Below, piece after piece: positions 1-64,000 of a stretch of 64,000 nucleotides of DNA (its first letter is position 1; each line of letters begins with the position of its first letter). The position numbers were made by a program, and so were the translations under genes. The stretch is taken from assembly GCA_900466005.1 (NCBI GenBank), contig UEGQ01000004.1, forward strand, positions 62,001 through 126,000. Direction: 5' to 3'. Below the pieces are notes generated by a model. It was not told the DNA's origin, made no database searches, and worked only from the letters and a program-made list of their open reading frames with translations. Source of the DNA: Hyphomicrobiales bacterium (GTDB lineage Bacteria; Pseudomonadota; Alphaproteobacteria; Rhizobiales; Rhizobiaceae).

Positions 1-374
1 CGACGGAGCTCGGCGGCGGCGGCACGGCGACGGCAAGGAGCATCGGCATCGCCAAGGCCGGCGTCGCCAACGTGCTGAAGGCGTCCGGCATTATGAAAGG
101 AAGTGCCGCACCGGCAGAGACCATTTGGCTCGACATGCCGAACGGCGACTGCTTCGCCTTCGCCGAGGACGGAGGGCTCATTGAGCCGGTGGTCGATCTC
201 GGAGACCAGGTGGAGGCCGGCGACGTCGTCGCACGCATCTACCCCGTCGGCCGGACCGGTGCCGCGCCCTCGGAGATCCGCGCGAAGATGAGCGGCATCC
301 TGTGCGCCCGTCATTTCCCCGGCTTGGTCAAGGCGGGCGACTGCGTGTCGGTCATCGCGGTCGTGGTCAGCTGA
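1..374 (+). CDS. DoeB-like N-acetyl-diaminobutyrate deacetylase / aspartoacylase family, C-terminal part only
   Basis: The gene enters from the left edge; the codon frame begins at base 3 and 123 C-terminal residues are visible. The opening TELGGGGTATARSIGIAKAG matches the C-terminal half of the succinylglutamate desuccinylase/aspartoacylase (zinc M14-like) family, most like DoeB, which removes acetate from N-alpha-acetyl-diaminobutyrate in ectoine breakdown. The rest is the family's C-terminal beta domain (GDQVEAGDVVARIYP, a lipoyl-like turn). The zinc ligands lie upstream of the window and cannot be checked. A GTG at 72 is internal, not the start. The gene converges on the ABC ATPase gene ending at 426. 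The family is fairly sure; the exact substrate is inferred. Confidence 0.72.
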   Translation, partial: TELGGGGTATARSIGIAKAGVANVLKASGIMKGSAAPAETIWLDMPNGDCFAFAEDGGLIEPVVDLGDQVEAGDVVARIYPVGRTGAAPSEIRAKMSGILCARHFPGLVKAGDCVSVIAVVVS

Positions 375-425
375 CCTGCTTGAAGCCGGCACCGGCCGCA
401 GGGCCGCATGCCGGACCCAAATCGA

Positions 426-1511
426 TTACCGCGCGGTTTCGATGCGCAGCCCCTCTTCGTCAAAGAGGTGGATCGGGGCGCTGGCGAAGGAGAGATCGAT
501 CACTGCCCCGGGGGTGACGGCATGCTGACCCGGTGCGACGACGAGGATCTTCTGGCTGGCGAGATCGGCATGCAGCACCGTTTCGGCGCCGAGCGCTTCA
601 ACGAGTGTCAGTTTCGCCGAGACGCTGCTTTCGCTGCGACCGAGCGTGATGTGCTGGGGACGCACGCCGACGGTCACGCGGGAGCCTTCCTTGCCGCTCA
701 TTTCTGCCAAAGGCAGTTCCAGCCGCTGACCGCCGGCGAGGGAAATGACGGTTCGCCCGGGACCGGCCGCTTCGACGGTTCCGTCGAGGAAGTTCATGTG
801 CGGTGAGCCGATGAAGCCGGCGACGAAGCGGTTTGCTGGGCGATTGTAGAGCTCGAGCGGCGTGCCGACCTGCTCGATGCGGCCGGCACGCAGCACGACG
901 ATACGGTCGGCGAGCGTCATCGCCTCGACCTGATCGTGCGTCACGTAGATCATCGTCGCCGAAAGGCGCGCATGGAGCGCGGCAAGCTCGGCGCGAGTGG
1001 AACCGCGCAGCTCGGCGTCGAGGTTCGATAGTGGCTCGTCGAGCAGGAAAGCGACGGGGCGGCGCACAATGGCGCGGCCGATGGCGACACGCTGGCGCTG
1101 GCCGCCTGAAAGCTGACCCGGGCGGCGATCGAGGTAGGCCTCGATTTCCAGCATGCGCGCGGCTTCGGTGATGCGCTCGGCGATCTCGGCTTTCGGCATG
1201 CGGGTGTTTTCAAGGCCGAAGGCGAGGTTCTGCCGCACGCTCATGTGTGGATAAAGCGCATAGGACTGGAAGACCATGGCAAGGCCACGGTCGGCGGCGG
1301 GCACGGTGTTGACGACCTTGCCGTCGATTGCGAGTTCCCCGCTCGATGGCCGGTCAAGGCCGGCGATCATGCGCAGGAGGGTCGATTTTCCGCAACCCGA
1401 GGGACCGACGAAGACGACGAACTCGCCGTCCGCGATCTCCAGGTTGATGTCCTGGATCACGTCGACGGCGCCGAAGGACTTCTTCACGTTGGTGAGCCTG
1501 ATATGTCCCAT
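426..1511 (-). CDS. Sugar ABC transporter ATP-binding protein (UgpC/MsmK/MalK type)
   Basis: This is the 361-residue nucleotide-binding subunit of a carbohydrate importer. Visible motifs are Walker [10 protein letters not shown] (residues 36-44), signature [14 protein letters not shown], Walker B and D-loop [11 protein letters not shown], and the H-loop YVTHDQVEA. The C-terminal ~130 residues form the TOBE/MalK-type regulatory domain ([10 protein letters not shown]). It is the last gene of the minus-strand operon and starts 9 bp after the permease stop, with AGGGGAG as ribosome site. The partner permeases and binding protein are immediately upstream, so the substrate should be the oligo-uronide processed by the GH105/KduI genes of the same operon. 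Confidence 0.95.
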
Positions 1512-1520
1512 GATGCTCCC

Positions 1521-2573
1521 CTATTTCAGTCCGGTGCCGGCGATGCCGGTGGTGATGAAGCGCTGCAGAAAGATGAAGACCAGCACGACCGGGATCATGG
1601 TCACGACGGTCATGGCGAGGATGAAGTGCCACTGCACGTTCAGTTCGCCCGAATAGATGCTGAGGCCCACCTGAAGGGTGTAGAGTTCCTTACGCGAGAG
1701 GACGATCAACGGCCACAGGAAGTCGTTCCAGCGCCATACGACGGAGAAGATCGCGAGCACCGCGAGTGCCGGCGCCGTCAGCGGCAGGATGATGCGCCAG
1801 TAGATCTGCCATTCCGATGCCTTGTCCATCCGCGCGGCGTCGACCAGCTCGTCGGGAATGGTCAGCATGTACTGGCGCAGGATGAAGACGCCTGTCGGGG
1901 TGGCGACGGTCGGGAGGATCACGCCCCAGAGGCTGTTGAAGAGGCCGAGTGCAGAAACGATCGAGTAGAGCGGCACCATGATGACGGAGAGCGGCACCAT
2001 CAGCGTCGCGAGAATCAGCAGCATGGCGAGCGCCCGGCCACGGAATTCATATTTGCTGAGGGCGAAGGCGGCCATGGAATTGACGACGAGGGTGATCAGC
2101 GTCGCCGTCACCGTCACGAAGACGGAATTCCAGAGATAGCGGACGAAATCGAAATGGGTGAAGGGCTCGGTGTAGTTCGTCGCGGCGAACGACATTTCCC
2201 GCACCGGCCGCCGCTTGGCGATGTTGACCTTGATGATCTCGCCGGGTTTTGCCGGGTCGACCATCTGGCTGACGATGCCGATGCGGCGTACTTCGGCAAG
2301 TACCGCCGTGCTGCCGTCTTCGAGTGTCGCCTCGTAGAGGTCGAGCGGCTTGTCGTAACCCTCGACCGTCACCTTCTGGGTGACGTAGGGCAGGATGGTC
2401 GGCGGGAACTCGGCGAGTGACGCCGGTGACTTGAAGGACGAACCGACCAGCCAGACGGCCGGGCCGAACATGATGAAGAGCCCGCCGATCAGCCAGACCC
2501 ATGTGACCACGTCGGTCCAGTGCCAGCCCTTGCCGCCTCTCCGGCGCGTGAGGAAACGGATGAACCCCCTCAT
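1521..2573 (-). CDS. Sugar ABC transporter inner-membrane permease (MalG type)
   Basis: This 350-residue permease has the binding-protein-dependent transport fold in its C-terminal two thirds, with the EAA loop DAARMDKASEWQIYWRIILP. TM1 is near residues 25-47. A hydrophilic stretch of about 80 residues, rich in charged residues, separates TM1 from the second membrane segment; this periplasmic insertion is longer than in minimal MalG proteins and is seen in other oligosaccharide permeases of the family. The start overlaps the stop of the preceding permease (ATGA), indicating translational coupling. It pairs with the MalF-type subunit at 2570-3592. Confidence 0.93.
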   Translation of the reverse strand: MRGFIRFLTRRRGGKGWHWTDVVTWVWLIGGLFIMFGPAVWLVGSSFKSPASLAEFPPTILPYVTQKVTVEGYDKPLDLYEATLEDGSTAVLAEVRRIGIVSQMVDPAKPGEIIKVNIAKRRPVREMSFAATNYTEPFTHFDFVRYLWNSVFVTVTATLITLVVNSMAAFALSKYEFRGRALAMLLILATLMVPLSVIMVPLYSIVSALGLFNSLWGVILPTVATPTGVFILRQYMLTIPDELVDAARMDKASEWQIYWRIILPLTAPALAVLAIFSVVWRWNDFLWPLIVLSRKELYTLQVGLSIYSGELNVQWHFILAMTVVTMIPVVLVFIFLQRFITTGIAGTGLK

Positions 2574-3592
2574 TTGCGGCCTCCCGTCTTCTCGCCGGAA
2601 CGGCCGAGGCCGAGCTGGGCGAGCGTGAGGACGACCAGCACGGCACCCATCAGGATCGAGGCGGCGGCGGCAAGGCCAGGATTGCGCAGCTGGGCGGCAA
2701 AGCCGGTCTCGTAGATGTATTGCGTCAGATAGAGCGTGCTCGTCCCGGGTCCGCCGCCGGTCAAGACATAGACCTCGTCGAAGATCTGTACCGCCCGAAT
2801 GAGCACGAGCACGACGACGACGAGAAGGTTCGGCATGAGGAGTGGCAGTGTGATGCGCCAGAAGGCCCGCGCCGGACGGGTGCCGTCCATTTCCGCTGCC
2901 TCGTAGAGGTCTTTCGGGATTGCCTGCAGGCCTGCGAGCAGGATCAGGGTGTAGAAGCCCATATGCGCCCAGATCGACACCCCGATCGTGGCGGCGAAGG
3001 CCCAGTTGCGGTCGTTGAGCCAGACGTAGGGTTCAAAGCCGAGGCCGTAGAGACCGAAGTTGAGAAGGCCTTGCCGTTGGAGGATCCACTTCCAGATGAG
3101 CCCGACGACAACCGGCGACAGCAGGACGGGGAAGAAGAAGACGGCCCGCCAGAAACTGCGCGCGGCCAGGTCGCGATTGAGGATCAGCGCGGTGACGAGT
3201 GAGACCAGGATCATCAGTGAGACCTGGAGCACGACGAACGCGGCGGTGTTCCAGACCGCCGTCCAGAAGGTGTCCTCGACGCAACTGCCGGGATCGATGT
3301 AACTCCCGCAGTCGAAGAGGCGCGTATACTGGTTTGTGCCGACGAAGGTTCGGTCGGGCAGGAAGAGCGCCGTGCCGCCGGTCATCGAATAGGCGAAGTT
3401 GATGAAGAAGGGCAACAGCACGAAGATGCCGAAGATCAGCATGTTCGGCATCAGGAAGAAGGCCGCCATGCCGCCAGTTCCGGCAACACGTTGCAGCCAG
3501 CGCAGCGGCGTGTCGAAAATACCCATGGCGATGTGGATCGGCGCCGTGACGATCGCGCCCAGGCCGGCTCTACCGGTATCGTGCGTTCTCAT
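2570..3592 (-). CDS. Sugar ABC transporter inner-membrane permease (MalF type)
   Basis: This 340-residue permease has about six membrane segments and the EAA cytoplasmic loop EAAEMDGTRPARAFWRITLP that contacts the ATPase. The C-terminal segment carries the usual VLTGGGPGTSTLYLTQYIYE of MalF/UgpA-type permeases. The start at 3592 is preceded by a strong GGAGGAG ribosome site. The gene follows the binding-protein gene after a 132-bp gap that contains GC-rich hairpins, and overlaps the next permease by 4 bp. Its role is import of the oligosaccharide delivered by the protein encoded at 3725-4993. Confidence 0.93.
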   Translation of the reverse strand: MRTHDTGRAGLGAIVTAPIHIAMGIFDTPLRWLQRVAGTGGMAAFFLMPNMLIFGIFVLLPFFINFAYSMTGGTALFLPDRTFVGTNQYTRLFDCGSYIDPGSCVEDTFWTAVWNTAAFVVLQVSLMILVSLVTALILNRDLAARSFWRAVFFFPVLLSPVVVGLIWKWILQRQGLLNFGLYGLGFEPYVWLNDRNWAFAATIGVSIWAHMGFYTLILLAGLQAIPKDLYEAAEMDGTRPARAFWRITLPLLMPNLLVVVVLVLIRAVQIFDEVYVLTGGGPGTSTLYLTQYIYETGFAAQLRNPGLAAAASILMGAVLVVLTLAQLGLGRSGEKTGGRK

Positions 3593-3724
3593 GCCTCTCC
3601 TCCCAGTCCGGCCGAAGACACCCGTCCGGCACGGACAAATGTCCCCTGCGGCGCGCAGCGGGGCAAGCCCCCGCCGCGACCGGCATCCTCTGGCCGTGGC
3701 AAGTCTGCCGACGGCGCTGCGACC
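3593..3724 (-). other. Intercistronic hairpins between binding-protein and permease genes
   Basis: The gap holds a perfect inverted repeat, GCGGGG at 3658-3663 and CCCCGC at 3669-3674 with a 5-nt loop, and a second smaller one, GTCCG (3624-3628) / CGGAC (3632-3636). Neither is followed by a T-run. Such structures commonly protect the upstream binding-protein mRNA or limit read-through into the permease genes; that role is inferred. Confidence 0.5.
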
Positions 3725-4993
3725 TTACAGGCCGGAATCCTTCACCTTGGCTGCGATATCCGCATCGATGCGAGTGAAGGCCTCGTCGACGGACATCTCA
3801 CCGGCGGCTGCCTGGCTGACGCGCGTGACGAGCGCACCGTAGAAGGTGTCGGACCAGAACCAGCCCGGCAGCTTCTGGGCGAGCTCGGAGAGCGAACCCG
3901 TCGCCGAGACGAAGGTGTTGAGGGCTTCCTTCGCCTGCGCGTCGTCGGTCTTGAAGTCCAGGCCCTTGGCGAGCAGTCCCTTGTGGGCTGGCAGGAACAG
4001 CGTGCGTTCGGAAAATTCCTTCACGATGTCCTCGCGGGCGAGGTAGTCCATGACCTTCGCCACTTCTTTCGGGTTCTTCGTGTACTTGATTGCCACGAGG
4101 CCGGCGCCGCCCGGCATGCCGGTGCAATTGGCCGGGCCGCAGGGGCTGCCGGTCGCGACCCAGTCGAAGTTCGAGCCGATCTTGGTGGAGAAATTCGGCA
4201 CCTGCCAGGAGCCGGAATAGTAGTAGACGAGCTGCCCGTTGATGAAGTCGTCGGCGGCCGCACGGTAGGTGGAGCCGGCTGCCGAGACCCAGACGTCCTT
4301 GCCCATCGTGCCGTCTTCGATCCAGCCGACGAACTTCGTCAAGAAGTCCTTGGCGCCCTGGTCGAGGGGAGCCGGCTTGCCGTCGGCGCCGACATAATTT
4401 CCGCCATAAGAGAGAATGGGACCGGTCAGGCGATGGCCGGAACGGTCGAGCGCCATGGCGAAGGGCACCTGCTGGCTTTCGGCCACCTGCTTGGCAGCCT
4501 TCGCCCAGTCGTCCCAGGTCGCGTCCTTGCCGGGCATGGCGACGCCCGCCTGATCGAACAGCGTCTTGTTGGCAAAGCCGCCGGTCAGCGTGATCTGGGT
4601 CATGAAGCCGGAGATCTGGTTCGATCCGTCCGGCCGCATCCAGTCGGCCTGCGCGCCGAAATTCTCGTCCCAGTAGGCCGGATCGGCAACGAGGGGGCGG
4701 AGATCGAGCCAGTGCTGGCTCTGCGCCTTCAGGTTCGTCACGCGGGCGATGTCCGGACCTGCGCCCGCTTCGAGCTGGACGGGAAGCTGCTCGCGCACAA
4801 CGCTATAGGCGACGTTGTCGAGGATGACGTTGATCCCCGTGTTTTCCTTCATGAAGCGGTCGAGCAGATCCTTCAGGACCTCGCCTTCGACGCCGTCCGA
4901 ATACCACATGATGCGCACGTCGCCGGCGAGCGCCGACGTCGATGTCAGAAGCCCGACGGCGAGTGCCGCCAGAACGGTTCTTGTCTTCTTCAT
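3725..4993 (-). CDS. Sugar ABC transporter extracellular substrate-binding protein (family 1)
   Basis: The protein is 422 residues from the ATG at 4993, chosen over an upstream ATG because GAGGAGG lies just before it and because MKKTRTVLAALAVGLL...SALA is a clean signal peptide. The mature protein begins near GDVRIMWYSDGVEG and has the family-1 solute-binding fold (PDIARVTNLKAQ, SGSWQVPNFS). It captures an oligosaccharide in the periplasm for the permease pair downstream. It belongs to the operon that also carries GH105, KduI and the ~830-aa protein, so the ligand is probably an unsaturated uronic-acid oligosaccharide; this is context, not sequence, evidence. Confidence 0.92.
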   Translation of the reverse strand: MKKTRTVLAALAVGLLTSTSALAGDVRIMWYSDGVEGEVLKDLLDRFMKENTGINVILDNVAYSVVREQLPVQLEAGAGPDIARVTNLKAQSQHWLDLRPLVADPAYWDENFGAQADWMRPDGSNQISGFMTQITLTGGFANKTLFDQAGVAMPGKDATWDDWAKAAKQVAESQQVPFAMALDRSGHRLTGPILSYGGNYVGADGKPAPLDQGAKDFLTKFVGWIEDGTMGKDVWVSAAGSTYRAAADDFINGQLVYYYSGSWQVPNFSTKIGSNFDWVATGSPCGPANCTGMPGGAGLVAIKYTKNPKEVAKVMDYLAREDIVKEFSERTLFLPAHKGLLAKGLDFKTDDAQAKEALNTFVSATGSLSELAQKLPGWFWSDTFYGALVTRVSQAAAGEMSVDEAFTRIDADIAAKVKDSGL

Positions 4994-5075
4994 GGTCGTT
5001 CCTCCTCTCCAATCAGCGGGTCTCCCGCCCGCCATGTTCGAAACCCGCCAGCCTCATGCGGGCGGGGCATTCCGG

Positions 5076-7559
5076 CTAGTAAGCCGGGAGCATCGCCGCC
5101 GCACCGGCGACGGTGAATGTCTCGGGCCCGATGGTGCGGCCCTCCGCCTCCGCGGAGCCGTCGGCCCGGAAGCGCACAACGCCATATTCCGGGTCATCGA
5201 TCGCGAACGTGCCGTCCGCCTCCTCCCGGACCGCCAGCCCGGCGAAGCGCGCCTCGACGCTCGCGAGATCGGAGGCTTCGCTGACGCGGACGATCCATCG
5301 GGTGTTGCGGCCGCGCTGACGCAGTTCCGCATCGGCCGACGGTCCTTCGGCGACGCGCTCGAACGGCACGCTGCCGCGCAGGAGCACGGCGCCCTTGCCA
5401 CTGCGGGCGACAGCGAGATTTCCTTCAACACGGCTCTCGTCGAACTCTGCGACGGGGAACCAGGCATGGGTGAAGTCCACCTGTTCATCGACCGTTTGGA
5501 AATCGAGAACCGCAAGCCCGCGATACTGGTGGGTGCGCGGGACCGCGCCACAGCCGCCCCAGTAGGATGGACGACCGTAGCCGAACTGGATCGTCTCGCC
5601 CGGATGATTGATCCAGATTGCCGCCTCCGGCCGCTCGCCGAGCCTTAGATGCAGCACGGTTTCCTGATAGCCCCAGTCGTGCCAACGATAATGGGCAACC
5701 GAGCCCATGGCAAAGGCGCGGCTCTTGTAGTGATAGAGCGCGGCGAAGCGGTTCTCGCCCTGGGCGAAGCACCACTCCTGGTGCTCCTCGGAGTGATGGT
5801 TCGCGATGTCGGCGAGAGCCTCCGGCACGACGAGACCGTGGTCGCGCAGACAGACGGCGAGTTGCGGCAGGGCATGGACGCGCCGGCCGTACCAGCCATG
5901 GCCCCAGAGCAGGCGCGCGACGCCGGAGAGCTCGAGCGATCGGCCGGCGCAAAGCGTATGCTCGTAGGATCGGCCCTGCGCGGCGGTCAGCATGCCGTGA
6001 TGGGCCGAACGCGCGACGATCTCGCAGAGGCGGACGATACCTTTCCGGGCGCGCGTCGCAATGTCCGCGTCGGGCGCGAGCGCGGCGAGTGCCGTCAGAC
6101 CCTTGAGGTCGATCGGAAAATAGGGGGCGGAGTTGAATTCCGCCATCTCCCAGGCCTCGAAATGATCGAGCCATGCGCGCACCCGGGCGGCACCAACGGC
6201 GCGTTGGTCCGCTCCCTTGCGCCCGGACCGGACGAAGACATTTTCAGGAAAGAGAGTGCCGGCGAGATAGGCCGAGGTATGGAAGAGAAGCGCATGGTTC
6301 TCGGAAAAGTACCACTGCACGTCGTTGCCCGGTTCATCCATCCAGTAGCGGAAACCGAGGATGGCGCGGTCGATGCGCGCGCGGGTCGCGGTGCCGATAT
6401 CCCCACCCCAGACGGTGCGCGACCAGATGAGCGGCACGAGAGAGAAATCGGCGCAGTCGTGGCAGTCCTCGATCGACGGCAAGATCTCCTCGATCATCGC
6501 ATCCGTGTCGGCACCGCCGCGGTCGCTGGCGAGCCGCGCGAAGGCGCGCACGGTGTCGCGCTCGGAATATTCGGAGATCTCGTCGAGTGTTTCCTCGATG
6601 CGGGCGGAAAGCGTTTCCGGCGCTTCGCCCTGCCGGGCGGCATGGCAGATCTCGGCGCCGATCGACCGGGCTGCCACGAAACCTTCCGCGTCGAGCGCCA
6701 CGCGGAAATGGCGGAAGTCGGCGGGCATGGCGCTCGACGGGCCGACGACGAAACGGGTCTCGCCGGCCTTGAGCCGGAAATCATAGTCGAAGCGTTCGGT
6801 CGACATGAAGTCGCCTTCGACCGCGACTGCGACCTCGACGTCCATCGGCAGCGGCGCGCCGAAAATCAGCGTTATGTCGCCTTCGAAATAGGCCGGGCGA
6901 TCGAAGTGCATTCCGTCGAGGGCGGTTTCCACCGCATCGGCCGCGGACGGCGCGCAGGGGACGGGCAGGGCGACCGCGGCCTTCGGACCCGACAAATAAT
7001 CGAGCTGGATGAAATAGCGGGCATCGCGTTCGGCGAGGTCGTCGAAGAACAGGATGATCTCGTTGAGGCCTTCCTGAAGCGGAAGATCGAATTCTGCCTT
7101 GGCTTCGAGATTGCGGCTATAGGGCGCCATCCAGCCTGCTTCATCGCCGTTCAGCCAGAGCACGGCGCCGCCGCACGTGCCGAGGCGAACCCTTGCCGTT
7201 CCCGCCGCTTCTGCTTCGATAAAGGTACGTGCCCAGGTGGCAAGGCGCGTCGGACGGAACCAGAAGCCGGAGAGATCGAGCCGCGGCGAACCGAAGGGCA
7301 GCCACCAGCGGGCGGCCTCGAAGGAGCCGCGAACGTCGGGACGGTCGCCGCGAAAACGCTCGGCGAAGAGAGTGCGGCAGGGATACTCGTGCGGAATGAA
7401 GTTCTTGTGCTTGGTCAGGAAGAAGAAGGGGTCCATCTCGCCCTTCATCGGCTGGTCCGGCACGTCGAAACGCTCTTCGGCGATGGCACCGAGCTGCCAG
7501 TAGCGAATGGCCTCTCCGGCCGGCAGGTCTTTTTTCATATGGAAGGTCGTTTTCGTCAT
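5076..7559 (-). CDS. Uncharacterised ~830-residue protein, candidate cytoplasmic polysaccharide lyase (copy A)
   Basis: This 827-residue protein belongs to no family I recognise. It has no signal peptide or membrane segment. The layout looks like an N-terminal beta-sandwich (about 1-320; SGFWFRPTRLATW, TCGGAVLWLNGDEAG), a helical middle (about 330-620) and a C-terminal beta region containing INHPGE and RPSYWGG. It is clearly paralogous to the protein at 51568-54072: EPGNDVQW, FSENHALLFH (E420, N421, H422), NSAPYFPID (N476, Y480) and SGRKG are shared, with the same 55-residue spacing between the two motifs. Helical toroid plus beta-sheet, with conserved Asn, His and Tyr, recalls heparinase-type lyases. 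It overlaps kduI by 4 bp and sits one gene from a GH105. The lyase role is inferred. Confidence 0.6.
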   Translation of the reverse strand: MTKTTFHMKKDLPAGEAIRYWQLGAIAEERFDVPDQPMKGEMDPFFFLTKHKNFIPHEYPCRTLFAERFRGDRPDVRGSFEAARWWLPFGSPRLDLSGFWFRPTRLATWARTFIEAEAAGTARVRLGTCGGAVLWLNGDEAGWMAPYSRNLEAKAEFDLPLQEGLNEIILFFDDLAERDARYFIQLDYLSGPKAAVALPVPCAPSAADAVETALDGMHFDRPAYFEGDITLIFGAPLPMDVEVAVAVEGDFMSTERFDYDFRLKAGETRFVVGPSSAMPADFRHFRVALDAEGFVAARSIGAEICHAARQGEAPETLSARIEETLDEISEYSERDTVRAFARLASDRGGADTDAMIEEILPSIEDCHDCADFSLVPLIWSRTVWGGDIGTATRARIDRAILGFRYWMDEPGNDVQWYFSENHALLFHTSAYLAGTLFPENVFVRSGRKGADQRAVGAARVRAWLDHFEAWEMAEFNSAPYFPIDLKGLTALAALAPDADIATRARKGIVRLCEIVARSAHHGMLTAAQGRSYEHTLCAGRSLELSGVARLLWGHGWYGRRVHALPQLAVCLRDHGLVVPEALADIANHHSEEHQEWCFAQGENRFAALYHYKSRAFAMGSVAHYRWHDWGYQETVLHLRLGERPEAAIWINHPGETIQFGYGRPSYWGGCGAVPRTHQYRGLAVLDFQTVDEQVDFTHAWFPVAEFDESRVEGNLAVARSGKGAVLLRGSVPFERVAEGPSADAELRQRGRNTRWIVRVSEASDLASVEARFAGLAVREEADGTFAIDDPEYGVVRFRADGSAEAEGRTIGPETFTVAGAAAMLPAY

Positions 7560-8392
7560 TTGAGATCAGCCACGGCTACGGGAGCGACGTCGTTGTATTC
7601 CTGGTTTTCGCCGGTCATGCCCCAGACGAAGGCGTAAGGTCCCGTACCTGCGCCCATGTGGATCGACCAGGCGGGGGAGAGGACCGCCTCACCGTCCGCG
7701 ACGATCAGGTGGCGGGTCTCCTCCGGCCGTCCCATCACGTGGATGACCCGGTCCTCCGGCGAGAGGTCGAAGTAGCAGTAGGCCTCCATCCGCCGTTCGT
7801 GCAGGTGCGGCGGCATGGTGTTCCAGGCGCTGCCTTCGGCAAGGTCGGTGATACCCATGAGCAGCAGGCAGGACGGGGCGACCTCCGGATGGATGTACAT
7901 CGCGAGCCGGCGCCTGTTCGAGCGGCGCGCATCGCCGAGATCGAGGGGCTTCGCTTCTCTGCGGGTGATCAGACGGTGCGGGAAGTCGGCGCCGGCCGGC
8001 ACCGAATTCATGTAGAAGCGGGCGGGCCTCTCCGCCGACAGGCTGGAGGCGGTCATCTGCCGGGCGCCGCGGCCGACATAGAGCACGTCGCGGTTTTCGA
8101 GCGCGAAGCGTTGGCCATCCACCTCGATTACGCCGGTACCGCCGAGATTGGCGATCCCCATTTCCCGGGCGGAGAGCAGATAGGGCGTGCCGATCTCCGC
8201 GCCGGAGTCGAAGACAAGGCTCGTCGTCACCGGCACGGCACCGCCGAGGATGAGGCGATCGATATGGGTATAGGTGAAGTTGACCTGATCGTCGGCAAAG
8301 AGGTCGCTCAGCAGGAAGGCGTCCCGCAGGCGTTGCGTGTCATACCCTTTCACGTCCTGCGGCCCGGCGCCGTAGAGTAGCTTCATCGTCAT
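7556..8392 (-). CDS. kduI: 5-dehydro-4-deoxy-D-glucuronate isomerase KduI
   Basis: KduI isomerises 4-deoxy-L-threo-5-hexosulose uronate (from unsaturated uronic acids) to 2,5-diketo-3-deoxygluconate in the cytoplasm. The start at 8392 gives 278 residues, the usual length, and overlaps the GH105 stop as ATGA with GGAGGG upstream. With this start the cupin metal ligands fall at H196, H198, E203 (HLHERRME) and H245 (SIHMG), the same numbers as in the E. coli enzyme. KduD, KdgK and KdgA are not in the window. Its presence in the operon shows that the GH105 product is an unsaturated uronate. Confidence 0.95.
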   Translation of the reverse strand: MTMKLLYGAGPQDVKGYDTQRLRDAFLLSDLFADDQVNFTYTHIDRLILGGAVPVTTSLVFDSGAEIGTPYLLSAREMGIANLGGTGVIEVDGQRFALENRDVLYVGRGARQMTASSLSAERPARFYMNSVPAGADFPHRLITRREAKPLDLGDARRSNRRRLAMYIHPEVAPSCLLLMGITDLAEGSAWNTMPPHLHERRMEAYCYFDLSPEDRVIHVMGRPEETRHLIVADGEAVLSPAWSIHMGAGTGPYAFVWGMTGENQEYNDVAPVAVADLK

Positions 8393-9489
8393 GCCGCCTG
8401 TCCCTCCGCTCCAACATGGTTGAGCGCCTCCGAAAGGCACAGGATCGCCAGCGCCTGGCCGTAGCCGGTCGGCTGGATCGGAATGTCCTTGTAGAACTGC
8501 AGGTCGTGACCCATGCGGGTACCGTAGGAAACGTTGAGGACGGTGCCGCTTTCGTCGATGTTGCGCATCACCGCCTCGAGCGCCCGAAGCCCGGCGCTTC
8601 GCCAGGCCGGCGTGCCGAGGCCGAGCCGATAGCCCTTCAGGAGTCCGTAGCCGATGCCGGCGGTCGCGGAAATCTCCTCATAGGATGAGGGATCGTCGAG
8701 GAGTGTGCGCCAAGCGCCGGACGGTGCCTGAAGTCTGAGCAAGGTGTCAACCTGTGCCACCAGCACGCCTTCGAGGAAGCGTCGCACCGGCCGGCCGAGT
8801 TCGGCGAGGTCGAAAAGGTCGAGAATGCCGGCGGTGATCCAGGCATTGCCACGCGCCCAGCGGGCACGTGCGAAATTGTGCCGTCCCTCGAAGGTCCAGC
8901 CGTGGAACCAGAGGCCGGTCTGGGGATCGGCGAGGTAGCGTGTATGGACGAGAAACTGGAGCGAAGCCTCGTCGACGAGTTCGCGCCGGCCGCTTGCCTC
9001 ACCGTAGGAGGCGAGGAAGAGCGCCACCATGTAGAGCGTGTCGTCCCAGAGCTCGTTGTCGTTGATCCTGTCGGAGACGTGGTGTTCGAAGCCGCCTTCC
9101 GGCGTGCGGCCCATTTCGGAGAGCACGCGGTTCGCCCAGGTGTCGAGCACGGGCTGCCATCGCGGGTCGCGGGTTTTCGCCCAGAGAACCGAAAGGCCGA
9201 GCATCGGCGCGGTGGTGTTGACGTTGAGGCCCGGCAGGCCGCCGGCAATCTGTGAGGCGTACCAGTCCTCGACGAGCCTGCGCAGATCCTCGCGACCGGT
9301 CAGCAGCCACAGGCGTACGAGCCCATAGAGGCCGACACCCTGGGGCCATTCCCAGCTGTCGAAGCTGATGTAGTCGCCGGCGGTACCGTCGAGGTTCGGC
9401 TCGTGAAAACGACCGCTGTGCTTGAGGCCGGTCATGCCGGCGACAAGGCGATCGAGTCCAGTGCGAATTTCATGGCCGGTCAGGCCCAT
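8389..9489 (-). CDS. GH88/GH105 unsaturated uronyl hydrolase (YteR-like), copy 1
   Basis: The 366-residue protein starts at ATG 9489 (GGGAGGAG ribosome site) rather than an upstream ATG in the divergent promoter region. It has the (alpha/alpha)6 pattern of GH105 enzymes, with ELWDDTLYM holding D149/D150, where the family's catalytic Asp sits, plus W-rich blocks WFHGWTFEGRHNFARARWARGN. These enzymes remove the terminal unsaturated galacturonic or glucuronic acid left by a lyase, by hydrating the C4=C5 bond. No signal peptide is present, so it works in the cytoplasm after import. It is the first gene of the operon and has a paralogue at 54100-55221 (WYHGWTFNGRHNFARAFWARGN). Confidence 0.9.
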   Translation of the reverse strand: MGLTGHEIRTGLDRLVAGMTGLKHSGRFHEPNLDGTAGDYISFDSWEWPQGVGLYGLVRLWLLTGREDLRRLVEDWYASQIAGGLPGLNVNTTAPMLGLSVLWAKTRDPRWQPVLDTWANRVLSEMGRTPEGGFEHHVSDRINDNELWDDTLYMVALFLASYGEASGRRELVDEASLQFLVHTRYLADPQTGLWFHGWTFEGRHNFARARWARGNAWITAGILDLFDLAELGRPVRRFLEGVLVAQVDTLLRLQAPSGAWRTLLDDPSSYEEISATAGIGYGLLKGYRLGLGTPAWRSAGLRALEAVMRNIDESGTVLNVSYGTRMGHDLQFYKDIPIQPTGYGQALAILCLSEALNHVGAEGQAA

Positions 9490-9599
9490 GGTGCTCCTCC
9501 CTGCGGTCACCGATGGACGGATTTGACTCGATAATGCATGGTGATTTTTCTTGCGCAATCTGAAAATTTTTCTCATGTTGGCGCGGAGAGAGGTGAACC
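9490..9599. promoter_or_regulatory. Divergent promoter region between uronate operon and its LacI regulator
   Basis: The 110-bp gap is AT-rich in its middle. It contains the palindrome TTGCGCAA (9551-9558) flanked by TTTTC (9546-9550) and GAAAA (9562-9566), an inverted pair, and a nearby GAAAA-T-TTTTC (9562-9572). These are plausible operators for the adjacent LacI protein. On the minus strand a TTGCGC / CATTAT pair with 16-bp spacing could serve the GH105 operon. Element assignments are tentative. Confidence 0.4.
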
Positions 9600-10652
9600 G
9601 TGACCGTAAAACCGCTCCCCGGCAAGCGGGGGAAGAAGAGCAGGAAGGTGCGCCTGGAGGACATCGCCGAGCGCTGCGGAGTGTCCCTCAGCACGGTCTC
9701 GCGTGCGCTTGCAGGCGAGAAAGGCGTTCGGCCGGAGATCCGTCAGCAAATACTGGAGGCGGCGAAAACGGCGAACTACGTCGTCCCGACGGCGGTTGCG
9801 GGGCGGAAGGTCATCCTCGCGGCATCCAGCGCGGCGATGATCGACTATGTGAGAAACCAGTTCACGCTCTACGTGCTCGATGGACTCAAGGAACGGGCGC
9901 AGGCGTTCGGGCTCGAGATCATAACGCGGCCGATCGCCGACAAGGCGGAGGAACTGACGCTCCTCGAAGAAGCGAGGGACGATCCGGAGATCCTGGGTCT
10001 GTTGTTTCTGACGGTCGATGACGAGGCGTTGCTTGCCGCCACGCGCGGCTTTCAGAAGCCGGTGATACTCTTGAACGGCGATGATCCGTTCATGCGGCTT
10101 TCGAGTGTCACGCCCTGCAACCGGTCGAGTGCGCGACTGGCCGCCGATCACCTGATCGGCCTCGGCCACCGTCGCATCCTCTTCCTTATGCGGCCGGGGC
10201 GCCGCACCATCGAGCGGCGTTACGAAGGCTGGCGCGACGCGCTGCTCCACCACGGTCTTGCCGCCGATCCGGACCTCGTCGTGCCGGTCGACGATTGGCT
10301 GCCGGAACTGGCAACACAGGCGATCGTCTCTCGCATCCGGGCGCGCGGGCTGGATTTCACGGCCGTTCTGGCGGCCGGTGACAGCCTTGCCGTCGGCGCA
10401 ATGCTGGGCGTGCAGCAGATGGGCTATGTCGTGCCGCGCGACGTGTCGGTGATGGGCATGGACGACCTGCCGCAGGCCGCCTTCCTCAATCCGCCGTTGA
10501 CGACCATGCACATTCCGATGCGGGAGATCGGTTCGGCTGCGCTCGACCTCTTGCGTGACAGCCTTTCCGGCATGCCGTTTCCACCACGCCGTCTGGAACT
10601 CGCCTGCCACCTGGTGGAACGAGCTTCGACGGCGAAGAGGGCGGAAAGCTGA
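9600..10652 (+). CDS. LacI-family transcriptional regulator of the uronate operon
   Basis: The protein is 350 residues with a GTG start after a GAGAGAGG ribosome site. The N-terminal helix-turn-helix is VRLEDIAERCGVSLSTVSRALAGE (about 17-40), followed by the hinge helix and a periplasmic-binding-like sensor domain (SVTPCNRSSARLAADHLIGLGHRRILFL). It is transcribed away from the GH105-kduI-ABC operon, the usual place for a local repressor. The likely inducer is a sugar or uronate intermediate. A good intrinsic terminator follows it. Confidence 0.93.
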   Translation: MTVKPLPGKRGKKSRKVRLEDIAERCGVSLSTVSRALAGEKGVRPEIRQQILEAAKTANYVVPTAVAGRKVILAASSAAMIDYVRNQFTLYVLDGLKERAQAFGLEIITRPIADKAEELTLLEEARDDPEILGLLFLTVDDEALLAATRGFQKPVILLNGDDPFMRLSSVTPCNRSSARLAADHLIGLGHRRILFLMRPGRRTIERRYEGWRDALLHHGLAADPDLVVPVDDWLPELATQAIVSRIRARGLDFTAVLAAGDSLAVGAMLGVQQMGYVVPRDVSVMGMDDLPQAAFLNPPLTTMHIPMREIGSAALDLLRDSLSGMPFPPRRLELACHLVERASTAKRAES

Positions 10653-10655
10653 GTT

Positions 10656-10683
10656 CCGCAGGATGTCTGCGGCTTCTTTTTTT
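10656..10683 (+). terminator. Rho-independent terminator of the LacI gene
   Basis: A perfect 6-bp stem, CCGCAG (10656-10661) and CTGCGG (10667-10672) with a 5-nt loop, is followed by CTTCTTTTTTT. It starts 4 bp after the LacI stop codon. The reverse strand has no T-run after the stem, so it acts in the plus direction only. Confidence 0.85.
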
Positions 10684-10698
10684 GCGAGTGCGCGCCGC

Positions 10699-11457
10699 TC
10701 ATGCCAGCAACAGTTCGGCACCTGCCGCGGAAAGCGCTTCGGCGATGTCCGGCGGCGGCGCCTTGTCGGTCGCAAGCTCCGTGATCGCGTCGAAACCGCT
10801 CACCCTCACCAGCCCATCTCGTCCGAACTTGCTGTGGTCGGTTACCACCAGGGCGCGCTTGCCGCGCGTCAGAACCATGCGGGCGAACTCGGCTTCTTCC
10901 AGGTCGAAATCCATCATGCCGCCGGCGTTCACCGCCCCGGTTGAGATCACTGCGTGGGTGACGGCGAAGCGGCTGACGAATTCGATCGCGGTCGTGCCGA
11001 AGGCTGCTCCGTTGTCGCTGCGTAGTTCTCCGCCTGCCATGTAGACCTTGTTGTCGTTGACGGTCGCGAGCGTGCGGGCAATGTCGGACGAGTTCGTGAC
11101 GACCGTCAGGCGGCGATGGCCGAGCAGCTCGCGCGCCAGGAAGCTGGTCGTCGTGCCGGTATCCATCATGATGGAATCGCCGTCGCGGATGGTCGCGGCG
11201 ACGGCCGCGGCGATCGCCCGTTTCGCGCCGCTGTTTTCCCGCATGCGCTTCTCGAACGGGGCCTCGCCGACGATGGAGGGAAGGCTGACTGCACCGTGCA
11301 GCTTGATCACGCTCCCGTTGCCGGCGAGTGGCTTGATGTCCCGGCGGATCGTCTCCAGCGAGACGTTGAGCTTCCGTGCAAGCTCGGCGACAGCGACCGT
11401 GCCGTCGCGCTCGAGCAGCCGAAGAATGTCCCTGTGCCTTTTCGAAGGAGCCATCAT
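10699..11457 (-). CDS. DeoR-family transcriptional regulator of the methylamine-type cassette
   Basis: The protein is 252 residues from ATG 11457 (another ATG follows directly; an upstream ATG at 11514 has no ribosome site). The N-terminal DeoR helix-turn-helix is KRHRDILRLLERDGTVAVAELARKLNVSLETIRRD in outline, followed by the DeoRC sensor domain with DTGTTTSFLARELL and GDSIMMD. These regulators usually bind a phosphorylated small molecule. That fits the two kinase genes in the divergent operon, whose phosphorylated product could be the inducer (inference). It is read away from the transporter at 11695. Confidence 0.88.
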   Translation of the reverse strand: MMAPSKRHRDILRLLERDGTVAVAELARKLNVSLETIRRDIKPLAGNGSVIKLHGAVSLPSIVGEAPFEKRMRENSGAKRAIAAAVAATIRDGDSIMMDTGTTTSFLARELLGHRRLTVVTNSSDIARTLATVNDNKVYMAGGELRSDNGAAFGTTAIEFVSRFAVTHAVISTGAVNAGGMMDFDLEEAEFARMVLTRGKRALVVTDHSKFGRDGLVRVSGFDAITELATDKAPPPDIAEALSAAGAELLLA

Positions 11458-11694
11458 CCCAACCAGTCGTTCCGTACCGTCGTCATAGCGCAGCCGAGCC
11501 AACGCGGCAATCATCGGCCACAGAAACGGTCATAAAAACACAAAAAGCCACAAATTGGCGTTGACAAGCGATCTTGTCTGACATGAGATTGCTGCCACGC
11601 ACCCCCGTCTCAAGATACGAAAAGTACGGGGAACGACGGTCGGGTGCCTTGCCAGTTCATCACTCTTTCAACGGGCTCTACTGGGAGAACTCGA
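11458..11694. promoter_or_regulatory. Divergent promoter/operator between DeoR regulator and amine operon
   Basis: A -35 TTGACA at 11561-11566 has TGAGAT 17 bp downstream (11584-11589) as a possible -10 for the plus-strand operon. Overlapping the -35 is a perfect inverted repeat GACAAG (11563-11568) / CTTGTC (11573-11578) with a 4-bp spacer, well placed as a repressor operator. Just upstream ACAAA is repeated twice (around 11539-11553). No other gene is visible in the 237 bp. Confidence 0.5.
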
Positions 11695-12660
11695 ATGCTT
11701 GATCTTGCGCGCCTGCCGCGATTGTCCGCGGCCGTTCTTCTCTTGTCGGGCGTGGTCTTGGCCACGCCGTCGATGGCACAGGAATCCACAGATCCGATCA
11801 GACTGACCCTGCACGACTGGACCGGTCAGTTGATCACCACCAACATCATGGGCGAAGTGCTGAAGAAGGCCGGATATTCCGTGGAATATGTCCAGGCCGA
11901 CTATCTCGCGCAGTTCGCGGGGCTGGAGACGGGAGACCTTCACGTCGCCATGGAAATCTGGGCAACCACCGGACAGGAGGCGCTCGATAACGCCGTTGCG
12001 ACCGGCAAGGTCGAAAATCTCGGCGAGACCGGCATGCAGGCGAAGGAGGAGTGGTGGTTCCCGGAATATATGAAGGAAAAATGCCCGGGCCTGCCGAATT
12101 GGGAGGCTCTGAAGGAGCCGGCCTGCGCCGAAGCCTTTTCCACGGCTGAAACTGCGCCGAAGGGCCGCTATCTCGGCGGCCCTGTTACCTGGGGTGGCTT
12201 CGACGACGAACGCGTCGAGGCTCTCGACCTGCCCTTCGAAGTTGTCCATGCCGGCACCGATGCCGCCCTCTTCGCGGAGCTCGAAAGTGCCTATCAGCGC
12301 CAGGCGCCTATCATGCTGTGGATCTACGCACCGCATTGGGCGCCTGCCAAGTACAAGGGCGAGTGGGTCGAGTTCCCGGCCTACACGCCCGAATGTTACA
12401 ACGACGCAAACTGGGGCTCCAATCCCGACATGGCCTATGATTGCGGCAAGCCTTTCGGTCCGATCTGGAAGGCCGGCTGGGTGGGCGTCAAGGACAAGTG
12501 GCCGGGTGCGTACAAGGCGATCAAGGCCTTCAACGTCAACAACGATGAAATGGGTGCCATGATCACCGACGTCGATGTCAACGGCAAGAAACTCGAAGAC
12601 GTGGTGGCTGCGTGGATGACTGCCAACGAGGCGCGCTGGTCCGAATGGGTCAAGAAATAG
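11695..12660 (+). CDS. Glycine-betaine/choline-type ABC transporter substrate-binding protein (OpuAC)
   Basis: The 321-residue protein starts at ATG 11695 after GGGAG. A signal peptide (MLDLARLPRLSAAVLLLSG...) ends near SMAQE. The mature part is an OpuAC/ProX-type domain (IRLTLHDWTGQLITTNIMGEV in part, GLETGDLHVAMEIWATTGQE) with many Trp and Tyr residues, as needed to cage a quaternary ammonium group. It delivers the ligand to the ATPase/permease encoded next. The actual ligand is unknown; downstream demethylases suggest an N-methylated compound. A strong hairpin follows the stop codon. Confidence 0.9.
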   Translation: MLDLARLPRLSAAVLLLSGVVLATPSMAQESTDPIRLTLHDWTGQLITTNIMGEVLKKAGYSVEYVQADYLAQFAGLETGDLHVAMEIWATTGQEALDNAVATGKVENLGETGMQAKEEWWFPEYMKEKCPGLPNWEALKEPACAEAFSTAETAPKGRYLGGPVTWGGFDDERVEALDLPFEVVHAGTDAALFAELESAYQRQAPIMLWIYAPHWAPAKYKGEWVEFPAYTPECYNDANWGSNPDMAYDCGKPFGPIWKAGWVGVKDKWPGAYKAIKAFNVNNDEMGAMITDVDVNGKKLEDVVAAWMTANEARWSEWVKK

Positions 12661-12671
12661 GTCTCTCCGTT

Positions 12672-12701
12672 TCCGGCCACCCATGACCTTGGGTGGCCGG
12701 A
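12672..12701 (+). other. Perfect GC-rich hairpin after the OpuAC-type gene
   Basis: An 11-bp perfect inverted repeat, TCCGGCCACCC (12672-12682) and GGGTGGCCGGA (12691-12701) with an 8-nt loop, lies 11 bp after the binding-protein stop. No T-run follows, so it is more likely an mRNA-stabilising or partial-termination element than a full terminator. Confidence 0.75.
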
Positions 12702-12757
12702 TCTTCATCGCGACCGTCGAACGGCGCCAGTCGTCCATGCGAGCCTGCGGAACCCTC

Positions 12758-13774
12758 ATGTCCCCTGAAACCAAACTCGTCTGCCGCAATGTCTGGAAGA
12801 TCTTCGGTGCAGGTGCCCGGGATGCCCTGCGCGCTGCCGGCGGAAAGCCGAGCATCGCGAATCTTGCAGAGGCAGGACTTGTCGGAGCCGTGCGCGACGT
12901 CAATCTCGAGGTAAAGAGCGGCGAGATTTTCGTCATCATGGGGCTCTCCGGCTCGGGAAAGTCGACGCTGGTGCGGTGTCTGTCGCGACTGATCGAGCCG
13001 ACCTCCGGTGAAATCCTGTTCAACGGCGAAAACCTGCTTGCGGCGAGCGATGCCCGCATGATCGAGATCCGACGCCACCAGATGGGCATGGTCTTTCAGC
13101 ACTTCGCGCTGCTACCCCACCTGAGCGTTCTCGCCAATGTGGCCTTTCCTCTCGAGGTCCAGGGCGTCGAACGGTCGAAGCGCGAGGAGCGTGCCCGCAG
13201 GATGATCGAGCTTGTCGGGCTCGCCGGCAAGGAAAACGTCTTTCCCCGCCAGCTCTCCGGCGGACAGCAGCAAAGGGTGGGGATCGCCCGTTCGCTCGCC
13301 GTCGAACCGGAGCTCTGGTTCCTCGACGAACCGTTCTCCGCACTCGATCCGCTCATCCGCCGCGAGATGCAGGACGAGTTCATGCGCCTGCAGTCGGTCC
13401 TGAGGAAGACCATCGTCTTCATAACGCACGATTTCGACGAGGCGATCAGGCTCGCCGACCGCATCGCCATCATGAAAGACGGTGAAGTGGTGCAATCCGG
13501 TACGCCGGAGGAATTGGTGCTCAATCCGACGACGCCATACGTGGCCGAGTTCACCCGCAACGTCGCACGCGCCAAGGTCGTCAAAGTTGGTTCGGTCATG
13601 CGGCCCGAGTCAGATGCGTCTGCCGCGGCAACCGTCGACGCGCGCACGACCATTGCCGAGGTGGCGCCCATGTTCGCCGGTGCCGGCAATTCGATCAGCG
13701 TCATCGGCCTGGACGGCGGGGTGATTGGCACCATCCACCGCGCCGACGTCGTCGATATAATGATGCAGGGTTGA
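12758..13774 (+). CDS. Quaternary-amine ABC transporter ATP-binding protein (ProV/OpuAA type)
   Basis: From ATG 12758 the protein is 338 residues. Earlier in-frame starts exist at 12683 and 12737, but the first lies in the hairpin loop. Walker A is GLSGSGKST (62-70), followed by QLSGGQQQRVGIARS and FLDEPFSALDPLIRREM, the ProV/OpuA subfamily form. The last ~60 residues resemble a single CBS-like segment (SVIGLDGGVIGTIHRADVVDIM) rather than a full pair. It stops 4 bp before the permease start. Function: energising uptake of a betaine- or choline-like compound. Confidence 0.92.
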   Translation: MSPETKLVCRNVWKIFGAGARDALRAAGGKPSIANLAEAGLVGAVRDVNLEVKSGEIFVIMGLSGSGKSTLVRCLSRLIEPTSGEILFNGENLLAASDARMIEIRRHQMGMVFQHFALLPHLSVLANVAFPLEVQGVERSKREERARRMIELVGLAGKENVFPRQLSGGQQQRVGIARSLAVEPELWFLDEPFSALDPLIRREMQDEFMRLQSVLRKTIVFITHDFDEAIRLADRIAIMKDGEVVQSGTPEELVLNPTTPYVAEFTRNVARAKVVKVGSVMRPESDASAAATVDARTTIAEVAPMFAGAGNSISVIGLDGGVIGTIHRADVVDIMMQG

Positions 13775-13778
13775 CCCG

Positions 13779-15806
13779 ATGTCCGCGCCGCTCGCATCGA
13801 CAGAACCCCTGACACCCGGCCACGACCGGGCGGGTAGCCGAACGGGCCGCCTTCCCGACCTGCTCATCGCGCTCACCGCAATCGCCTCATTGATCGCCTG
13901 GTGGTTTGGTCCGGCGATCGCCAAGTGGGCGTTCGACTATCCGCGCGCGTGGCAAATTCCCGCGGCACGTCATGTCGGGCGATGGACCAAGTGGCTGGTG
14001 GACGAGGCGAGCTTCGGGCTCTTTTCGTTTACCGATCTCACCCGTTTCGTCGCGACCGTCATCGACATTCCCTACACGCTGGCTCTCAGCCTGCTGTCGA
14101 CCGGATTTCTGTCCGGCCAGGGGTCGGCCGCGGTTCAGCTGGTGCCGCCGGTCTCCTTTCTCGGGGTCATCGTGCTCGTCGGCCTGATGGCTTATTACGC
14201 CGGCGGCCGAAAGCTCGCTGCGCTGGTCGTCTTCTGTTTCGCATTCCTTGCCATCTTCGGGCAGTGGAGCAGCGCCATGGTGACGCTTGCCTCGATCGTC
14301 GTTGCGGTGCCGATCGGCGTCGTGCTCGGCCTGCTGCTCGGCCTTGCCGGCTACCGCTGGCCGCTGTTCGAGCGGGCTTTGACGCCGCTGCTCGATCTGA
14401 TGCAGACGATCCCGATCTTCGCCTATCTCGTGCCGATCCTCTATTTCTTCGGCTTCGGTCCGACGGCGGCGATCGTCGGCACCCTGATCTATGCCATGCC
14501 GCCGATGGTGCGGATCACCATTCACGGGCTGAGGGCCGTACCGTCGGAAATTCGCGATCTCGGGCACATGGTCGGCTGTTCACGGCGACAGATGACATGG
14601 AAGGTCATGGTGCCGTCCGCCTCGGATGCGCTCATGGTCGGCGTCAACCAGGTCATCATGCTCTCGCTCAATATGGTGATCATTGCCTCGATGATCGGCG
14701 CCGGCGGTCTCGGCTTCGACGTGCTTGCGGCACTCCGCCGGCTCGACATCGGCGCGGGTCTGGAGGCGGGCTTTGCCATTGTCGCGCTCGCCGTCGCCCT
14801 CGACCGGTTGAGCCAGGCCTATGCGAGAAAGGCAGGGGCGCCGTCGCCGGCCGTTACCGGCGGAAATGTCGTTGAGCGTCACCCTTATGCGGCAGCCGCT
14901 TTCGGCATTCTCGCGACAAGCCTGGTCGCCAGCGTCGTGGCACCGGCTCTTGAAGCCTATCCCGAAGGCCTGGAGCTCTCGACCGGCGGCTTCTGGAACG
15001 ATGTCGTGAAATGGATCAACCTCAACTTCTTCGATGCTCTGGAGGCCGTCCGCACGACGTTGCTCCTCAGCCTTCTCGTTCCGGTGAAGCGCTTCCTCGG
15101 TGAATTGCCCTGGGTCGGCGTCGTGGCCCTGCTTACGCTTGCCGGCTACCGGCTGGGCGGCGTTCGTCTGGCGCTGACGGCCGGCGTGCTCTCTTTCCTG
15201 ATTGCCGCCACCGGCCAGTGGGAAAAGGCGATGGTCACCGTTTATCTCTGCGGCATCTCGGTCGCCATTGCGAGCCTGATCGGTATCCCCGTCGGCATTC
15301 TTGCGGCCGAGCGCGAACGGCTCTGGCGCTGGTTGCAGGTGGTGATCGACACCCTGCAGACGCTGCCGTCCTTCGTCTACCTGATGCCGGCCGTCATGCT
15401 GTTCCGGGTCGGTGACTTTACGGCGCTGATCGCCATCGTCGCCTATGCTGTCGCGCCGGCGATCCGCTACACGGTCCTCGGCCTCCAGCGTGTTGATCCG
15501 CGAGTGATCGAGGCGGGCAGGGCGATGGGCTGCACCCCCTCGCAGATACTAGCCAAGATCAAGCTGAGACTCGCGCTTCCGGAAATCTTGCTCGGCCTCA
15601 ACCAGACGATCATGTTCGCGCTCTCGATGCTCGTCATCACGGCGCTCGTGGGCACCCGTGATCTCGGCCAGGAGGTCTATATCGCCCTCACCAAGGCGGA
15701 TACGGGGCGCGGCCTCGTCGCGGGGTTTGCGGTCGCCTTCATCGCCATCATCGCCGATCGCCTGATTTCGGCCGGTGCGGCACGGGTGAGGGAGCGGATC
15801 GCATGA
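13779..15806 (+). CDS. Double-length ABC permease (two fused ProW/OpuAB domains)
   Basis: At 675 residues this is twice the usual ProW length and contains two complete binding-protein-dependent permease domains. The first has LMQTIPIFAYLVPILYFFGF and the EAA-like loop DLGHMVGCSRRQMTWKVMVP; the second has LQTLPSFVYLMPAVMLFRVG and EAGRAMGCTPSQILAKIKLR. The halves are similar but not identical, so the transporter would be a pseudo-heterodimer from one chain. It follows the ATPase by 4 bp and overlaps the next gene by 4 bp. Such fusions occur in other alphaproteobacterial betaine-type transporters; the sequence is intact across the joint. Confidence 0.9.
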   Translation: MSAPLASTEPLTPGHDRAGSRTGRLPDLLIALTAIASLIAWWFGPAIAKWAFDYPRAWQIPAARHVGRWTKWLVDEASFGLFSFTDLTRFVATVIDIPYTLALSLLSTGFLSGQGSAAVQLVPPVSFLGVIVLVGLMAYYAGGRKLAALVVFCFAFLAIFGQWSSAMVTLASIVVAVPIGVVLGLLLGLAGYRWPLFERALTPLLDLMQTIPIFAYLVPILYFFGFGPTAAIVGTLIYAMPPMVRITIHGLRAVPSEIRDLGHMVGCSRRQMTWKVMVPSASDALMVGVNQVIMLSLNMVIIASMIGAGGLGFDVLAALRRLDIGAGLEAGFAIVALAVALDRLSQAYARKAGAPSPAVTGGNVVERHPYAAAAFGILATSLVASVVAPALEAYPEGLELSTGGFWNDVVKWINLNFFDALEAVRTTLLLSLLVPVKRFLGELPWVGVVALLTLAGYRLGGVRLALTAGVLSFLIAATGQWEKAMVTVYLCGISVAIASLIGIPVGILAAERERLWRWLQVVIDTLQTLPSFVYLMPAVMLFRVGDFTALIAIVAYAVAPAIRYTVLGLQRVDPRVIEAGRAMGCTPSQILAKIKLRLALPEILLGLNQTIMFALSMLVITALVGTRDLGQEVYIALTKADTGRGLVAGFAVAFIAIIADRLISAGAARVRERIA

Positions 15807-16711
15807 GTGTACCGACGATGCCGCGTACACCTGAGGACCGGATTGCCGATCTGCCATGCTGGAACGGGGCGATCGAGATCGAGCCGCTGAAGGGCGGCCT
15901 GAGCAATGAGAGCTTCTTGGTGAAGGACGCCTCGGGCCGCCATGTCGTCCGCTTCGGCACCGACTATCCCTTCCACCATGTCTATCGTGAGCGGGAACTG
16001 ATGACGGCGAGAGCTGCCCATGCGGCGGGGTTCTCACCGCAGATTGAATATGCCGAGCCCGGTGTCATGGTGTCAGCGTTCCTCGACGCGAAGACCTTCT
16101 CCGCCGTCGATGTCGCCGCCGAACGGGAGCGCGTCGCGCGGCTGCTGCGCCGGTTCCACGAGGAGATGCCGCGCCATGTGTCGGGTGCCGGCTTCATGTT
16201 CTGGCCCTTTCACGTCATCCGCGATTATGCCCGCACGCTAGAGGCGGGCGGCAGCCGGATGATCCCGGAACTGGCACGCTATCTCGGGCTCGCCGGGGAG
16301 CTGGAGGCCGTGCAGGCGCCGCTGCCGATCGTCTTCGGCCACAACGATCTCCTGCCGTCGAACATCCTCGACGACGGTGAAAAGCTGTGGCTGATCGACT
16401 ACGAATATGCCGGCTTCTCGACTGCCATGTTCGATCTCGCCGGCGCGACCTCGAATGCCGGGCTGACGGCGGAACAGTCTGACGAGTTCCTCCGGGCCTA
16501 TTTCGGTGGCGCGCCTTCGCCGGACATCCGCCGTTCGCTCGCGGCCATGCAGTGTGCCTCGCTGCTGCGCGAAGCGATGTGGAGCATGGTTTCCGAACTC
16601 TACCTCGATGCGCCGGGCGCCGACTATGTCGGCTACACGGCCGACAACCTCATGCGCCTTCAAGAAGCGCTCGATCATTATCAATCAGTCTCCGGGAAAC
16701 ACTCGTCATGA
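15803..16711 (+). CDS. Choline/ethanolamine kinase-like phosphotransferase, copy 1
   Basis: The 302-residue protein has the APH/choline-kinase fold: an N-terminal nucleotide lobe (LKGGLSNESFLVKDASG), the Brenner motif GHNDLLPSN with catalytic D182, and the metal-binding LIDYEYAG (D199). It would phosphorylate a hydroxyl group of a small amine such as choline or a related alcohol. The start overlaps the permease stop and its own stop overlaps the next ATG (ATGA), so it is translationally coupled inside the operon. A paralogue with D182 and D199 at the same positions lies at 21573-22487. The substrate is not established. Confidence 0.82.
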   Translation: MSVPTMPRTPEDRIADLPCWNGAIEIEPLKGGLSNESFLVKDASGRHVVRFGTDYPFHHVYRERELMTARAAHAAGFSPQIEYAEPGVMVSAFLDAKTFSAVDVAAERERVARLLRRFHEEMPRHVSGAGFMFWPFHVIRDYARTLEAGGSRMIPELARYLGLAGELEAVQAPLPIVFGHNDLLPSNILDDGEKLWLIDYEYAGFSTAMFDLAGATSNAGLTAEQSDEFLRAYFGGAPSPDIRRSLAAMQCASLLREAMWSMVSELYLDAPGADYVGYTADNLMRLQEALDHYQSVSGKHSS

Positions 16712-19149
16712 CCCTGCCATCCCATGCACAGATCGTCGTCATCGGCGGCGGCATCATCGGCTGCTCGACCGCCTACCACCTGGCCAAGGACCACAAGGCC
16801 GACGTGCTGTTGCTGGAGCAGGGGACGCTCACCTCCGGTTCCACCTGGCATGCGGCCGGGCTCGTCGGGCAGCTTCGATCCTCGGCTTCGATCACACGCG
16901 TGTTGAAATACTCGGTCGAACTCTACAAAGGACTGGAAGCCGAGACCGGACTTGCCACGGGCTGGAAGATGACAGGCTGCCTGAGGCTTGCCACCAACCA
17001 GGACCGCTGGACGGAGTTCAAGCGTCTCGCCACCACCGCCGGCAGCTTCGGCATGGACATGCATCTCATCTCACCGGAGGAGGTGAAGCGGATGTGGCCG
17101 CTGATGAATGTCGACGATCTCGTCGGCGCAAGCTGGCTGCCGACGGACGGGCAGGCGAGCCCGTCCGACATCACGCAGTCGCTTGCGAAGGGTGCGCGCA
17201 TGCACGGGGCGAAGATCGTCGAAACCGTACGTGTGACGGGCTTCGAGATGACGGATGGCCGCATCGTCAAGGTGAAGACGACCGAGGGAGACGTCGCTTG
17301 CGAGAAGGTCGTCAACTGCGCCGGCCAGTGGGCGCGGCAGGTGGGCGACATGGCCGGCATCAACGTGCCCCTTCAGGCGGTGAAGCACCAGTATATCATC
17401 ACCGAGAAGATCGAGGGCCTGTCGACCGACGCGCCGACCATCCGTGATCCCGATCGCCGGACCTATTTCAAGGAGGAAGTCGGCGGCCTCGTCATGGGCG
17501 GATATGAGCCCAATCCCCAGCCGTGGCTCACCGGCGACCTGCCGAACGACTGGGCCTTCCGCCTGTTCGACGACGACTTCGACCATTTCGAGCAGCACAT
17601 GATGCAGGCCATGGAGCGCGTTCCGGCGCTGGAGAATGTCGGCGTCAAGCAGATGATCAACGGTCCGGAGAGCTTCACGCCCGACGGCAATTTCATCCTC
17701 GGAGTCGCACCCGAATGCAAGAACATGTTCGTCGGCGCCGGCTTCAACGCTTTCGGCATCGCGTCCGGCGGCGGCGCCGGCTGGGTTCTGGCGCAATGGG
17801 TGATCGACGGCGAGGCGCCGCTCGATCTCTGGGTGGTCGACATCCGCCGCTTTGCCGGCATGCACCGCGATCGTCAATGGGTCTGCGACCGCACGCTTGA
17901 AGCCTATGGCAAGCACTACACCATCGCCTTCCCGCATGAGGAGTACGAAAGCGGTCGCCCGCGCCTTGTCTCTCCCCTCTATGATCGGCTGAAGACCTCC
18001 GGCGCCGTGTTCGGCTCCAAACTCGGCTGGGAGCGTCCCAACTGGTTCGCTCCGGCCGGCACGGAGCCGAAGGACGTCTATTCGATGGGCCGCCAGAACT
18101 GGTTCGGGCCGGTCGGTGACGAACACCGGCATGTGCGCGAGGCGGTCGGCGTCTTCGACCAGTCCTCCTTCTCGAAATACGAGCTTTCCGGTCCCGATGC
18201 CCTCAAGGCTCTCGACTGGATCTGCGCCAATGATGTCGCAAAGCCGGTCGGTCGCCTGACCTATACCCAGCTTCTCAACACCCGCGGCGGCATCGAGGCG
18301 GATCTGACCGTTGCCCGCATCGCCGACGAGAGATTCTACATCGTCACCGGCACCGGTTTCCGCACCCATGACTACGGCTGGATCGCCGACCATATCCCGG
18401 ACGGCCTCGACTGCACGCTTTCCGACATCACCGAGGAATGGGGCACGCTCTCGCTGATGGGACCGAAGGCGCGCGACGTGCTTTCCGCCGTCACATCCGC
18501 CGATGTCTCGAACACGGCCTTCCCGTTCGGCCATGTCCGCGAGATCCCGATCGCCGGCGCCACCGTCCGCGCGCTGCGCGTCACCTATGTCGGCGAGCTG
18601 GGCTGGGAGCTGCATATCCCGATCGCGGCGCTCGGCGAGGTCTATGACGCCCTGATGGCGGCCGGCAGCGGGCACGGCATCCGTCCCATCGGCTATCGCG
18701 CACTGGAATCGCTGCGGCTGGAAAAGGGCTACCGCGCATGGAGCTCGGACATCACGCCCAACGACACGCCATTCGAGGCCGGGCTCGGCTGGGCCGTCAA
18801 ATTGCGCAAGAACACCGATTTCCTCGGCCGTCAGGCCCTCGAGGCCCTCGCCGGCCAGCCGCTGAAGAAGCGGCTGATGGGCTTCACCGTCGATGATCCG
18901 AGCGTCGTTCTGGCCGGCCGCGAAACGATCCTGAGAAACGGCGAGCCGGTCGGTTACCTCACCAGCGGCGGCTACGGCTACACGATCGGAAAGAACATCG
19001 GCTACGGCTATGTGCGCCACGCCGACGGTGTCAGCGACGCGTACCTGACGAGCGGCACCTATGAACTCGTCGTTGCGGCGGAAAAGACGCCGGCGACCCT
19101 TCACTTCGGGCCGATGTTCGACCCGGCGATGGACAAGATCAAGGCCTGA
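16708..19149 (+). CDS. FAD-dependent N-methyl amine dehydrogenase with GcvT domain (dimethylglycine/sarcosine dehydrogenase-like), copy 1
   Basis: The 813-residue protein starts at ATG 16708, overlapping the kinase stop. The N-terminal DAO-type domain has GGGIIG (13-18) and SGSTWHAAGLVG, whose H48 corresponds to the histidine that binds FAD covalently in dimethylglycine and sarcosine dehydrogenases. From about residue 430 a GcvT/aminomethyltransferase folate-binding domain follows (SSFSKYELSGPDAL, YTQLLNTRGGIEADLTV, YVGELGWELHIP, LESLRLEKGYRAW). The expected reaction is oxidative N-demethylation, passing the methyl carbon to tetrahydrofolate. The longest frame would start earlier, but that part lies inside the kinase gene. 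Confidence 0.88.
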   Translation: MTLPSHAQIVVIGGGIIGCSTAYHLAKDHKADVLLLEQGTLTSGSTWHAAGLVGQLRSSASITRVLKYSVELYKGLEAETGLATGWKMTGCLRLATNQDRWTEFKRLATTAGSFGMDMHLISPEEVKRMWPLMNVDDLVGASWLPTDGQASPSDITQSLAKGARMHGAKIVETVRVTGFEMTDGRIVKVKTTEGDVACEKVVNCAGQWARQVGDMAGINVPLQAVKHQYIITEKIEGLSTDAPTIRDPDRRTYFKEEVGGLVMGGYEPNPQPWLTGDLPNDWAFRLFDDDFDHFEQHMMQAMERVPALENVGVKQMINGPESFTPDGNFILGVAPECKNMFVGAGFNAFGIASGGGAGWVLAQWVIDGEAPLDLWVVDIRRFAGMHRDRQWVCDRTLEAYGKHYTIAFPHEEYESGRPRLVSPLYDRLKTSGAVFGSKLGWERPNWFAPAGTEPKDVYSMGRQNWFGPVGDEHRHVREAVGVFDQSSFSKYELSGPDALKALDWICANDVAKPVGRLTYTQLLNTRGGIEADLTVARIADERFYIVTGTGFRTHDYGWIADHIPDGLDCTLSDITEEWGTLSLMGPKARDVLSAVTSADVSNTAFPFGHVREIPIAGATVRALRVTYVGELGWELHIPIAALGEVYDALMAAGSGHGIRPIGYRALESLRLEKGYRAWSSDITPNDTPFEAGLGWAVKLRKNTDFLGRQALEALAGQPLKKRLMGFTVDDPSVVLAGRETILRNGEPVGYLTSGGYGYTIGKNIGYGYVRHADGVSDAYLTSGTYELVVAAEKTPATLHFGPMFDPAMDKIKA

Positions 19150-19158
19150 GGGTTCGAC

Positions 19159-21576
19159 ATGTCATTCCGCGCAGATCGTCACGTCCATATCCTGATCATC
19201 GGCGGCGGTGCCATCGGCACCTCCGTCGCCTACCATCTTGCCCGTGGCGGGGCAAAGGACGTGTTGCTGGTCGAGAAGGCGATGCTCACCCATGGCTGCA
19301 CCTGGCATGCCGCAGGGTTGGTCGGCCAGCTGCGGGGAAAACGCAACCTCACGCGGCTGATGCAGAATTCCGTCGCGGTCTTCGACAGATTGGAAGAGGA
19401 GACGGGGCAGCACATCGCCTGGAAGAAGGTCGGCTCGTTGAGGCTCGCCGGCAGCCCGGAGCGCTGGAGCGAGATCCGCCGCTCAATGACCCAGGCCAAG
19501 AGCTTCGGCGTCGAATGCTATTCGCTCTCCGCCGACGAAGCCGCAAGCCGCTTCCCCTATATTGTCAAGGACGGCATCGAGGGAGCCGCCTTCATTCCCG
19601 GCGACGGCTATATCGATCCCTATTCGCTGACCATGGCCTATGCCCGCGGCGCGCGCGCGAACGGCGCGAAAATCGAGGAAGGCGTCACCGTCGAGGAAAT
19701 CGCCGTTCAGAACCGCCGCGCCGTCGGCGTGGTGACGAACGGCGGAAACATATCCTGCGATATTCTTGTCAATTGCGCCGGCCTATGGGCCAAGCGTGTC
19801 GGCGAAATGGCCGGTGTGCCGCTTGCGGCCGGCGTGGTCGAGCACCAGTATTTCCTCACCGAAAAGAAGCTCACCCTTCCGCCGGACCTCACCACGCTTC
19901 GCGACCCGGACAACAATTTCTACCTGAAGCCCGACACGGGATCGTTTGCCATCGGCGGATGGGAGGACGGCACCAAGGGCTGCTGGCGCGGCAAGCCGCC
20001 CGTCGATTTCGGCCGCGAACTGTTCGAGCCCAATTGGGAGCGGCTCGAGCTCTTCGCGCTTCCGACCGCAACCCGCATTCCGGCGTTGAACGAGATCGGC
20101 ATCCAGACGGTCATCAACGGCCCGATTCCGGTTTCCTTCGATGGTGAGCCGATCATGGGGCTGGCGCCGGAACTGGACAATTTCTACGTCGCCTGCGGCT
20201 TCACCGCCGGCATCGCCGCCTCCGGCGGCGCGGGCCTTGCGCTCTCGAACCTCATTCTGCATGGCGATGCCGGCATGGATCTCTGGCCCTTCGACGTGCG
20301 CCGGTTTGGAGTGGTTCACGCGCAGGGGCGCTATCTCGAGGAAAGGGCCATCGAAGCCTACGGCGCCTATTACAAGGTCCACTGGCCGGGCGAGGAGGCC
20401 CATGCGGTGCGCGGACTGCGGCGCTCGCCGCTGCACGACACGCTTGCGAAGAACGGCGCCGTCTTCGGTTCCAAGTTCGGCTGGGAGCGTCCCAACTGGT
20501 TTGCGCCCAAGGGATCCGAGGGCGGGGACGTGCCGTCCTTCGAGGACAAGCCGAACTGGTTTGATGCCGTCGGCGCGGAGGTGAAGGCGATCCGCGAACG
20601 TGCCGCCCTGATCGATCAATCCTCCTTCTCCAAGTTCGAGATCAGCGGTCCAGGCGCCTTGGTGGCCATGCAGAACATCGCCGCCAATGATCTTTCCGGC
20701 CCTCCGCGCAAGGCCGTCTACACCCAGTTATGCAACGAGCGCGGCGGGATCGAGGCGGATGTCACCATCGTCCATCTCGCCGACGACCTCCTCTATCTGA
20801 TCACCGGCTCCGGCTTCGGCGTGCGCGACGGCAACTGGGTCGCGCGTCATCTGCCCGACGGCGTCAGCCTGCGTGACGTGACCAACCGCTTCGCGACGCT
20901 CAACATCTGCGGGCCGCATTCGCGCGATATCCTGCAGAGCGTGTCCGACGACGATCTGTCGAACGCGGCGTTCCCCTTCCTGTCGGCGAAACGGATCGAG
21001 GTGGGTGCGGCAAGCGCGCTTGCGGTGCGTATCGGCTATGTCGGGGAACTCGGCTACGAGCTCTATATCGATCAGGAATACGCCGCCCATGTCTACGACA
21101 CGCTTAAGGCGGCCGGCGAACCCTTCGGCATCGCCGATGCCGGTTACCGCGCCATCGACGCGGCGCGCATGGAGAAGGGGTATCTCTACTGGTCCGGCGA
21201 CATCACCCCCGATTACAATCCCTATGAGGCGGGGCTCGGATTCTGCGTCGCCCTCGAAAAGGGAGATTTCATCGGTCGCGAGGCACTGGCGGCGATCAAG
21301 GCCGAGGGGGTGAACCGCAAGCTCGTTTCCTACACCGTCGACGGCTTTGCGCCCTTCCACGGCGGCGAGGCGGTCCTGCTCGACGGCAAGGTCGTCGGCT
21401 CCACCGCCAGCAGCGGCTACGGCTACACGCTCGGCAGGACCATCGCCTTCGGCTACCTGCCGGCCGAGATCGCCACGAAGGAAGACTTCGAGATCGAGGC
21501 TTTCGGCAAGGTTTATAGGGCGCGCCGGGGCGCTCGGACCCTTTACGACCCCAAGATGGAGAGGCTGAAGGGATGA
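19159..21576 (+). CDS. FAD-dependent N-methyl amine dehydrogenase with GcvT domain, copy 2
   Basis: This 805-residue protein has the same two-domain build as its neighbour: GGGAIG near residues 15-20, THGCTWHAAGLVG with the putative FAD-linking H50, and a C-terminal GcvT half (SSFSKFEISGPGAL, YTQLCNERGGIEADVTI, YVGELGYELYID, DAARMEKGYLYWSGD). It starts 9 bp after copy 1 and overlaps the second kinase by 4 bp. The two copies differ widely in sequence, so they probably act on successive N-methyl intermediates or on different substrates rather than being redundant. Confidence 0.88.
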   Translation: MSFRADRHVHILIIGGGAIGTSVAYHLARGGAKDVLLVEKAMLTHGCTWHAAGLVGQLRGKRNLTRLMQNSVAVFDRLEEETGQHIAWKKVGSLRLAGSPERWSEIRRSMTQAKSFGVECYSLSADEAASRFPYIVKDGIEGAAFIPGDGYIDPYSLTMAYARGARANGAKIEEGVTVEEIAVQNRRAVGVVTNGGNISCDILVNCAGLWAKRVGEMAGVPLAAGVVEHQYFLTEKKLTLPPDLTTLRDPDNNFYLKPDTGSFAIGGWEDGTKGCWRGKPPVDFGRELFEPNWERLELFALPTATRIPALNEIGIQTVINGPIPVSFDGEPIMGLAPELDNFYVACGFTAGIAASGGAGLALSNLILHGDAGMDLWPFDVRRFGVVHAQGRYLEERAIEAYGAYYKVHWPGEEAHAVRGLRRSPLHDTLAKNGAVFGSKFGWERPNWFAPKGSEGGDVPSFEDKPNWFDAVGAEVKAIRERAALIDQSSFSKFEISGPGALVAMQNIAANDLSGPPRKAVYTQLCNERGGIEADVTIVHLADDLLYLITGSGFGVRDGNWVARHLPDGVSLRDVTNRFATLNICGPHSRDILQSVSDDDLSNAAFPFLSAKRIEVGAASALAVRIGYVGELGYELYIDQEYAAHVYDTLKAAGEPFGIADAGYRAIDAARMEKGYLYWSGDITPDYNPYEAGLGFCVALEKGDFIGREALAAIKAEGVNRKLVSYTVDGFAPFHGGEAVLLDGKVVGSTASSGYGYTLGRTIAFGYLPAEIATKEDFEIEAFGKVYRARRGARTLYDPKMERLKG

Positions 21577-22487
21577 GCAAAGACGCCGACATCGCGCTTG
21601 CCCGCGAGACGCTGAAGACGATCCCGCTCCTCAATGCCTATGAAGGCCCGATCGAGCGCTTGGGCGGGCTCACCAATCTCGTCTTTCGGATCGGTGACTA
21701 TTGTCTGCGCATCCCCGGCAAGGGTACCGAAGAATACATCGACCGCGTGAACGAGATGATGGCGACCGAAGCTGTCGCCCGTGCCGGAGTCGGCCCGGAA
21801 GTTCTGTTTGCCGACGTATCGAGCGGCATCTTCGTTTCCCGCTTCGTCGGAGGCGCGGTTACCATGACACCCGAAGGATTTTGCTCCATACCGGGTGCCC
21901 CAGCGCGTGCTGGAAAGGCCTTCCGCAAGCTGCATGACAGCGGAGCAGTCTTTCCGGCGCGTTTCGAGCTGTTTTCGATGATCGACAGCTACCTCAGCGT
22001 GCTCTCGACGAAAGACGTCGCGTTGCCGGAAGGTTACCACAACGTGCTGGAGGAAGCAGAAAGCGTTCGTGCTGCCCTTTCCGCCCATCCGCTCCCTAGC
22101 CTCGCCTGTCACTGCGACCCGCTCTGTGAGAATTTCCTCGATTCCGGCGAGCGCATGTGGATCGTCGATTGGGAATATTCGGGCATGAACGATCCAATGT
22201 GGGATCTCGGCGATCTCTGTATCGAGGGAGGGTTTGGACCCGAGCAGGAAGAGGAGATGATTCGCGCCTATTTCGGTGGTGAACCCGCGCCCGCCGAGCG
22301 CGGCCGCATCGTCATCTACAAGGCGATGTGCGATCTCCTCTGGACGCTCTGGGGATTGATCCAGCTCGCAAACGGCAACCCCGCCGACGATTTCCGCGCC
22401 TATGCGGACGGTCGTTTCGCCCGATGTCGCGCACTGATGCAGACGGACGCATTCGCAGACGCCGTTTCAGCCGTCGCAAAGGGGTGA
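21573..22487 (+). CDS. Choline/ethanolamine kinase-like phosphotransferase, copy 2
   Basis: The 304-residue protein has the same APH/choline-kinase fold as the one at 15803-16711, with CHCDPLCENF (D182) and WIVDWEYSG (D199) at identical residue numbers. HCD replaces the more usual HND/HGD in the Brenner motif. The N-terminal GGLTNLVFRIG is the nucleotide-binding strand-turn. It closes the operon and is coupled to the second demethylase by a 4-bp overlap. Each demethylase therefore has its own kinase neighbour. The substrate is unknown; a choline-like amine is the best guess. Confidence 0.82.
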   Translation: MSKDADIALARETLKTIPLLNAYEGPIERLGGLTNLVFRIGDYCLRIPGKGTEEYIDRVNEMMATEAVARAGVGPEVLFADVSSGIFVSRFVGGAVTMTPEGFCSIPGAPARAGKAFRKLHDSGAVFPARFELFSMIDSYLSVLSTKDVALPEGYHNVLEEAESVRAALSAHPLPSLACHCDPLCENFLDSGERMWIVDWEYSGMNDPMWDLGDLCIEGGFGPEQEEEMIRAYFGGEPAPAERGRIVIYKAMCDLLWTLWGLIQLANGNPADDFRAYADGRFARCRALMQTDAFADAVSAVAKG

Positions 22488-22623
22488 CGCTGCGCAGTCG
22501 CAGTTGCTGTCACGGTCTGCGTCTCACCGCCGCAGATCAACGAGGGAGATGTGCCCGGAGAGATTTGAGGGTATGATCCCATGCAGTTCGTAAGCAGCGA
22601 CAGGGATACTCGGGGGACGCTGA

Positions 22624-23688
22624 ATGGATCTGATCTCGCTGCTCGACCGGTTCGACGAGTCGCAGCTGGCTGCCCTTTTTGGCCTCGTCACAGGCGGCAT
22701 TTTCGGCTTTTCGGCGCAGAAGTCCGCCTTCTGTCTCAGGGCCGCAACAGTCGAATTCTCGCGCGGTCGGCTCGGCCGCAGACTTGCCGTCTGGCTGCTG
22801 ACCTTTTCCACCGCGTTGATCTGGGTCTGGTTGGCTGAACTCTTCGGGCTCTTCCGTTCGGGCGACGCGCGGGTCATGGCGATCACCGGTTCCTGGTCCG
22901 GTGCGATCATCGGTGGTCTGATGTTCGGGGCAGGCATGGTCATGGCGCGCGGCTGTTCCGGACGCCTCTTGGTGCTCGCGGCCACCGGGAACCTGCGCTC
23001 GGTCGTCGCGGGGCTCGTCTTCGCCGTCAGTGCGCAGATGTCGCTTCGCGGCTGGCTGGCTCCACTTCGGCAATGGCTGGCGGGGCTCTGGACGACACCG
23101 GCAGGCCAGAACGTCAATCTGCTTGCGGTCCTTCATCTGCCGGCCTGGTTCGGTCCCCTGCTGGGGTTCGCGACCGCGGCGCTGGCGCTCTATCTCTCCG
23201 TCCGGGAAAAGATCGGCTGGAAGATCCTCTTCTTTGCGTCCGGCGTGGGATTTTCGGTGGCCGTCGGCTGGGTGCTGACCTGGTCCTTGTCGACCGCGGC
23301 CTTCGATCCAGTCAACGTGAGTTCCATCACGTTCTCCGGTCCCTCCGCCTCGACCCTGATGTTCTTCCTGACCAGCGATCCGGTGCTCGATTTCGATATC
23401 GGGCTGGTTCCGGGTGCGTTCGGGGGCGCCTTCCTCGCGGCGGCGATCTCGCGGGAGTTGAAGTTCCAGGGCTTCGACGGTGAGAGCCAGATGCGCCGTT
23501 CGCTGAGCGGCGCGATGTTGATGGGCTTCGGGGCTATGCTCGCAGGCGGTTGCGCCATCGGCGCAGGCGTCACCGGCTCATCGGTCTTTGCGGCAACTGC
23601 CTGGCTTGCCCTGTTTTCCATGTGGGTCGGTGCCGTCGCGACCGATTGGCTGGTCGACCGGCCGCGTCCGGCGCTCTCTCCGACCTGA
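22624..23688 (+). CDS. YeeE/YedE-family sulfur-compound transporter (SoxT-like), left flank of sox cluster
   Basis: The 354-residue membrane protein has about ten hydrophobic segments and the cysteines typical of YeeE/TsuA thiosulfate transporters: KSAFCLRAA (C37), MVMARGCSGRL and GGCAIGAGVTG. These thiols pass thiosulfate through the channel in the characterised family member. It converges with the end of the sox operon (stop 12 bp from the SoxH stop) and is a distant paralogue of the SoxT protein at 34847-35893. It likely brings thiosulfate or another sulfur species across the inner membrane. The 136-bp gap before it shows no clear promoter. Confidence 0.85.
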   Translation: MDLISLLDRFDESQLAALFGLVTGGIFGFSAQKSAFCLRAATVEFSRGRLGRRLAVWLLTFSTALIWVWLAELFGLFRSGDARVMAITGSWSGAIIGGLMFGAGMVMARGCSGRLLVLAATGNLRSVVAGLVFAVSAQMSLRGWLAPLRQWLAGLWTTPAGQNVNLLAVLHLPAWFGPLLGFATAALALYLSVREKIGWKILFFASGVGFSVAVGWVLTWSLSTAAFDPVNVSSITFSGPSASTLMFFLTSDPVLDFDIGLVPGAFGGAFLAAAISRELKFQGFDGESQMRRSLSGAMLMGFGAMLAGGCAIGAGVTGSSVFAATAWLALFSMWVGAVATDWLVDRPRPALSPT

Positions 23689-23699
23689 GATCGCGCGCC

Positions 23700-24614
23700 T
23701 TACATCGAAACGAAGCGGTAGGCGTTGCCTTTCCGCTCGACGTGACCGATCCCGCTGCCGGGCAGATGGTAGCCGATCAAGGGAATGGCGGAAGAGGCGA
23801 TCTCGTCCATCAGCTTGGTGCGAGTACGCGCGGCGAGCTCCGGGTCCTGATCGGAACCCGTGGCCCAATCCGGCTTCTCGAAGGCCACATGATGGTTGCC
23901 GATCGCGTCGCCGACCACCAGGACGCTTGTCGAGCCGGAGCGGATCTCGAAGGAAAGGTGTCCCGGCGTATGGCCGGGAGTGAGCCGTGCGGCAACGCCT
24001 GGAAGAACCTCTTCTCCGTCGTTTACGCGCCGCACCGTCTCGGCGATGACGCCGAGCCGACGGGCAGCGCCGGCCGCGAAGGTCTTGCGTGCATCGCCGA
24101 TCGTGTCGACGGTGCCCGGATCCATCCAGTAGTCGAACTCGGCCGCACCGATCATGTGCTCGGCGTTGGCGAAGACCGGCTCGTCGAATTCGTCAAGCAG
24201 CCCCCAGAGATGGTCGGGATGAGCATGGGTGAAGACCACGTGTGTCACGTCCTCGGGGCTCACGCCGAGCGCCTCCATGGCGGCGGACAGCTTGCCTGCG
24301 GTCGGCTGGAAGTCGGGACCGGCGCCGAGATCGAAAAGAACGGTGTTGGTGCCGTCGCGCAGAAGCGTGACGTTGCAGGGCGGCGTCATCTGATTGCCGG
24401 TGACGCCGTAGGTCGCGAGAATCGCATTCGTCTCGGGCTGCGGCATGCCGGCGGTGATGAAGTCGGCGGGCAGCACGAGGGTGCCGTCGGACAGCGTGTC
24501 GATCTGCACGTCGCCGAGCGTCAACGTCGCGGCGGCGAAGAGCGGCCGCGGAAAAAACATGGTGCTCGCGGCCAGAGCGGCGGTCGAGGCAATGAAGCGG
24601 CGGCGGGTTTGCAT
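23700..24614 (-). CDS. soxH: SoxH-like metallo-beta-lactamase-fold hydrolase
   Basis: The 304-residue protein starts at ATG 24614 with GGAAGG upstream; the longer open frame runs back through soxF and is not the gene. The N-terminus MQTRRRFIASTAAL is a Tat-type signal, so it is exported folded. The metallo-beta-lactamase metal motif is THAHPDH (H130, H132, D134, H135), with further His in GHTPGHLSF and GYHLPGSG. SoxH is the last gene of the Paracoccus sox operon; its exact role is unclear and it is not needed for thiosulfate oxidation in vitro. Here too it ends the operon. Confidence 0.8.
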   Translation of the reverse strand: MQTRRRFIASTAALAASTMFFPRPLFAAATLTLGDVQIDTLSDGTLVLPADFITAGMPQPETNAILATYGVTGNQMTPPCNVTLLRDGTNTVLFDLGAGPDFQPTAGKLSAAMEALGVSPEDVTHVVFTHAHPDHLWGLLDEFDEPVFANAEHMIGAAEFDYWMDPGTVDTIGDARKTFAAGAARRLGVIAETVRRVNDGEEVLPGVAARLTPGHTPGHLSFEIRSGSTSVLVVGDAIGNHHVAFEKPDWATGSDQDPELAARTRTKLMDEIASSAIPLIGYHLPGSGIGHVERKGNAYRFVSM

Positions 24615-24643
24615 GTTGAAGGTCCTTCCCCGATTGGCTCGGA

Positions 24644-25906
24644 TCAGCCGAAGATCTGAGCCGTGATGGTGTGATACCAGTCCAGGCTTTCCTGATAGGT
24701 TGCCGTTCGTGTGGCTGTGTCTTCGTCGGCCTGCGAAACGTATTTCTCGATGCTGGAGATCTTTCCTCCGGCGGGTTTGTAGGTCCCACCGTCCTTGACC
24801 GAATCTCCCGGCGCAAGCGCGGACCAGCAAGCGTTCGAATACATGGGCTCGGGCACTGCCCTTCCTGTCAGATCGCCGATGATAACCGATGCGGCGACTT
24901 GCGCCTGCGAGTGGGCGGATGTCGCCGACTTCGGCATGTCGCCCTGCTGCGCGCTGTCGCCGAGAACGAAAACCCGACCGTCGATGCGTGAGCGCATCGA
25001 GAACGGGTCGACCGGCGCCCAGCCGCTCTGATCCGTCAGCTCGGCGAGCTGGGCGATCGTGCCGGCTCTCTGGGCAGGGATGACGTTGCAGCAATCGACC
25101 TTCATGGCCTCGCCGTCGATCGAGATTTCCATCGTGCCGGGCGAAACCGACACATCGCGACTGCCGAAATCCGGCCCGATCCATTCGATCATGCCGTCGT
25201 AGTATTTGAGCCAGGCATCCTCGAACAGCTTCTGCAGCGTGAACGCTGCCTTCGGATCGACGATGATGATCTTGGCCGTCGGATTCGCTCCCTTCAGATA
25301 ATGCGCTATCATGCTGACGCGCTCATAGGGGCCCGGAGGACAGCGGTATGGCTCTGGCGGCGCGATCATGGCGAACGTGCCACCCTGCGGCAAAGCCTCG
25401 ATCATCTTCTGCAGGAGAATGGTCTGCGGCCCGGCTTTGTAGGCATGCGGCATCACATCGGCCGCTGCCGGGCTCCAGCCCGGCACTGCATCCTCCACGA
25501 AGTCGATGCCCGGCGCCACCACCAGGCGATCATAGGGGAGGTGTCCGCCGCCTGCGAGTACGACACGGCGCTTCTCCCGGTCGATCGTGACGGCGAAATC
25601 CGGGACGATATCGACGCCGGCACGCGTCAGCCCGTCATAGCCATGCTGGAGGCTCTCGAAACTGCGCAAGCCGCCAAGATAGAGATTCGAGAAGTAGCAG
25701 GTCGTGTGAAGCGCGTTGGGCTCGACGAGCGTGACGTCGATCTGGCCGGTCGCATCGACCGCGATCTTGCGAGCGACGCTGGCACCGCCGGCGCCGCCAC
25801 CGACAACGACGACCTTTGCCCGCGCCCGGCCGTGAACAGCCGGTGCCGCAAGCGCAGCGCCTGCGCAGGCGACGGAAATCATAAAGTGGCGGCGGGCAAG
25901 TCCCAT
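24644..25906 (-). CDS. soxF: SoxF, flavocytochrome c sulfide dehydrogenase flavoprotein subunit
   Basis: The start at 25906 (MGLARRHFMISVACAG, a Tat-like signal) gives 420 residues. The Rossmann motif is VVVGGGAGGA. C70 in HTTCYFSNLYLGG corresponds to the cysteine that binds FAD covalently in FccB, and RCPPGPYER carries a further conserved Cys. Function: periplasmic sulfide oxidation or reactivation of the Sox complex. No SoxE (the cytochrome partner) lies next to it, unlike in Paracoccus, so electrons may go to another cytochrome c. It follows soxD after a gap of about 97 bp and precedes soxH. Confidence 0.88.
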   Translation of the reverse strand: MGLARRHFMISVACAGAALAAPAVHGRARAKVVVVGGGAGGASVARKIAVDATGQIDVTLVEPNALHTTCYFSNLYLGGLRSFESLQHGYDGLTRAGVDIVPDFAVTIDREKRRVVLAGGGHLPYDRLVVAPGIDFVEDAVPGWSPAAADVMPHAYKAGPQTILLQKMIEALPQGGTFAMIAPPEPYRCPPGPYERVSMIAHYLKGANPTAKIIIVDPKAAFTLQKLFEDAWLKYYDGMIEWIGPDFGSRDVSVSPGTMEISIDGEAMKVDCCNVIPAQRAGTIAQLAELTDQSGWAPVDPFSMRSRIDGRVFVLGDSAQQGDMPKSATSAHSQAQVAASVIIGDLTGRAVPEPMYSNACWSALAPGDSVKDGGTYKPAGGKISSIEKYVSQADEDTATRTATYQESLDWYHTITAQIFG

Positions 25907-26002
25907 GGCTCTTCCGAATTCAGATCGTGATCGATCTTGGCCGCCGCGCTGCCACGCGGCGGCGATGCGAAGCACCGGGAGGGACGGCGCTTCGCGGGCC
26001 GG

Positions 26003-27118
26003 TCATTTGCCGGCGCTCTTCAGATAGGCGATCAGTGCCGCTCGCTCGTCTTCCTTCTTGAGCCCGGCAAAGGTCATCTTCGTCCCGGCTGCGAAGCTCT
26101 TCGGATTTTCGAGGAAAGCGGCGAGACGTGCGTCATCCCAGACCTCGCCCGCGGCCTGCATCTTCGAGAATGCCTTGGAGTATTTGTAGCCCTCGACGGT
26201 GCCGGGTACGCGCCCGACAACCCCGTTGAGATGCGGCCCGGTGGCATTTTTGGCGCCGTCACCGATCTTGTGGCAGGCCTGGCATTTCTTGAAGATCGTC
26301 TTTCCCGCCTCGACGAGCTCGTGATCCATGTCCTCGGCGGATGCGGTCTCTACGGTTGCCGCGGTTTCGGTCGAGGGTGTCGCGGATGCAGTGTCGGTCT
26401 CTGTGGCAGGTTCCGCCTCGGATTTCTGCTGCACGGGCGCCTGACCCGTGATGTCCGGCAGTGTGCCCGCCGGCTTCCCGTCCGGGTCGGTCGGCGTCAC
26501 CTTCAGATCCACGGCCCTCTTGGTGACCTCGACCGGTCCCCGGCAGTCCTTCATGCAGGGTTCCTTGCTGAACAGAGGGTATTCCGCTTCGGAGCGGTCA
26601 TCCGCGTAGAAACCCTGATTGTTCGGCAGCTGGACCTCGCTGAAATTGTCCTTCGAAAGCACGAAGTCCTCGTCGACCAGTCCGTTCGAGTAGAGGAGGA
26701 AGGCGACGATCGCGTAGGTCTCGTCGACCGAGACCGTCTGTGCACTCCCGAAGGGCATCGAGCGGTGCACATAGTCCCAGACGGTCGACAGATGCGGCCA
26801 GTAGCTGCCGATCGTCTTGACCGGGCGCCGGTCCTTCAGCGAGCCCTGACCGCCTGCAAGCACCGGCCAGGCGTCCAGGCCCTCGGCGAACTCGCCGTGG
26901 CAGGCCGCGCATTTCTCTCCGAAGACGGCTTCACCGGTGGTGACATCGCCGGAGCCCGGACGAAGTCCCTTGCCGTCCGGCAGTACGGTGACGTCCCAGG
27001 CGTCGATTTCTTCCGGCAGCGCAGGGCGACCGAGGCCGAGTTTCTCCGCGAGAACCGGAGTTGCGCCAACGGAGAGCAGAAGCAGCGCGGAGAGTAGATA
27101 CTTACGCGATTTCGACAT
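26003..27118 (-). CDS. soxD: SoxD, diheme cytochrome c subunit of sulfane dehydrogenase
   Basis: The 371-residue protein has a Sec signal (MSKSRKYLLSALLLLSVGA) and two heme motifs, CAACH (70-74) and CQACH (279-283). The first domain is SoxD-specific; the second resembles a mitochondrial-type cytochrome c (TGPHLNGVVGR, AAFLENPKSFAAGTKM). A low-complexity Ala/Thr/Glu linker, about residues 229-263, joins them. With SoxC it oxidises the outer sulfane sulfur bound to SoxY in the periplasm. Its start overlaps the end of soxC by 17 bp. Confidence 0.94.
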   Translation of the reverse strand: MSKSRKYLLSALLLLSVGATPVLAEKLGLGRPALPEEIDAWDVTVLPDGKGLRPGSGDVTTGEAVFGEKCAACHGEFAEGLDAWPVLAGGQGSLKDRRPVKTIGSYWPHLSTVWDYVHRSMPFGSAQTVSVDETYAIVAFLLYSNGLVDEDFVLSKDNFSEVQLPNNQGFYADDRSEAEYPLFSKEPCMKDCRGPVEVTKRAVDLKVTPTDPDGKPAGTLPDITGQAPVQQKSEAEPATETDTASATPSTETAATVETASAEDMDHELVEAGKTIFKKCQACHKIGDGAKNATGPHLNGVVGRVPGTVEGYKYSKAFSKMQAAGEVWDDARLAAFLENPKSFAAGTKMTFAGLKKEDERAALIAYLKSAGK

Positions 27119-28373
27119 TCTCGACCTCTCCGTTTGCTCTCAGCCACCAGGTCTGGATGGAATTGTTGTGATAGACGTTGTTCAGCCCGCGGATCGCGCG
27201 CAGCTCGTCCTTCGTCGGCTGGACATAGCCGGTCTCATCGGTTGCGCGGGACTGCAGGAACATCTCCGAGCCGTCCCAGTCGATGTCCAGATGGAAGCGG
27301 GTGAGCGCCTTCGACCTGACATCGCCGGTGAGCCGCGCCTCCTGCCAATTGCGGCCGCCGTCGAGCGAGACGTCGACGCGGGTGACCTTGCCGTTGCCGG
27401 ACCAGGCGAGCCCGGTAATGACAAGCGGTCCCTTTCCGTGCCGGACGGGGGCCTGGGGCGATGGCGAGGTGATGACCGATTTCGCGTCCATGACCCAGGT
27501 CCATTTGCGGGCCCGTCCGTCGGGCATCAGGTCCGTGTATTTCGAGGTTTCCTCGCGGCTTTCGACGGCCTGATCGTAGACGCCGATGCGCCGGAGCCAC
27601 TTGATCCACATATTGCCTTCCCAACCGGGAACGACGAGACGAACCGGATAGCCGTGCTCCTTGCGCAGAGCCTCGCCATTCGCGATGAAGGCGACCAGCA
27701 CGTCGTCCATAGCCTTGTCGAGCGGCATCGAACGCCCGTTCGACGAGGCGTCATGACCTTCCGCGTAGATCCACTTGCCTTCGGGTTTCACACCCGCCTC
27801 TTCGAGAAGGAGCCGCAGCGGCACGCCCACATATTCCATGTTGTGGATCATGCCTTGGGTGAACTGGCAGCCTTCGAGCTGGGCGCCGCCCCACTCCATC
27901 CCGCCGTTCGCGGCGCATTCCAGGAAGGCCGTTGCGGTTGCGCGTGGAAAACGGGTCAGGTCCTCGAAGGTGAAGACGAGCGGTTTGTCGACGAGGCCGT
28001 CGATCATCAGACGGTAGTCGGTCTTCGACATTTCGATCGCCCCGGAATGGTGACGCTCGAACGCGCAGCCCTGCGGCGTGATCGTGCCCTCGAGAGCGTG
28101 GATCGGCGTGAAGTTGATCGAGGAGACGGGGCTCTCCGTCAACCATGAGACGTTACGGCGTACTACATGGCTCTCGAACTGGATCGGCATCCCGTACGGG
28201 GTCGCGTCCACCGGGTCGCCGAAGGCGGAGGCCCAGGGCTGGACCTCGGTGATCAACGGATCGGGTTCGGCTGCGCGGGCGGTTCCCGCCCCCGTGACCA
28301 GGCCGGCGGCGGTCAGGGCGGTATTTCGCAGGAAGCCGCGTCGTGATGTACCGTTTGCGGGTTCGTCGGACAT
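27102..28373 (-). CDS. soxC: SoxC, molybdenum subunit of sulfane dehydrogenase
   Basis: The 423-residue protein has a Tat signal (SRRGFLRNTALTAAGL) and the sulfite-oxidase fold: a molybdopterin domain with FLECAANGGMEWGG, where the Cys ligates Mo, and a C-terminal dimerisation domain (ITGLAWSGNGKVTRVDVSLDGG). SoxCD removes six electrons from SoxY-bound sulfane, so a soxCD-bearing cell should turn thiosulfate fully into sulfate without storing sulfur. It overlaps soxD and follows soxB by 20 bp. Confidence 0.95.
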   Translation of the reverse strand: MSDEPANGTSRRGFLRNTALTAAGLVTGAGTARAAEPDPLITEVQPWASAFGDPVDATPYGMPIQFESHVVRRNVSWLTESPVSSINFTPIHALEGTITPQGCAFERHHSGAIEMSKTDYRLMIDGLVDKPLVFTFEDLTRFPRATATAFLECAANGGMEWGGAQLEGCQFTQGMIHNMEYVGVPLRLLLEEAGVKPEGKWIYAEGHDASSNGRSMPLDKAMDDVLVAFIANGEALRKEHGYPVRLVVPGWEGNMWIKWLRRIGVYDQAVESREETSKYTDLMPDGRARKWTWVMDAKSVITSPSPQAPVRHGKGPLVITGLAWSGNGKVTRVDVSLDGGRNWQEARLTGDVRSKALTRFHLDIDWDGSEMFLQSRATDETGYVQPTKDELRAIRGLNNVYHNNSIQTWWLRANGEVENVEIA

Positions 28374-28393
28374 GGCAAACGCTCCTTATTCTC

Positions 28394-30085
28394 TTAGATT
28401 CCAGCAATTTTTACGGAGGAGTCGGGCGTGATCTTCACGGTCCCGAGCTTTCGGACATGGCTCTCGATTACGTCCCAGATCTGCGGACCTTCGGTGCCCT
28501 GGTTGACGGACGCCCAGCCGGCAACGGTATAGCTCTTGCCGGCTTCGACGGCCTTTCCGCTGTCGGAGAGCACCATGTCGGAGATCCGGCTGCCGATTGG
28601 CCGGCCGATGTCGATGGTGAAGCCGATGCCGCCGACGCGGACCATGTCGCCGCCCTGCTGGTAGTAGGGGTCGGTGTTGAACAGGTTGTCGGCGACGTCT
28701 TCCAGAATGGTCTTCAGCGTCTCGCCGGTCATTTCCGTGCGATAGCAGGCGCCGTAGGTCATCGAGGTGACGTTGTGGATGTCCTCTCGGGTGATCGCGT
28801 CGCCGGGCATCAGGGTCGTGCCCCAGCGAACGCCCGGCGACATCGCGATCTCCGCGTCCCGCTCGGATCGGATCGCATCGCAGATCAGATTGTCCCAGGT
28901 CCCGTTGAAATTGCCACGGCGGTAGAGCAGGCTCTCGGTTGTTCCGATCTTTTCCTCGAGCTTTTCCTTGTGTGGCGCGCGTTCGTTGTCGACCAGCGCG
29001 GCCATCTCCGGATCGGGTGCGATCACGTCGGAGAAGATCGGAATGAGCTTGTGGCGATAGCCCATCATTCGACCATCGCGCACGTCGAGATCGACGCGGC
29101 TGACGAATTTTCCGTTCGAGCCGGAAGCGATGAGGATTGTCTCCCCGATGACCACCGGCTCGGGGACCGCGTCATGCGTGTGGCCCGTGAGGATCACGTC
29201 GATCCCCTTGACGCGACTCGCCATCTTGCGGTCGACGTCGAAGCCGTTGTGGGAGAGGCAGACGACGAGGTCGGCGCCCTTGGATTTGACCTCGTCCACC
29301 ATTTCCTGCATCCGCTCTTCGCGGATGCCGAAGGAGTATTCCGGGAACATCCAGCCCGGATTTGCAATCGGCATATAGGGGAACGCCTGGCCGATCACCG
29401 CGATCTTGGCGCCGCCGCGCTCGAAGAAGGTGTAGGGCTCGAAGGCCGGCTCGTTCCATTCGGAATCATAGATATTGGCGCCGAGGAAGGGGAACGGCAG
29501 GGCGTCGACGATCTCCTTCACCCGTTCGGTGCCGTAGGTCCATTCCCAGTGGCTGGTCATGGCATCGACCTTCAGGGCGTTCATGATGTTCACCATGTCC
29601 TGGCCCTTGGTCAGAAGCGAGGTCATCGAGCCGTGCCAGGTATCACCACCGTCGAGCAGGATGGCTTCCGGACGGGCGGCGCGGATCGCCTTGACGACGG
29701 TGGCCACCCGGTCCATGCCGCCCATCTTGCCGTAGGTTTTCCCGAGCGCTTCGAAATCCTCACAGGTCAGCGCGTAGGCTTCGGCCGATGCCGGCTTGAT
29801 CTTGAAGGTTTCCAGGAAATCCCTGCCGGTCAGGTGCGGTGGGCGGCCTTTCGCTTCGCCGACCCCGAGGTTGATTTCGGGTTCGCGGAACCAGATGGGC
29901 TTGGTCTGCGCATGAATGTCGGTGATGTGGATCAGCGTGACGTTGCCGAAGTCCTGGAAGGCGAGCAGGTCGTCCTGGGTCATGGACTGCTGGGCGGCGA
30001 GCTTCGACCAGTTTCCGAAGCCTGAGAGGCCGTATATGGCGGAGACCGCCACCGATGCCTGCAGAAATTCGCGCCGGTTGATCAT
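28394..30085 (-). CDS. soxB: SoxB, thiosulfohydrolase
   Basis: The ATG at 30085 (MINRREFLQASVAVSAIYG, a Tat signal) gives 563 residues; an upstream start would break the signal. The 5'-nucleotidase-like metallophosphoesterase fold has HITDIHAQ (D56, H58), LLDGGDTWHGS, VCLSHNGFD and LTGHTHD for the dimanganese site, plus the C-terminal domain. SoxB hydrolyses the sulfate group from the SoxY-cysteine thiosulfonate in the periplasm and is the standard marker for the pathway. A gap of about 120 bp separates it from soxA. Confidence 0.96.
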   Translation of the reverse strand: MINRREFLQASVAVSAIYGLSGFGNWSKLAAQQSMTQDDLLAFQDFGNVTLIHITDIHAQTKPIWFREPEINLGVGEAKGRPPHLTGRDFLETFKIKPASAEAYALTCEDFEALGKTYGKMGGMDRVATVVKAIRAARPEAILLDGGDTWHGSMTSLLTKGQDMVNIMNALKVDAMTSHWEWTYGTERVKEIVDALPFPFLGANIYDSEWNEPAFEPYTFFERGGAKIAVIGQAFPYMPIANPGWMFPEYSFGIREERMQEMVDEVKSKGADLVVCLSHNGFDVDRKMASRVKGIDVILTGHTHDAVPEPVVIGETILIASGSNGKFVSRVDLDVRDGRMMGYRHKLIPIFSDVIAPDPEMAALVDNERAPHKEKLEEKIGTTESLLYRRGNFNGTWDNLICDAIRSERDAEIAMSPGVRWGTTLMPGDAITREDIHNVTSMTYGACYRTEMTGETLKTILEDVADNLFNTDPYYQQGGDMVRVGGIGFTIDIGRPIGSRISDMVLSDSGKAVEAGKSYTVAGWASVNQGTEGPQIWDVIESHVRKLGTVKITPDSSVKIAGI

Positions 30086-30205
30086 GTCCGTTCCTCGAAA
30101 AATGCGCAGCAAGACCCGTCCGGAAACCAACGCGCCGGAGCCTTGCCATGTTGAATACGAATGTTTGTGCGGGACCGCCGCCCGGTAGCGCGGCGGTCCG
30201 CTCCG

Positions 30206-31069
30206 TCAGGGTCTGACGCCGACGCCCTCGATGGAGAGGCCGTTGCCACGCGAGGCGACATAGAGTTCGAGCGCCTTGAACTCTTCAGAGCCTGCCTTGA
30301 AGGTCTCGGCCCGGGTATCGCGGACGCAACCGACGAAACGCTGCTGCGACGACACGATGTCGGCATCCTTCAGGCGATAGACGGGAAAGCCGGACGTCTG
30401 TCCCTGGCTCAGGTGGTCGGCCCGGATGAACTTCCCGTAATTGGCCTCATGACAGCTGGCGCACGACATTTCGAGCTGACCATAGCGCGTGTAGTAGATG
30501 TCCTTGCCCTTCTGCCAATAGGAGGCAGCGGGACCGTCGATCGCCACGTTCTGGATGGCGCCACGCGACTGCAAGGAGATGAGGGCCAGCATGTCCTTCA
30601 TCTTGCCGGAGGTGACGCCCCATTTTTCGAGGCCCATGCGCTCAGTCACACACTGATTGATGTAGTCTTCCATGATCATCAACTTACCGGACTTGTCGTC
30701 GACCCGCGGCAGAACGGCACGCAGGCCCTTCATGCTCTCCGGCCCGTTGTGACAGCTTGCGCAGGACTCGCCCTTCGTTCCCATCGACTTGTTCCACAGG
30801 TCCCGACCGCGGTCGGCGAAAACCATGCCCGGATTGTCGAAGTCGTCCTTTTCCATCGCGCGGGTATCGTCCTCGCGGAAGTGCCAGCCCGACCAGATCG
30901 TATCGAAGGCGCCTTCGAGATGGGCGGGTGCCGGCGCGCTGGTCACCAGAGTGACCGGGCCGTCGTCCGTCTGGATCTCCAGCGTGTCTTCGACCGGGTC
31001 CGCACCGGCCGGGCCGGCAAGACAAAGACCGAGGACGGTGGCGATTATCGCTTTGCTGAAACGTGGCAT
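30206..31069 (-). CDS. soxA: SoxA, diheme cytochrome c of SoxAX
   Basis: The 287-residue protein has a signal peptide and two heme motifs, CASCH (103-107) and CASCH (203-207). C248 in RFVGCVRDTR is the cysteine that ligates the active-site heme and carries the persulfide in characterised SoxA. With SoxX it joins thiosulfate to the SoxY carrier cysteine. It lies between soxZ and soxB in the usual order. The ribosome site is a GGAGGAG stretch just before the start at 31069. Confidence 0.95.
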   Translation of the reverse strand: MPRFSKAIIATVLGLCLAGPAGADPVEDTLEIQTDDGPVTLVTSAPAPAHLEGAFDTIWSGWHFREDDTRAMEKDDFDNPGMVFADRGRDLWNKSMGTKGESCASCHNGPESMKGLRAVLPRVDDKSGKLMIMEDYINQCVTERMGLEKWGVTSGKMKDMLALISLQSRGAIQNVAIDGPAASYWQKGKDIYYTRYGQLEMSCASCHEANYGKFIRADHLSQGQTSGFPVYRLKDADIVSSQQRFVGCVRDTRAETFKAGSEEFKALELYVASRGNGLSIEGVGVRP

Positions 31070-31099
31070 GTCTGTCTCCTCCCTAGATCAACATGCGGC

Positions 31100-31429
31100 T
31101 CAGGCAACCCCGATCGGCTTCTTGTCTTCGTAAACGGAACCGTCGTCGTCGTACCAGGTGAACTTGAATTCGCCTGCGGCATCGACCTTGGCGGCGAACT
31201 CGAAGTACGGGTTGGTCGAAACCGCCGGATCGATGGCGACGTCGACGACATTGTTGCCGTTGAAGTCGCAGGTGAAGCGATTGATGATCGAACGGGGAAT
31301 GATCTTGCCGTCGGCGTCCTTGCGCTGACCGGATTCCATCTTGTGGCTGATCAGCGCCTTGATGGTCACGATTTCGCCAGCCTTGGCCGATTTCGGCACT
31401 TTCACACGCGGTTTTGCATCCGATGCCAT
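31100..31429 (-). CDS. soxZ: SoxZ, carrier-complex subunit
   Basis: The 109-residue protein is the all-beta partner of SoxY (PRVKVPKSAKAGEIVTIKAL, FKFTWYDDDGSVYEDKK). It has no signal peptide of its own, as expected, since SoxYZ is exported as a complex on the SoxY Tat signal. It follows soxY by 22 bp. The function is structural: binding the Sox enzymes to the carrier. Confidence 0.95.
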   Translation of the reverse strand: MASDAKPRVKVPKSAKAGEIVTIKALISHKMESGQRKDADGKIIPRSIINRFTCDFNGNNVVDVAIDPAVSTNPYFEFAAKVDAAGEFKFTWYDDDGSVYEDKKPIGVA

Positions 31430-31451
31430 GTTGTCTCTCCTCCTAAATCGA

Positions 31452-31871
31452 TCAGCCGCCGCAGCCGCCGATGGTGACCTTCACGGTCGATTGCGCCTTC
31501 TTGATCGAGCCGTCCGCCATCTTGGCATAGGCAATGACGTTCTGCGTCTTGGCGAGGCGGATGCGGGTTGCAACCGACTGGCTGCCGGCCGCCGGGCCGA
31601 ACTTGAACGTCGCGACGGCTGGTTCCGGGTTGCCTTCTGCAAGCAAGAGGATCGCCACCGCGCCCGGCGCGTCGACCGCCACGGGAACGGTATTGCCGTT
31701 TTCGGCGATCTCCGGAGCCGTCAGGGTGATGCCGTCGCTGCCGGCCTCAGCGCCGCCGGTGAATTCATTGGTCAGGGCCTCGATGGCAGCCGCGGCAACC
31801 GGCAGCGGAAGGGCCAGTGCAGCGAGCCCGCCGACGCCCGCCAAAAGAAGGTTTCGTCTTGTAAAGTTCAT
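31452..31871 (-). CDS. soxY: SoxY, sulfur-carrier protein
   Basis: The 139-residue protein has a Tat signal (NFTRRNLLLAGVGGLAALAL) and ends in the hallmark GGCGG (135-139), whose C137 on a flexible tail carries the sulfur intermediates through the cycle. The core is a beta-sandwich (VPVAVDAPGAVAILLLAEGNP). It sits between soxX and soxZ. All key features are intact. Confidence 0.96.
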   Translation of the reverse strand: MNFTRRNLLLAGVGGLAALALPLPVAAAAIEALTNEFTGGAEAGSDGITLTAPEIAENGNTVPVAVDAPGAVAILLLAEGNPEPAVATFKFGPAAGSQSVATRIRLAKTQNVIAYAKMADGSIKKAQSTVKVTIGGCGG

Positions 31872-31899
31872 CTTTCACTCCTCTCGAACGTATCGCTGT

Positions 31900-32373
31900 T
31901 CACTCTTTGAGCGTCAGCAGGTACGCCACCACGTCTTCGATCTGTTGCGCATTCAGGATTGGCGGCAGGGGGCCTTCGGGCGCCTTGCCGGTATAGCCGT
32001 TGCCGGGACGGACATAGCCGTCGTTCTTGTAGAAGGCCGGCATGAAACTGCCCTGGAAGGTCATCTTGGCGTTGGCCACGATCCCTCGCAGCTGTGCTTC
32101 CGAGTACCGGTCGGCGACCCCGTCGAGCGGGGGCGCTATGTTGCCCTGGAAGGACACCTCCGGAAGCTTGCTGATCTGATGGCAGGCCACGCAATTGCCG
32201 AGGGCATTGGTGGTCATCACCTTCACGCCGGCTGCCGGATCTCCCGGCTTTCCGGACAGCGACATCTCGATGGCGCCTTCGTGAAAAACGGCCGCGGATG
32301 GCGCGGTCTCGCTAAGCGCCGGCGTGGCAGCGGATACCAAAACCGCTGATGCCAGACAGAACTGCCATTTCAT
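31900..32373 (-). CDS. soxX: SoxX, monoheme cytochrome c of SoxAX
   Basis: The 157-residue protein has a signal peptide (MKWQFCLASAVLVSAATPALS) and one heme motif, CVACH (61-65), with a candidate Met ligand in MTFQGSFMPAFY. Together with SoxA it starts the Sox cycle. It is the first gene of the soxXYZABCD block; a 120-bp AT-rich region upstream separates it from soxW. A GGGAGGAGAGG ribosome site precedes the ATG at 32373. Confidence 0.95.
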   Translation of the reverse strand: MKWQFCLASAVLVSAATPALSETAPSAAVFHEGAIEMSLSGKPGDPAAGVKVMTTNALGNCVACHQISKLPEVSFQGNIAPPLDGVADRYSEAQLRGIVANAKMTFQGSFMPAFYKNDGYVRPGNGYTGKAPEGPLPPILNAQQIEDVVAYLLTLKE

Positions 32374-32493
32374 CCTCTCCTCCCTTTTTTCTCCCTGAAC
32401 AGGTTAGCGCGACAGACAATCCATAACAACAGCCATATATATATATTTTTGAATAACCTTATAGCACTTTGATATTCATCATGTTTTTTAACG
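32374..32493 (-). promoter_or_regulatory. AT-rich promoter/operator region upstream of soxX
   Basis: This 120-bp gap is strikingly AT-rich for the window, with an ATATATATATAT run near 32435-32446. It contains the inverted pair TGAATA (32450-32455) / TATTCA (32473-32478). The heptamer GAATATC, read on the minus strand at 32471-32477, recurs in the soxV/soxS gap. It is a probable site for the ArsR-type SoxR repressor; exact boxes are not determinable by eye. Confidence 0.5.
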
Positions 32494-33063
32494 TCACGGG
32501 TTCACTTGCCGGGCGAGAAATTTCTGAAAGTGCTCTCCGGAAGCGTAGCCGTGATCCCGAACCCAGGTGAGCAGGGCGCTTGTGGTTCCTTTTCCGAAGG
32601 CGCCCGGCATCATGGCGACCGAGGCTTCCGCTGCGGTCTGATTCGGCTTCACGTCTTCCGGCAGGAAGATGAGCGTGGGTGTGAACATGACACCCCAGCG
32701 CACGGCCATCTCCTTCTCCGGCAGGACTGTTCCGTCGAAGTCCGTCACCTCGACGTCGCCGAAGAGATTGAGTTGCACGACGAAGTAGCTGTCGCGGATG
32801 AGCTGGTCGATCTTAGGATCGGGAAAGACCTCCTCGTGCATCCTGGTGCAGTAGATGCAGCCGCGCTGTTCGACGATGAGGAGGAGCCGCTTGCCCTCGC
32901 GGTTGGCTTCGGCGAGGTCTTCACGCATGTCCTTGAAGGTCTCGCGCAACCACGTCGGCTTGTGCAGGCCATCGTCCCCCAACTCCAAGGCGGCGGCCGA
33001 TGTGGAGAGCAGTCCGCCGATGGCCAGCAATGCCCAGGCGAAAAACAGTCGTACCGGGTGCAT
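32494..33063 (-). CDS. soxW: SoxW, periplasmic thioredoxin
   Basis: The 189-residue protein has a signal peptide (MHPVRLFFAWALLAIGGLLSTSAAA) and a thioredoxin-like fold with active site GCIYC (C69, C72). Its partner SoxV, encoded 18 bp upstream, would supply electrons from the cytoplasm. The pair keeps SoxY and related proteins reduced. Many SoxW annotations call it a thioredoxin SoxW or DUF255-like protein; the context settles the name here. Confidence 0.88.
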   Translation of the reverse strand: MHPVRLFFAWALLAIGGLLSTSAAALELGDDGLHKPTWLRETFKDMREDLAEANREGKRLLLIVEQRGCIYCTRMHEEVFPDPKIDQLIRDSYFVVQLNLFGDVEVTDFDGTVLPEKEMAVRWGVMFTPTLIFLPEDVKPNQTAAEASVAMMPGAFGKGTTSALLTWVRDHGYASGEHFQKFLARQVNP

Positions 33064-33081
33064 GTGTTTATCTCCTCTCTG

Positions 33082-33819
33082 TTACTTCAGCGTCGCCGAC
33101 CAGTCGAAGTTCCGGATCAGGGCGTCTGCGATCAGGTTGACGGAATTGGTCGCGATCAGAATGCCGAAGATGATCAGCATCAGACCCATGAGCTTCTCGA
33201 CATGTCCCATGAGCGTACGGTGGCGGCCGACGAACGCCAGAAAAGGTCGCGCAAACAGGGCGGCCACGACGAACGGCAATGTCATCCCGATGCCGTAGGT
33301 GAAGAGCAGAAGGCCACCGCGCCAAAGGTCTCCCATGCCGCTTGCAACCATCAGGATCGCCGCCAGCGCCGGACCGACGCAGGGCGTCCAGCCGAAGCCG
33401 AAAGCGAGCCCCATGAGATAGGCGCCGGCGAGCGTCGTCGGGTTGGCAGTCGATTGCACCCGTGCTTCACGATAGAGAAAGCCGATGCGGAAAACGCCGA
33501 GGAAGTGCAGTCCGAAGACGATCAGCACCGCTGCGGCGACCCAGGAGAGTGTCTCCTTCCATTGCAGGAAGAGATGGCCGAGTGCCGTGGCACCAAGCCC
33601 CAGCAGCACGAAGATCGTGGTGACGCCGAGCGCGAATGCGACGGCCTGAACGAAAAGCCGGCGTTGCGCGCCGGCCGCAATCCGCTCCCCCTCCCGCAAT
33701 TCCTGCATCGAGAGCCCTGCCATATAGGACAGGTAGAAGGGCACCATCGGCAGGATGCACGGCGACAGAAAGGACAAGAGCCCCGCCGCGACGGCTCCGC
33801 CGTAACTGATCTCCAGCAT
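33082..33819 (-). CDS. soxV: SoxV, CcdA-type thiol-electron transporter
   Basis: The 245-residue protein has six hydrophobic segments and the two CcdA redox cysteines, in LSPCILPMVPF and GWTPCVGPAL. It moves electrons from cytoplasmic thioredoxin to SoxW across the inner membrane. It is the first gene of the minus-strand sox operon, transcribed away from soxS. Confidence 0.93.
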   Translation of the reverse strand: MLEISYGGAVAAGLLSFLSPCILPMVPFYLSYMAGLSMQELREGERIAAGAQRRLFVQAVAFALGVTTIFVLLGLGATALGHLFLQWKETLSWVAAAVLIVFGLHFLGVFRIGFLYREARVQSTANPTTLAGAYLMGLAFGFGWTPCVGPALAAILMVASGMGDLWRGGLLLFTYGIGMTLPFVVAALFARPFLAFVGRHRTLMGHVEKLMGLMLIIFGILIATNSVNLIADALIRNFDWSATLK

Positions 33820-33929
33820 GGCTTCCTCCCAAGCGCCGCCCAGACCTATCGAGACTCCGCGATCGACATGGTTGCTTTCGCAGGAGTTTGAAATTAGAAT
33901 ATCTCTATATTTATATGTGGTCTGTCAAT
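33820..33929. promoter_or_regulatory. Divergent sox promoter with candidate SoxR operator
   Basis: A near-palindrome AATAT (33898-33902) / ATATT (33907-33911), spacer 4, sits in an AT-rich patch. It overlaps a plus-strand promoter candidate TTGCTT (33872-33877), 17 bp, TAGAAT (33895-33900). On the minus strand TTGACA (33923-33928) could be the -35 for soxV. The heptamer GAATATC (33897-33903) also occurs upstream of soxX. The layout fits one repressor closing both directions. Confidence 0.55.
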
Positions 33930-34298
33930 ATGTTCCAGCGGCTCCTCGCCTTCGTGATTGCTCTTTTCGTGCTGCCGGCTCTGCCGGCTGGCGCCGCCAT
34001 GGAATTGTTGATGTTCGAGCAACCCGGCTGCGTCTATTGCGCCCGCTGGAACGAGGAGGTGTCGCCGGAGTATGCGAAGACTTCCGAGGGACGCCTCGCG
34101 CCGCTTCGCCGCCTCGATCTCCACGGCGAATTGCCGCCTGAACTGACGATCGCCAGATCACCCGTCTTTACGCCCACCTTCGTTCTCGTCGTCGACGGCG
34201 TGGAGAAGGGCAGAATTGAAGGTTACCCCGGAGAGGACTTCTTCTGGGTCTTGCTGGATGATCTGATCAGCAAGGCCGGCGGAACGGTGACAAAGTGA
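33930..34298 (+). CDS. soxS: SoxS, periplasmic thioredoxin-like protein
   Basis: From ATG 33930 the protein is 122 residues with a signal peptide (MFQRLLAFVIALFVLPALPAG) and a GCVYC redox site (C34, C37). SoxS in Paracoccus reactivates SoxYZ. In-frame starts at 33915 (ATG) and 33888 (TTG) also exist. None has a ribosome site, and the predicted promoter lies so close that the message would have a very short leader. It overlaps the soxR frame by 4 bp (GTGA). Confidence 0.85.
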   Translation: MFQRLLAFVIALFVLPALPAGAAMELLMFEQPGCVYCARWNEEVSPEYAKTSEGRLAPLRRLDLHGELPPELTIARSPVFTPTFVLVVDGVEKGRIEGYPGEDFFWVLLDDLISKAGGTVTK

Positions 34299-34477
34299 AA
34301 AATGCCCTGTCCGGATCGTCCGCGAGGCAGTATACGAGGCTGAGGCACAGTATCCACGCGCCCGAAGGAAGCCTGTCGCGGCGATCTGTTGCGTCTGCTC
34401 AGGCGTCGCGTACGCGGGGAAGGGCATTCGCGGCCCGGAGAACCGCATCGGTTCGAAGCGCGTTCGCCCGGAGGGAT

Positions 34478-34825
34478 GTGAAGGACGTGAACAAGGTGGC
34501 CACGCCAGCGCCAGGGGAGGGCGCGTTGGAGAAGCTAATCGATCGCGCCGAGAGGGTGTCGAAATTCCTGAAGGCGCTGGGGCACGATGGTCGTCTGACC
34601 ATCCTGTGCCATCTGGTCGACGGTCCCAAGAGCGTGACGGAACTCGAAAACCTGCTTTCCGCTCGTCAGGCGGTCGTCAGCCAGCAGCTTGCGCGTCTCA
34701 GGCTGGAAGGGCTCGTCGCGGCGCGCCGCGACGGCAACGCGATCTTCTATTCGATCCGTGATGCCAAGGCCCGCGAAGCCATCATCTTTCTGGCAAATCT
34801 GTTCAGGGAAGCGGCAGACATCTGA
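34478..34825 (+). CDS. soxR: SoxR, ArsR-family repressor of the sox genes
   Basis: The winged-helix domain (LKALGHDGRLTILCHLVDGP, SARQAVVSQQLARLRLEGLV) places this in the ArsR/SoxR/BigR group, which senses persulfides. The GTG at 34478 (or 34487), after GGAGGG at 34470-34475, gives 112-115 residues, the normal length. The frame stays open back to a GTG at 34295 overlapping the soxS stop, but that 61-residue extension is Arg/Ser/Ala-rich and unlike the family. Only one cysteine (C44) is present; the second cysteine of the sensor pair is absent near the C-terminus. It probably controls the soxV and soxS promoters. Confidence 0.85.
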   Translation: MKDVNKVATPAPGEGALEKLIDRAERVSKFLKALGHDGRLTILCHLVDGPKSVTELENLLSARQAVVSQQLARLRLEGLVAARRDGNAIFYSIRDAKAREAIIFLANLFREAADI

Positions 34826-34846
34826 ACTCTTCGGGGAGGAGGAGCA

Positions 34847-35893
34847 ATGGAGACACTACCGGTCGGGTTTCTGGCAGCGCTCGTAGGGCTTGGCGGCGGC
34901 CTCGTTCTGGGGCTGGGCTGGCGTCTTGGAGGTCTGTGCACGCTCGCGGCGCTGGAAACCGCCGTTTACGGCGGCGACCAGAAGCGTTTGCGCTTGTGGG
35001 GGATCGTCATCGGCGTCGCAATCCTCGGAACGCAGTTCGGGGCCTGGGCGGGGCTGATCAACCTCGAGGGAACGCTCTACCACGCCTTCGTATGGAATCC
35101 CTTTGCCTCGATCATCGGGGGACTGCTCTTCGGCTACGGCATGGCGCTTGCGGGCAATTGCGGTTTCGGCGCCTTGGCGCGCTTCGGCGGCGGGGATGTG
35201 CGTTCGCTCGTTCTCGTCGTCGTGATGGGAATCGTCGGATTCGTTGCGCTGTCGGGGCCGCTTGCGCCGTTGCGCACACTCTTGTTTCCGCAACCCGAGG
35301 CGACGGCCCCGCAGGGTATCGTTCACGATCTCCAGCTTTTCCTCGGCATACCGGCGGCGGTGACCATTGTTGCGGCTGCACTGGCATGTCTGGTCTGGGC
35401 GCTTTCCTACGATCGCCTCCGGAAGGACTGGCGGATGCTCGCCTGGGGCGTCGCGGCCGGCATTGCTGTGACCTGGTGCTTTGCGGGCACCTCCTATCTC
35501 GAAGAGATCAGCCTCGGGGCGATTGCGCCGGAAGGGCCGTCCTTCACGGCACCGATCGGCCGAACCTTGATCTATCTGATGACCTCGACCGCCGGCGGGA
35601 TCACCTTTTCCGTCGGTTCCGTGGCCGGCGTCATTCTCGGCGCCTTCATCGGATCCAGCATCAAGGGTACCTTCGTCTGGGAAGCCTGCGAAGATCCGCG
35701 GGAACTGGGCCGTCAGGTCGGGGGCGCGGCACTCATGGGCGTCGGCGGGGTCATCGCCATGGGGTGCTCGATCGGTCAGGGCGTCTCGGGCGTAGCCGCG
35801 CTCGGATGGTCGGGTCCCGTCACCCTTGCCTGCATCGTTCTCGGCGCCTTGTTCGGATTACGCCAGTTGATCGGCGGGTTCCAGAGAATCTGA
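34847..35893 (+). CDS. soxT: SoxT, YeeE/YedE-family thiosulfate-type transporter
   Basis: The 348-residue membrane protein has about ten hydrophobic segments and the family cysteines in LGGLCTLAALE, LAGNCGFGALARFGG and AMGCSIGQGVSG. It follows soxR by 21 bp behind a GGGGAGGAGG ribosome site, completing soxS-soxR-soxT, the arrangement known from Pseudaminobacter. It should move thiosulfate or a signal sulfur species inward, possibly to let SoxR sense the substrate. A second member of the family lies at the other end of the sox cluster. Confidence 0.88.
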   Translation: METLPVGFLAALVGLGGGLVLGLGWRLGGLCTLAALETAVYGGDQKRLRLWGIVIGVAILGTQFGAWAGLINLEGTLYHAFVWNPFASIIGGLLFGYGMALAGNCGFGALARFGGGDVRSLVLVVVMGIVGFVALSGPLAPLRTLLFPQPEATAPQGIVHDLQLFLGIPAAVTIVAAALACLVWALSYDRLRKDWRMLAWGVAAGIAVTWCFAGTSYLEEISLGAIAPEGPSFTAPIGRTLIYLMTSTAGGITFSVGSVAGVILGAFIGSSIKGTFVWEACEDPRELGRQVGGAALMGVGGVIAMGCSIGQGVSGVAALGWSGPVTLACIVLGALFGLRQLIGGFQRI

Positions 35894-35928
35894 CGCCGGA
35901 TCGTGGCGAGGTCACGCGCTCCCGATTG

Positions 35929-36912
35929 TCAGGAGAGTATTTCGGTCCGGGCGTGGCGGAGTGCCAGCATGACGGCGCCGACCATGCCCGCGCGAGGTCC
36001 GAAGCAGCTCGGCTCCAACGGGCAAGGGAAGGGAAGAAGCGGCTGCAGATGCCGCTTCAGGCTCTCGAAGAACAGCGGATGACTGCCGATGCCGCCACCG
36101 ATCACGGCGACGGCCGGATCGAAGAGGCTGAAAACCGCGGCGACGCCGACCGAGGCGTCCCGGGCGATGGCGTCGACGGCGGCGACGGCTTCCTGATCGC
36201 CCGACATCGCTTTCGCGAACAATTCGGCGACGGTCGTCTCGCCAAGGCTGAAGCGGCTCCGGATGCCCGGTGTTCCCACCTCGTCCTCGAACAGCCCGCT
36301 TTCCGTCGATCGCGCGCGTGCATGCACGTCCGGGCCGAAGGGCAGCAGGGCGATCTCGCCGGCGCGGCCATGTTCGCCGCGGACAATCTCGCCGCCGACG
36401 ACAAGTCCCATGCCGACGCCGGTTCCGAAGGAAATGAAGGCGAGCGAGCCTTTGTCCTTGCCGGCACCCCGGCTCGCCTCCGCGAAGGCGGCGAGGTTGA
36501 CGTCGTTGTCGACGGTCACCGTCAAGGGAAGGCGGGCGGAGATCAGCGAGGCCAGCGGCTGGTCTTCCGCAAGCGCCAGATTCGGGGAAAGCGAGGCGAG
36601 GCCGGTCGTCGGCGAGACGGCGCTGGGCACGCCGACCTGGACGTCGGCGATGCGGGCGAGCGGAATGCCGACGTCCACGGCGAGCCGGTGAACGATGTCG
36701 GCCAGCTGCGCCAATACGGGCGCTCCGGGGCCATGGCGGGTCGGCTCGTTTATGGTGGCGAGTATCGTTCCTTGATGATCGGCGATACCGGCGAGAATTT
36801 TCGTCCCGCCCAAGTCGATGCCCACGACGTGCGTCGGCCGGTCCTCGCGTCGATGCAGCCCTTTGTCGAACCTTTCGGCTTCCCGCCCGGCGGCCGCCTG
36901 TTTTCTCACCAT
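35929..36912 (-). CDS. ROK-family sugar kinase-like protein
   Basis: The start at 36912 (GAGGG upstream) gives 327 residues; the longer frame runs into the promoter region. The phosphate-binding motif GIDLGGTKI (D33 to K38) is intact, and there is no N-terminal helix-turn-helix, so it is a kinase-type rather than repressor-type ROK. The usual zinc motif CxCGxxGCxE is absent: the equivalent stretch reads GRAGEIALLPFGPD followed by ARSTESGLFEDE, without the cysteines. It is divergent from the GH28 gene and may phosphorylate a sugar released by the glycan locus, such as a hexose from the mannosidase. Confidence 0.82.
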   Translation of the reverse strand: MVRKQAAAGREAERFDKGLHRREDRPTHVVGIDLGGTKILAGIADHQGTILATINEPTRHGPGAPVLAQLADIVHRLAVDVGIPLARIADVQVGVPSAVSPTTGLASLSPNLALAEDQPLASLISARLPLTVTVDNDVNLAAFAEASRGAGKDKGSLAFISFGTGVGMGLVVGGEIVRGEHGRAGEIALLPFGPDVHARARSTESGLFEDEVGTPGIRSRFSLGETTVAELFAKAMSGDQEAVAAVDAIARDASVGVAAVFSLFDPAVAVIGGGIGSHPLFFESLKRHLQPLLPFPCPLEPSCFGPRAGMVGAVMLALRHARTEILS

Positions 36913-37107
36913 GCTCGGACCCTCAAGTTGTCGATCTGAGTATGCTCCTGCATCGCAGGCCGACAAAAATATTTCAACTGGAATTTGACAATGGCGCTCG
37001 CGGAAAAGCGTCCTTCCGTCTCCGCCACCTCTTGATGATATGCAGGAAACAGAGATAAGTTGAGCCGCTCCCGCGATCGAAGATGGGGCGGTGAGGAGGG
37101 GCTGTCT
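36913..37107. promoter_or_regulatory. Divergent promoter region between ROK gene and glycan operon
   Basis: The 195-bp gap contains a small perfect inverted repeat CCTGC (36947-36951) / GCAGG (36955-36959) and, beyond it, an AT-rich stretch around 36964-36990 with TTTGACA (36985-36991). No clear -10 could be fixed. The plus-strand ribosome site for the GH28 gene, GAGGAGGGG, lies at 37093-37101. No small gene is evident. Confidence 0.35.
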
Positions 37108-38454
37108 GTGGCAGAGTATAAAAAAATATTCATGCCAATCTCTGGCGACTGCACGACCGCGCTGCAAGAGGCGATCGATGCCGCTGCCGCCGCGGGCGTG
37201 CCGCTGGAACTCGGGGCCGGCGAACATCGCTCCGGCGCCTTGCGCCTGCCGTCAGGACTTGACCTGCGTCTCGGCGCGGGCGCGGTGTTGCGTTTCGTCG
37301 CCGGTTACGAAGCCTACCTTGCCAATCATGTCGAGGTGACAGCGGAGGATTCGAACACCGCCATGATGCTCGCGACCAATGCGAGCGGCATCCGTATCCA
37401 TGGTCCGGGGCGCATCGATGCGCCCGGCCCCGATTTCATCACCGGCCGTCTCGACGACATGGGCACGCATATCCCGGCGAAGCGGAGGCCGCGCGTCGTC
37501 GTGATGCAGGCCTGCACGGACGTCGTGCTGGAAGGCTTTTCCGTGCATGCCTCGCCGATGTGGACCATCCATCTCGTCGATTGCCGGCGCGTGCGTGTCG
37601 AGGGTGTCTCGGTCGACAATGATCGCGAGATGCCGAACACGGACGGTATCGTCATCGATGCCTGCGAGGACGTGCTGGTGCGCGACTGCAAGATCGCGAC
37701 TGCCGACGACGGCGTCGTGCTGAAGACCAGCCTGCGTCCCAATGGCCTCCCTGTCGGCCGCTGCCGCAACATCGCTGTTGAGAAGTCCAGTATCGAAAGC
37801 CGCAGTTGCGCCCTCAAGATCGGGACGGAAACCCACGGCGATATCGAAAACGTCCGCTTCATCGATTGTGAAGTGGAGCGATCCAACCGGGCGATCGGCA
37901 TCTTCTCGCGCGACGGCGGGCACATCCGCAATGTGGTTTTCAGGCGAATACGCTTGGAAGCTCGCGAAACCCCTGACGGCTTTTGGGGTTCTGGTGAGGC
38001 AATCACGGTCAACGTCGTCGACCGCCGGCGCGCCGAACGGCCCGCCGGGCGTGTCGAGGCGATCGTATTCGAGGATATAGAGGGTTGCATGGAAGGCGCC
38101 GTCAATCTGGTTGCTGACGGGAGGGCGGGAATCGGTGATGTTCGCCTGACGCGTGTCTCGATCCATCAGACCGACGGATCACTGCGTGGCCACCGCTACG
38201 ACATGCGCCCGACCCACTTCGATCTCGCGCCTTCTCCGGATGCGGCCGGGCGCGCGAATGCCTGGGTGAAGGACGCAGACGGGAAGGTGATCGGCCTGGT
38301 CGCGTATCCGGGCGGAATGCCGTCACTCTTCTCCTCCAACGTCGAGGACCTCGTGCTCGAAGAGGTGTCCTTCGACCGGCCGTCACCGCTTCCCGCCGGA
38401 TGGAATGCTGACGCCATCATCGTTCGTGAGAACGAGCCGAGTGTCTGGTCCTGA
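37108..38454 (+). CDS. GH28 polygalacturonase-type glycoside hydrolase, cytoplasmic
   Basis: The GTG at 37108, 6 bp after GAGGAGGGG, gives 448 residues; there is no signal peptide. The right-handed beta-helix repeats are plain, with the GH28 active-site motifs NTDG (D179) and ADDG (D200, D201), and later KIGTETHG and FSRDGGHIRNV. GH28 enzymes hydrolyse galacturonosyl linkages in pectin; intracellular members usually cut imported oligosaccharides from the end. The usual GHG motif is replaced by GTE, as in some exo-acting and rhamnogalacturonan-type members. It heads the second glycan operon. Confidence 0.9.
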   Translation: MAEYKKIFMPISGDCTTALQEAIDAAAAAGVPLELGAGEHRSGALRLPSGLDLRLGAGAVLRFVAGYEAYLANHVEVTAEDSNTAMMLATNASGIRIHGPGRIDAPGPDFITGRLDDMGTHIPAKRRPRVVVMQACTDVVLEGFSVHASPMWTIHLVDCRRVRVEGVSVDNDREMPNTDGIVIDACEDVLVRDCKIATADDGVVLKTSLRPNGLPVGRCRNIAVEKSSIESRSCALKIGTETHGDIENVRFIDCEVERSNRAIGIFSRDGGHIRNVVFRRIRLEARETPDGFWGSGEAITVNVVDRRRAERPAGRVEAIVFEDIEGCMEGAVNLVADGRAGIGDVRLTRVSIHQTDGSLRGHRYDMRPTHFDLAPSPDAAGRANAWVKDADGKVIGLVAYPGGMPSLFSSNVEDLVLEEVSFDRPSPLPAGWNADAIIVRENEPSVWS

Positions 38455-38493
38455 TCCGATGCTCGTGATGGTCCGGGAGGAGGGACCGCGTTC

Positions 38494-41400
38494 ATGAAGG
38501 CAATCCGAAAGCTCGACAACCTGCTTGCCCATCTCGCGGAGCGAATTTTTTCGCCGCTCGGCGTCGAGGTGCCGCTCGCCTTTGCCCCGGCGAGCGCGAC
38601 AGACCGCGCGGCGATGGTTGCCTCCGACAGAAAGGACTGGGTGGCCGTCGACCGCAATCTCGTCTGGGGCGAACCGGACGGTTATTACTGGTTCGGCGGG
38701 GCGGCCGTGCTGCCGGCCGCCGCCGAAGGCAGGCGCGTGGTCTGCCGGGTGGAAGCTGCCTTCGGCAACGTCATGGGGCGTAGCGACCCGCAATGTCTCG
38801 TCCGTGTCGACGGGCGCATCCGACAGGGCGCCGACGGCAACCACCGCGAATTCCTTCTGACGGAAAGCGGGCGCGCCGGAGAACAGTTCGACATCCTGAT
38901 CGAGGCCGGTACGATCGAGGACCGCCGCCAGCTCGGTTTCGCCTGCGCGCTCTTTACGCACGACCTCGTGGTCGAGGATCTCTATTACGATCTCAAGGTG
39001 CCCCTCGACGTGGCGCGCTTGCTCGCCGAGGACGACCCGCGCCGGCATTTCATTCTGAACGCCATTGGTGCGGCCATCGACATGGTCGACCTCAGGCCGG
39101 GGAACCCCGCCCGCTTCAGGGCCTCCGTTGCTGCTGCCAAGGCGGCCGCGGCGCAGATCTACGCGGCCGGCGACTTCGAGGCGAAACCGACGGTCGTCGC
39201 GACCGGCCATACCCATATCGACGTCGCCTGGCTGTGGCGCGTGCGCGAGACGCGCCAGAAGATGGCTCGGTCCATGGCCACGGCGCTGGCGCTCATGGAG
39301 GAGTTTCCCGACTACCGTTTCATGTACAACCAGTGCGTCCTGCTCGACTGTCTCCATCAGGACTATCCGGAACTCTTCGAACGCATCACCGCAGAGGTCC
39401 GCTCCGGCCGTTTCGAGATCGAGGGAGCTCTGTGGCTCGAACCCGACGTCAACATCGCCGGAGGCGAGGCGCTGGTCCGGCAGATTCTCCACGGCATCCA
39501 CTATCATGAGCGAACCTTCGGCGTGCGACCGCGCATGATCTGGCTGCCGGACACGTTCGGCTACTCGGCCTCGTTACCGCAACTCATGGCGAAGTCGGGT
39601 CTCGACACCTTCGTCACCCACAAGCTCTCCTGGAACGACACCAACCGCATGCCGGATGAAACGCTGTTCTGGCAGGGCATCGACGGCTCCACGGTCACGG
39701 CCTACTTTCTGACGACGCAGCCTTACGATTCGAAGAGCATCGGCACGACCTACTGTCCGAACCTGAAGCCGACGCACGTGATGGGCACATGGCGCAGGCA
39801 CGGGCAACAGGACCTCAGCAAGGAACTCTTCCTGGTCTACGGCCATGGGGACGGCGGCGGCGGCCCGACCCGCGAGATGCTGCACAACATCCGCCGCATG
39901 GAGCGCGGCATTCCCGGCTGCCCGAAGGTCGTCCACGCGCCGATGCGGCCTTTCTTCGAACGTCTGCTCGCGCGGATGAAGGCCGAGCCGGAGCGATACC
40001 CGATCTGGGTGGGCGAACTCTACGCCGAGTTCCACCGCGGCACGCTGACCTCCGTCGCAAAGAACAAGCGCAACAACCGGCTCGCCGAAACGGCGCTCCG
40101 TGAGATCGAGACCCTTGCCGTCCTTGCCGCGCGTCACCGCGGAGAAGCCTATCCTGCCGAAGAACTCCGGGCGCTCTGGGATATCGTGCTGCTCAACCAG
40201 TTCCACGACATCCTGCCGGGGTCCTCCATCGGCGCCGTCTATGAGGACAGCGACGCCGGCTACGCCGAGTTTTTCGCCCGCGCGAATGCGCTGTCGGCGA
40301 GAATGGCGGGCAGGCTCGCGCCTGCGGGCAGCAAGGCGCTCTTCAACGCGGCAGGACGTTCCCGCGGCGGTCTCGTCGTCTCTCCGGAGCCATTCGGTCG
40401 TCCACAAGAGCAGAAGCTTGTTCTCGCCGACGGTGGAGAGGCCTATGGCCTGTTGGTGTCGGCCGTTCCGGCACTTGCCGTGCTCGATCTCGCCGGACAC
40501 GGCGTGCATGTGCCGGCCGACGTGCTCTCTGTCTCGGAGCGGCATATCGAGAACGAACGTCTGTCCGTGCGCTTCGACGAGGCAGGTCGAATTACATCGA
40601 TCCGGGACAAGAAGACCGGGCGGGAAGTTCTGAAAACCGGTCGCGTCGGAAACCGGCTGCAGGCTTTCCGTGACATGCCCGCCCAGTTCGACGCCTGGGA
40701 CATCGATTCCGACTTCGAGGACCAGGTCTTCGAGATCGATGCGCTTGTCGGTGCCGAGGTGCTGGAGCGCGGGCCGCTTCGGGCGGCCGTCCGTTTCGAA
40801 TGGCGCTACGAGTCCTCGCGGATCGTGCAGGTCGTCTCGCTTGCGGCAGGAGCGCGGCAGGTGGAGATTGATTGTTTCATCGACTGGCGCGAGCACAACA
40901 CGCTGGTGAAGGCGGCCTTCCCGCTTGATCTCAATACCGCTGCCGTGGATGCGGAGATCCAGTTCGGCCATGTACGACGCGCGAGCCACCGGAATACCTC
41001 CTGGGACCGTGCGCGGTTCGAATGCGCGATGCAGCGCTGGATCGATATCGGCGAACCGGACTTCGGCGTCGCTTTGCTCAACGACTGCAAATACGGCTAC
41101 GACGCCAAGGGTACGGATATTCGCCTGACGCTGCTCCGTTCCCCGACCTATCCCTGGCCGGAGGCGGACCAAGGTGAACACCGGTTCCGTTACGCCGTCA
41201 TGGTCCACGATGGTGACAAGCTGGCGGTGCACGAGGCGGCGGAAGACTTCAACCTGCCGCTGCGCCTGGTCGAAGGTGGCGAGGGCGGCGAGGCGCCACC
41301 GCCGCTTCTCTCGGTCGAGACGCCCGGCATTGCGGTCGAGGCCGTCAAGCAGGCAGAGGAGGGCGGCGCCACGATCGTTCGTCTGTGGGAGGTGACAGGC

Positions 41401-41559
41401 GCGCGCCGTACCGCGCGGATCATGGTCGATCCGGCAATCAGGACTGCGGAACTGGTCGACCTCCTGGAACGGGACGGGCGGCCCCTCGCTCTCGAAGACG
41501 GCGCGCTGACGCTTGCCTTCGCTCCCTTCGAAATCACCACGCTGATGCTGAGAGGCTGA
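38494..41559 (+). CDS. GH38 alpha-mannosidase
   Basis: The 1021-residue protein has the family layout: N-terminal domain, catalytic domain with zinc ligands in GHTHIDVAWLWR (H241, D243), nucleophile D353 in LPDTFGYSASLPQLM, and QFHDILPGSSIG (H571), followed by the long beta-rich C-terminal half. It would release alpha-linked mannose from an imported oligosaccharide in the cytoplasm; no signal peptide is visible. A GGGAGGAGGG ribosome site precedes the ATG. It sits between GH28 and a PHP hydrolase, so the glycan probably carries alpha-mannosyl side groups. Confidence 0.95.
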   Translation: MKAIRKLDNLLAHLAERIFSPLGVEVPLAFAPASATDRAAMVASDRKDWVAVDRNLVWGEPDGYYWFGGAAVLPAAAEGRRVVCRVEAAFGNVMGRSDPQCLVRVDGRIRQGADGNHREFLLTESGRAGEQFDILIEAGTIEDRRQLGFACALFTHDLVVEDLYYDLKVPLDVARLLAEDDPRRHFILNAIGAAIDMVDLRPGNPARFRASVAAAKAAAAQIYAAGDFEAKPTVVATGHTHIDVAWLWRVRETRQKMARSMATALALMEEFPDYRFMYNQCVLLDCLHQDYPELFERITAEVRSGRFEIEGALWLEPDVNIAGGEALVRQILHGIHYHERTFGVRPRMIWLPDTFGYSASLPQLMAKSGLDTFVTHKLSWNDTNRMPDETLFWQGIDGSTVTAYFLTTQPYDSKSIGTTYCPNLKPTHVMGTWRRHGQQDLSKELFLVYGHGDGGGGPTREMLHNIRRMERGIPGCPKVVHAPMRPFFERLLARMKAEPERYPIWVGELYAEFHRGTLTSVAKNKRNNRLAETALREIETLAVLAARHRGEAYPAEELRALWDIVLLNQFHDILPGSSIGAVYEDSDAGYAEFFARANALSARMAGRLAPAGSKALFNAAGRSRGGLVVSPEPFGRPQEQKLVLADGGEAYGLLVSAVPALAVLDLAGHGVHVPADVLSVSERHIENERLSVRFDEAGRITSIRDKKTGREVLKTGRVGNRLQAFRDMPAQFDAWDIDSDFEDQVFEIDALVGAEVLERGPLRAAVRFEWRYESSRIVQVVSLAAGARQVEIDCFIDWREHNTLVKAAFPLDLNTAAVDAEIQFGHVRRASHRNTSWDRARFECAMQRWIDIGEPDFGVALLNDCKYGYDAKGTDIRLTLLRSPTYPWPEADQGEHRFRYAVMVHDGDKLAVHEAAEDFNLPLRLVEGGEGGEAPPPLLSVETPGIAVEAVKQAEEGGATIVRLWEVTGARRTARIMVDPAIRTAELVDLLERDGRPLALEDGALTLAFAPFEITTLMLRG

Positions 41560-41562
41560 TCG

Positions 41563-42801
41563 ATGTCCACACAGAACCGCGTGATCACCGCCACCATCGA
41601 CCACTTCCCGGACGGTGAGAAATCCTTCGTCGAAATTCCGTTCGAGGTCGGATCCGATATAGAGCGGATCGAGGTGAGCTATCACTTTCCGTTCGGTGGT
41701 GGCGGCAGCGTCATCGACCTCGGTGTTGCCCGCAACGGCCTCATGCGCGGCTGGACGGGCGCCGAACGCGGTCACATCACGCTGGAGGAGGATCGGGCGA
41801 CGCCGGGATACGAGCCGGGCCCGCTTGCGGGCGCGTGGCACGTCGTGCTGGGCATCGTGAAGATCGGACCGAACTGCAAGGTCGACGTCGAGATCCGCCT
41901 GGTCGGCCGCCAGCGGCGCTGGCTCGTCGGCGAGTTGCACAGCCATTCGGAGCATTCCGACGGCGGCGTCACCGTGCTCGACGCGATCCACCGTGCGCGC
42001 ACCTCGGACCTCGATTTTTTGGCGATCACCGACCACAATACCGTGACGCAGAATACTGTCCGGCCGGACGACCCCGGCATTCTCGTCATCCCGGCGATGG
42101 AACTCACCTCCTACTGGGGCCACACGAACTTTCTCGGCGTGCCGCGTCCGGTCGCGGACTGGCGCTGCCGTTCACCCCGTGACGTTGCCGACAAGATGGC
42201 CGAGGCGCGAGCCAACGGAGCGACCATCGTGATCAACCACCCCTTCCAGAATTCGGCCGGTGGGCGCTGGCAATCGGGTTTCGGCGTCGCCTTCGACGCG
42301 CTGGAAATCTGGAACGGCAACTGGTCGGTGATGAACGAGCAGGGGCTTGCCTTCTGGCAGGAGCTGTTGGCTTCCGGTCGGCGTGTTCCGGCAACCGGCG
42401 GCAGCGATTTCCACCTGAAGAACCGAAGGCGTCACGGGCGGCCGGCCAACCGGCTCTGCGTGGAGGGGATATCCGTGTCCGACATCCTCGCCGCCGTGCG
42501 GGCGGGCCGTAACGTGGTCGCCTTTGCGCCCGATGAGACGATGGCAAAGCCTTCCACGGATGAAATGCCGGACTTCGGGTCGCAGGTTGCCGCCGGGCGA
42601 GAGATTTCCGTGACCTTTACCGGCCTCTCGGTGGGTGACGAAATCCGCCGCGTCACCGAGGCCGGTGTCGTGGAGGTGCTGCCGGCCGGTGACGGTCCGA
42701 CGCTCCGCCTCGACCGGCGGTTTGCCGGGCGCTTCGTGCGCTACGAGGTCTGGCATGATAAGGAACCGAGACTTTTCACCAATCCGTTCTATGGAGAATA
42801 G
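41563..42801 (+). CDS. PHP-domain CehA/McbA-type metallohydrolase
   Basis: The 412-residue protein has a ~110-residue N-terminal beta domain and a C-terminal PHP domain with the metal-binding motifs GELHSHSEHSDGG (H126, H128), ITDHNT, PAMELTSYWGH, INHPF and GSDFHLK. PHP enzymes hydrolyse phosphoesters and the CehA/McbA branch also cleaves carbamate-type esters. It starts 4 bp after the mannosidase stop. In this setting it may remove a phosphate or ester group from the sugar; the true substrate cannot be read from sequence. Confidence 0.85.
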   Translation: MSTQNRVITATIDHFPDGEKSFVEIPFEVGSDIERIEVSYHFPFGGGGSVIDLGVARNGLMRGWTGAERGHITLEEDRATPGYEPGPLAGAWHVVLGIVKIGPNCKVDVEIRLVGRQRRWLVGELHSHSEHSDGGVTVLDAIHRARTSDLDFLAITDHNTVTQNTVRPDDPGILVIPAMELTSYWGHTNFLGVPRPVADWRCRSPRDVADKMAEARANGATIVINHPFQNSAGGRWQSGFGVAFDALEIWNGNWSVMNEQGLAFWQELLASGRRVPATGGSDFHLKNRRRHGRPANRLCVEGISVSDILAAVRAGRNVVAFAPDETMAKPSTDEMPDFGSQVAAGREISVTFTGLSVGDEIRRVTEAGVVEVLPAGDGPTLRLDRRFAGRFVRYEVWHDKEPRLFTNPFYGE

Positions 42802-42804
42802 TGC

Positions 42805-43866
42805 GTGCCCCTCGAAAGACGACCGGAACGCAAGATCGGTATCAAGGATGTGTCGCGGGAGGCCGGCGTTGCACTCAGCACGGTTTCCCATGTCCTGAAC
42901 GGTACCGCACCGATTTCGCAGGAGGTGCGCGTGCGGGTGCTGGAAGCGGCGCGCAAGCTCGGCTATCTCGCGAAGCGCCAGCGCAAGGGCGCCATCGCCT
43001 CGCTCAGTACGCTCTATCTCGCGGTTCCGCCCGGCAACCTGCCGCACAACGACATCAATCTCGTGTCATGGACGCTGCTGACTGCGCTTTCGCGGGAATG
43101 CGAGCGGCGCGGTATCCGTATCGTCGCCCATAACGGCGCGCCACAGCTCAACGCCGCCGAGATTCTTGCGGGCGCGCGCGCCGCGGAAGCGGAAGCGATT
43201 GCCGTCGTTTTCGACGATAATCCGAAACTGCTGAAGGGGCTTGCCGGCAGCGACATCGCCGTCGTTCTCCTGAACGGCGAGGATCCGACGATGAGCATTG
43301 ACACGGTCGCTCCGGCCAACCGCTACGGTGCCCGGCTCGCGACCGAATGGCTGCTTTCAAGAGGTCACCGACGGATACTGCACCTGACCTGGCGCGGTCG
43401 CAGCACGATCATGCGCCGGCTCGACGGCTTTCATGACGCCTATCTCCAGCATGAATTGCCGATCGATCTCGGGGAGGTGCTCTATGCGAAGGGCTATGAG
43501 CCTGAGCATGCGCGCGATGCCCTGCGCACCTTTGTGGCGGAGCGGGGTGGTCTCGACGGATTTACCGCCGTCTTCTGTGCCGCCGACAATCTCGCGATCG
43601 GTGCGCTCACCGAACTTCAGGCGCTCGGCTTCCGCATCCCGGCCGACATCGCTGTCGTCGGCTTCGACGGTGTGGCGCCGGGTGATCTCACACAGCCATC
43701 GCTGACGACGGTCAGGGTGCCGCTCGATGCATTGGCGGTCGCCACCGTCCAGACGCTGGAGCAAAGGCTGTCGGGTGCCGGCCGTGACCAGCCGGCAACC
43801 AGAATCGAACTCGGCTGTCGCTTGATCGAGCGCGAGAGTGGCGGCTCGGCTTTGCCGAGTTTGTGA
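42805..43866 (+). CDS. LacI-family transcriptional regulator of the second glycan locus
   Basis: The 353-residue protein starts at GTG 42805, 3 bp after the PHP stop. The helix-turn-helix is IGIKDVSREAGVALSTVSHVLNG, followed by the hinge and the periplasmic-binding-like sensor (SIDTVAPANRYGARLATEWLLSRGHRRILHL). It is inside the operon rather than divergent, and may act on its own promoter at 36913-37107 and on the transporter promoter just downstream. It resembles the regulator at 9600-10652 in overall build. Confidence 0.93.
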   Translation: MPLERRPERKIGIKDVSREAGVALSTVSHVLNGTAPISQEVRVRVLEAARKLGYLAKRQRKGAIASLSTLYLAVPPGNLPHNDINLVSWTLLTALSRECERRGIRIVAHNGAPQLNAAEILAGARAAEAEAIAVVFDDNPKLLKGLAGSDIAVVLLNGEDPTMSIDTVAPANRYGARLATEWLLSRGHRRILHLTWRGRSTIMRRLDGFHDAYLQHELPIDLGEVLYAKGYEPEHARDALRTFVAERGGLDGFTAVFCAADNLAIGALTELQALGFRIPADIAVVGFDGVAPGDLTQPSLTTVRVPLDALAVATVQTLEQRLSGAGRDQPATRIELGCRLIERESGGSALPSL

Positions 43867-43977
43867 AAAAATTTTTAAGCTTGATTTTTGGATGTCGATA
43901 CACGATCGTCCGATATACGGCGATATCGCGAGAAAAAAGAGGGATCGCGGCTCCGTTTGCTGAACTGGGAGGTTGGC
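43867..43977 (+). promoter_or_regulatory. Promoter/operator region before the oligopeptide-type ABC operon
   Basis: The 111-bp gap has a perfect palindrome GCGATATCGC at 43920-43929 and three CGATA words in the same orientation (about 43896, 43911, 43921), spaced 15 and 10 bp. An AT-rich tract lies just after the LacI stop. This could be where the LacI protein upstream binds. No promoter hexamers stand out, so the call rests on repeats only. Confidence 0.35.
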
Positions 43978-45882
43978 ATGATTTTCAATGAAAATATTTT
44001 CGCATCTTCTCTTGGTGTATTGATGGCGACGTGCCTCGCGGGGTCGGCCTTCGCGTTCCAGGAATCGCCGATGCTTGCGGAACAGGTGAAGGCGGGCAAG
44101 CTGCCGCCCGTCGAGCAGCGTCTCCCGGAAAAGCCGACGGTTCTGCAGGTCGCAGAGGTCGGCAAGTACGGCGGCAACTGGCAGCGCGCCTACAAGGGGC
44201 CGGGCGACCGCTGGGGACCGACGAAGCTGATGGAAGAGCGCGTCGTCAAGTGGTCGCAGAAGCCGGGCGGGCCGCTGGAGCTCGTTCCGGGTTACATCTC
44301 GTCCTACTCCGTGAGCGAGGATTCGCGCGAATTCACTTTCGCGCTGCTGAAGGGTCTCAAGTGGTCCGACGGCGAGCCCGTCACCACCGAGGACGTCCGC
44401 TTCTGGTATGAAGACGTCTTCATGAACAAGGACATCCTGCCTTCGATCGACCAGACATTGGCGCCGGGCGGCAAGCCGATGAAGCTGGAAATCGTCGACG
44501 AGCAGACCTTCAAGGTGAAGTTCGACGAGCCGTATGTCTATTTCCTCGAGATTCTCGCGAAGGACTCCACCGGCGATCCGAGCCTCGACCGTCCGAGCTT
44601 CCTTTTCCCCAAGCATTATCTGAAGCAGTTCAACAACAAATATGCCTCCGAGGACGAGCTGAAGGCGGCGGCCACGAAGTTCGGCGTGGAGAAGTGGACG
44701 GATCTCTGGGGCTCGAAGGGTGCCGCGACCGCCTGGTGGCAGAACCCGGACCTGCCGGTGGTCACCGCATGGAAGATCGAGAAGCCCGCTCCGGGCGATG
44801 TCGTGACCATGGTGCGGAACCCATACTATTACGCCGTCGACCAGGCCGGCAACCAGCTGCCCTATATCGATCGCATCTCGCACAAGCTGTTCAGTGATCA
44901 GGAGGCGTTCAACCTGATGATCGTCCAGGGGCAGATCGACATGCAGATGCGCTATGTCGAGCCGCAGGACTTCACCTTCTATAAGGAGAACGAGGCCAAG
45001 GGTGGCTACAAGGTCCACCGCTGGACGCAGGCGCAGACGTGGTCGCTCGTGCCGAACCTCAACGTCAAGGACGAGGTGCTGCGCGGCCTGTTCGAAACCT
45101 CCGATTTCCGCGAGGCGCTGAGCATCGCAATCGACCGCGAGACAGTGAACGAGCTGATCTTCTCGGGCCTTGCGGAAGCGCGCCAGGCCTCGCCTGTCTC
45201 CGGTTCACCGAATTTCGATCCGGAGCTGGAAAAGCACTGGACCGAATACGATCCGGACAAGGCGAATGCGCTTCTCGACGGTATCGGCCTCGACAAGCGG
45301 GACGGCGACGGTTTCCGTCTGCGCCCCGACGGCAAGCGCCTGTCGATCGTCGTGGAGATGGAGCATTCGAATGGCCCGAAGACCATGGAAATCGTCGCCG
45401 CCAACTACAAGGACATCGGCGTCGAGCTGTTGCCGCGGATCATCGACCGTACCCAGTGGGACGCCGATCGCGACAACAACGAGTTCCAGATGCAATGGTA
45501 TCCGTTCGACCGCCTGTCGGTCGTCGCGGCCGACCCGCGCATCATGATGGGCAACGATTCCTACGCTCATCAGTACTACATCTGGTACACGACCAAGGGG
45601 GCCTCCGGCATCGAGCCGCCGGCCGACCATCCGATCCGCACGCTCTTTGCCGACTGGGACAAAGCCGGCAAGGCTGCCGATCGCAAGGAAGCGGATGCAG
45701 CGCTCAACGACCTGATCAAGACTTTTGTCACGCAAGGCTGGGTCATCGGCGTCGTGGGTGAGTTGCCGGCCATTTCGGTCGTGAAGAACAACTTCAAGAA
45801 CTTCCCCGACGACCTCATCGAGGACGACATCACACGTGGCATCGGTCTTGGCGCCACGCAGCGGATGTGGATGGCGCAATAG
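43978..45882 (+). CDS. ABC transporter substrate-binding protein, family 5 (oligopeptide/oligosaccharide type)
   Basis: The start at 43978 (GGGAGG upstream) gives 634 residues with a signal peptide (MIFNENIFASSLGVLMATCLAGSAFA). The fold is the large family-5 type (FTFALLKGLKWSDGEPVTTEDVRFWYEDV, IDRETVNELIFSGLAE). Although the family is named for peptides, the flanking glycosidases suggest an oligosaccharide ligand, as for several rhizobial and Thermotoga members. A 146-bp gap with hairpins separates it from the permease genes. Confidence 0.92.
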   Translation: MIFNENIFASSLGVLMATCLAGSAFAFQESPMLAEQVKAGKLPPVEQRLPEKPTVLQVAEVGKYGGNWQRAYKGPGDRWGPTKLMEERVVKWSQKPGGPLELVPGYISSYSVSEDSREFTFALLKGLKWSDGEPVTTEDVRFWYEDVFMNKDILPSIDQTLAPGGKPMKLEIVDEQTFKVKFDEPYVYFLEILAKDSTGDPSLDRPSFLFPKHYLKQFNNKYASEDELKAAATKFGVEKWTDLWGSKGAATAWWQNPDLPVVTAWKIEKPAPGDVVTMVRNPYYYAVDQAGNQLPYIDRISHKLFSDQEAFNLMIVQGQIDMQMRYVEPQDFTFYKENEAKGGYKVHRWTQAQTWSLVPNLNVKDEVLRGLFETSDFREALSIAIDRETVNELIFSGLAEARQASPVSGSPNFDPELEKHWTEYDPDKANALLDGIGLDKRDGDGFRLRPDGKRLSIVVEMEHSNGPKTMEIVAANYKDIGVELLPRIIDRTQWDADRDNNEFQMQWYPFDRLSVVAADPRIMMGNDSYAHQYYIWYTTKGASGIEPPADHPIRTLFADWDKAGKAADRKEADAALNDLIKTFVTQGWVIGVVGELPAISVVKNNFKNFPDDLIEDDITRGIGLGATQRMWMAQ

Positions 45883-46028
45883 GCGGAAGGTTCGCGGGAG
45901 ATCACGGCAGGCCGCCGGCTCGAAAGGTGTCGGCGGTCCCTGTCCCAGACCCCGGGGAGAATCCCGGTCACCATCCGGCGGAAGGATGTCGGCGACCGGG
46001 CGACGTGTTGGGAACAGGAGGTGGCGTC
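45883..46028 (+). other. Intercistronic hairpins after family-5 binding-protein gene
   Basis: GGCCGCCG (45910-45917) pairs with CGGCGGTC (45931-45938) with one G-U pair, and further GC-rich pairing partners (CCCCGGGG near 45950) follow. There is no T-run. The ribosome site AGGAGGTGG for the next gene is at the end of the gap. The probable role is to set the ratio of binding protein to permease. Confidence 0.5.
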
Positions 46029-47015
46029 GTGCTGAAGTATGTTGTCACGCGCTCCATGTGGGCTATCCCCACATTGATCTTCGTCTCGTTCATTTCGTTC
46101 GTCATCATCCAGCTGCCGCCGGGTGATTTCGTGACCGCCTATGCCGCCCAGCTTCGAAACAGCGGCGACTTCATCAGCGAAACCGAGGAGGCGCTGATGC
46201 GGGCCCGGTATGGGCTGAACGACCCGCTGCTGGTGCAATACTGGCGATGGATTTCCAACATTGTCCTTCGTGGCGACTTCGGGCGGTCGCTCGAGTGGAA
46301 CGCCGCCGTCGGCGATCTCATATGGGAGCGCCTCGGCCTCACCCTGTTGATCTCGACGCTCAGCATGGTCTTCACCTGGCTGATCGCCATACCTGTCGGC
46401 GTCTATTCCGCGACGCGGCAGTATTCGGTGTTCGACTACGTGTTCACCGTCTTCGGCTTTCTCGGCAAGGGCATTCCCGATTTCCTGCTGGCCCTGGTTC
46501 TCATGTGGATGACCTATATCTGGCTGAACCTCGACGTCGGCGGGCTCGTATCCCCGCAGTTCGAGGGACAGCCGTGGGACCTTCCGAAGATCGTCAACAT
46601 GTTCTCGCACATCTGGATCCCGTTGCTCGTCCTGGCGACGGGCGGGGCGGCGGGGCTGATCCGCGTCATGCGGGCGAACATGCTGGACGAACTGCGCAAG
46701 CCCTACGTGGAAACTGCTTATGCGCAGGGTTTCGGCGAGCGCACGGTCGTATGGCGCTACCCGGTTCGCATCGCCCTCAATCCGTTCATCTCCACCGTCG
46801 GCTGGGCGCTGCCGGCCCTCTTTTCCGGCGACGTGATCACGGCCGTGGTGCTCAACCTGCCGACGACCGGTCCACTTCTCCTGCAGGCGCTCAAGATGCA
46901 GGACATGTATCTGGCCGGCAGTTTCATCCTGATCCTGAGCGTCTTTACCGTCATCGGCACGCTGCTCTCCGACATTCTGCTGGCGCTGTCCGATCCGCGC
47001 ATCCGGTTCTCATGA
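46029..47015 (+). CDS. ABC transporter permease, DppB/OppB type
   Basis: The GTG at 46029 after AGGAGGTGG gives 328 residues. The N-terminal membrane segment (VTRSMWAIPTLIFVSFISF) followed by IIQLPPGDF is typical of DppB proteins, and the EAA-type loop is ETAYAQGFGERTVVWRYPVR. It pairs with the DppC-type subunit encoded 7 bp downstream. The longer open frame runs through the hairpin region and lacks a start signal. Confidence 0.93.
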   Translation: MLKYVVTRSMWAIPTLIFVSFISFVIIQLPPGDFVTAYAAQLRNSGDFISETEEALMRARYGLNDPLLVQYWRWISNIVLRGDFGRSLEWNAAVGDLIWERLGLTLLISTLSMVFTWLIAIPVGVYSATRQYSVFDYVFTVFGFLGKGIPDFLLALVLMWMTYIWLNLDVGGLVSPQFEGQPWDLPKIVNMFSHIWIPLLVLATGGAAGLIRVMRANMLDELRKPYVETAYAQGFGERTVVWRYPVRIALNPFISTVGWALPALFSGDVITAVVLNLPTTGPLLLQALKMQDMYLAGSFILILSVFTVIGTLLSDILLALSDPRIRFS

Positions 47016-47022
47016 GGTGCAA

Positions 47023-48186
47023 ATGACCGATACCGGCACCTATCCCACGACAGACATGCTCATCGAGTCCCCGCCCCTTGCGGTTCTGGACGAGGCCAAG
47101 GCCGACGCGAGCTACACCGCCAAGCCCTGGAGGCTCGTCTGGTGGCGTTTCCGCCAGCATAGGCTGGCGGTGGTCTCGCTTGTCTTCATGGTCTGCCTCG
47201 GCTTTCTCGCAATCTTTGCCGACTTTATGTCGCCATACACGCCGAACACGATCAACCGCATCAATACCTTCACGCCGCCGAGCATGGTTCGCGTCCTGCA
47301 CGAGGGGCAGCTGCAGCGCCCCTTCATCTATGCGGTGAAGCGCTCCCGTGACCCGGAGACCGCCCGGGTGATCTACGTGGAGGATCGAAGCAAGGTGCTG
47401 CCGATCCGCTTCTTCGTCGAAGGGGAGACCTACAGGTTTTTCGGTCTCGTCGAAACGAAACTGCATTTCTTCGGGGTCGACGACCGCCGCCAGAAGATCA
47501 ATCTCATGGGGACGGACTCCCTCGGACGCGATCTCTTCAGCCGCCTTCTCTATGGCGCCCGCGTGACGCTTTCCGCCGGGCTGATCGGCGTCGCCTTCTC
47601 CTTTGTCCTCGGTCTCGCGCTCGGTGCCGTCTCCGGTTATTACGGCGGGTGGATCGATGCAGCGATCCAGCGGCTCATGGAATTCATCCGGTCGATCCCG
47701 ACAATTCCGCTGTGGATGGGGCTCGCCGCCGCGCTGCCGATCAACTGGGATCCGCTGTTCGTCTACGTGCTGATCACCATCATCCTGTCGCTGATCGGCT
47801 GGACACATCTCGCGCGGGTCGTTCGTGGCCGTTTCCTGTCGCTGAAATCGGAAGACTACGTCATGGCCGCCCGGCTCGCGGGCGCTTCGGAGTATCGCAT
47901 CGTTACCCGGCACATGCTCCCGGCCATGACCAGCTACATCATCGCGGCCGTCACGCTCGCCATCCCGGAGATGATCCTCGGCGAGACGGCGCTCAGCTTT
48001 CTCGGCCTCGGACTTCGCCCGCCGGTCGTGAGCTGGGGCGTGCTGCTGCAGGACGCCCAGAACTTGCGCACCATTTCGCTCGCTCCGTGGCTTCTCGCGC
48101 CGGGTGCGGCGGTCGTTCTCGTGGTGCTCGCCTTCAATTTCATCGGTGATGGCCTTCGCGACGCGGCCGACCCATACGGCCATTGA
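47023..48186 (+). CDS. ABC transporter permease, DppC/OppC type
   Basis: From ATG 47023 (GAGG at 47014-47017; a GTG at 47017 is also possible) the protein is 387 residues. It has the N-terminal OppC segment (WWRFRQHRLAVVSLVFMV), a periplasmic loop of roughly 110 residues before the transport domain (GTDSLGRDLFSRLLYGARVTLS) and the EAA loop AARLAGASEYRIVTRHMLP. It forms the channel with the preceding permease. Confidence 0.93.
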   Translation: MTDTGTYPTTDMLIESPPLAVLDEAKADASYTAKPWRLVWWRFRQHRLAVVSLVFMVCLGFLAIFADFMSPYTPNTINRINTFTPPSMVRVLHEGQLQRPFIYAVKRSRDPETARVIYVEDRSKVLPIRFFVEGETYRFFGLVETKLHFFGVDDRRQKINLMGTDSLGRDLFSRLLYGARVTLSAGLIGVAFSFVLGLALGAVSGYYGGWIDAAIQRLMEFIRSIPTIPLWMGLAAALPINWDPLFVYVLITIILSLIGWTHLARVVRGRFLSLKSEDYVMAARLAGASEYRIVTRHMLPAMTSYIIAAVTLAIPEMILGETALSFLGLGLRPPVVSWGVLLQDAQNLRTISLAPWLLAPGAAVVLVVLAFNFIGDGLRDAADPYGH

Positions 48187-48198
48187 CGGATAGCAGCC

Positions 48199-49251
48199 AT
48201 GTCACAGTCTTCGAATACTTCTCATAACCCCATGCCTCCGGGCCGTCTCCTGGAGCTCGACGATGTGGCCGTGCATTTCCCGACCCGGGACGGTGTCGTC
48301 AGGGCGGTCAACGGCGTTTCCTACCACGTCGACAAGGGCGAGGTGCTCGGCATCGTCGGGGAAAGCGGCTCGGGCAAGTCCGTCACCGCGCGTTCGATCA
48401 TGCGGCTGACGGCCGCCAATGCGGTCGACGCCGGCGGCAGTGTCCGGTTTCGCCGCAAGGATGGCAGCGAGGTGCTGATTTCCGCCGAGCATCGCCAGAG
48501 CCGGACCATGAGGAGCCTGCGCGGCGGCGAGATCGGCATGGTTTTCCAGGAGCCGATGACGGCGCTGTCGCCGGTGCACACGATCGGGACGCAGATCATG
48601 CGTACGGTCATGCTGCATCGCAAGGTGTCGAAAGCCGAAGCGCGGGCGCGGGCGATCGAGTTGCTCGCGAAGGTGCAGATGCCGCGGCCGCACGACATCG
48701 TCGACCGCTATCCGCACCATTTGTCGGGCGGCATGCGCCAACGGGCAATGATTGCGCTGGCGCTTGCCTGCGATCCGACACTGCTGATCGCCGACGAGCC
48801 CACCACGGCGCTCGACGTCACCACCGAGGCCCAGATCCTGCACCTCCTGAAATCCCTGCAGCAGGAACTCGGCATGGCGATCGTCTTCATCACCCACAAT
48901 TTCGGCGTGGTGGCGGATATCGCCGACCGTGTCGCAGTGATGTATCTCGGCCGGGTGATCGAGACGGGCACCGTCGACGAGATCTTCTACGAGCCGAAGC
49001 ATCCCTATACCCAGGCTCTGCTGCGTTCGATCCCGCGGCTCGGCGGGGAGAAGACGCGGCGCCTGCGCACGATCCGGGGCTCGGTTCCGGACCCGTACAG
49101 CGTGCCGCAGGGTTGCTCCTTCCATCCGCGTTGCGACCATGCGGTCGCCGGCCGCTGCGATGTCGTCGTGCCGCCTGAGGCAAGGTTTCCGAGCGGGCAG
49201 GTGGCGCGCTGCCATCTTGCCGGCGAGGTTCTTCCGGAGGCCGCCGAATGA
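48199..49251 (+). CDS. ABC transporter ATP-binding protein, DppD/OppD type
   Basis: The 350-residue ATPase has Walker A GESGSGKS (54-61), signature [14 protein letters not shown], Walker [13 protein letters not shown] and a C-terminal oligopeptide-family extension with the Cys-rich segment [18 protein letters not shown] that binds an iron-sulfur cluster in DppD-type proteins. It overlaps the second ATPase gene by 4 bp. Confidence 0.95.
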
Positions 49252-50300
49252 CGTTCCAAGCCACAAAGGCACTCTCGATGGATGACGAGGTCCTGATCTC
49301 CGTCCGCGGTGCGAAGAAGCACTTCCCGGTCTTCGGCGGCTGGCGGCATCGCGAGATCGCGACCGTCAAGGCGGTCGACGACATCTCCTTCGACATCCGC
49401 AAGGGCGAGACCTTCGGTCTGGTCGGCGAGAGCGGTTCCGGCAAGTCGTCGATCGCCCGGCTGATCCTCAGGGCTTACGATCTCACCGGCGGCGAGATCC
49501 TCTTCCGGCGCGAGAACGGAGAGGTGGTCGACATCACCAGCCTCTCCGATCGCGAGCTCCGGCAGATCCGGCGCGAGATGCAGATGATCTTCCAGGATCC
49601 CTATTCCTCGCTTGATCCGCGCATGACGCTGCTCGACCTCGTCGGGGAACCGCTGGTGATCCATGGCGTCGGCACGCGGGCGGAGATTGCCGACCGGGTC
49701 GCGGAACTGCTGCAGCTCGTCGGCCTTCGCCCCGAATACGCCTCACGCTACCCGCACGCCTTTTCCGGTGGCCAGCGCCAGAGGATCGGGATTGCCCGGG
49801 CGCTCGCGCTGCAGCCGCGTTTCATCGCCGCGGACGAGGCCGTCTCGGCACTCGACGTGTCGGTCGCGGCGCAGAACATCAACCTGATGCAGGACCTGCA
49901 GGAGCAGTTCGGCCTCACCTATCTTTTCATCACCCATGATCTCGGCATGGTCGAGCATATTTCCGACCGGGTGGGCGTCATGTATCTCGGCCGCCTGATG
50001 GAAGTCGGCGAGACCGATGCCTTGTTTGCAAGACCCTTGCATCCCTATACCGAGGCCCTGCTTGCGGCCGTCCCGCAACCCGACCCGCGCGGCAACCGCA
50101 CGCGCAAGCGCGTGCCCCTCAAGGGCGAGATCGCCGATGCTATGAACGTTCCCTCCGGTTGCCCGTTCCATCCGCGCTGTGCCTATGCCGACGAACGTTG
50201 CCGCACGGAGATCCCCGAGCTCCGGACCGTGCTGCCGGGCCGGCAGGCACGCTGCCACCACGCGGAAAACCTCGAACTTACCGGGGTGCCCGCGGCATGA
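49248..50300 (+). CDS. ABC transporter ATP-binding protein, DppF/OppF type
   Basis: The 350-residue ATPase has Walker [10 protein letters not shown] (60-68), FSGGQRQRIGIARAL, FIAADEAVSALD (Asp-Glu retained, with an Ala in place of the usual Pro after it) and the C-terminal Cys-rich segment CPFHPRCAYADERCRTE. The longest frame starts at 49248 in ATGA overlap with the preceding gene; a second ATG at 49278 is possible. It works with the DppD-type ATPase in one heteromeric importer. Confidence 0.94.
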   Translation: MTFQATKALSMDDEVLISVRGAKKHFPVFGGWRHREIATVKAVDDISFDIRKGETFGLVGESGSGKSSIARLILRAYDLTGGEILFRRENGEVVDITSLSDRELRQIRREMQMIFQDPYSSLDPRMTLLDLVGEPLVIHGVGTRAEIADRVAELLQLVGLRPEYASRYPHAFSGGQRQRIGIARALALQPRFIAADEAVSALDVSVAAQNINLMQDLQEQFGLTYLFITHDLGMVEHISDRVGVMYLGRLMEVGETDALFARPLHPYTEALLAAVPQPDPRGNRTRKRVPLKGEIADAMNVPSGCPFHPRCAYADERCRTEIPELRTVLPGRQARCHHAENLELTGVPAA

Positions 50301-51571
50301 ATGTTCTCTCCACCATGCCTGTCGCGCTCACGGGATCGACCGAGGACCCCGATCTCGCACTCGCCGGGCGACATCGTCCGCTCTTGAGGCTCGACGACCG
50401 AGAACCGTTCCGCCCGCTCGCGGCCGGCTACGCCGTCTATCGGGGCGAGATGCAGTCCGTCTCCTCCAAATTCACGATCCGGCCGGTTGCGGACTGCGTG
50501 ATCGAGTATGCGATCTGGTACGACTGGGACATCCAGCACCTTTACGATCTCGAGCATGTCTGGGTGCATGTCGATGCGGCCGGGCGGCTGGTGAAGGTGG
50601 AGGCCTCGCGTCACGGTGCGCGGCGCACAATGACGCGGCCGGACGGTTCATTGCCCGTCGAAGGGTCGCGGCCGGTCCTCTATCTCGAACCGGGAAAGCA
50701 CGCGCACTGGGCGGATCCGGGCGAGATGCGAGCGAAAGCCGGTCTGCTGATCGAGGGCATGTGCGGCGCCTTTGCCGGCGCACAGGGCGTCCATCTGTCG
50801 AACCGGTTTTCCGACCGCGGACTGATCGGCGCGAGCGCGCTCGAAAACCGGCTCGCCACGCTGAAGCTGAAGCGCATGCGTTTCACGCCCGCCTGGCGCT
50901 TCGGCCGGGACAGCGATGCCGGCGAGGGGTTGGCACTGGTGCCCTGGTCGCAGCTCGAGGCGTGGATTCCCCGGCAGGTATCGTCCCTTGTCGCGGCGCT
51001 GCCGGCGACTGTTCCCCATCTTGCCGCCGTCTTCCTCGATTGCGGCGACACCCTGGTCGACGAGGCGACGGAGGAAAAGATCCCGGGGACGGAGGTTGTG
51101 GTGAAGGCTGCGCTCATGCCGGGAGCGGGCGAGGTGGTCGAGCAGCTTTCGCGTAGCGGTTACCGGCTCGCTCTGGTCGCTGATGGGCCGCGCGCAACCT
51201 TCGAGAACGTCCTCGGTGCATACGGCCTGTGGGAGCGCTTCGAAGCCCACGTCATTTCCGGCGACGTTGGCGAATTGAAGCCCTCGGAGAAAATGTTCTC
51301 CGCGGCGATGGAGGCACTCGGCCTCACCGACGCGGACCGGATTCGCAGTATCATGGTCGGCAACAATCTCGAGCGAGACGTTCTCGGCGCCAATCGCTTC
51401 GGCATGATGAGTGTGTTTCTCTCCTGGTCGGCACGGCGCAGTCACGCGCCGCGTCTGCGCCGTGAGCGCCCGCTCTTCACCATCTCGCACATCTGGAAAC
51501 TGCCGGAGCTCCTCGAGCGGATCGAGCTCAGCCTGCCGGATCTGCCGTCGTGTCCCGAGGTGTCGTCATGA
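50297..51571 (+). CDS. HAD-superfamily hydrolase fused to an unknown N-terminal domain
   Basis: The start at 50297 overlaps the ATPase stop (ATGA) and gives 424 residues. Residues 1 to about 235 form a domain I do not recognise (YAIWYDWDIQHLYDLEHVW, VHVDAAGRLVKVEASRHGAR), rich in aromatic residues. The rest is a HAD hydrolase: motif I FLDCGDTL (D248, D251), motif III GELKPSEKMF, motif IV VGNNLERDVLGANRFG. Motif I is DxGDT, so the usual acid Asp two residues after the nucleophile is Gly. The stop overlaps the start of the ~830-aa gene. Probable role: dephosphorylating a sugar intermediate. Confidence 0.8.
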   Translation: MNVLSTMPVALTGSTEDPDLALAGRHRPLLRLDDREPFRPLAAGYAVYRGEMQSVSSKFTIRPVADCVIEYAIWYDWDIQHLYDLEHVWVHVDAAGRLVKVEASRHGARRTMTRPDGSLPVEGSRPVLYLEPGKHAHWADPGEMRAKAGLLIEGMCGAFAGAQGVHLSNRFSDRGLIGASALENRLATLKLKRMRFTPAWRFGRDSDAGEGLALVPWSQLEAWIPRQVSSLVAALPATVPHLAAVFLDCGDTLVDEATEEKIPGTEVVVKAALMPGAGEVVEQLSRSGYRLALVADGPRATFENVLGAYGLWERFEAHVISGDVGELKPSEKMFSAAMEALGLTDADRIRSIMVGNNLERDVLGANRFGMMSVFLSWSARRSHAPRLRRERPLFTISHIWKLPELLERIELSLPDLPSCPEVSS

Positions 51572-54072
51572 CCGCGCCGCGCTTCGCTGAAACCATGTCC
51601 GCTACGGACTTTACCGTTGCTCCGGGCGAGACGGTGACCGCCTGGGCCATGTCGCCGGTCGAGGCCCGTCTCTATCCGGGCGAGCCTGCGCTTGCAGAAG
51701 ATCGGGTCAACTACCAGTTCATCAACGGCTTCGTCGATGTCGGCGACCTGCCATGCCGGGTGGCGCTGTGGCGGGAGCTCGAGACCCGCCGAGTAGCCTT
51801 CCGGCACCATTTCGAGATCGACGGGCTCTACCTTCCCGGTTTCAACCGGCGGGTCGAATTCTCCGGTTTTTGGCATCGCCCGACGCGCCTCGCCCGGTGG
51901 CTGAAGACCGAACTCGTCCCGGCGCGTCCTGGAGATCATGCGTTCCGCCTTACCACTTGCGGCGGCGTGCGGATTTGGGTGGATGGCGTCGAGTGCGCGG
52001 TGTTCGAGCCCTTCCGCCGCAACAGGGAATCCGAAACCGAAATCCGGTTGCCGCTGAAGGCCGGTGGTTCCGAAGTGGTGGTGCTCACCGAGGAACTCGC
52101 CGAGCGCGACGCGCTCTGGTATTTCGAGCTGACGTTGCTCGGTCCCGATACGCTCACGGCGCGGCTGCCGGTGGAGATGTCGGGCGCGACGGTCGGGCTG
52201 TTGAAGGACCTCGCGGCGGAGGTGCGGCCGGACCCCTTGCATGTACGCGACGGACGGCTGCGGCTCAGGGTGGGGCGGCCGGCGAGCATTGACGTCACCG
52301 TGCGCGGCCGCATCCTGCCGAGCGTCCACATGAGCGACAAGCCGCCTCTGCTCGATGCGCACGGCGTGCTGGCGGCGGGCTCAACCATCATCGAGTTGCC
52401 CGGTGCGGATGCGCTTGCCGACGGCTATCACCCGCTCGACCTCACCTTCTCCGTCGGAGACAACCGGGTCACCCGACACATCGCGTTCGCAACGTTCTCC
52501 GCCCCGTTCCGCGATCTTTCGGATCGGCCGCTGGCAGAGCGCAAGGCAATGGCGCTCGATTACGCCGCCGCCAACGGTGAGGCGCGGATAGGCCGTGCGA
52601 TTGCCATGATGGCAAGCGGCCGGCCGGCGGATGCGACGGTTCACGCGATCGTCGCCGACACGCTGGCCGTCGTCGACGAGCGCCGTGACTGCTCAGATTT
52701 CGTGATGGTTCCGCTGCTCTGGTTCTACTCGGATTATCGTGACGGTCTGCCCGAGGCGACCCGTCGCGAGATCCGGCGGGCGGCTCTCGGCTATCGCTAC
52801 TGGGTCGACGAGCCAGGCAACGACGTCATGTGGTTCTGGAGCGAGAACCATGCGCTCTGCTTCCATGTCTCCCAGTATCTGGCCGGCCGCCTGCTGCCGG
52901 AGGAAACCTTCACCTGTTCCGGGCGCAGAGGCAGCGAACAGGCCCGCCTGGGCGAGGAACGGCTTTCGAAATGGTTCGATTCCGTCGAACGTCACGGGCT
53001 CGCGGAATGGAACTCCGCCGCCTATTACCCCATCGATTTCATCGGCCTGCTGGCGCTGGAACATCTGGGTGACGGCGCCATCAAGGTGCGCGCACGGGCG
53101 TTGCTCGACCGGCTGATGCTGATGATCGGGCTGCACACCCTGGCTGGTGTCCCTGCCGGCACCATGGGGCGTGCTTACGACAAGGAGCTGCGCGCCGGGC
53201 CGCTGACGGAGCTTGCGCCTTTTGCCACCGTCGCCTTCGGGAAGGGCTGGCTGAACGACGGCGTGGCGGCGCTACCGATGTTCTGCGCCGGTGGCTACGA
53301 GCCCCCCGAAGCGGCCTATGCCATCGTGGAGCCCGAGCCCGGCAGGGCGCTGGCGGCGCATTACGTGCAGGGTCACCACGAGGCGGCGCGGCTGGCACTG
53401 TACAAGACGGCCGCGGTCCAATTGTCGTCGATGGTCGACGGCAAGCCCGGCGGCCGCGGACATCAGCAGCATGTCGTCGACCTGCGCTTCGCCGCCGATC
53501 CCTTTGCCCGTGCCTGGATCAACCATCCCGGCGAGGACGATCCCTGGGGCAACCAGCGCCCTTCCTACTGGGCCGGCAACGGTTCGCTGCCGCGCGTGGC
53601 ACAGTACGAAAACGTCGCGATGCTGCTCTTCGACCTCGGCGAGAATCCCCGCCAGTCCTTCACACATGCCTATGTCCAGTCCGATGCCTTCGATGCGGTC
53701 GAGCGCCTTGGTAAGTGGATCGTGCTCAGGGCAGGGCGGGGCTTCGCCGGACTTTTGGCGACGAGCCCGATCGAAGCGATCACCGCAAGCCCGGGCGCCG
53801 GCATCGAGTTCCGCGCCGAAGGTCGTCGTTGCGGCTGGGTGGCACTGGTCGGGGAAGGCTCCAGTCCGGCGGACTTCGCGGCCTTCCGGGACCACCTCAC
53901 CAGTGTCTCCGTATCGTTCGACGCGGCCGGTCGGCTTGTTCTCGATCGGCCGGGCCAAACTGCGCTCGCCCTCGATTGGGATGAGGGACTGACGGCCGAC
54001 GGCAAGCCTTACGTCTTCCCCAACCGAAGCATCGACCCCGCCGTCCGGCATTTCGACGCCTATTCCTTCTGA
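51568..54072 (+). CDS. Uncharacterised ~830-residue protein, candidate cytoplasmic polysaccharide lyase (copy B)
   Basis: From ATG 51568 the protein is 834 residues, with no signal peptide. It parallels the protein at 5076-7559 along its whole length: SGFWHRPTRLARW, EPGNDVMWFWSENHALCFH (E426, N427, H428), SGRRGSEQ, AEWNSAAYYPIDF (N482, Y486), INHPGEDD, RPSYWAGNG and FTHAY. The N427-N482 spacing of 55 equals that in copy A. The structure looks like beta-sandwich, helical toroid, beta-sheet. It lies between the HAD fusion and a GH105. That a GH105 follows it again supports a role in making unsaturated uronides; this is inference. Confidence 0.6.
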   Translation: MTAPRFAETMSATDFTVAPGETVTAWAMSPVEARLYPGEPALAEDRVNYQFINGFVDVGDLPCRVALWRELETRRVAFRHHFEIDGLYLPGFNRRVEFSGFWHRPTRLARWLKTELVPARPGDHAFRLTTCGGVRIWVDGVECAVFEPFRRNRESETEIRLPLKAGGSEVVVLTEELAERDALWYFELTLLGPDTLTARLPVEMSGATVGLLKDLAAEVRPDPLHVRDGRLRLRVGRPASIDVTVRGRILPSVHMSDKPPLLDAHGVLAAGSTIIELPGADALADGYHPLDLTFSVGDNRVTRHIAFATFSAPFRDLSDRPLAERKAMALDYAAANGEARIGRAIAMMASGRPADATVHAIVADTLAVVDERRDCSDFVMVPLLWFYSDYRDGLPEATRREIRRAALGYRYWVDEPGNDVMWFWSENHALCFHVSQYLAGRLLPEETFTCSGRRGSEQARLGEERLSKWFDSVERHGLAEWNSAAYYPIDFIGLLALEHLGDGAIKVRARALLDRLMLMIGLHTLAGVPAGTMGRAYDKELRAGPLTELAPFATVAFGKGWLNDGVAALPMFCAGGYEPPEAAYAIVEPEPGRALAAHYVQGHHEAARLALYKTAAVQLSSMVDGKPGGRGHQQHVVDLRFAADPFARAWINHPGEDDPWGNQRPSYWAGNGSLPRVAQYENVAMLLFDLGENPRQSFTHAYVQSDAFDAVERLGKWIVLRAGRGFAGLLATSPIEAITASPGAGIEFRAEGRRCGWVALVGEGSSPADFAAFRDHLTSVSVSFDAAGRLVLDRPGQTALALDWDEGLTADGKPYVFPNRSIDPAVRHFDAYSF

Positions 54073-54099
54073 CCGTTTTCTCTTGTGACAGGATCGCCG

Positions 54100-55221
54100 A
54101 TGTTGATCGAGCCCGAGCTACTTTCCGAGACTCTCTCCCGTGTTGCGCTGGGCCTTGCCCGCCTGAAGGGAATCAACGAGACGGTCACCGCGCCCGATGG
54201 CGCCTACCAGTTGCAGTTCGATGAATGGGACTGGGAGGTCGGCGTGGGCATCTACGGGCTGATCCGCCATGCCGAGGCGGTCGGCGACCGCTCGCTCATC
54301 GAGGCGATTGCGCGCTGGTACGAGTGGCAGATCGGCCGCGGGCTGCCGCCGCGCCAGGTCAATTCCTCTTCTCCGATGCTGCCGCTCAGTGTGCTGATCG
54401 ACCACGTCGATCGTCCGGACTGGGAGGCGCTGGTCCGGGACTGGGCCGACTGGCTGATGACGAAGCTCGCGCGTACCGAAGACGACGGTTTCCAACACGT
54501 CGTGAAAGAGCGGATGAATGACGGCGAACTCTGGGACGACACGCTGTTCATGACGTGCCTCTTTCTCGCCCGCGCCGGTGAGCGTTTCGGCCGGCAGGAC
54601 TGGATTGAGGAAGCATTCTACCAGTTTCTCGTTCACGAACGCTATCTCGCCGATCCGGTGACGGGCCTCTGGTATCACGGCTGGACCTTCAACGGCCGGC
54701 ACAATTTTGCCAGGGCTTTCTGGGCACGGGGCAATTCCTGGATCACCGTTGCGATCCCGGAGCTCTTCAGTCTCGTCTCCCACGTGCCGGACCATTTGCG
54801 GCGGCACCTCACGTTCGTGCTGCGGTCGCAGGTGAGGACGCTTGCCGCCCACCAGCGCGACAACGGCATGTTCTGCACCCTGGTTTGCGACCCAGGTTCG
54901 CCGGAGGAGACGTCCGCCACGGCGGCGATCGCCTACGGCATCCTGCGCGGTATCGACCTCGGCCTGCTGGATGCAGGGCTGAAGCCAACCGCCGACAAGG
55001 CGCTGGAAGCAGTGCTGGAGCGCATCGACGACAGCGGGATCGTGCTCGAAGTCTCTGACGGAACACCGATGGGGCATACGCTCGATTTCTACCGGCAGAT
55101 CCCCAACGTCCCGGCGCCTTACGGACAGGCCCTCGTCATGCTGCTCCTTGTCCGGGCGATGGCGGAGCGTAACGGGCCGGAAGCCGCAAGTGCGGATAGC
55201 CGGCGCACCGCGAGGCAATAG
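54100..55221 (+). CDS. GH88/GH105 unsaturated uronyl hydrolase (YteR-like), copy 2
   Basis: The ATG at 54100 (CAGGA upstream; a GTG at 54085 is less likely) gives 373 residues. It shares with copy 1 the blocks ELWDDTLFM (D146/D147), WYHGWTFNGRHNFARAFWARGN and PYGQALVMLLL. It would remove an unsaturated terminal uronic acid in the cytoplasm. It is the last gene of the second glycan operon before a 204-bp gap. No kduI is nearby; the copy at 7556-8392 could serve both loci. Confidence 0.88.
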   Translation: MLIEPELLSETLSRVALGLARLKGINETVTAPDGAYQLQFDEWDWEVGVGIYGLIRHAEAVGDRSLIEAIARWYEWQIGRGLPPRQVNSSSPMLPLSVLIDHVDRPDWEALVRDWADWLMTKLARTEDDGFQHVVKERMNDGELWDDTLFMTCLFLARAGERFGRQDWIEEAFYQFLVHERYLADPVTGLWYHGWTFNGRHNFARAFWARGNSWITVAIPELFSLVSHVPDHLRRHLTFVLRSQVRTLAAHQRDNGMFCTLVCDPGSPEETSATAAIAYGILRGIDLGLLDAGLKPTADKALEAVLERIDDSGIVLEVSDGTPMGHTLDFYRQIPNVPAPYGQALVMLLLVRAMAERNGPEAASADSRRTARQ

Positions 55222-55425
55222 GCGGATAGCGCCACCGCCGTTGCCCATCGTGTGAACGGGCGACGGTTGCCCCGGTCGGCCATTCGTTGCCGGCGGGCGA
55301 GCCCGACGAGCGGCGAACCTCCTGACGCAATCGCGACCTCTTTCGTGCGATTTTCCTCGTTGACAACATTTGGAACGTTCCATATAAAAATTGGAACGAT
55401 CTAAATTCGATCAGGGAGGACGGAG
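55222..55425 (+). promoter_or_regulatory. Terminal hairpin, promoter and tandem LacI-type operators before the Gfo/Idh gene
   Basis: A hairpin CCGTTGCCC (55238-55246) / GGGCGACGG (55258-55266) follows the GH105 stop without a T-run. A TTGACA (55360-55365) is followed by the perfect palindrome TGGAACGTTCCA at 55371-55382 and a second imperfect copy TGGAACGATCTA at 55392-55403. The centres are 21 bp apart, two helical turns. TATAAA (55383-55388) lies between them, 17 bp from the TTGACA. The CG-centred form is typical for LacI-family regulators. Confidence 0.65.
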
Positions 55426-56427
55426 ATGCGCTGGGCGCTGATCGGGGCGAGCACTATCGCCGCGCAGTATATGATCCGGGCTTTGCGGGCCGAGGGCGGC
55501 GAGATCGTCCGCGTGGCGAGCGCATCGGCCGAGCGCGGCGCCGCCTTTGCCGCGGCCCATGCCATTCCCCTTTCCGGCACCAGCGTCGAGGAGGCGGTAG
55601 CCGATCCCGACGTCGATGCCGTCTACATCTCCACCACCAACGAGAAGCATCTGCCGCAGGCCCTGGCTGCGATTGCGGCAGGCAAGCACGTTCTCTGCGA
55701 AAAGCCGCTGGCGATGTCGCTTGCCGATGCCGTCTCGATGGTGCGTGCGGCGGAGGAGAAAGGCGTTGCCTTCGCGACCAATCATCATCTCCGCTGCTCG
55801 GGTAGTCATCGTGCCGTCCAGTCCCTGATCCGGGAAGGGCGGATCGGACGGGTGCTGTCGCTGCGGGTCCATCACGCCGTCCACCTGCCGGAGAACCTGC
55901 AGGGATGGCGCATCAATTCTCCCGCGGCCGGCGGCGGCGTCATCCCCGACATCACCGTGCATGATGCGGATGTCGTCCGCTTCCTGACGGGCGAGGATCC
56001 GAAGACGGTGGTCGCCCGGATGGCCGCATCGGGGCTTGGAAAGGGTGTCGAGGATTCGGTCATGTCCGTCTGGACGATGCCCTCCGGCGTGATGGTGATG
56101 AGCCACGAGAGCTTCACCCATCCCTTTGCCGGGACCGGCCTCGAAGTGCACGGTACCGAAGGCTCCATCTTCGCGAGGGGTGTGATGACGCAGAACCCGG
56201 TCGGCGAGATCGAACTCGTCACCGCGGCCGGCCGTGAGCCGGTCCCTTACGATCCCCACGATCTTTACGGCGAAGGGGTACGGCGCTTCCACGCGGCTGC
56301 CGCAGGGCGTGGCGAGCCGGCGGCGACCGGCTGGGATGGCGTCAAGTCGCTTGCGTTCGCGTTTGCCGTTCGCGAGGCCGCGCTGACGGGTGCCGCCGTC
56401 GACGTCGACTATGGGGGCGCCAAATGA
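55426..56427 (+). CDS. Gfo/Idh/MocA-family NAD(P)-dependent dehydrogenase
   Basis: The 333-residue protein begins RWALIGASTIAAQYMIRAL, a Rossmann nucleotide site, has the family motif CEKPLAMS (K93) and the C-terminal beta-sheet domain with HDADVVRFLTG. These enzymes oxidise or reduce a ring or hydroxyl position of sugars and inositols. A GGGAGGACGG ribosome site precedes the ATG. It is the first gene of a four-gene unit with a CoA-transferase, hydratase and aldehyde dehydrogenase, all overlapping by 4 bp or nearly so. Confidence 0.9.
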   Translation: MRWALIGASTIAAQYMIRALRAEGGEIVRVASASAERGAAFAAAHAIPLSGTSVEEAVADPDVDAVYISTTNEKHLPQALAAIAAGKHVLCEKPLAMSLADAVSMVRAAEEKGVAFATNHHLRCSGSHRAVQSLIREGRIGRVLSLRVHHAVHLPENLQGWRINSPAAGGGVIPDITVHDADVVRFLTGEDPKTVVARMAASGLGKGVEDSVMSVWTMPSGVMVMSHESFTHPFAGTGLEVHGTEGSIFARGVMTQNPVGEIELVTAAGREPVPYDPHDLYGEGVRRFHAAAAGRGEPAATGWDGVKSLAFAFAVREAALTGAAVDVDYGGAK

Positions 56428-57995
56428 GCAAGCTCGTTTCGGCGGCAGAAGCCGTTGCGCGCATTCCCGACGGGGCGGTGGTCACCGTCTCGTCCTCCTC
56501 CGCCCTCGGCTGCCCCGATCTCGTTCTGGAAGCGCTCGGAAAACGTTTCGACGACGAGGGCCATCCGCGCGGCCTGACCATGTTGCATCCGATCGCTGCC
56601 GGCGACATGTACGGCGTCAAGGGCATCGACCACATCGCCAAGGACGGCCTGATCAGCCGCGTTCTCGCCGGCTCCTATCCGTCCGGCCCGTCGAACCTGC
56701 CGATGCCCGAGATCTGGAAGATGATCGTCGAGGATCGCATCGAGGCCTATAACGTGCCCTCCGGCATCATGTTCGACATGCATCGTGAGGCGGCCGCCCG
56801 CAGGCCGGGTGTCCTCACCCGTATCGGTCTCGACACCTTCGTCGATCCCCGGCGCGAGGGTTGCGCCATGAACGCGAAGGCCGCCGCCCGCCCGATCGTC
56901 GCGCGGGTGGAGTTTGCCGGCGAAACCTGGCTGCACTTTCCGAATATCGTGCCGGACGTCTGCATCCTGCGGGCGACGACGGCCGACGAGCGCGGCAACC
57001 TCACCTACGAGCACGAGGGCGCCTATCTCGGCGGCCTGGAACAGGCGATCGCCGTGCGCAACCACGGTGGCGTCGTGATCGCGCAGGTGCAGCGCATGAC
57101 GGCTGCCGGCAGTCTCAGGCCGCACGACGTGCGGGTGCCGGGTCACCTCGTCGACCTCGTGGTTATCGATCCAGACCAGAAGCAGACCTGCGAGACGCCT
57201 TACGATCCGGCGATCTCCGGCCAGATCATGCGGCCTTGGTCGAGCTTCAAGCTTGCCGAGCACGGTGTCGAGAAGGTGATCGCGCGCCGGGCGGCACTCG
57301 AGCTGAAGCGTGGCATGACCGCCAATCTCGGCTTCGGCATCAGCGCGCAGGTGCCGCGCATCCTTCTCGAGGAAGGTCATCCGGATGCGGTGACCTGGGC
57401 GATCGAACAGGGTGCCGTCGGCGGCATGCCGCTCACCGACTTCGCCTTCGGCTGCGCCTCCAACGCAGACGGTTTCGTGCCGTCGCCGCAGCAGTTCATC
57501 TATTTCCAGGGCGGCGGTTTCGATGTTTCGTTCCTCTCCTTCCTCGAGGTCGATGTCGAGGGCAACGTCAACGTCTCGAAGCTCGGCAAGAAGCCCTATC
57601 TCACGGCCGGTTGCGGCGGCTTCGTCGACATCACCGCACAGGCGCGCAAGATCGTCTTTTCCGGCTGGTTCGAGGCGGGTGCGGAGGTGCAGCTCACCGG
57701 TGAGGGCATCCGCGTCGCCAAGCCGGGTAAGTTCACCAAGATGGTGGACAAAGTCGAGCATGTGACCTTCTCCGGCCTGCGTGCCCGGGCGGAGGGGCAG
57801 GACGTGCTCTATGTTACCGAGCGTTGTGTCATGCGGCTGACCGGGGATGGTCTCGTGGCCACCGAGATCATGCCCGGTATCGAGCCGGAGCGGGATATCG
57901 TCAACGCCTCGCAAGGACGTGTCCGCGTCGCCCCGGATGCGGTGACCATCGACCGCAGGCTGCTGTCCGAGGCACCAATGGGGTGGACGCCATGA
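56424..57995 (+). CDS. Acyl-CoA:acetate/3-ketoacid CoA-transferase (YdiF-like, family I)
   Basis: The 523-residue single-chain enzyme fuses the alpha and beta halves of family I CoA-transferases (VVTVSSSSALGCPDLV; GMTANLGFGISAQVPRIL). The likely catalytic glutamate is E328 in AIEQGAVGG, where it forms a thioester with CoA. It would activate a carboxylic acid with CoA for the hydratase encoded next. The start overlaps the dehydrogenase stop and the stop overlaps the next ATG. The acid is not known. Confidence 0.9.
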   Translation: MSKLVSAAEAVARIPDGAVVTVSSSSALGCPDLVLEALGKRFDDEGHPRGLTMLHPIAAGDMYGVKGIDHIAKDGLISRVLAGSYPSGPSNLPMPEIWKMIVEDRIEAYNVPSGIMFDMHREAAARRPGVLTRIGLDTFVDPRREGCAMNAKAAARPIVARVEFAGETWLHFPNIVPDVCILRATTADERGNLTYEHEGAYLGGLEQAIAVRNHGGVVIAQVQRMTAAGSLRPHDVRVPGHLVDLVVIDPDQKQTCETPYDPAISGQIMRPWSSFKLAEHGVEKVIARRAALELKRGMTANLGFGISAQVPRILLEEGHPDAVTWAIEQGAVGGMPLTDFAFGCASNADGFVPSPQQFIYFQGGGFDVSFLSFLEVDVEGNVNVSKLGKKPYLTAGCGGFVDITAQARKIVFSGWFEAGAEVQLTGEGIRVAKPGKFTKMVDKVEHVTFSGLRARAEGQDVLYVTERCVMRLTGDGLVATEIMPGIEPERDIVNASQGRVRVAPDAVTIDRRLLSEAPMGWTP

Positions 57996-58759
57996 GTACG
58001 GTTCATTTCGAGATCCACGGTCGGCTCGCCGAGATCCGGCTCGACAATCCGGCCAAGCTCAACGCCTTCACCTTGGCCATGCTGCAGGAATTCGCCGGGC
58101 ATCTCGACATCGTCGAGCGCCGGGCGGACATCACCTGCCTGATGGTAACGGCGGAAGGAGAGCGTGCCTTTTGCGCCGGGGCGGACATCAATGCCTGGGG
58201 GGAACTTTCGCCGGCGGAATTCGCCCGCCACTGGGTTCGCGAGGGACACCGGATCTTCGACCGGCTTGCCCGGCTGGCAAAACCGGTGATCGGCGTGATT
58301 TCCGGCCATGCCTTCGGCGGCGGGCTGGAGCTTGCGGCCGCCTGCGACATCCGGGTGATGGCGCCGAAGGCGACGCTCGCCCTTCCCGAGGCCCATGTCG
58401 GCATCGTGCCCGGCTGGTCGGGCACGCAGCGGCTTGCCCGTCTGCTGCCGGAAGCTGTCATCAAGGAAATGGCGCTCTTCGGGCGGCGCATCAGTGCCGA
58501 GCGCGCCCTGCAATTCGGTTTCGTCGCGGAGATCGCCGATGATCCTCGCCAGGCGGCCGTCGAGATCGCGGCAAAGGTAGCGGACCTCTCGCCGCGGGCC
58601 GTCGAGGTCGCCAAGTTCATGATTCATGCCGGCTGCGGCGAGGATCAGGCGGCAATGATCGAGGCGCTGGGAAGCGCCGCGATTGCGGCCAGCGCCGACC
58701 GCAACGAAGGTGTCACGGCCTTCCGCGACAAACGCAAACCGGTCTTTTCGGGACAGTGA
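57992..58759 (+). CDS. Enoyl-CoA hydratase/isomerase family protein
   Basis: The 255-residue crotonase-fold protein starts at 57992 (ATGA overlap). It retains the oxyanion-hole segment AFCAGADINAWGE and both acidic positions of true hydratases, in FGGGLELAAACD and LPEAHVGIVPGWSGTQRL. It hydrates a 2-enoyl-CoA or isomerises it. The neighbouring CoA-transferase and aldehyde dehydrogenase imply a short catabolic chain acting on a CoA-bound acid. Confidence 0.92.
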   Translation: MSTVHFEIHGRLAEIRLDNPAKLNAFTLAMLQEFAGHLDIVERRADITCLMVTAEGERAFCAGADINAWGELSPAEFARHWVREGHRIFDRLARLAKPVIGVISGHAFGGGLELAAACDIRVMAPKATLALPEAHVGIVPGWSGTQRLARLLPEAVIKEMALFGRRISAERALQFGFVAEIADDPRQAAVEIAAKVADLSPRAVEVAKFMIHAGCGEDQAAMIEALGSAAIAASADRNEGVTAFRDKRKPVFSGQ

Positions 58760-58761
58760 CC

Positions 58762-60285
58762 ATGAGCGACATGACCATGACCGCCGCCGTCGAGGCAACC
58801 TTGCCGAAAGCCCCCTTCGAGGGCCGGCACCTGATCGACGGCATCTGGAGAGAGAGCCTCGACGGCGAGACCTTCGACCGAGCCTCGCCCTCGCACGGCA
58901 TTCTCGTCAGCCGCTCAGCCCGCGCCGATCGGGCAGAGACGGAAGCCGCAATCGGCGCAGCACGCAAGGCCTTCGACGACGGGCGCTGGAGCCGCAGTTC
59001 CGGCAAGGAGCGCGCGGCGCTCCTCCTGAAAGTCGCCGACCTGATCGAAGCCAATGTCGCGCGGATGGCTCTCCTTGAGACGCTTGAAAGCGGAAAGCCG
59101 ATCAGCCAGGCGCGCGGCGAGATCGCCGGCGCGGCCGATCTCTGGCGCTACGCGGCGGCGCTCGCCCGGACGATGCATGGCGACAGTCACAATTCGCTCG
59201 GCGAGGACATGCTTGCCATGGTGTTGAAGGAGCCGATCGGGGTCGTTTCGATCATCACGCCGTGGAACTTCCCCTTCTGGATACTGAGCCAGAAGCTGCC
59301 CTTCGCGCTCGCCGCCGGTTGCACCTGCGTGGTCAAGCCGTCGGAGATGACGCCGTCGACGACGGTCATGCTCGGCGAACTTCTGCTTCAAGCCGGCTTG
59401 CCGGCGGGCGTCGTCAACATCGTGCTCGGCTTCGGCCAGCCGGTCGGCGCGCTGATGGCCGAGCATCCTGATGTCGACATGGTGAGCTTCACCGGCTCGA
59501 CCGCCGTCGGCAAGGCAATCGCGGCGGCGGCCTCAACGACACTGAAGAAGGTGGCACTGGAGCTCGGCGGCAAGAACCCGCAGGTCGTCTTTCCCGATGC
59601 GGACCTCGAGAGTGCCGCCGACGCGATCACCTTCGGCGTCTATTTCAACGCCGGCGAATGCTGCAATTCCGGCAGCCGCATCATCGTCCACGAGGATATT
59701 GCCGAGGCGCTCGTCGAGAAGGTCGTGGCGCTTTCGAAGAAGGTGGCCTTCGGCGATCCGCTCAACCCCGAAACGCAGGTTGGCGCGATCATCTCGCAGG
59801 CTCACCAGGAGAAGATCGCCGGCTATGTTGCGGATGCACTGGCGGCGGGGGCAAGGGTCAAGCTCGGGGGCGCACCTGTTTCGCATCCCGGCCTGCCGGG
59901 CCGGTTCTTCGCGCCGACTGTGGTTACCGGCGTGACCACCGACATGGCGATCGCCCGCGAGGAGGTCTTCGGGCCGGTGCTCTCGGTGCTCACCTTCCGC
60001 ACGCTGGACGAGGCGATTGCGCTCTCCAACGATGCCGCCTACGGTCTTTCGGCCGGCGTATGGAGCGAGAACGTCCACACCTGCCTTGCCTTCGCGCGCC
60101 GCGCCGAGGCGGGCACGGTCTGGACCAACACCTGGATGGACGGTTTCCCCGAAGTGACCTTCGGCGGCTACAAGCAGAGCGGTCAGGGAAGAGAAAACGG
60201 CCGCTACGGCCTCGAGGAATTCCTCGAGATCAAGTCGGTCGTCATGCGGGTGGGGCGTACCCGGCCGAACTGGGTCAGGACGTGA
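58762..60285 (+). CDS. NAD(P)-dependent aldehyde dehydrogenase
   Basis: The 507-residue protein starts at ATG 58762 (a GTG at 58756 overlaps the hydratase stop). The catalytic pair is E267 in LELGGKNPQ and C301 in NAGECCNSGSR, the normal 34-residue spacing. TPWNFPFW and FTGSTAVGKAI form the nucleotide site. It resembles gamma-aminobutyraldehyde, betaine-aldehyde and puuC-type enzymes. It is the last gene of the unit and converges with the LacI gene. Confidence 0.93.
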   Translation: MSDMTMTAAVEATLPKAPFEGRHLIDGIWRESLDGETFDRASPSHGILVSRSARADRAETEAAIGAARKAFDDGRWSRSSGKERAALLLKVADLIEANVARMALLETLESGKPISQARGEIAGAADLWRYAAALARTMHGDSHNSLGEDMLAMVLKEPIGVVSIITPWNFPFWILSQKLPFALAAGCTCVVKPSEMTPSTTVMLGELLLQAGLPAGVVNIVLGFGQPVGALMAEHPDVDMVSFTGSTAVGKAIAAAASTTLKKVALELGGKNPQVVFPDADLESAADAITFGVYFNAGECCNSGSRIIVHEDIAEALVEKVVALSKKVAFGDPLNPETQVGAIISQAHQEKIAGYVADALAAGARVKLGGAPVSHPGLPGRFFAPTVVTGVTTDMAIAREEVFGPVLSVLTFRTLDEAIALSNDAAYGLSAGVWSENVHTCLAFARRAEAGTVWTNTWMDGFPEVTFGGYKQSGQGRENGRYGLEEFLEIKSVVMRVGRTRPNWVRT

Positions 60286-60346
60286 GGACATTCCGATGAC
60301 CGTCGAACCCAGAGCCCGCAACCGGTGTCGAACTGGACGCCCGCCG

Positions 60347-61390
60347 TCAGCTGAGGATCACCTGCAGCTTCTCGACATCCGTGCCGTCGATCCGCTTCAG
60401 CAGCAGGCGCCCGAGATGCTCGCCCGCGGCGGTGAGATCCTCGTAGATCGCCTCGACGCCCGGCTGGATGTCGGACAGGAGCCGCGAGGTCTGCTTGGCG
60501 ACGATGTCGTATTCACGTCCGAGCGTCCAGCCACCGTCGGAAAGCCCGGTGGTCGCCGCCATGGCGGAGACTTCGCCGGGGCAGATCAGCGCGTCGGGGG
60601 GATCGGGCCGCTGCAGCCGCGTCCGGAAATAATCCCGTACCATGCCGGCTGTGGAATCGAGCGTGATGCCTTCGGCGAGCTCGTAGGCGACACCCACCTC
60701 GCGCACCGCGGTCATGAAGCCATGCAACATGTGCTGGCTGAAGGTGAGATGCTTCGGCGGGAGGATGATCGTCAGCTTGTGGCGCCCCTTGGCGATCAGG
60801 CGGCGTGCTGCCTCGTAGGCGAAGGCGTAATTGTCGTAGTCGACGAACGGATGCGGGGTGGTGAATTCGGTCCTGCCGTGGCTGACGAAGGGAAAGTCCT
60901 TCTCGATCAGCAACCTGACACGCGGGTCGAGAACCTCGGTCCGGGTGAAGATGATGCCGTCGGCGAGATTGTTGCGCACGATGTGCTCGACGGCTTCGAC
61001 ATTCGAGGTATCGAGAAAGTTGGGCATCACGATCAGGTGGTAGGGCGTGCCTTTCAGCGCCTTGGTGACCCCGTAGAGCAGGGATGTTCCGAAACCGAGG
61101 ATTTCCTCATGCTGATCAAGAAGGACGCCGATCACGTTCGTCTTACCGGTCTTCAGTCGCTGAGCCGCGCGGTCCGGCATGTAGCCCATGCTGTCGGCGA
61201 TCTCGCGCACCCTCTCGCGCGTCGTGCTGCTGATCAGCGGGTCGCCGGCGAGCGCCCTCGACACGGTGGTGACGGCAAGGTTCGCCGCTTCGGCGATCGT
61301 CTTCAACGTGGCTTTGCCGGCCGTGGCCTTGCGGGGATGGCTTCTGGCGCTCTCAGTCTTGATTTTGGGCACTCTGACAATTCTTCGCAC
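60347..61390 (-). CDS. LacI-family transcriptional regulator of the sugar ABC operon
   Basis: The 347-residue protein starts at GTG 61390 (a second GTG, seven codons in, is possible). After a basic ~25-residue extension comes the helix-turn-helix LKTIAEAANLAVTTVSRALAGDP, the hinge and the sensor domain (FPFVSHGRTEFTTPHPFVDYDNY). It resembles the AglR/ThuR-type regulators of rhizobial sugar uptake. It is divergent from the ABC operon beginning at 61697 and probably binds the inverted repeats between them. Confidence 0.92.
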   Translation of the reverse strand: MRRIVRVPKIKTESARSHPRKATAGKATLKTIAEAANLAVTTVSRALAGDPLISSTTRERVREIADSMGYMPDRAAQRLKTGKTNVIGVLLDQHEEILGFGTSLLYGVTKALKGTPYHLIVMPNFLDTSNVEAVEHIVRNNLADGIIFTRTEVLDPRVRLLIEKDFPFVSHGRTEFTTPHPFVDYDNYAFAYEAARRLIAKGRHKLTIILPPKHLTFSQHMLHGFMTAVREVGVAYELAEGITLDSTAGMVRDYFRTRLQRPDPPDALICPGEVSAMAATTGLSDGGWTLGREYDIVAKQTSRLLSDIQPGVEAIYEDLTAAGEHLGRLLLKRIDGTDVEKLQVILS

Positions 61391-61696
61391 GATGAAAGAC
61401 GCGTGAGCCTAACCTCCGCAAGCCTCGTCGGCAAGAATTCGCGAGCAAAATTTAAAACGATTTCATTTTCGCCTCCAAACGACAGTGCCGTGGTGCGCAT
61501 TGCGGTCTCTCCAGCGGTGAGGGCGTTGAGGAGGTGAGATGACGACGTGAATGGGTTCTTGACACTGTCGAATTTGTAACGTTTCAAATTGCTACGCACC
61601 GATCGGTGCCAGAATACCCCCGGCGTCACGAGGAAGACTCGACGGGGTCGGGAACGCGGGAGGGAGACCCGCCAACTTGCCAAAGAGGAGGATCGA
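61391..61696. promoter_or_regulatory. 306-bp divergent regulatory region of the sugar ABC operon
   Basis: No gene is visible. A near-perfect 20-bp inverted repeat at 61571-61590, with core GTAACGTTTC and one mismatched pair, directly follows TTGACA (61559-61564), so a bound LacI protein would block the plus-strand promoter. A second CG-centred, less symmetric site, AAAACGATTTCA, is at 61454-61465, some 65 bp from the LacI start. The ribosome site for the binding protein, AGAGGAGG, is at 61684-61691. Confidence 0.65.
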
Positions 61697-62941
61697 ATGA
61701 GCAAGTTTTTGACGACGACCGCAATTGCGCTGACGATGATGGCCGGTGCCGCTCGCGCCACCGATGTGGAGGTATTGCACTGGTGGACCTCGGGCGGCGA
61801 GGCGGCCGCTCTCAACGTCCTGAAGGAAGACCTCGCCAGCAAGGGCATCGGCTGGGTCGACATGCCGGTGGCCGGCGGCGGCGGTGAAGCGGCGATGACC
61901 GCCCTTCGTGCCCGCGTGACGGCCGGCGATCCGCCGACGGCCGTGCAAATGCTCGGCTTCGACATTCTCGACTGGGCCGAACAGGGCGCGCTCGGCAATC
62001 TCGATGAAGTGGCGGCCGCGGAAGGCTGGGACAAGGTCGTCCCGGAAGCCTTGCAGAAGTTCTCGAAATATGACGGGCACTGGATCGCGGCCCCGGTCAA
62101 CGTCCATTCGACCAACTGGGTCTGGATCAACAAGGCAGCACTCGACGCGGCCGGCGGCAAGGTGCCGGAAAGTTGGGACGAGCTGGTCGCCGTGCTCGAC
62201 AAGATGAAAGCAAACGGCATCACCCCGCTCGCCCATGGCGGACAGCCCTGGCAGGATGCGACCATCTTCGACGGCGTCGTGCTCTCGAAGGGCACCGACT
62301 TCTACAAGAAGGCTTTCGTCGACCTCGACGCGGAGACGCTCGGCGGCGCCGACATGGCCGATGCCTTCGACCGGCTGATGAAGCTCAGGACCTATGTGGA
62401 CGACAACTTCTCCGGCCGCGACTGGAACCTCGCCTCCGCGATGGTGATCGACGGCAAGGCCGGCATGCAGATGATGGGCGACTGGGCAAAGGGTGAATTC
62501 CTGAAGGCCGGCAAGAAGCCGGGTGCGGATTTCGTCTGCATTCGTTTCCCCGGGACGCAAGGATCGGTCACCTTCAACTCCGACCAGTTCGCGATGTTCA
62601 ACGTCTCGGGTGACGACAAGGTCAAGGCCCAGATGGCGATGGCCTCCTCGATCGAGAGCCCGAAATTCCAGTCCGCGTTCAACGTCGTCAAGGGTTCGGT
62701 ACCGGCCCGTACCGACGTGCCGGATGCCGATTTCGACGATTGCGGCAAGAAGGGCATGAAGGATCTGGCCGAGGCGAGCGCGGGCGGCACCCTGTTCGGT
62801 TCGATGGCCCACGGCCATGCGGCACCGGCCGCGGTCAAGAATGCCGTCTACGACGTCGTCACCAAGGCCTTCAACGGCGGCTACAAGGACGGCGCGGAGG
62901 CAGCCAAGGCGCTCACCGAGGCAGTTGCGGCGACCAAGTAA
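61697..62941 (+). CDS. Sugar ABC transporter substrate-binding protein (glucose/mannose GtsA type)
   Basis: The start at 61697 after AGAGGAGG gives 414 residues with a signal peptide ([21 protein letters not shown]). The mature protein opens [16 protein letters not shown] and contains [15 protein letters not shown] and [10 protein letters not shown], characteristic of GtsA-like binding proteins for glucose, mannose or glucosides. Upstream in-frame codons lie in the promoter region and were rejected. A strong hairpin follows the gene. Confidence 0.93.
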
Positions 62942-62950
62942 CCGCAGATG

Positions 62951-62975
62951 CCGGGCGGCGGCTGCCGCCGCCCGG
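62951..62975 (+). other. Perfect GC-rich hairpin after the GtsA-type gene
   Basis: Twelve bases, CCGGGCGGCGGC (62951-62962), are the exact reverse complement of GCCGCCGCCCGG (62964-62975), with a single base between. It begins 9 bp after the stop codon and has no T-run. It is the clearest case of the binding-protein/permease hairpins seen in all four ABC operons with that junction here. Confidence 0.8.
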
Positions 62976-63038
62976 TCACTCGCCGGCGACGCAGAGAGGG
63001 CTCGCCCGGCATGATCGACAGGGACAGGGAGGAGACCC

Positions 63039-63932
63039 ATGACAAGCTCAACGCGGGCCGATATGCGCACGCGCCTACAAGATTGGCTGCCGAAGGTCGT
63101 GCTCGCACCTTCCTTCGCGGTGACGCTGGTCTTCGTCTACGGCTTCATCCTGTTCACCATCTTCCTCTCCTTCACCGGATCGAAGATGCTGCCGCTTTAT
63201 ACCTTCGTGGGTCTCAGCAACTACACGCGGCTCTGGGCGCTCGAAAACTGGCACATCGCGATCGTCAACATCGCGATCTTCGCCAGCCTCTACATCGTCA
63301 TCTGCACGGCGCTCGGCCTCGGCCTTGCAATCTTCCTCGACCAGAAGATCCGCGGCGAGGGGTTTCTGAGGCCGATCTACCTCTACCCGATGGCGCTCTC
63401 CTTCATCGTCACCGGCACGGCATGGAAGTGGTTCCTCGATCCCGGCATCGGGCTCGAGCGGATCATGCGGCTCTGGGGCTGGGAGAGCTTCACCTTCACC
63501 TGGATCAAGGACAATGACATGGCGATCTACACGATCGTGATCGCAGCGGTCTGGCAGACCAGCGGGTTCGTCATGGCCATGTTCCTCGCCGGGCTTCGCG
63601 GGATCGACAACGAAATTCTGAAGGCCGCCCAGATCGACGGCGCCTCCAGCCTGCAGCTCTATCGCCGCATCGTGATCCCGCTCTTGAGGCCCGCCTTCCT
63701 GTCGGCCTTCGTCATCCTCAGCCATCTGGCGATCAAGTCCTACGACCTCGTGATCGCGCTGACCGGCGGCGGCCCCGGCCGGGCGACCGAAATGCCCGCG
63801 ACCTTCATGTATTCCTATACGTTCACCCGCAACCAGATGGGCGTCGGCGCGGCCTCCGCAGTCATCATGCTGATGACGATCGCCGCGATCATGGTTCCCT
63901 ATCTCTATGCCGAGCTGAAGGAGAAGCACTGA
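63039..63932 (+). CDS. Sugar ABC transporter permease (GtsB/MalF type)
   Basis: The 297-residue permease has six hydrophobic segments and the EAA loop KAAQIDGASSLQLYRRIVIP, then ALTGGGPGRATEMPATFMY. It starts at 63039 after a GGGAGGAGA ribosome site. It is part of the importer served by the preceding binding protein; its stop overlaps the next start (ATGA-type). Confidence 0.93.
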   Translation: MTSSTRADMRTRLQDWLPKVVLAPSFAVTLVFVYGFILFTIFLSFTGSKMLPLYTFVGLSNYTRLWALENWHIAIVNIAIFASLYIVICTALGLGLAIFLDQKIRGEGFLRPIYLYPMALSFIVTGTAWKWFLDPGIGLERIMRLWGWESFTFTWIKDNDMAIYTIVIAAVWQTSGFVMAMFLAGLRGIDNEILKAAQIDGASSLQLYRRIVIPLLRPAFLSAFVILSHLAIKSYDLVIALTGGGPGRATEMPATFMYSYTFTRNQMGVGAASAVIMLMTIAAIMVPYLYAELKEKH

Positions 63933-64000
63933 TGTCTGCCGTCAGCCAGGACACTGCGGTCAGGACCGGCCGCGTCGCCCGCACGTTCATCTACCTCGTG
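63932..64000 (+). CDS. Sugar ABC transporter second permease (GtsC/MalG type), N-terminal fragment
   Basis: Only the first 23 codons lie in the window (MSAVSQDTAVRTGRVARTF, then IYLV, the beginning of the first membrane segment). The ATG at 63932 overlaps the preceding permease stop. The assignment rests on position: a MalG-type partner is expected here, followed by an ATPase outside the window. Confidence 0.7.
   Translation, partial: MSAVSQDTAVRTGRVARTFIYLV

Follow-up and report, generated by a model that had tools for sequence, protein, structure and literature searches.

Paralogous proteins encoded near GH105 genes in a Hyphomicrobiales bacterium: candidate uronic-acid beta-eliminating enzymes of a new sequence family

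Two gene clusters in a stretch of 64,000 nucleotides from a Hyphomicrobiales bacterium (contig UEGQ01000004.1; the whole stretch is called the window below) each encode a large protein near a GH88/105 hydrolase. This raises the question of what these proteins do, and whether they could supply the hydrolase with an unsaturated uronide. The first-pass annotation had regarded them as one duplicated cytoplasmic protein, always beside a GH105, and as a candidate lyase.

Two paralogues and their loci

The two genes are:

51568..54072, plus strand, P0001 (first paralogue), 834 aa, with Asn427, His428, Tyr486 and His653
5076..7559, minus strand, P0002 (second paralogue), 827 aa, with Asn421, His422 and Tyr480

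Both are full-length open reading frames with 33-34% identity to each other. The gene at 5076-7559 was recovered, but it is read on the minus strand, the plus-strand reading having an in-frame stop. A search of the same genome with P0001 as query retrieved the second copy (E 5.8e-117, 34% identity) and found no third one. All motifs quoted previously were located in both proteins: SENHAL starts at residue 425 in P0001 and 419 in P0002, NSA.Y.PID at 482 and 476, INHPGE at 651 and 650, and RPSYW at 664 and 663. The reported spacing of 55 residues is indeed identical (Asn427 to Asn482, Asn421 to Asn476). Signal peptides had been described as absent, and in agreement with this the N-termini are without strong hydrophobicity, the best Kyte-Doolittle mean of 15-residue windows starting at residues 1-45 being just 0.65 for P0001 and 0.39 for P0002. 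Judged from these sequences both proteins are probably cytoplasmic. The term “duplicated” holds for the presence of two copies but not for recent copying. A tree places P0001 and P0002 in different clades, and one gene of each kind is present in several further genomes, which argues for two old clades and against a recent duplication.

P0002 is part of locus 1, together with the following genes:

426..1511, minus strand, ABC transporter ATPase, MalK type (PF00005 and OB_MalK)
1521-2573 and 2570-3592, minus strand, two sugar ABC permeases (read from translations)
3725..5035, minus strand, solute-binding protein, SBP_bac_1 (PF01547, E 3.2e-25)
7556..8440, minus strand, KduI, 5-dehydro-4-deoxy-D-glucuronate isomerase (PF04962, E 5.4e-24)
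8389..9576, minus strand, GH88/105 hydrolase, NCBIfam ‘beta-galactosidase BglB’ subfamily (PF07470, E 3.5e-82; NF051900, 544 bits, cut-off 420)
9600..10652, plus strand, LacI-type regulator, divergent from locus 1 (PF00356 and Peripla_BP_3)

The KduI of locus 1, which also matches the NCBIfam equivalog PRK00924 (371 bits, cut-off 250), is a later step of the unsaturated-uronide pathway. The same gene order occurs in Phyllobacterium, with annotated sugar ABC permeases.

P0001 belongs to locus 2, which lies in a co-directional run of genes:

38494..41559, plus strand, GH38 alpha-mannosidase, first of the run (PF01074, E 1.1e-77)
41563..42801, plus strand, PHP / CehA-McbA family metallohydrolase (NF038032, 221 bits, cut-off 80; PF02811 below its cut-off)
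42805..43866, plus strand, LacI-type regulator (read from translation)
43888..45882, plus strand, solute-binding protein, SBP_bac_5 (PF00496, E 2.2e-57)
45867-47015, 47017-48186, 48199-49251 and 49248-50300, plus strand, two ABC permeases and two ATPases (read from translations)
50159..51571, plus strand, HAD phosphatase domain (from about residue 312) preceded by an unassigned region, directly upstream of P0001
54085..55221, plus strand, GH88/105 hydrolase, NCBIfam ‘beta-galactosidase BglB’ subfamily (PF07470, E 4.8e-85; NF051900, 553 bits, cut-off 420)

The true start of the HAD-fusion gene is probably later than 50159; a homologue of it was found in 28 out of 80 related loci, and homologues of the locus 2 permeases and ATPases lie near 34-36 of these 80 (tblastn, identity x coverage >25%). 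Both GH88/105 proteins are identified as such by PF07470 and contain the motif LWDDTL, which we take to be catalytic. A GH88/105 gene is therefore near each paralogue, but the first neighbour of P0002 is KduI, with the GH105 next, 0.9 kb away.

Sequence searches and predicted fold

Neither P0001 nor P0002 has a significant match in Pfam or NCBIfam. P0002 gave no NCBIfam match at all and a sub-threshold Pfam match to Pentapeptide_3 (E 0.15), which was judged to be a chance match (2 out of 33 family members, best E 0.047). A confident match to a non-lyase family was not obtained for the family; a weak PA14 match occurs in 9 out of the 33 members (best E 3.1e-5). Searches of the family against Pfam, NCBIfam and PHROGs returned nothing usable, and those of PDB sequences and profiles, which covered the CAZy families with PDB entries, no relevant match. 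Hepar_II_III is absent among the 16 families listed for the 33 members at E <= 5. A comparison of the family with 30 heparinase II/III proteins (PF07940) by hhalign reached a probability of at most 1.5%, although the positive controls, true heparinase groups compared with each other, ranged from 99.9% down to 4.0%; four of the six best local matches fell at one consistent place in the C-terminal beta domain, too weak to count. As neither a profile nor a profile-profile match was obtained, the family was not assigned by sequence to heparinase II/III (PF07940 and related models). No paper describing the family was noticed among those listed in a literature search that covered mostly non-subscription papers. 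By sequence, the family is new with regard to Pfam, NCBIfam, PHROGs and the PDB, and with regard to CAZy as far as its PDB-represented families reach.

In the predicted structure P0001 consists of N-terminal beta domains (14-310), of which 18-194 resembles the N-domain of GH2 beta-glucuronidase, a toroid (about 322-587) and a C-terminal beta domain (about 593-830). The AlphaFold domain model of residues 312-834, made from a 61-row alignment, has a pLDDT of 89.7 and a pTM of 0.90. Model m71375d316b6f shows helices at 11-274 and then mostly strands at 282-519 (model numbering). The loops round the proposed active site are among the weakest-modelled parts.

The 14 best chains found by Foldseek with the 312-834 model are all polysaccharide lyases (E 9.3e-8 to 8.0e-5, probability 1.00), including PL15 3a0o/3afl, PL17 4ok4/4ojz, PL35 8khw/8khv, PL33 8r6z, chondroitinase 9o3q, PL12 5jmd, PL8 1rwa/1rw9 and PL39 6jp4; the next match is a GH127 (E 2.4e-4). 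VIA-align gave Z 11.7 for chondroitinase 9o3q (rmsd 6.0, 393 aligned), 11.6 for the PL35 enzyme 8khw (rmsd 5.4, 395 aligned), 11.1 for Alg17c 4ojz (rmsd 5.4, 427 aligned) and 10.9 for dermatan sulfate epimerase 6hzn (rmsd 5.9, 446 aligned). Toroid-plus-beta-sheet lyases and this epimerase make up 47 out of the 50 matches listed by VIA-align, the other three being a PL5 lyase, a GH154 and a phosphorylase. These matches are distant, with Z 10-12 at an rmsd of 5-7 A and a query-normalised TM-score of 0.37-0.46. The model nevertheless contains the pairing of toroid and beta-sheet, with polysaccharide lyases as best structural matches, as the candidate lyase had been expected to show, and residues 312-834 are predicted to have the toroid plus antiparallel beta-sheet lyase fold.

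With the full-length model the top Foldseek matches are GH2 enzymes, at a poor global fit. Residues 18-193 superimpose on the GH2 beta-glucuronidase N-domain with Z 9.6 (rmsd 3.2, 123 aligned), and residues 319-816 match lyases. GH2 rows align essentially to 12-194, with some stray residues near 665, and 312-834 forms the toroid and beta-sheet; GH2 identity was rejected because essentially the N-terminal domain alone aligns. Toroid folds are common in general, and a C5-epimerase has the present one too.

Conserved residues and occurrence beside GH105

In alignment A4 the residues N427, H428, Y486, R535, Y537 and H700 are invariant (61 out of 61 rows). H653 occurs in 59 out of 61; members L011, L013 and L019 carry Asn or Gln at this position. 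All 18 rows of alignment A5, which includes an archaeon and a Clostridia member, retain N427, H428, Y486 and H653; in the archaeal member N482 is changed to Leu and R664 to Pro. Either H653 or H700 is the candidate second catalyst on the beta domain. The sequence spacing in P0001 is 59 residues from Asn427 to Tyr486, 58 from His428 to Tyr486 and 167 from Tyr486 to His653. For the known lyases and the epimerase compared, the distances are 54-57 from neutraliser to Tyr and 130-166 from Tyr to His (PMC12088678, PMC4765187, PMC8006597). By its sequence the family thus appears to possess the Asn/His neutraliser and later Tyr of toroid lyases, at a slightly longer spacing.

The PL35 GAG lyases (GAGase II/VII, 8KHV/8KHW) and chondroitinase 9o3q share the toroid and antiparallel beta-sheet with the family (Z 10.1-11.7), and the PL35 order of an Asn neutraliser, a Tyr 54 residues later and a His further on is that of the family. 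They differ in sequence (8-11% identity, no homology by PDB profile search), and the family has extra N-terminal beta domains compared to PL35. The best Foldseek E-values belong to the oligo-alginate lyases of PL15 (9.3e-8) and PL17 (1.0e-7), represented by Atu3025 and Alg17c. Alg17c (PL17) has, like the family, an Asn-His pair, and its Tyr follows 56-57 residues later. Identity to PL15/PL17 is about 8-13%, a Hepar_II_III match is missing from the family, and its neighbours are GH105/KduI/GH28 or GH38, unlike in the oligo-alginate lyases.

Relatives of the family were confirmed in species genomes at least 588 times. The 80 kept for locus analysis come largely from Alphaproteobacteria, rhizobia and agrobacteria among them. 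On plasmid records the gene was also met in an archaeon, a gammaproteobacterium and a member of the Clostridia. Where the records inspected carry an annotation it reads ‘hypothetical protein’ or ‘hypothetical conserved protein’. The family was found in 9 out of 398 genomes of a phylum sample (A2 as query, own genome included) and in 1 out of 385 of a class sample (A3 as query), namely the window's own; at most two candidates were scored per genome, so that distant members may be missed.

A sample of 60 genomes, among them that of the window, contains 17 family genes, and 16 of these have a GH88/105 gene no further than 1.1 kb away. GH88/105 over the cut-off occurs in 12 out of 13 family-bearing genomes compared to 8 out of 47 others (Fisher p 1e-6, ignoring relatedness). 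Among the 80 loci a GH105 is adjacent in 66 and absent in 14, of which L029 ends 0.5 kb past the gene; 10 of the 14 genomes with GH105-free loci have no GH88/105 over the cut-off anywhere. KduI and GH105 are both near in 11 out of 13 P0002-type loci, and KduD in 7 out of 13. The association is therefore frequent, but “always”, as first stated, is too strong. The GH105 can be upstream or downstream of the family gene, the transporters are of the SBP_bac_1, SBP_bac_5 or TRAP type, and a GH28 hydrolase accompanies the pair in 43 out of the 80 loci. Companions of P0001-type genes are GH28 in Rhizobium/Agrobacterium and SBP_bac_5, HAD, PHP and GH38 genes elsewhere. No alternative uronidase was found at the GH105-free Devosia loci, which have GH38, HAD and transporter genes instead.

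A dependence in the other direction is not supported either. NF051900 (‘beta-galactosidase BglB’) exceeds its cut-off in 25 genes of the 60 genomes, 16 beside a family member and 9 not, and a family search at three of the nine found no member there. Weaker matches to the model lie beside a family member in 0 out of 17 cases. The model was rejected as a pure family marker, and GH105 genes of this type also stand in places where this protein is absent. If the name beta-galactosidase is enzymatically right, the argument from an unsaturated uronide becomes weaker.

Proposed function and its alternatives

We consider it probable that P0001 and P0002 are cytoplasmic uronic-acid beta-eliminating enzymes, most likely oligosaccharide lyases, that feed the GH105. 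Elimination is suggested by the predicted fold, the conservation and spacing of residues and the gene neighbourhood, from which chemistry, residue roles and substrate are inferred; the partner genes GH105, KduI and KduD fit an unsaturated-uronide pathway. Acidic oligosaccharides would be imported by the ABC (or TRAP) transporter. The toroid domain would hold the uronate, with its carboxylate neutralised by Asn427/His428, and Tyr486 together with His653 of the beta domain or the invariant His700 could abstract H5 and protonate the leaving O4. The resulting 4,5-unsaturated uronide would be removed by the neighbouring BglB-type GH105, and the 5-keto-4-deoxyuronate processed by KduI/KduD where present. 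Subfamilies probably differ in the uronides that they handle, as P0002-type members go with KduI/KduD and P0001-type members with other companions. PL22 oligogalacturonate lyase (Ogl), the intracellular lyase ahead of KduI/KduD, is expected to do the same cellular job. PL22 enzymes are beta-propellers, a fold different from the predicted toroid, and neither PL22 (PF14583) nor PF00544 was found in the window's genome; one heparinase II/III protein encoded elsewhere in it is a possible other lyase source.

GH28 hydrolases leave saturated products, and one GH28 N-terminus inspected by eye has no evident signal peptide. Together with the 43 loci that contain a GH28 this favors the main rival, an oligosaccharide dehydratase, which we regard as unlikely. 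By the same fold and proton abstraction it would eliminate water from a saturated non-reducing-end uronate and prepare the GH105 substrate with the glycosidic bond uncut. The ulvan dehydratase P29_PDnc is a precedent and corrects the earlier premise that 4,5-unsaturated uronides come from lyases alone: it supplies a GH105 in this way (PMC8511951). Essential in it are D248, K303 and one Arg, given as either R230 or R300, and its relatives were predicted with the PL37 family. P29_PDnc resembles the family in the role proposed here, the supply of a GH105 with an unsaturated uronide, and differs in organism and substrate. The best structural neighbours of the family, being lyases or an epimerase, speak against a dehydratase. 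It is a doubtful possibility that the family represents a second, putatively sequence-unrelated oligosaccharide dehydratase instead of a chain-cutting lyase, turning saturated terminal uronates into unsaturated ones inside the cell. GH28 could be the source of such uronates, as could GH38 once it has taken off the mannose, and the GH105 may then replace an ordinary uronidase for the last step.

Alternatives without elimination appear far less probable. A glycoside hydrolase or mainly carbohydrate-binding protein, partnering a true beta-galactosidase BglB, would explain the GH2 matches of the full-length model, poor in fit, the GH2-like domain at 18-193, the PA14 matches and the NCBIfam name of the partner. 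We think it very improbable: residues 319-816 match lyases, 312-834 is modelled as toroid plus beta-sheet and not as a barrel, the conserved Asn-His/Tyr/His set suits elimination, and KduI, present in the operon, is not known to have a role in galactose use. A C5-epimerase or other non-eliminating uronide enzyme with this fold, working ahead of the GH105, would agree with the Devosia-type loci, which are free of GH105, and with human dermatan sulfate epimerase 1 among the nearest structures (catalytic residues His205/Tyr261/Tyr473, PMC8006597). It would not yield the unsaturated sugar implied by GH105 and KduI in most loci examined, and we give it slightly less credence still. The moderate structural Z values, and a functional assignment that is itself predicted, would suit a degenerate or unrelated toroid protein with a role in, e.g., sensing or transport; residues invariant across bacteria and an archaeon argue for catalysis and make this the least probable reading, close to negligible.

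The head group of plant sphingolipids is Man-GlcA-inositol-phosphate. Under the dehydratase reading one might speculate, from the GH38, PHP and HAD genes, that a phosphorylated mannosyl-glucuronyl unit, such as this head group, is the substrate in the window's subfamily linked with these genes; a literature search on it listed nothing evidently relevant.

If the proposed elimination is true, a new family of uronic-acid-eliminating enzymes gets a name, the step ahead of GH105/KduI in these operons is supplied, and in Agrobacterium and Rhizobium a third enzyme joins those of the pglB-bglB pair. NCBIfam classes the R. johnstonii GH28 as PglB, and as BglB the GH105 found there and the one in A. 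tumefaciens B6; a family gene precedes these genes in both, in R. johnstonii annotated as ‘hypothetical protein’. In Agrobacterium strain C58 PglB is Atu4560 (PMC6683767).

The family and its two subfamilies

Two members of one protein family are encoded in the window, which were found to be the only ones when the genome was searched with P0001:

5076-7559, minus strand: P0002, family member of 827 residues (locus 1)
51568-54072, plus strand: P0001, family member of 834 residues (locus 2)

Both possess the motifs quoted in the first-pass annotation at the 55-residue spacing given there, and a strongly hydrophobic N-terminus was found in neither, in agreement with the reported absence of signal peptides. 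They share 33% identity over an alignment spanning the full length of both. The duplication proposed in that annotation is not recent, as P0002 and P0001 fall in separate clades of 10 and 33 rows, each on a 100/100 branch, of a maximum-likelihood tree of 44 members (midpoint root only; the position of the 44th row, L111, is unsure because of its very long branch). Both clades are represented together in G102, G310 and G322 by tree placement and also in G014, G029 and G035 by identity. The window thus carries two old subfamilies. The host genome is close to Ciceribacter (Rhizobiaceae); the C. lividus copy is 93% identical to P0001 (best segment), and the C. thiooxidans copies are 88% identical to P0001 and 93% to P0002.

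A family member occurs in 13 of 60 genomes (the host and 59 relatives), in 9 of 398 genomes of a phylum sample and in 1 of 385 of a class sample, namely the host itself. A pattern scan of 84,980 species, one genome each, gave at least 588 confirmed stretches, of which the best 80 were retained as a wider locus set that therefore leans to P0001-like Alphaproteobacteria. Further members lie on plasmid records of Photobacterium, Subdoligranulum and the archaeon Haladaptatus. Annotation, where given, reads “hypothetical protein” or “hypothetical conserved protein”; the family is real, widespread and unnamed. The Haladaptatus member (L170:8956-10941) is shorter, at 661 residues, with most of the N-terminal beta domains missing; a gene annotated as heparinase II/III family protein stands about 8 kb away.

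Searches against Pfam and NCBIfam gave no match for P0001 and a single sub-threshold match (E 0.15) for P0002. Among 33 diverse members PA14 was matched by nine (best E 3.1e-5), and none of the 16 families listed at E ≤ 5 is a lyase model. Searching PDB sequences with family profiles returned nothing relevant. Compared by hhalign with 30 heparinase II/III proteins drawn from a sample of 80 genomes, the family reached a probability of at most 1.5%, while known heparinase groups gave 4.0-99.9% against each other. By these comparisons the family could not be placed in a numbered family.

Predicted fold and candidate active site

In the full-length model (17 rows, pLDDT 80.5), beta domains at the N-terminus are followed by a helical region and then by a beta domain at the C-terminus. 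Residues 18-193 of this model match GH2 beta-glucuronidases at Z 9.6 and rmsd 3.2 over 123 aligned residues; residues 319-816 match glycosaminoglycan and alginate lyases. A second and better model, of residues 312-834 from 61 rows (pLDDT 89.7, pTM 0.90), yielded the toroid/beta-sheet lyase fold that had been predicted in the first-pass annotation. The best 14 Foldseek chains were all toroid-type polysaccharide lyases (E 9.3e-8 to 8.0e-5), followed by a GH127 (2.4e-4) and a further PL39 chain (4.3e-4). By VIA-align, 47 of 50 rows were toroid-type lyases and human dermatan sulfate epimerase 1, with a best match of Z 11.7 and rmsd 6.0 over 393 residues; the other three were a PL5 lyase, a GH154 and a phosphorylase (Z 8.3-8.8). 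These matches are distant, yet they span almost the entire domain.

In known members the carboxylate is neutralised by an Asn (or His), the Tyr that serves as acid or base comes 54-57 residues further on, and a later His or Tyr assists (PMC12088678, PMC4765187, PMC8006597). Examples are GAGase II (Asn192/Tyr246/His401), heparinase III (Asn240/Tyr294/His424) and PL15 (His311/Tyr365/His531) from PMC12088678, Alg17c (Asn201, His202, Tyr258, Tyr450) from PMC4765187 and dermatan sulfate epimerase (His205, Tyr261, Tyr473) from PMC8006597. In the family Asn427-His428 and Tyr486 (P0001 numbering) are invariant in 61/61 rows of one alignment and 18/18 of the widest. Compared in sequence order alone, Tyr486 follows Asn427 by 59 and His428 by 58 residues, as against 54-57 in the known members compared. 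This conserved set could plausibly represent the catalytic residues of a uronic-acid lyase type. His653 lies 167 residues after Tyr486; the three loci L011, L013 and L019 carry Asn or Gln in its place, which counts against a simple reading. His700, Arg535 and Tyr537 are kept in all 61 rows; the archaeal member has Leu at the Asn482 and Pro at the Arg664 position.

Association with GH105

The two loci are organized as follows:

Locus 1, in order: GH105, KduI (above the curated equivalog cut-off), P0002, binding protein, two permeases, ATPase; LacI divergent
Locus 2, co-directional: GH38, PHP/CehA-McbA hydrolase, LacI, SBP_bac_5 transporter, HAD fusion, P0001, GH105

The family had been described as always standing beside a GH105. 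This holds for most loci: a GH88/105 gene lies within 1.1 kb of 16 of 17 family genes in the 60 genomes, and a GH105 within about 200 bp downstream at 66 of the best 80 of at least 588 loci, the other 14 being without one. GH88/105 over cut-off occurs in 12 of 13 family-bearing and 8 of 47 other genomes, two of these eight barely (Fisher p 1e-6, relatedness ignored). Among 13 P0002-type loci, 11 have both GH105 and KduI and seven have KduD; the two negatives include L160, truncated by a contig end. No GH105 was seen at L159 or L160, and no GH88/105 in genome G040. GH105 adjoins the Photobacterium and Subdoligranulum members too; none is annotated within 9 kb of the Haladaptatus member.

Among the same best 80 loci, GH28, an SBP_bac_1 transporter and GH105 occur together at 43; other neighbours are SBP_bac_5 (34), the HAD fusion (28, some without GH105), PHP (18), GH38 (12) and KduI (5). 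The GH105 pairing thus persists while gene order, transporter and the accompanying hydrolases vary. The 14 exceptions are mostly from Devosia and Chelativorans, and one (L029) stops 0.5 kb past the family gene; in 10 of their 14 genomes no GH88/105 over cut-off was found genome-wide. The family is thus tied to GH105, though not invariably. Most hosts of the Devosia loci (L038, L046 and others) lack GH88/105 over cut-off, and some have GH38 nearby.

Both GH105s of the window pass NCBIfam NF051900, “beta-galactosidase BglB”, as do the GH105s next to or close by family members in A. tumefaciens B6, R. johnstonii, Subdoligranulum, Pseudosulfitobacter, Phyllobacterium and one further genome. The label is an awkward fit for a GH105 located next to KduI. 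A third GH105 of the host (L152:5244-8387, contig C29) fails NF051900; it stands away from both family members, and its neighbours are a polygalacturonase of PglA type and what reads as an ABC transporter. BglB-type GH105 genes without an adjacent family member occur at L171, L172 and L173; at the first two, by reading, an IclR-like regulator stands on one side and a sugar ABC transporter on the other.

Possible reaction and substrate

The simplest account would be a cytoplasmic lyase that cleaves oligosaccharides after their import, as PL22 does. Among the lyase families searched in the host genome, PF14583 (PL22) and PF00544 gave no match, and one heparinase II/III protein lies on another contig. 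BglB and GH28 genes follow directly after the family gene in R. johnstonii and A. tumefaciens B6. Since products of a GH28 neighbour would have saturated ends, an oligosaccharide dehydratase would suit the Rhizobium and Agrobacterium operons at least as well. A precedent is P29_PDnc, which makes the GH105 substrate by dehydrating a saturated terminal uronate (PMC8511951); the earlier premise that this substrate comes from lyases alone is therefore incorrect. An epimerase is possible and compatible with the predicted fold, but would leave GH105 and KduI unexplained. Overall, the family combines the predicted fold of uronic-acid lyases with plausible catalytic residues of that class, and on present evidence it would work like a lyase.

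The R. johnstonii GH28 is PglB by NCBIfam; in strain C58, PglB is Atu4560 (PMC6683767). A gene for a GH28 polygalacturonase responds to root exudates in Rhizobium phaseoli (PMC8581550).

At locus 2 the GH38 alpha-mannosidase and PHP/CehA-McbA metallohydrolase genes (38494-42801) head the run containing P0001, which suggests a substrate with mannose and possibly phosphate. Directly upstream of P0001, 50159-51571 encodes the HAD fusion, in which a stretch of about 300 unassigned residues precedes the phosphatase domain. After the GH105, 55426-60285 holds genes for a Gfo/Idh/MocA oxidoreductase and a CoA transferase, together with a putative enoyl-CoA hydratase and a putative aldehyde dehydrogenase identified by reading alone; homologues of the transferase and hydratase lie near only one of the best 80 related loci.
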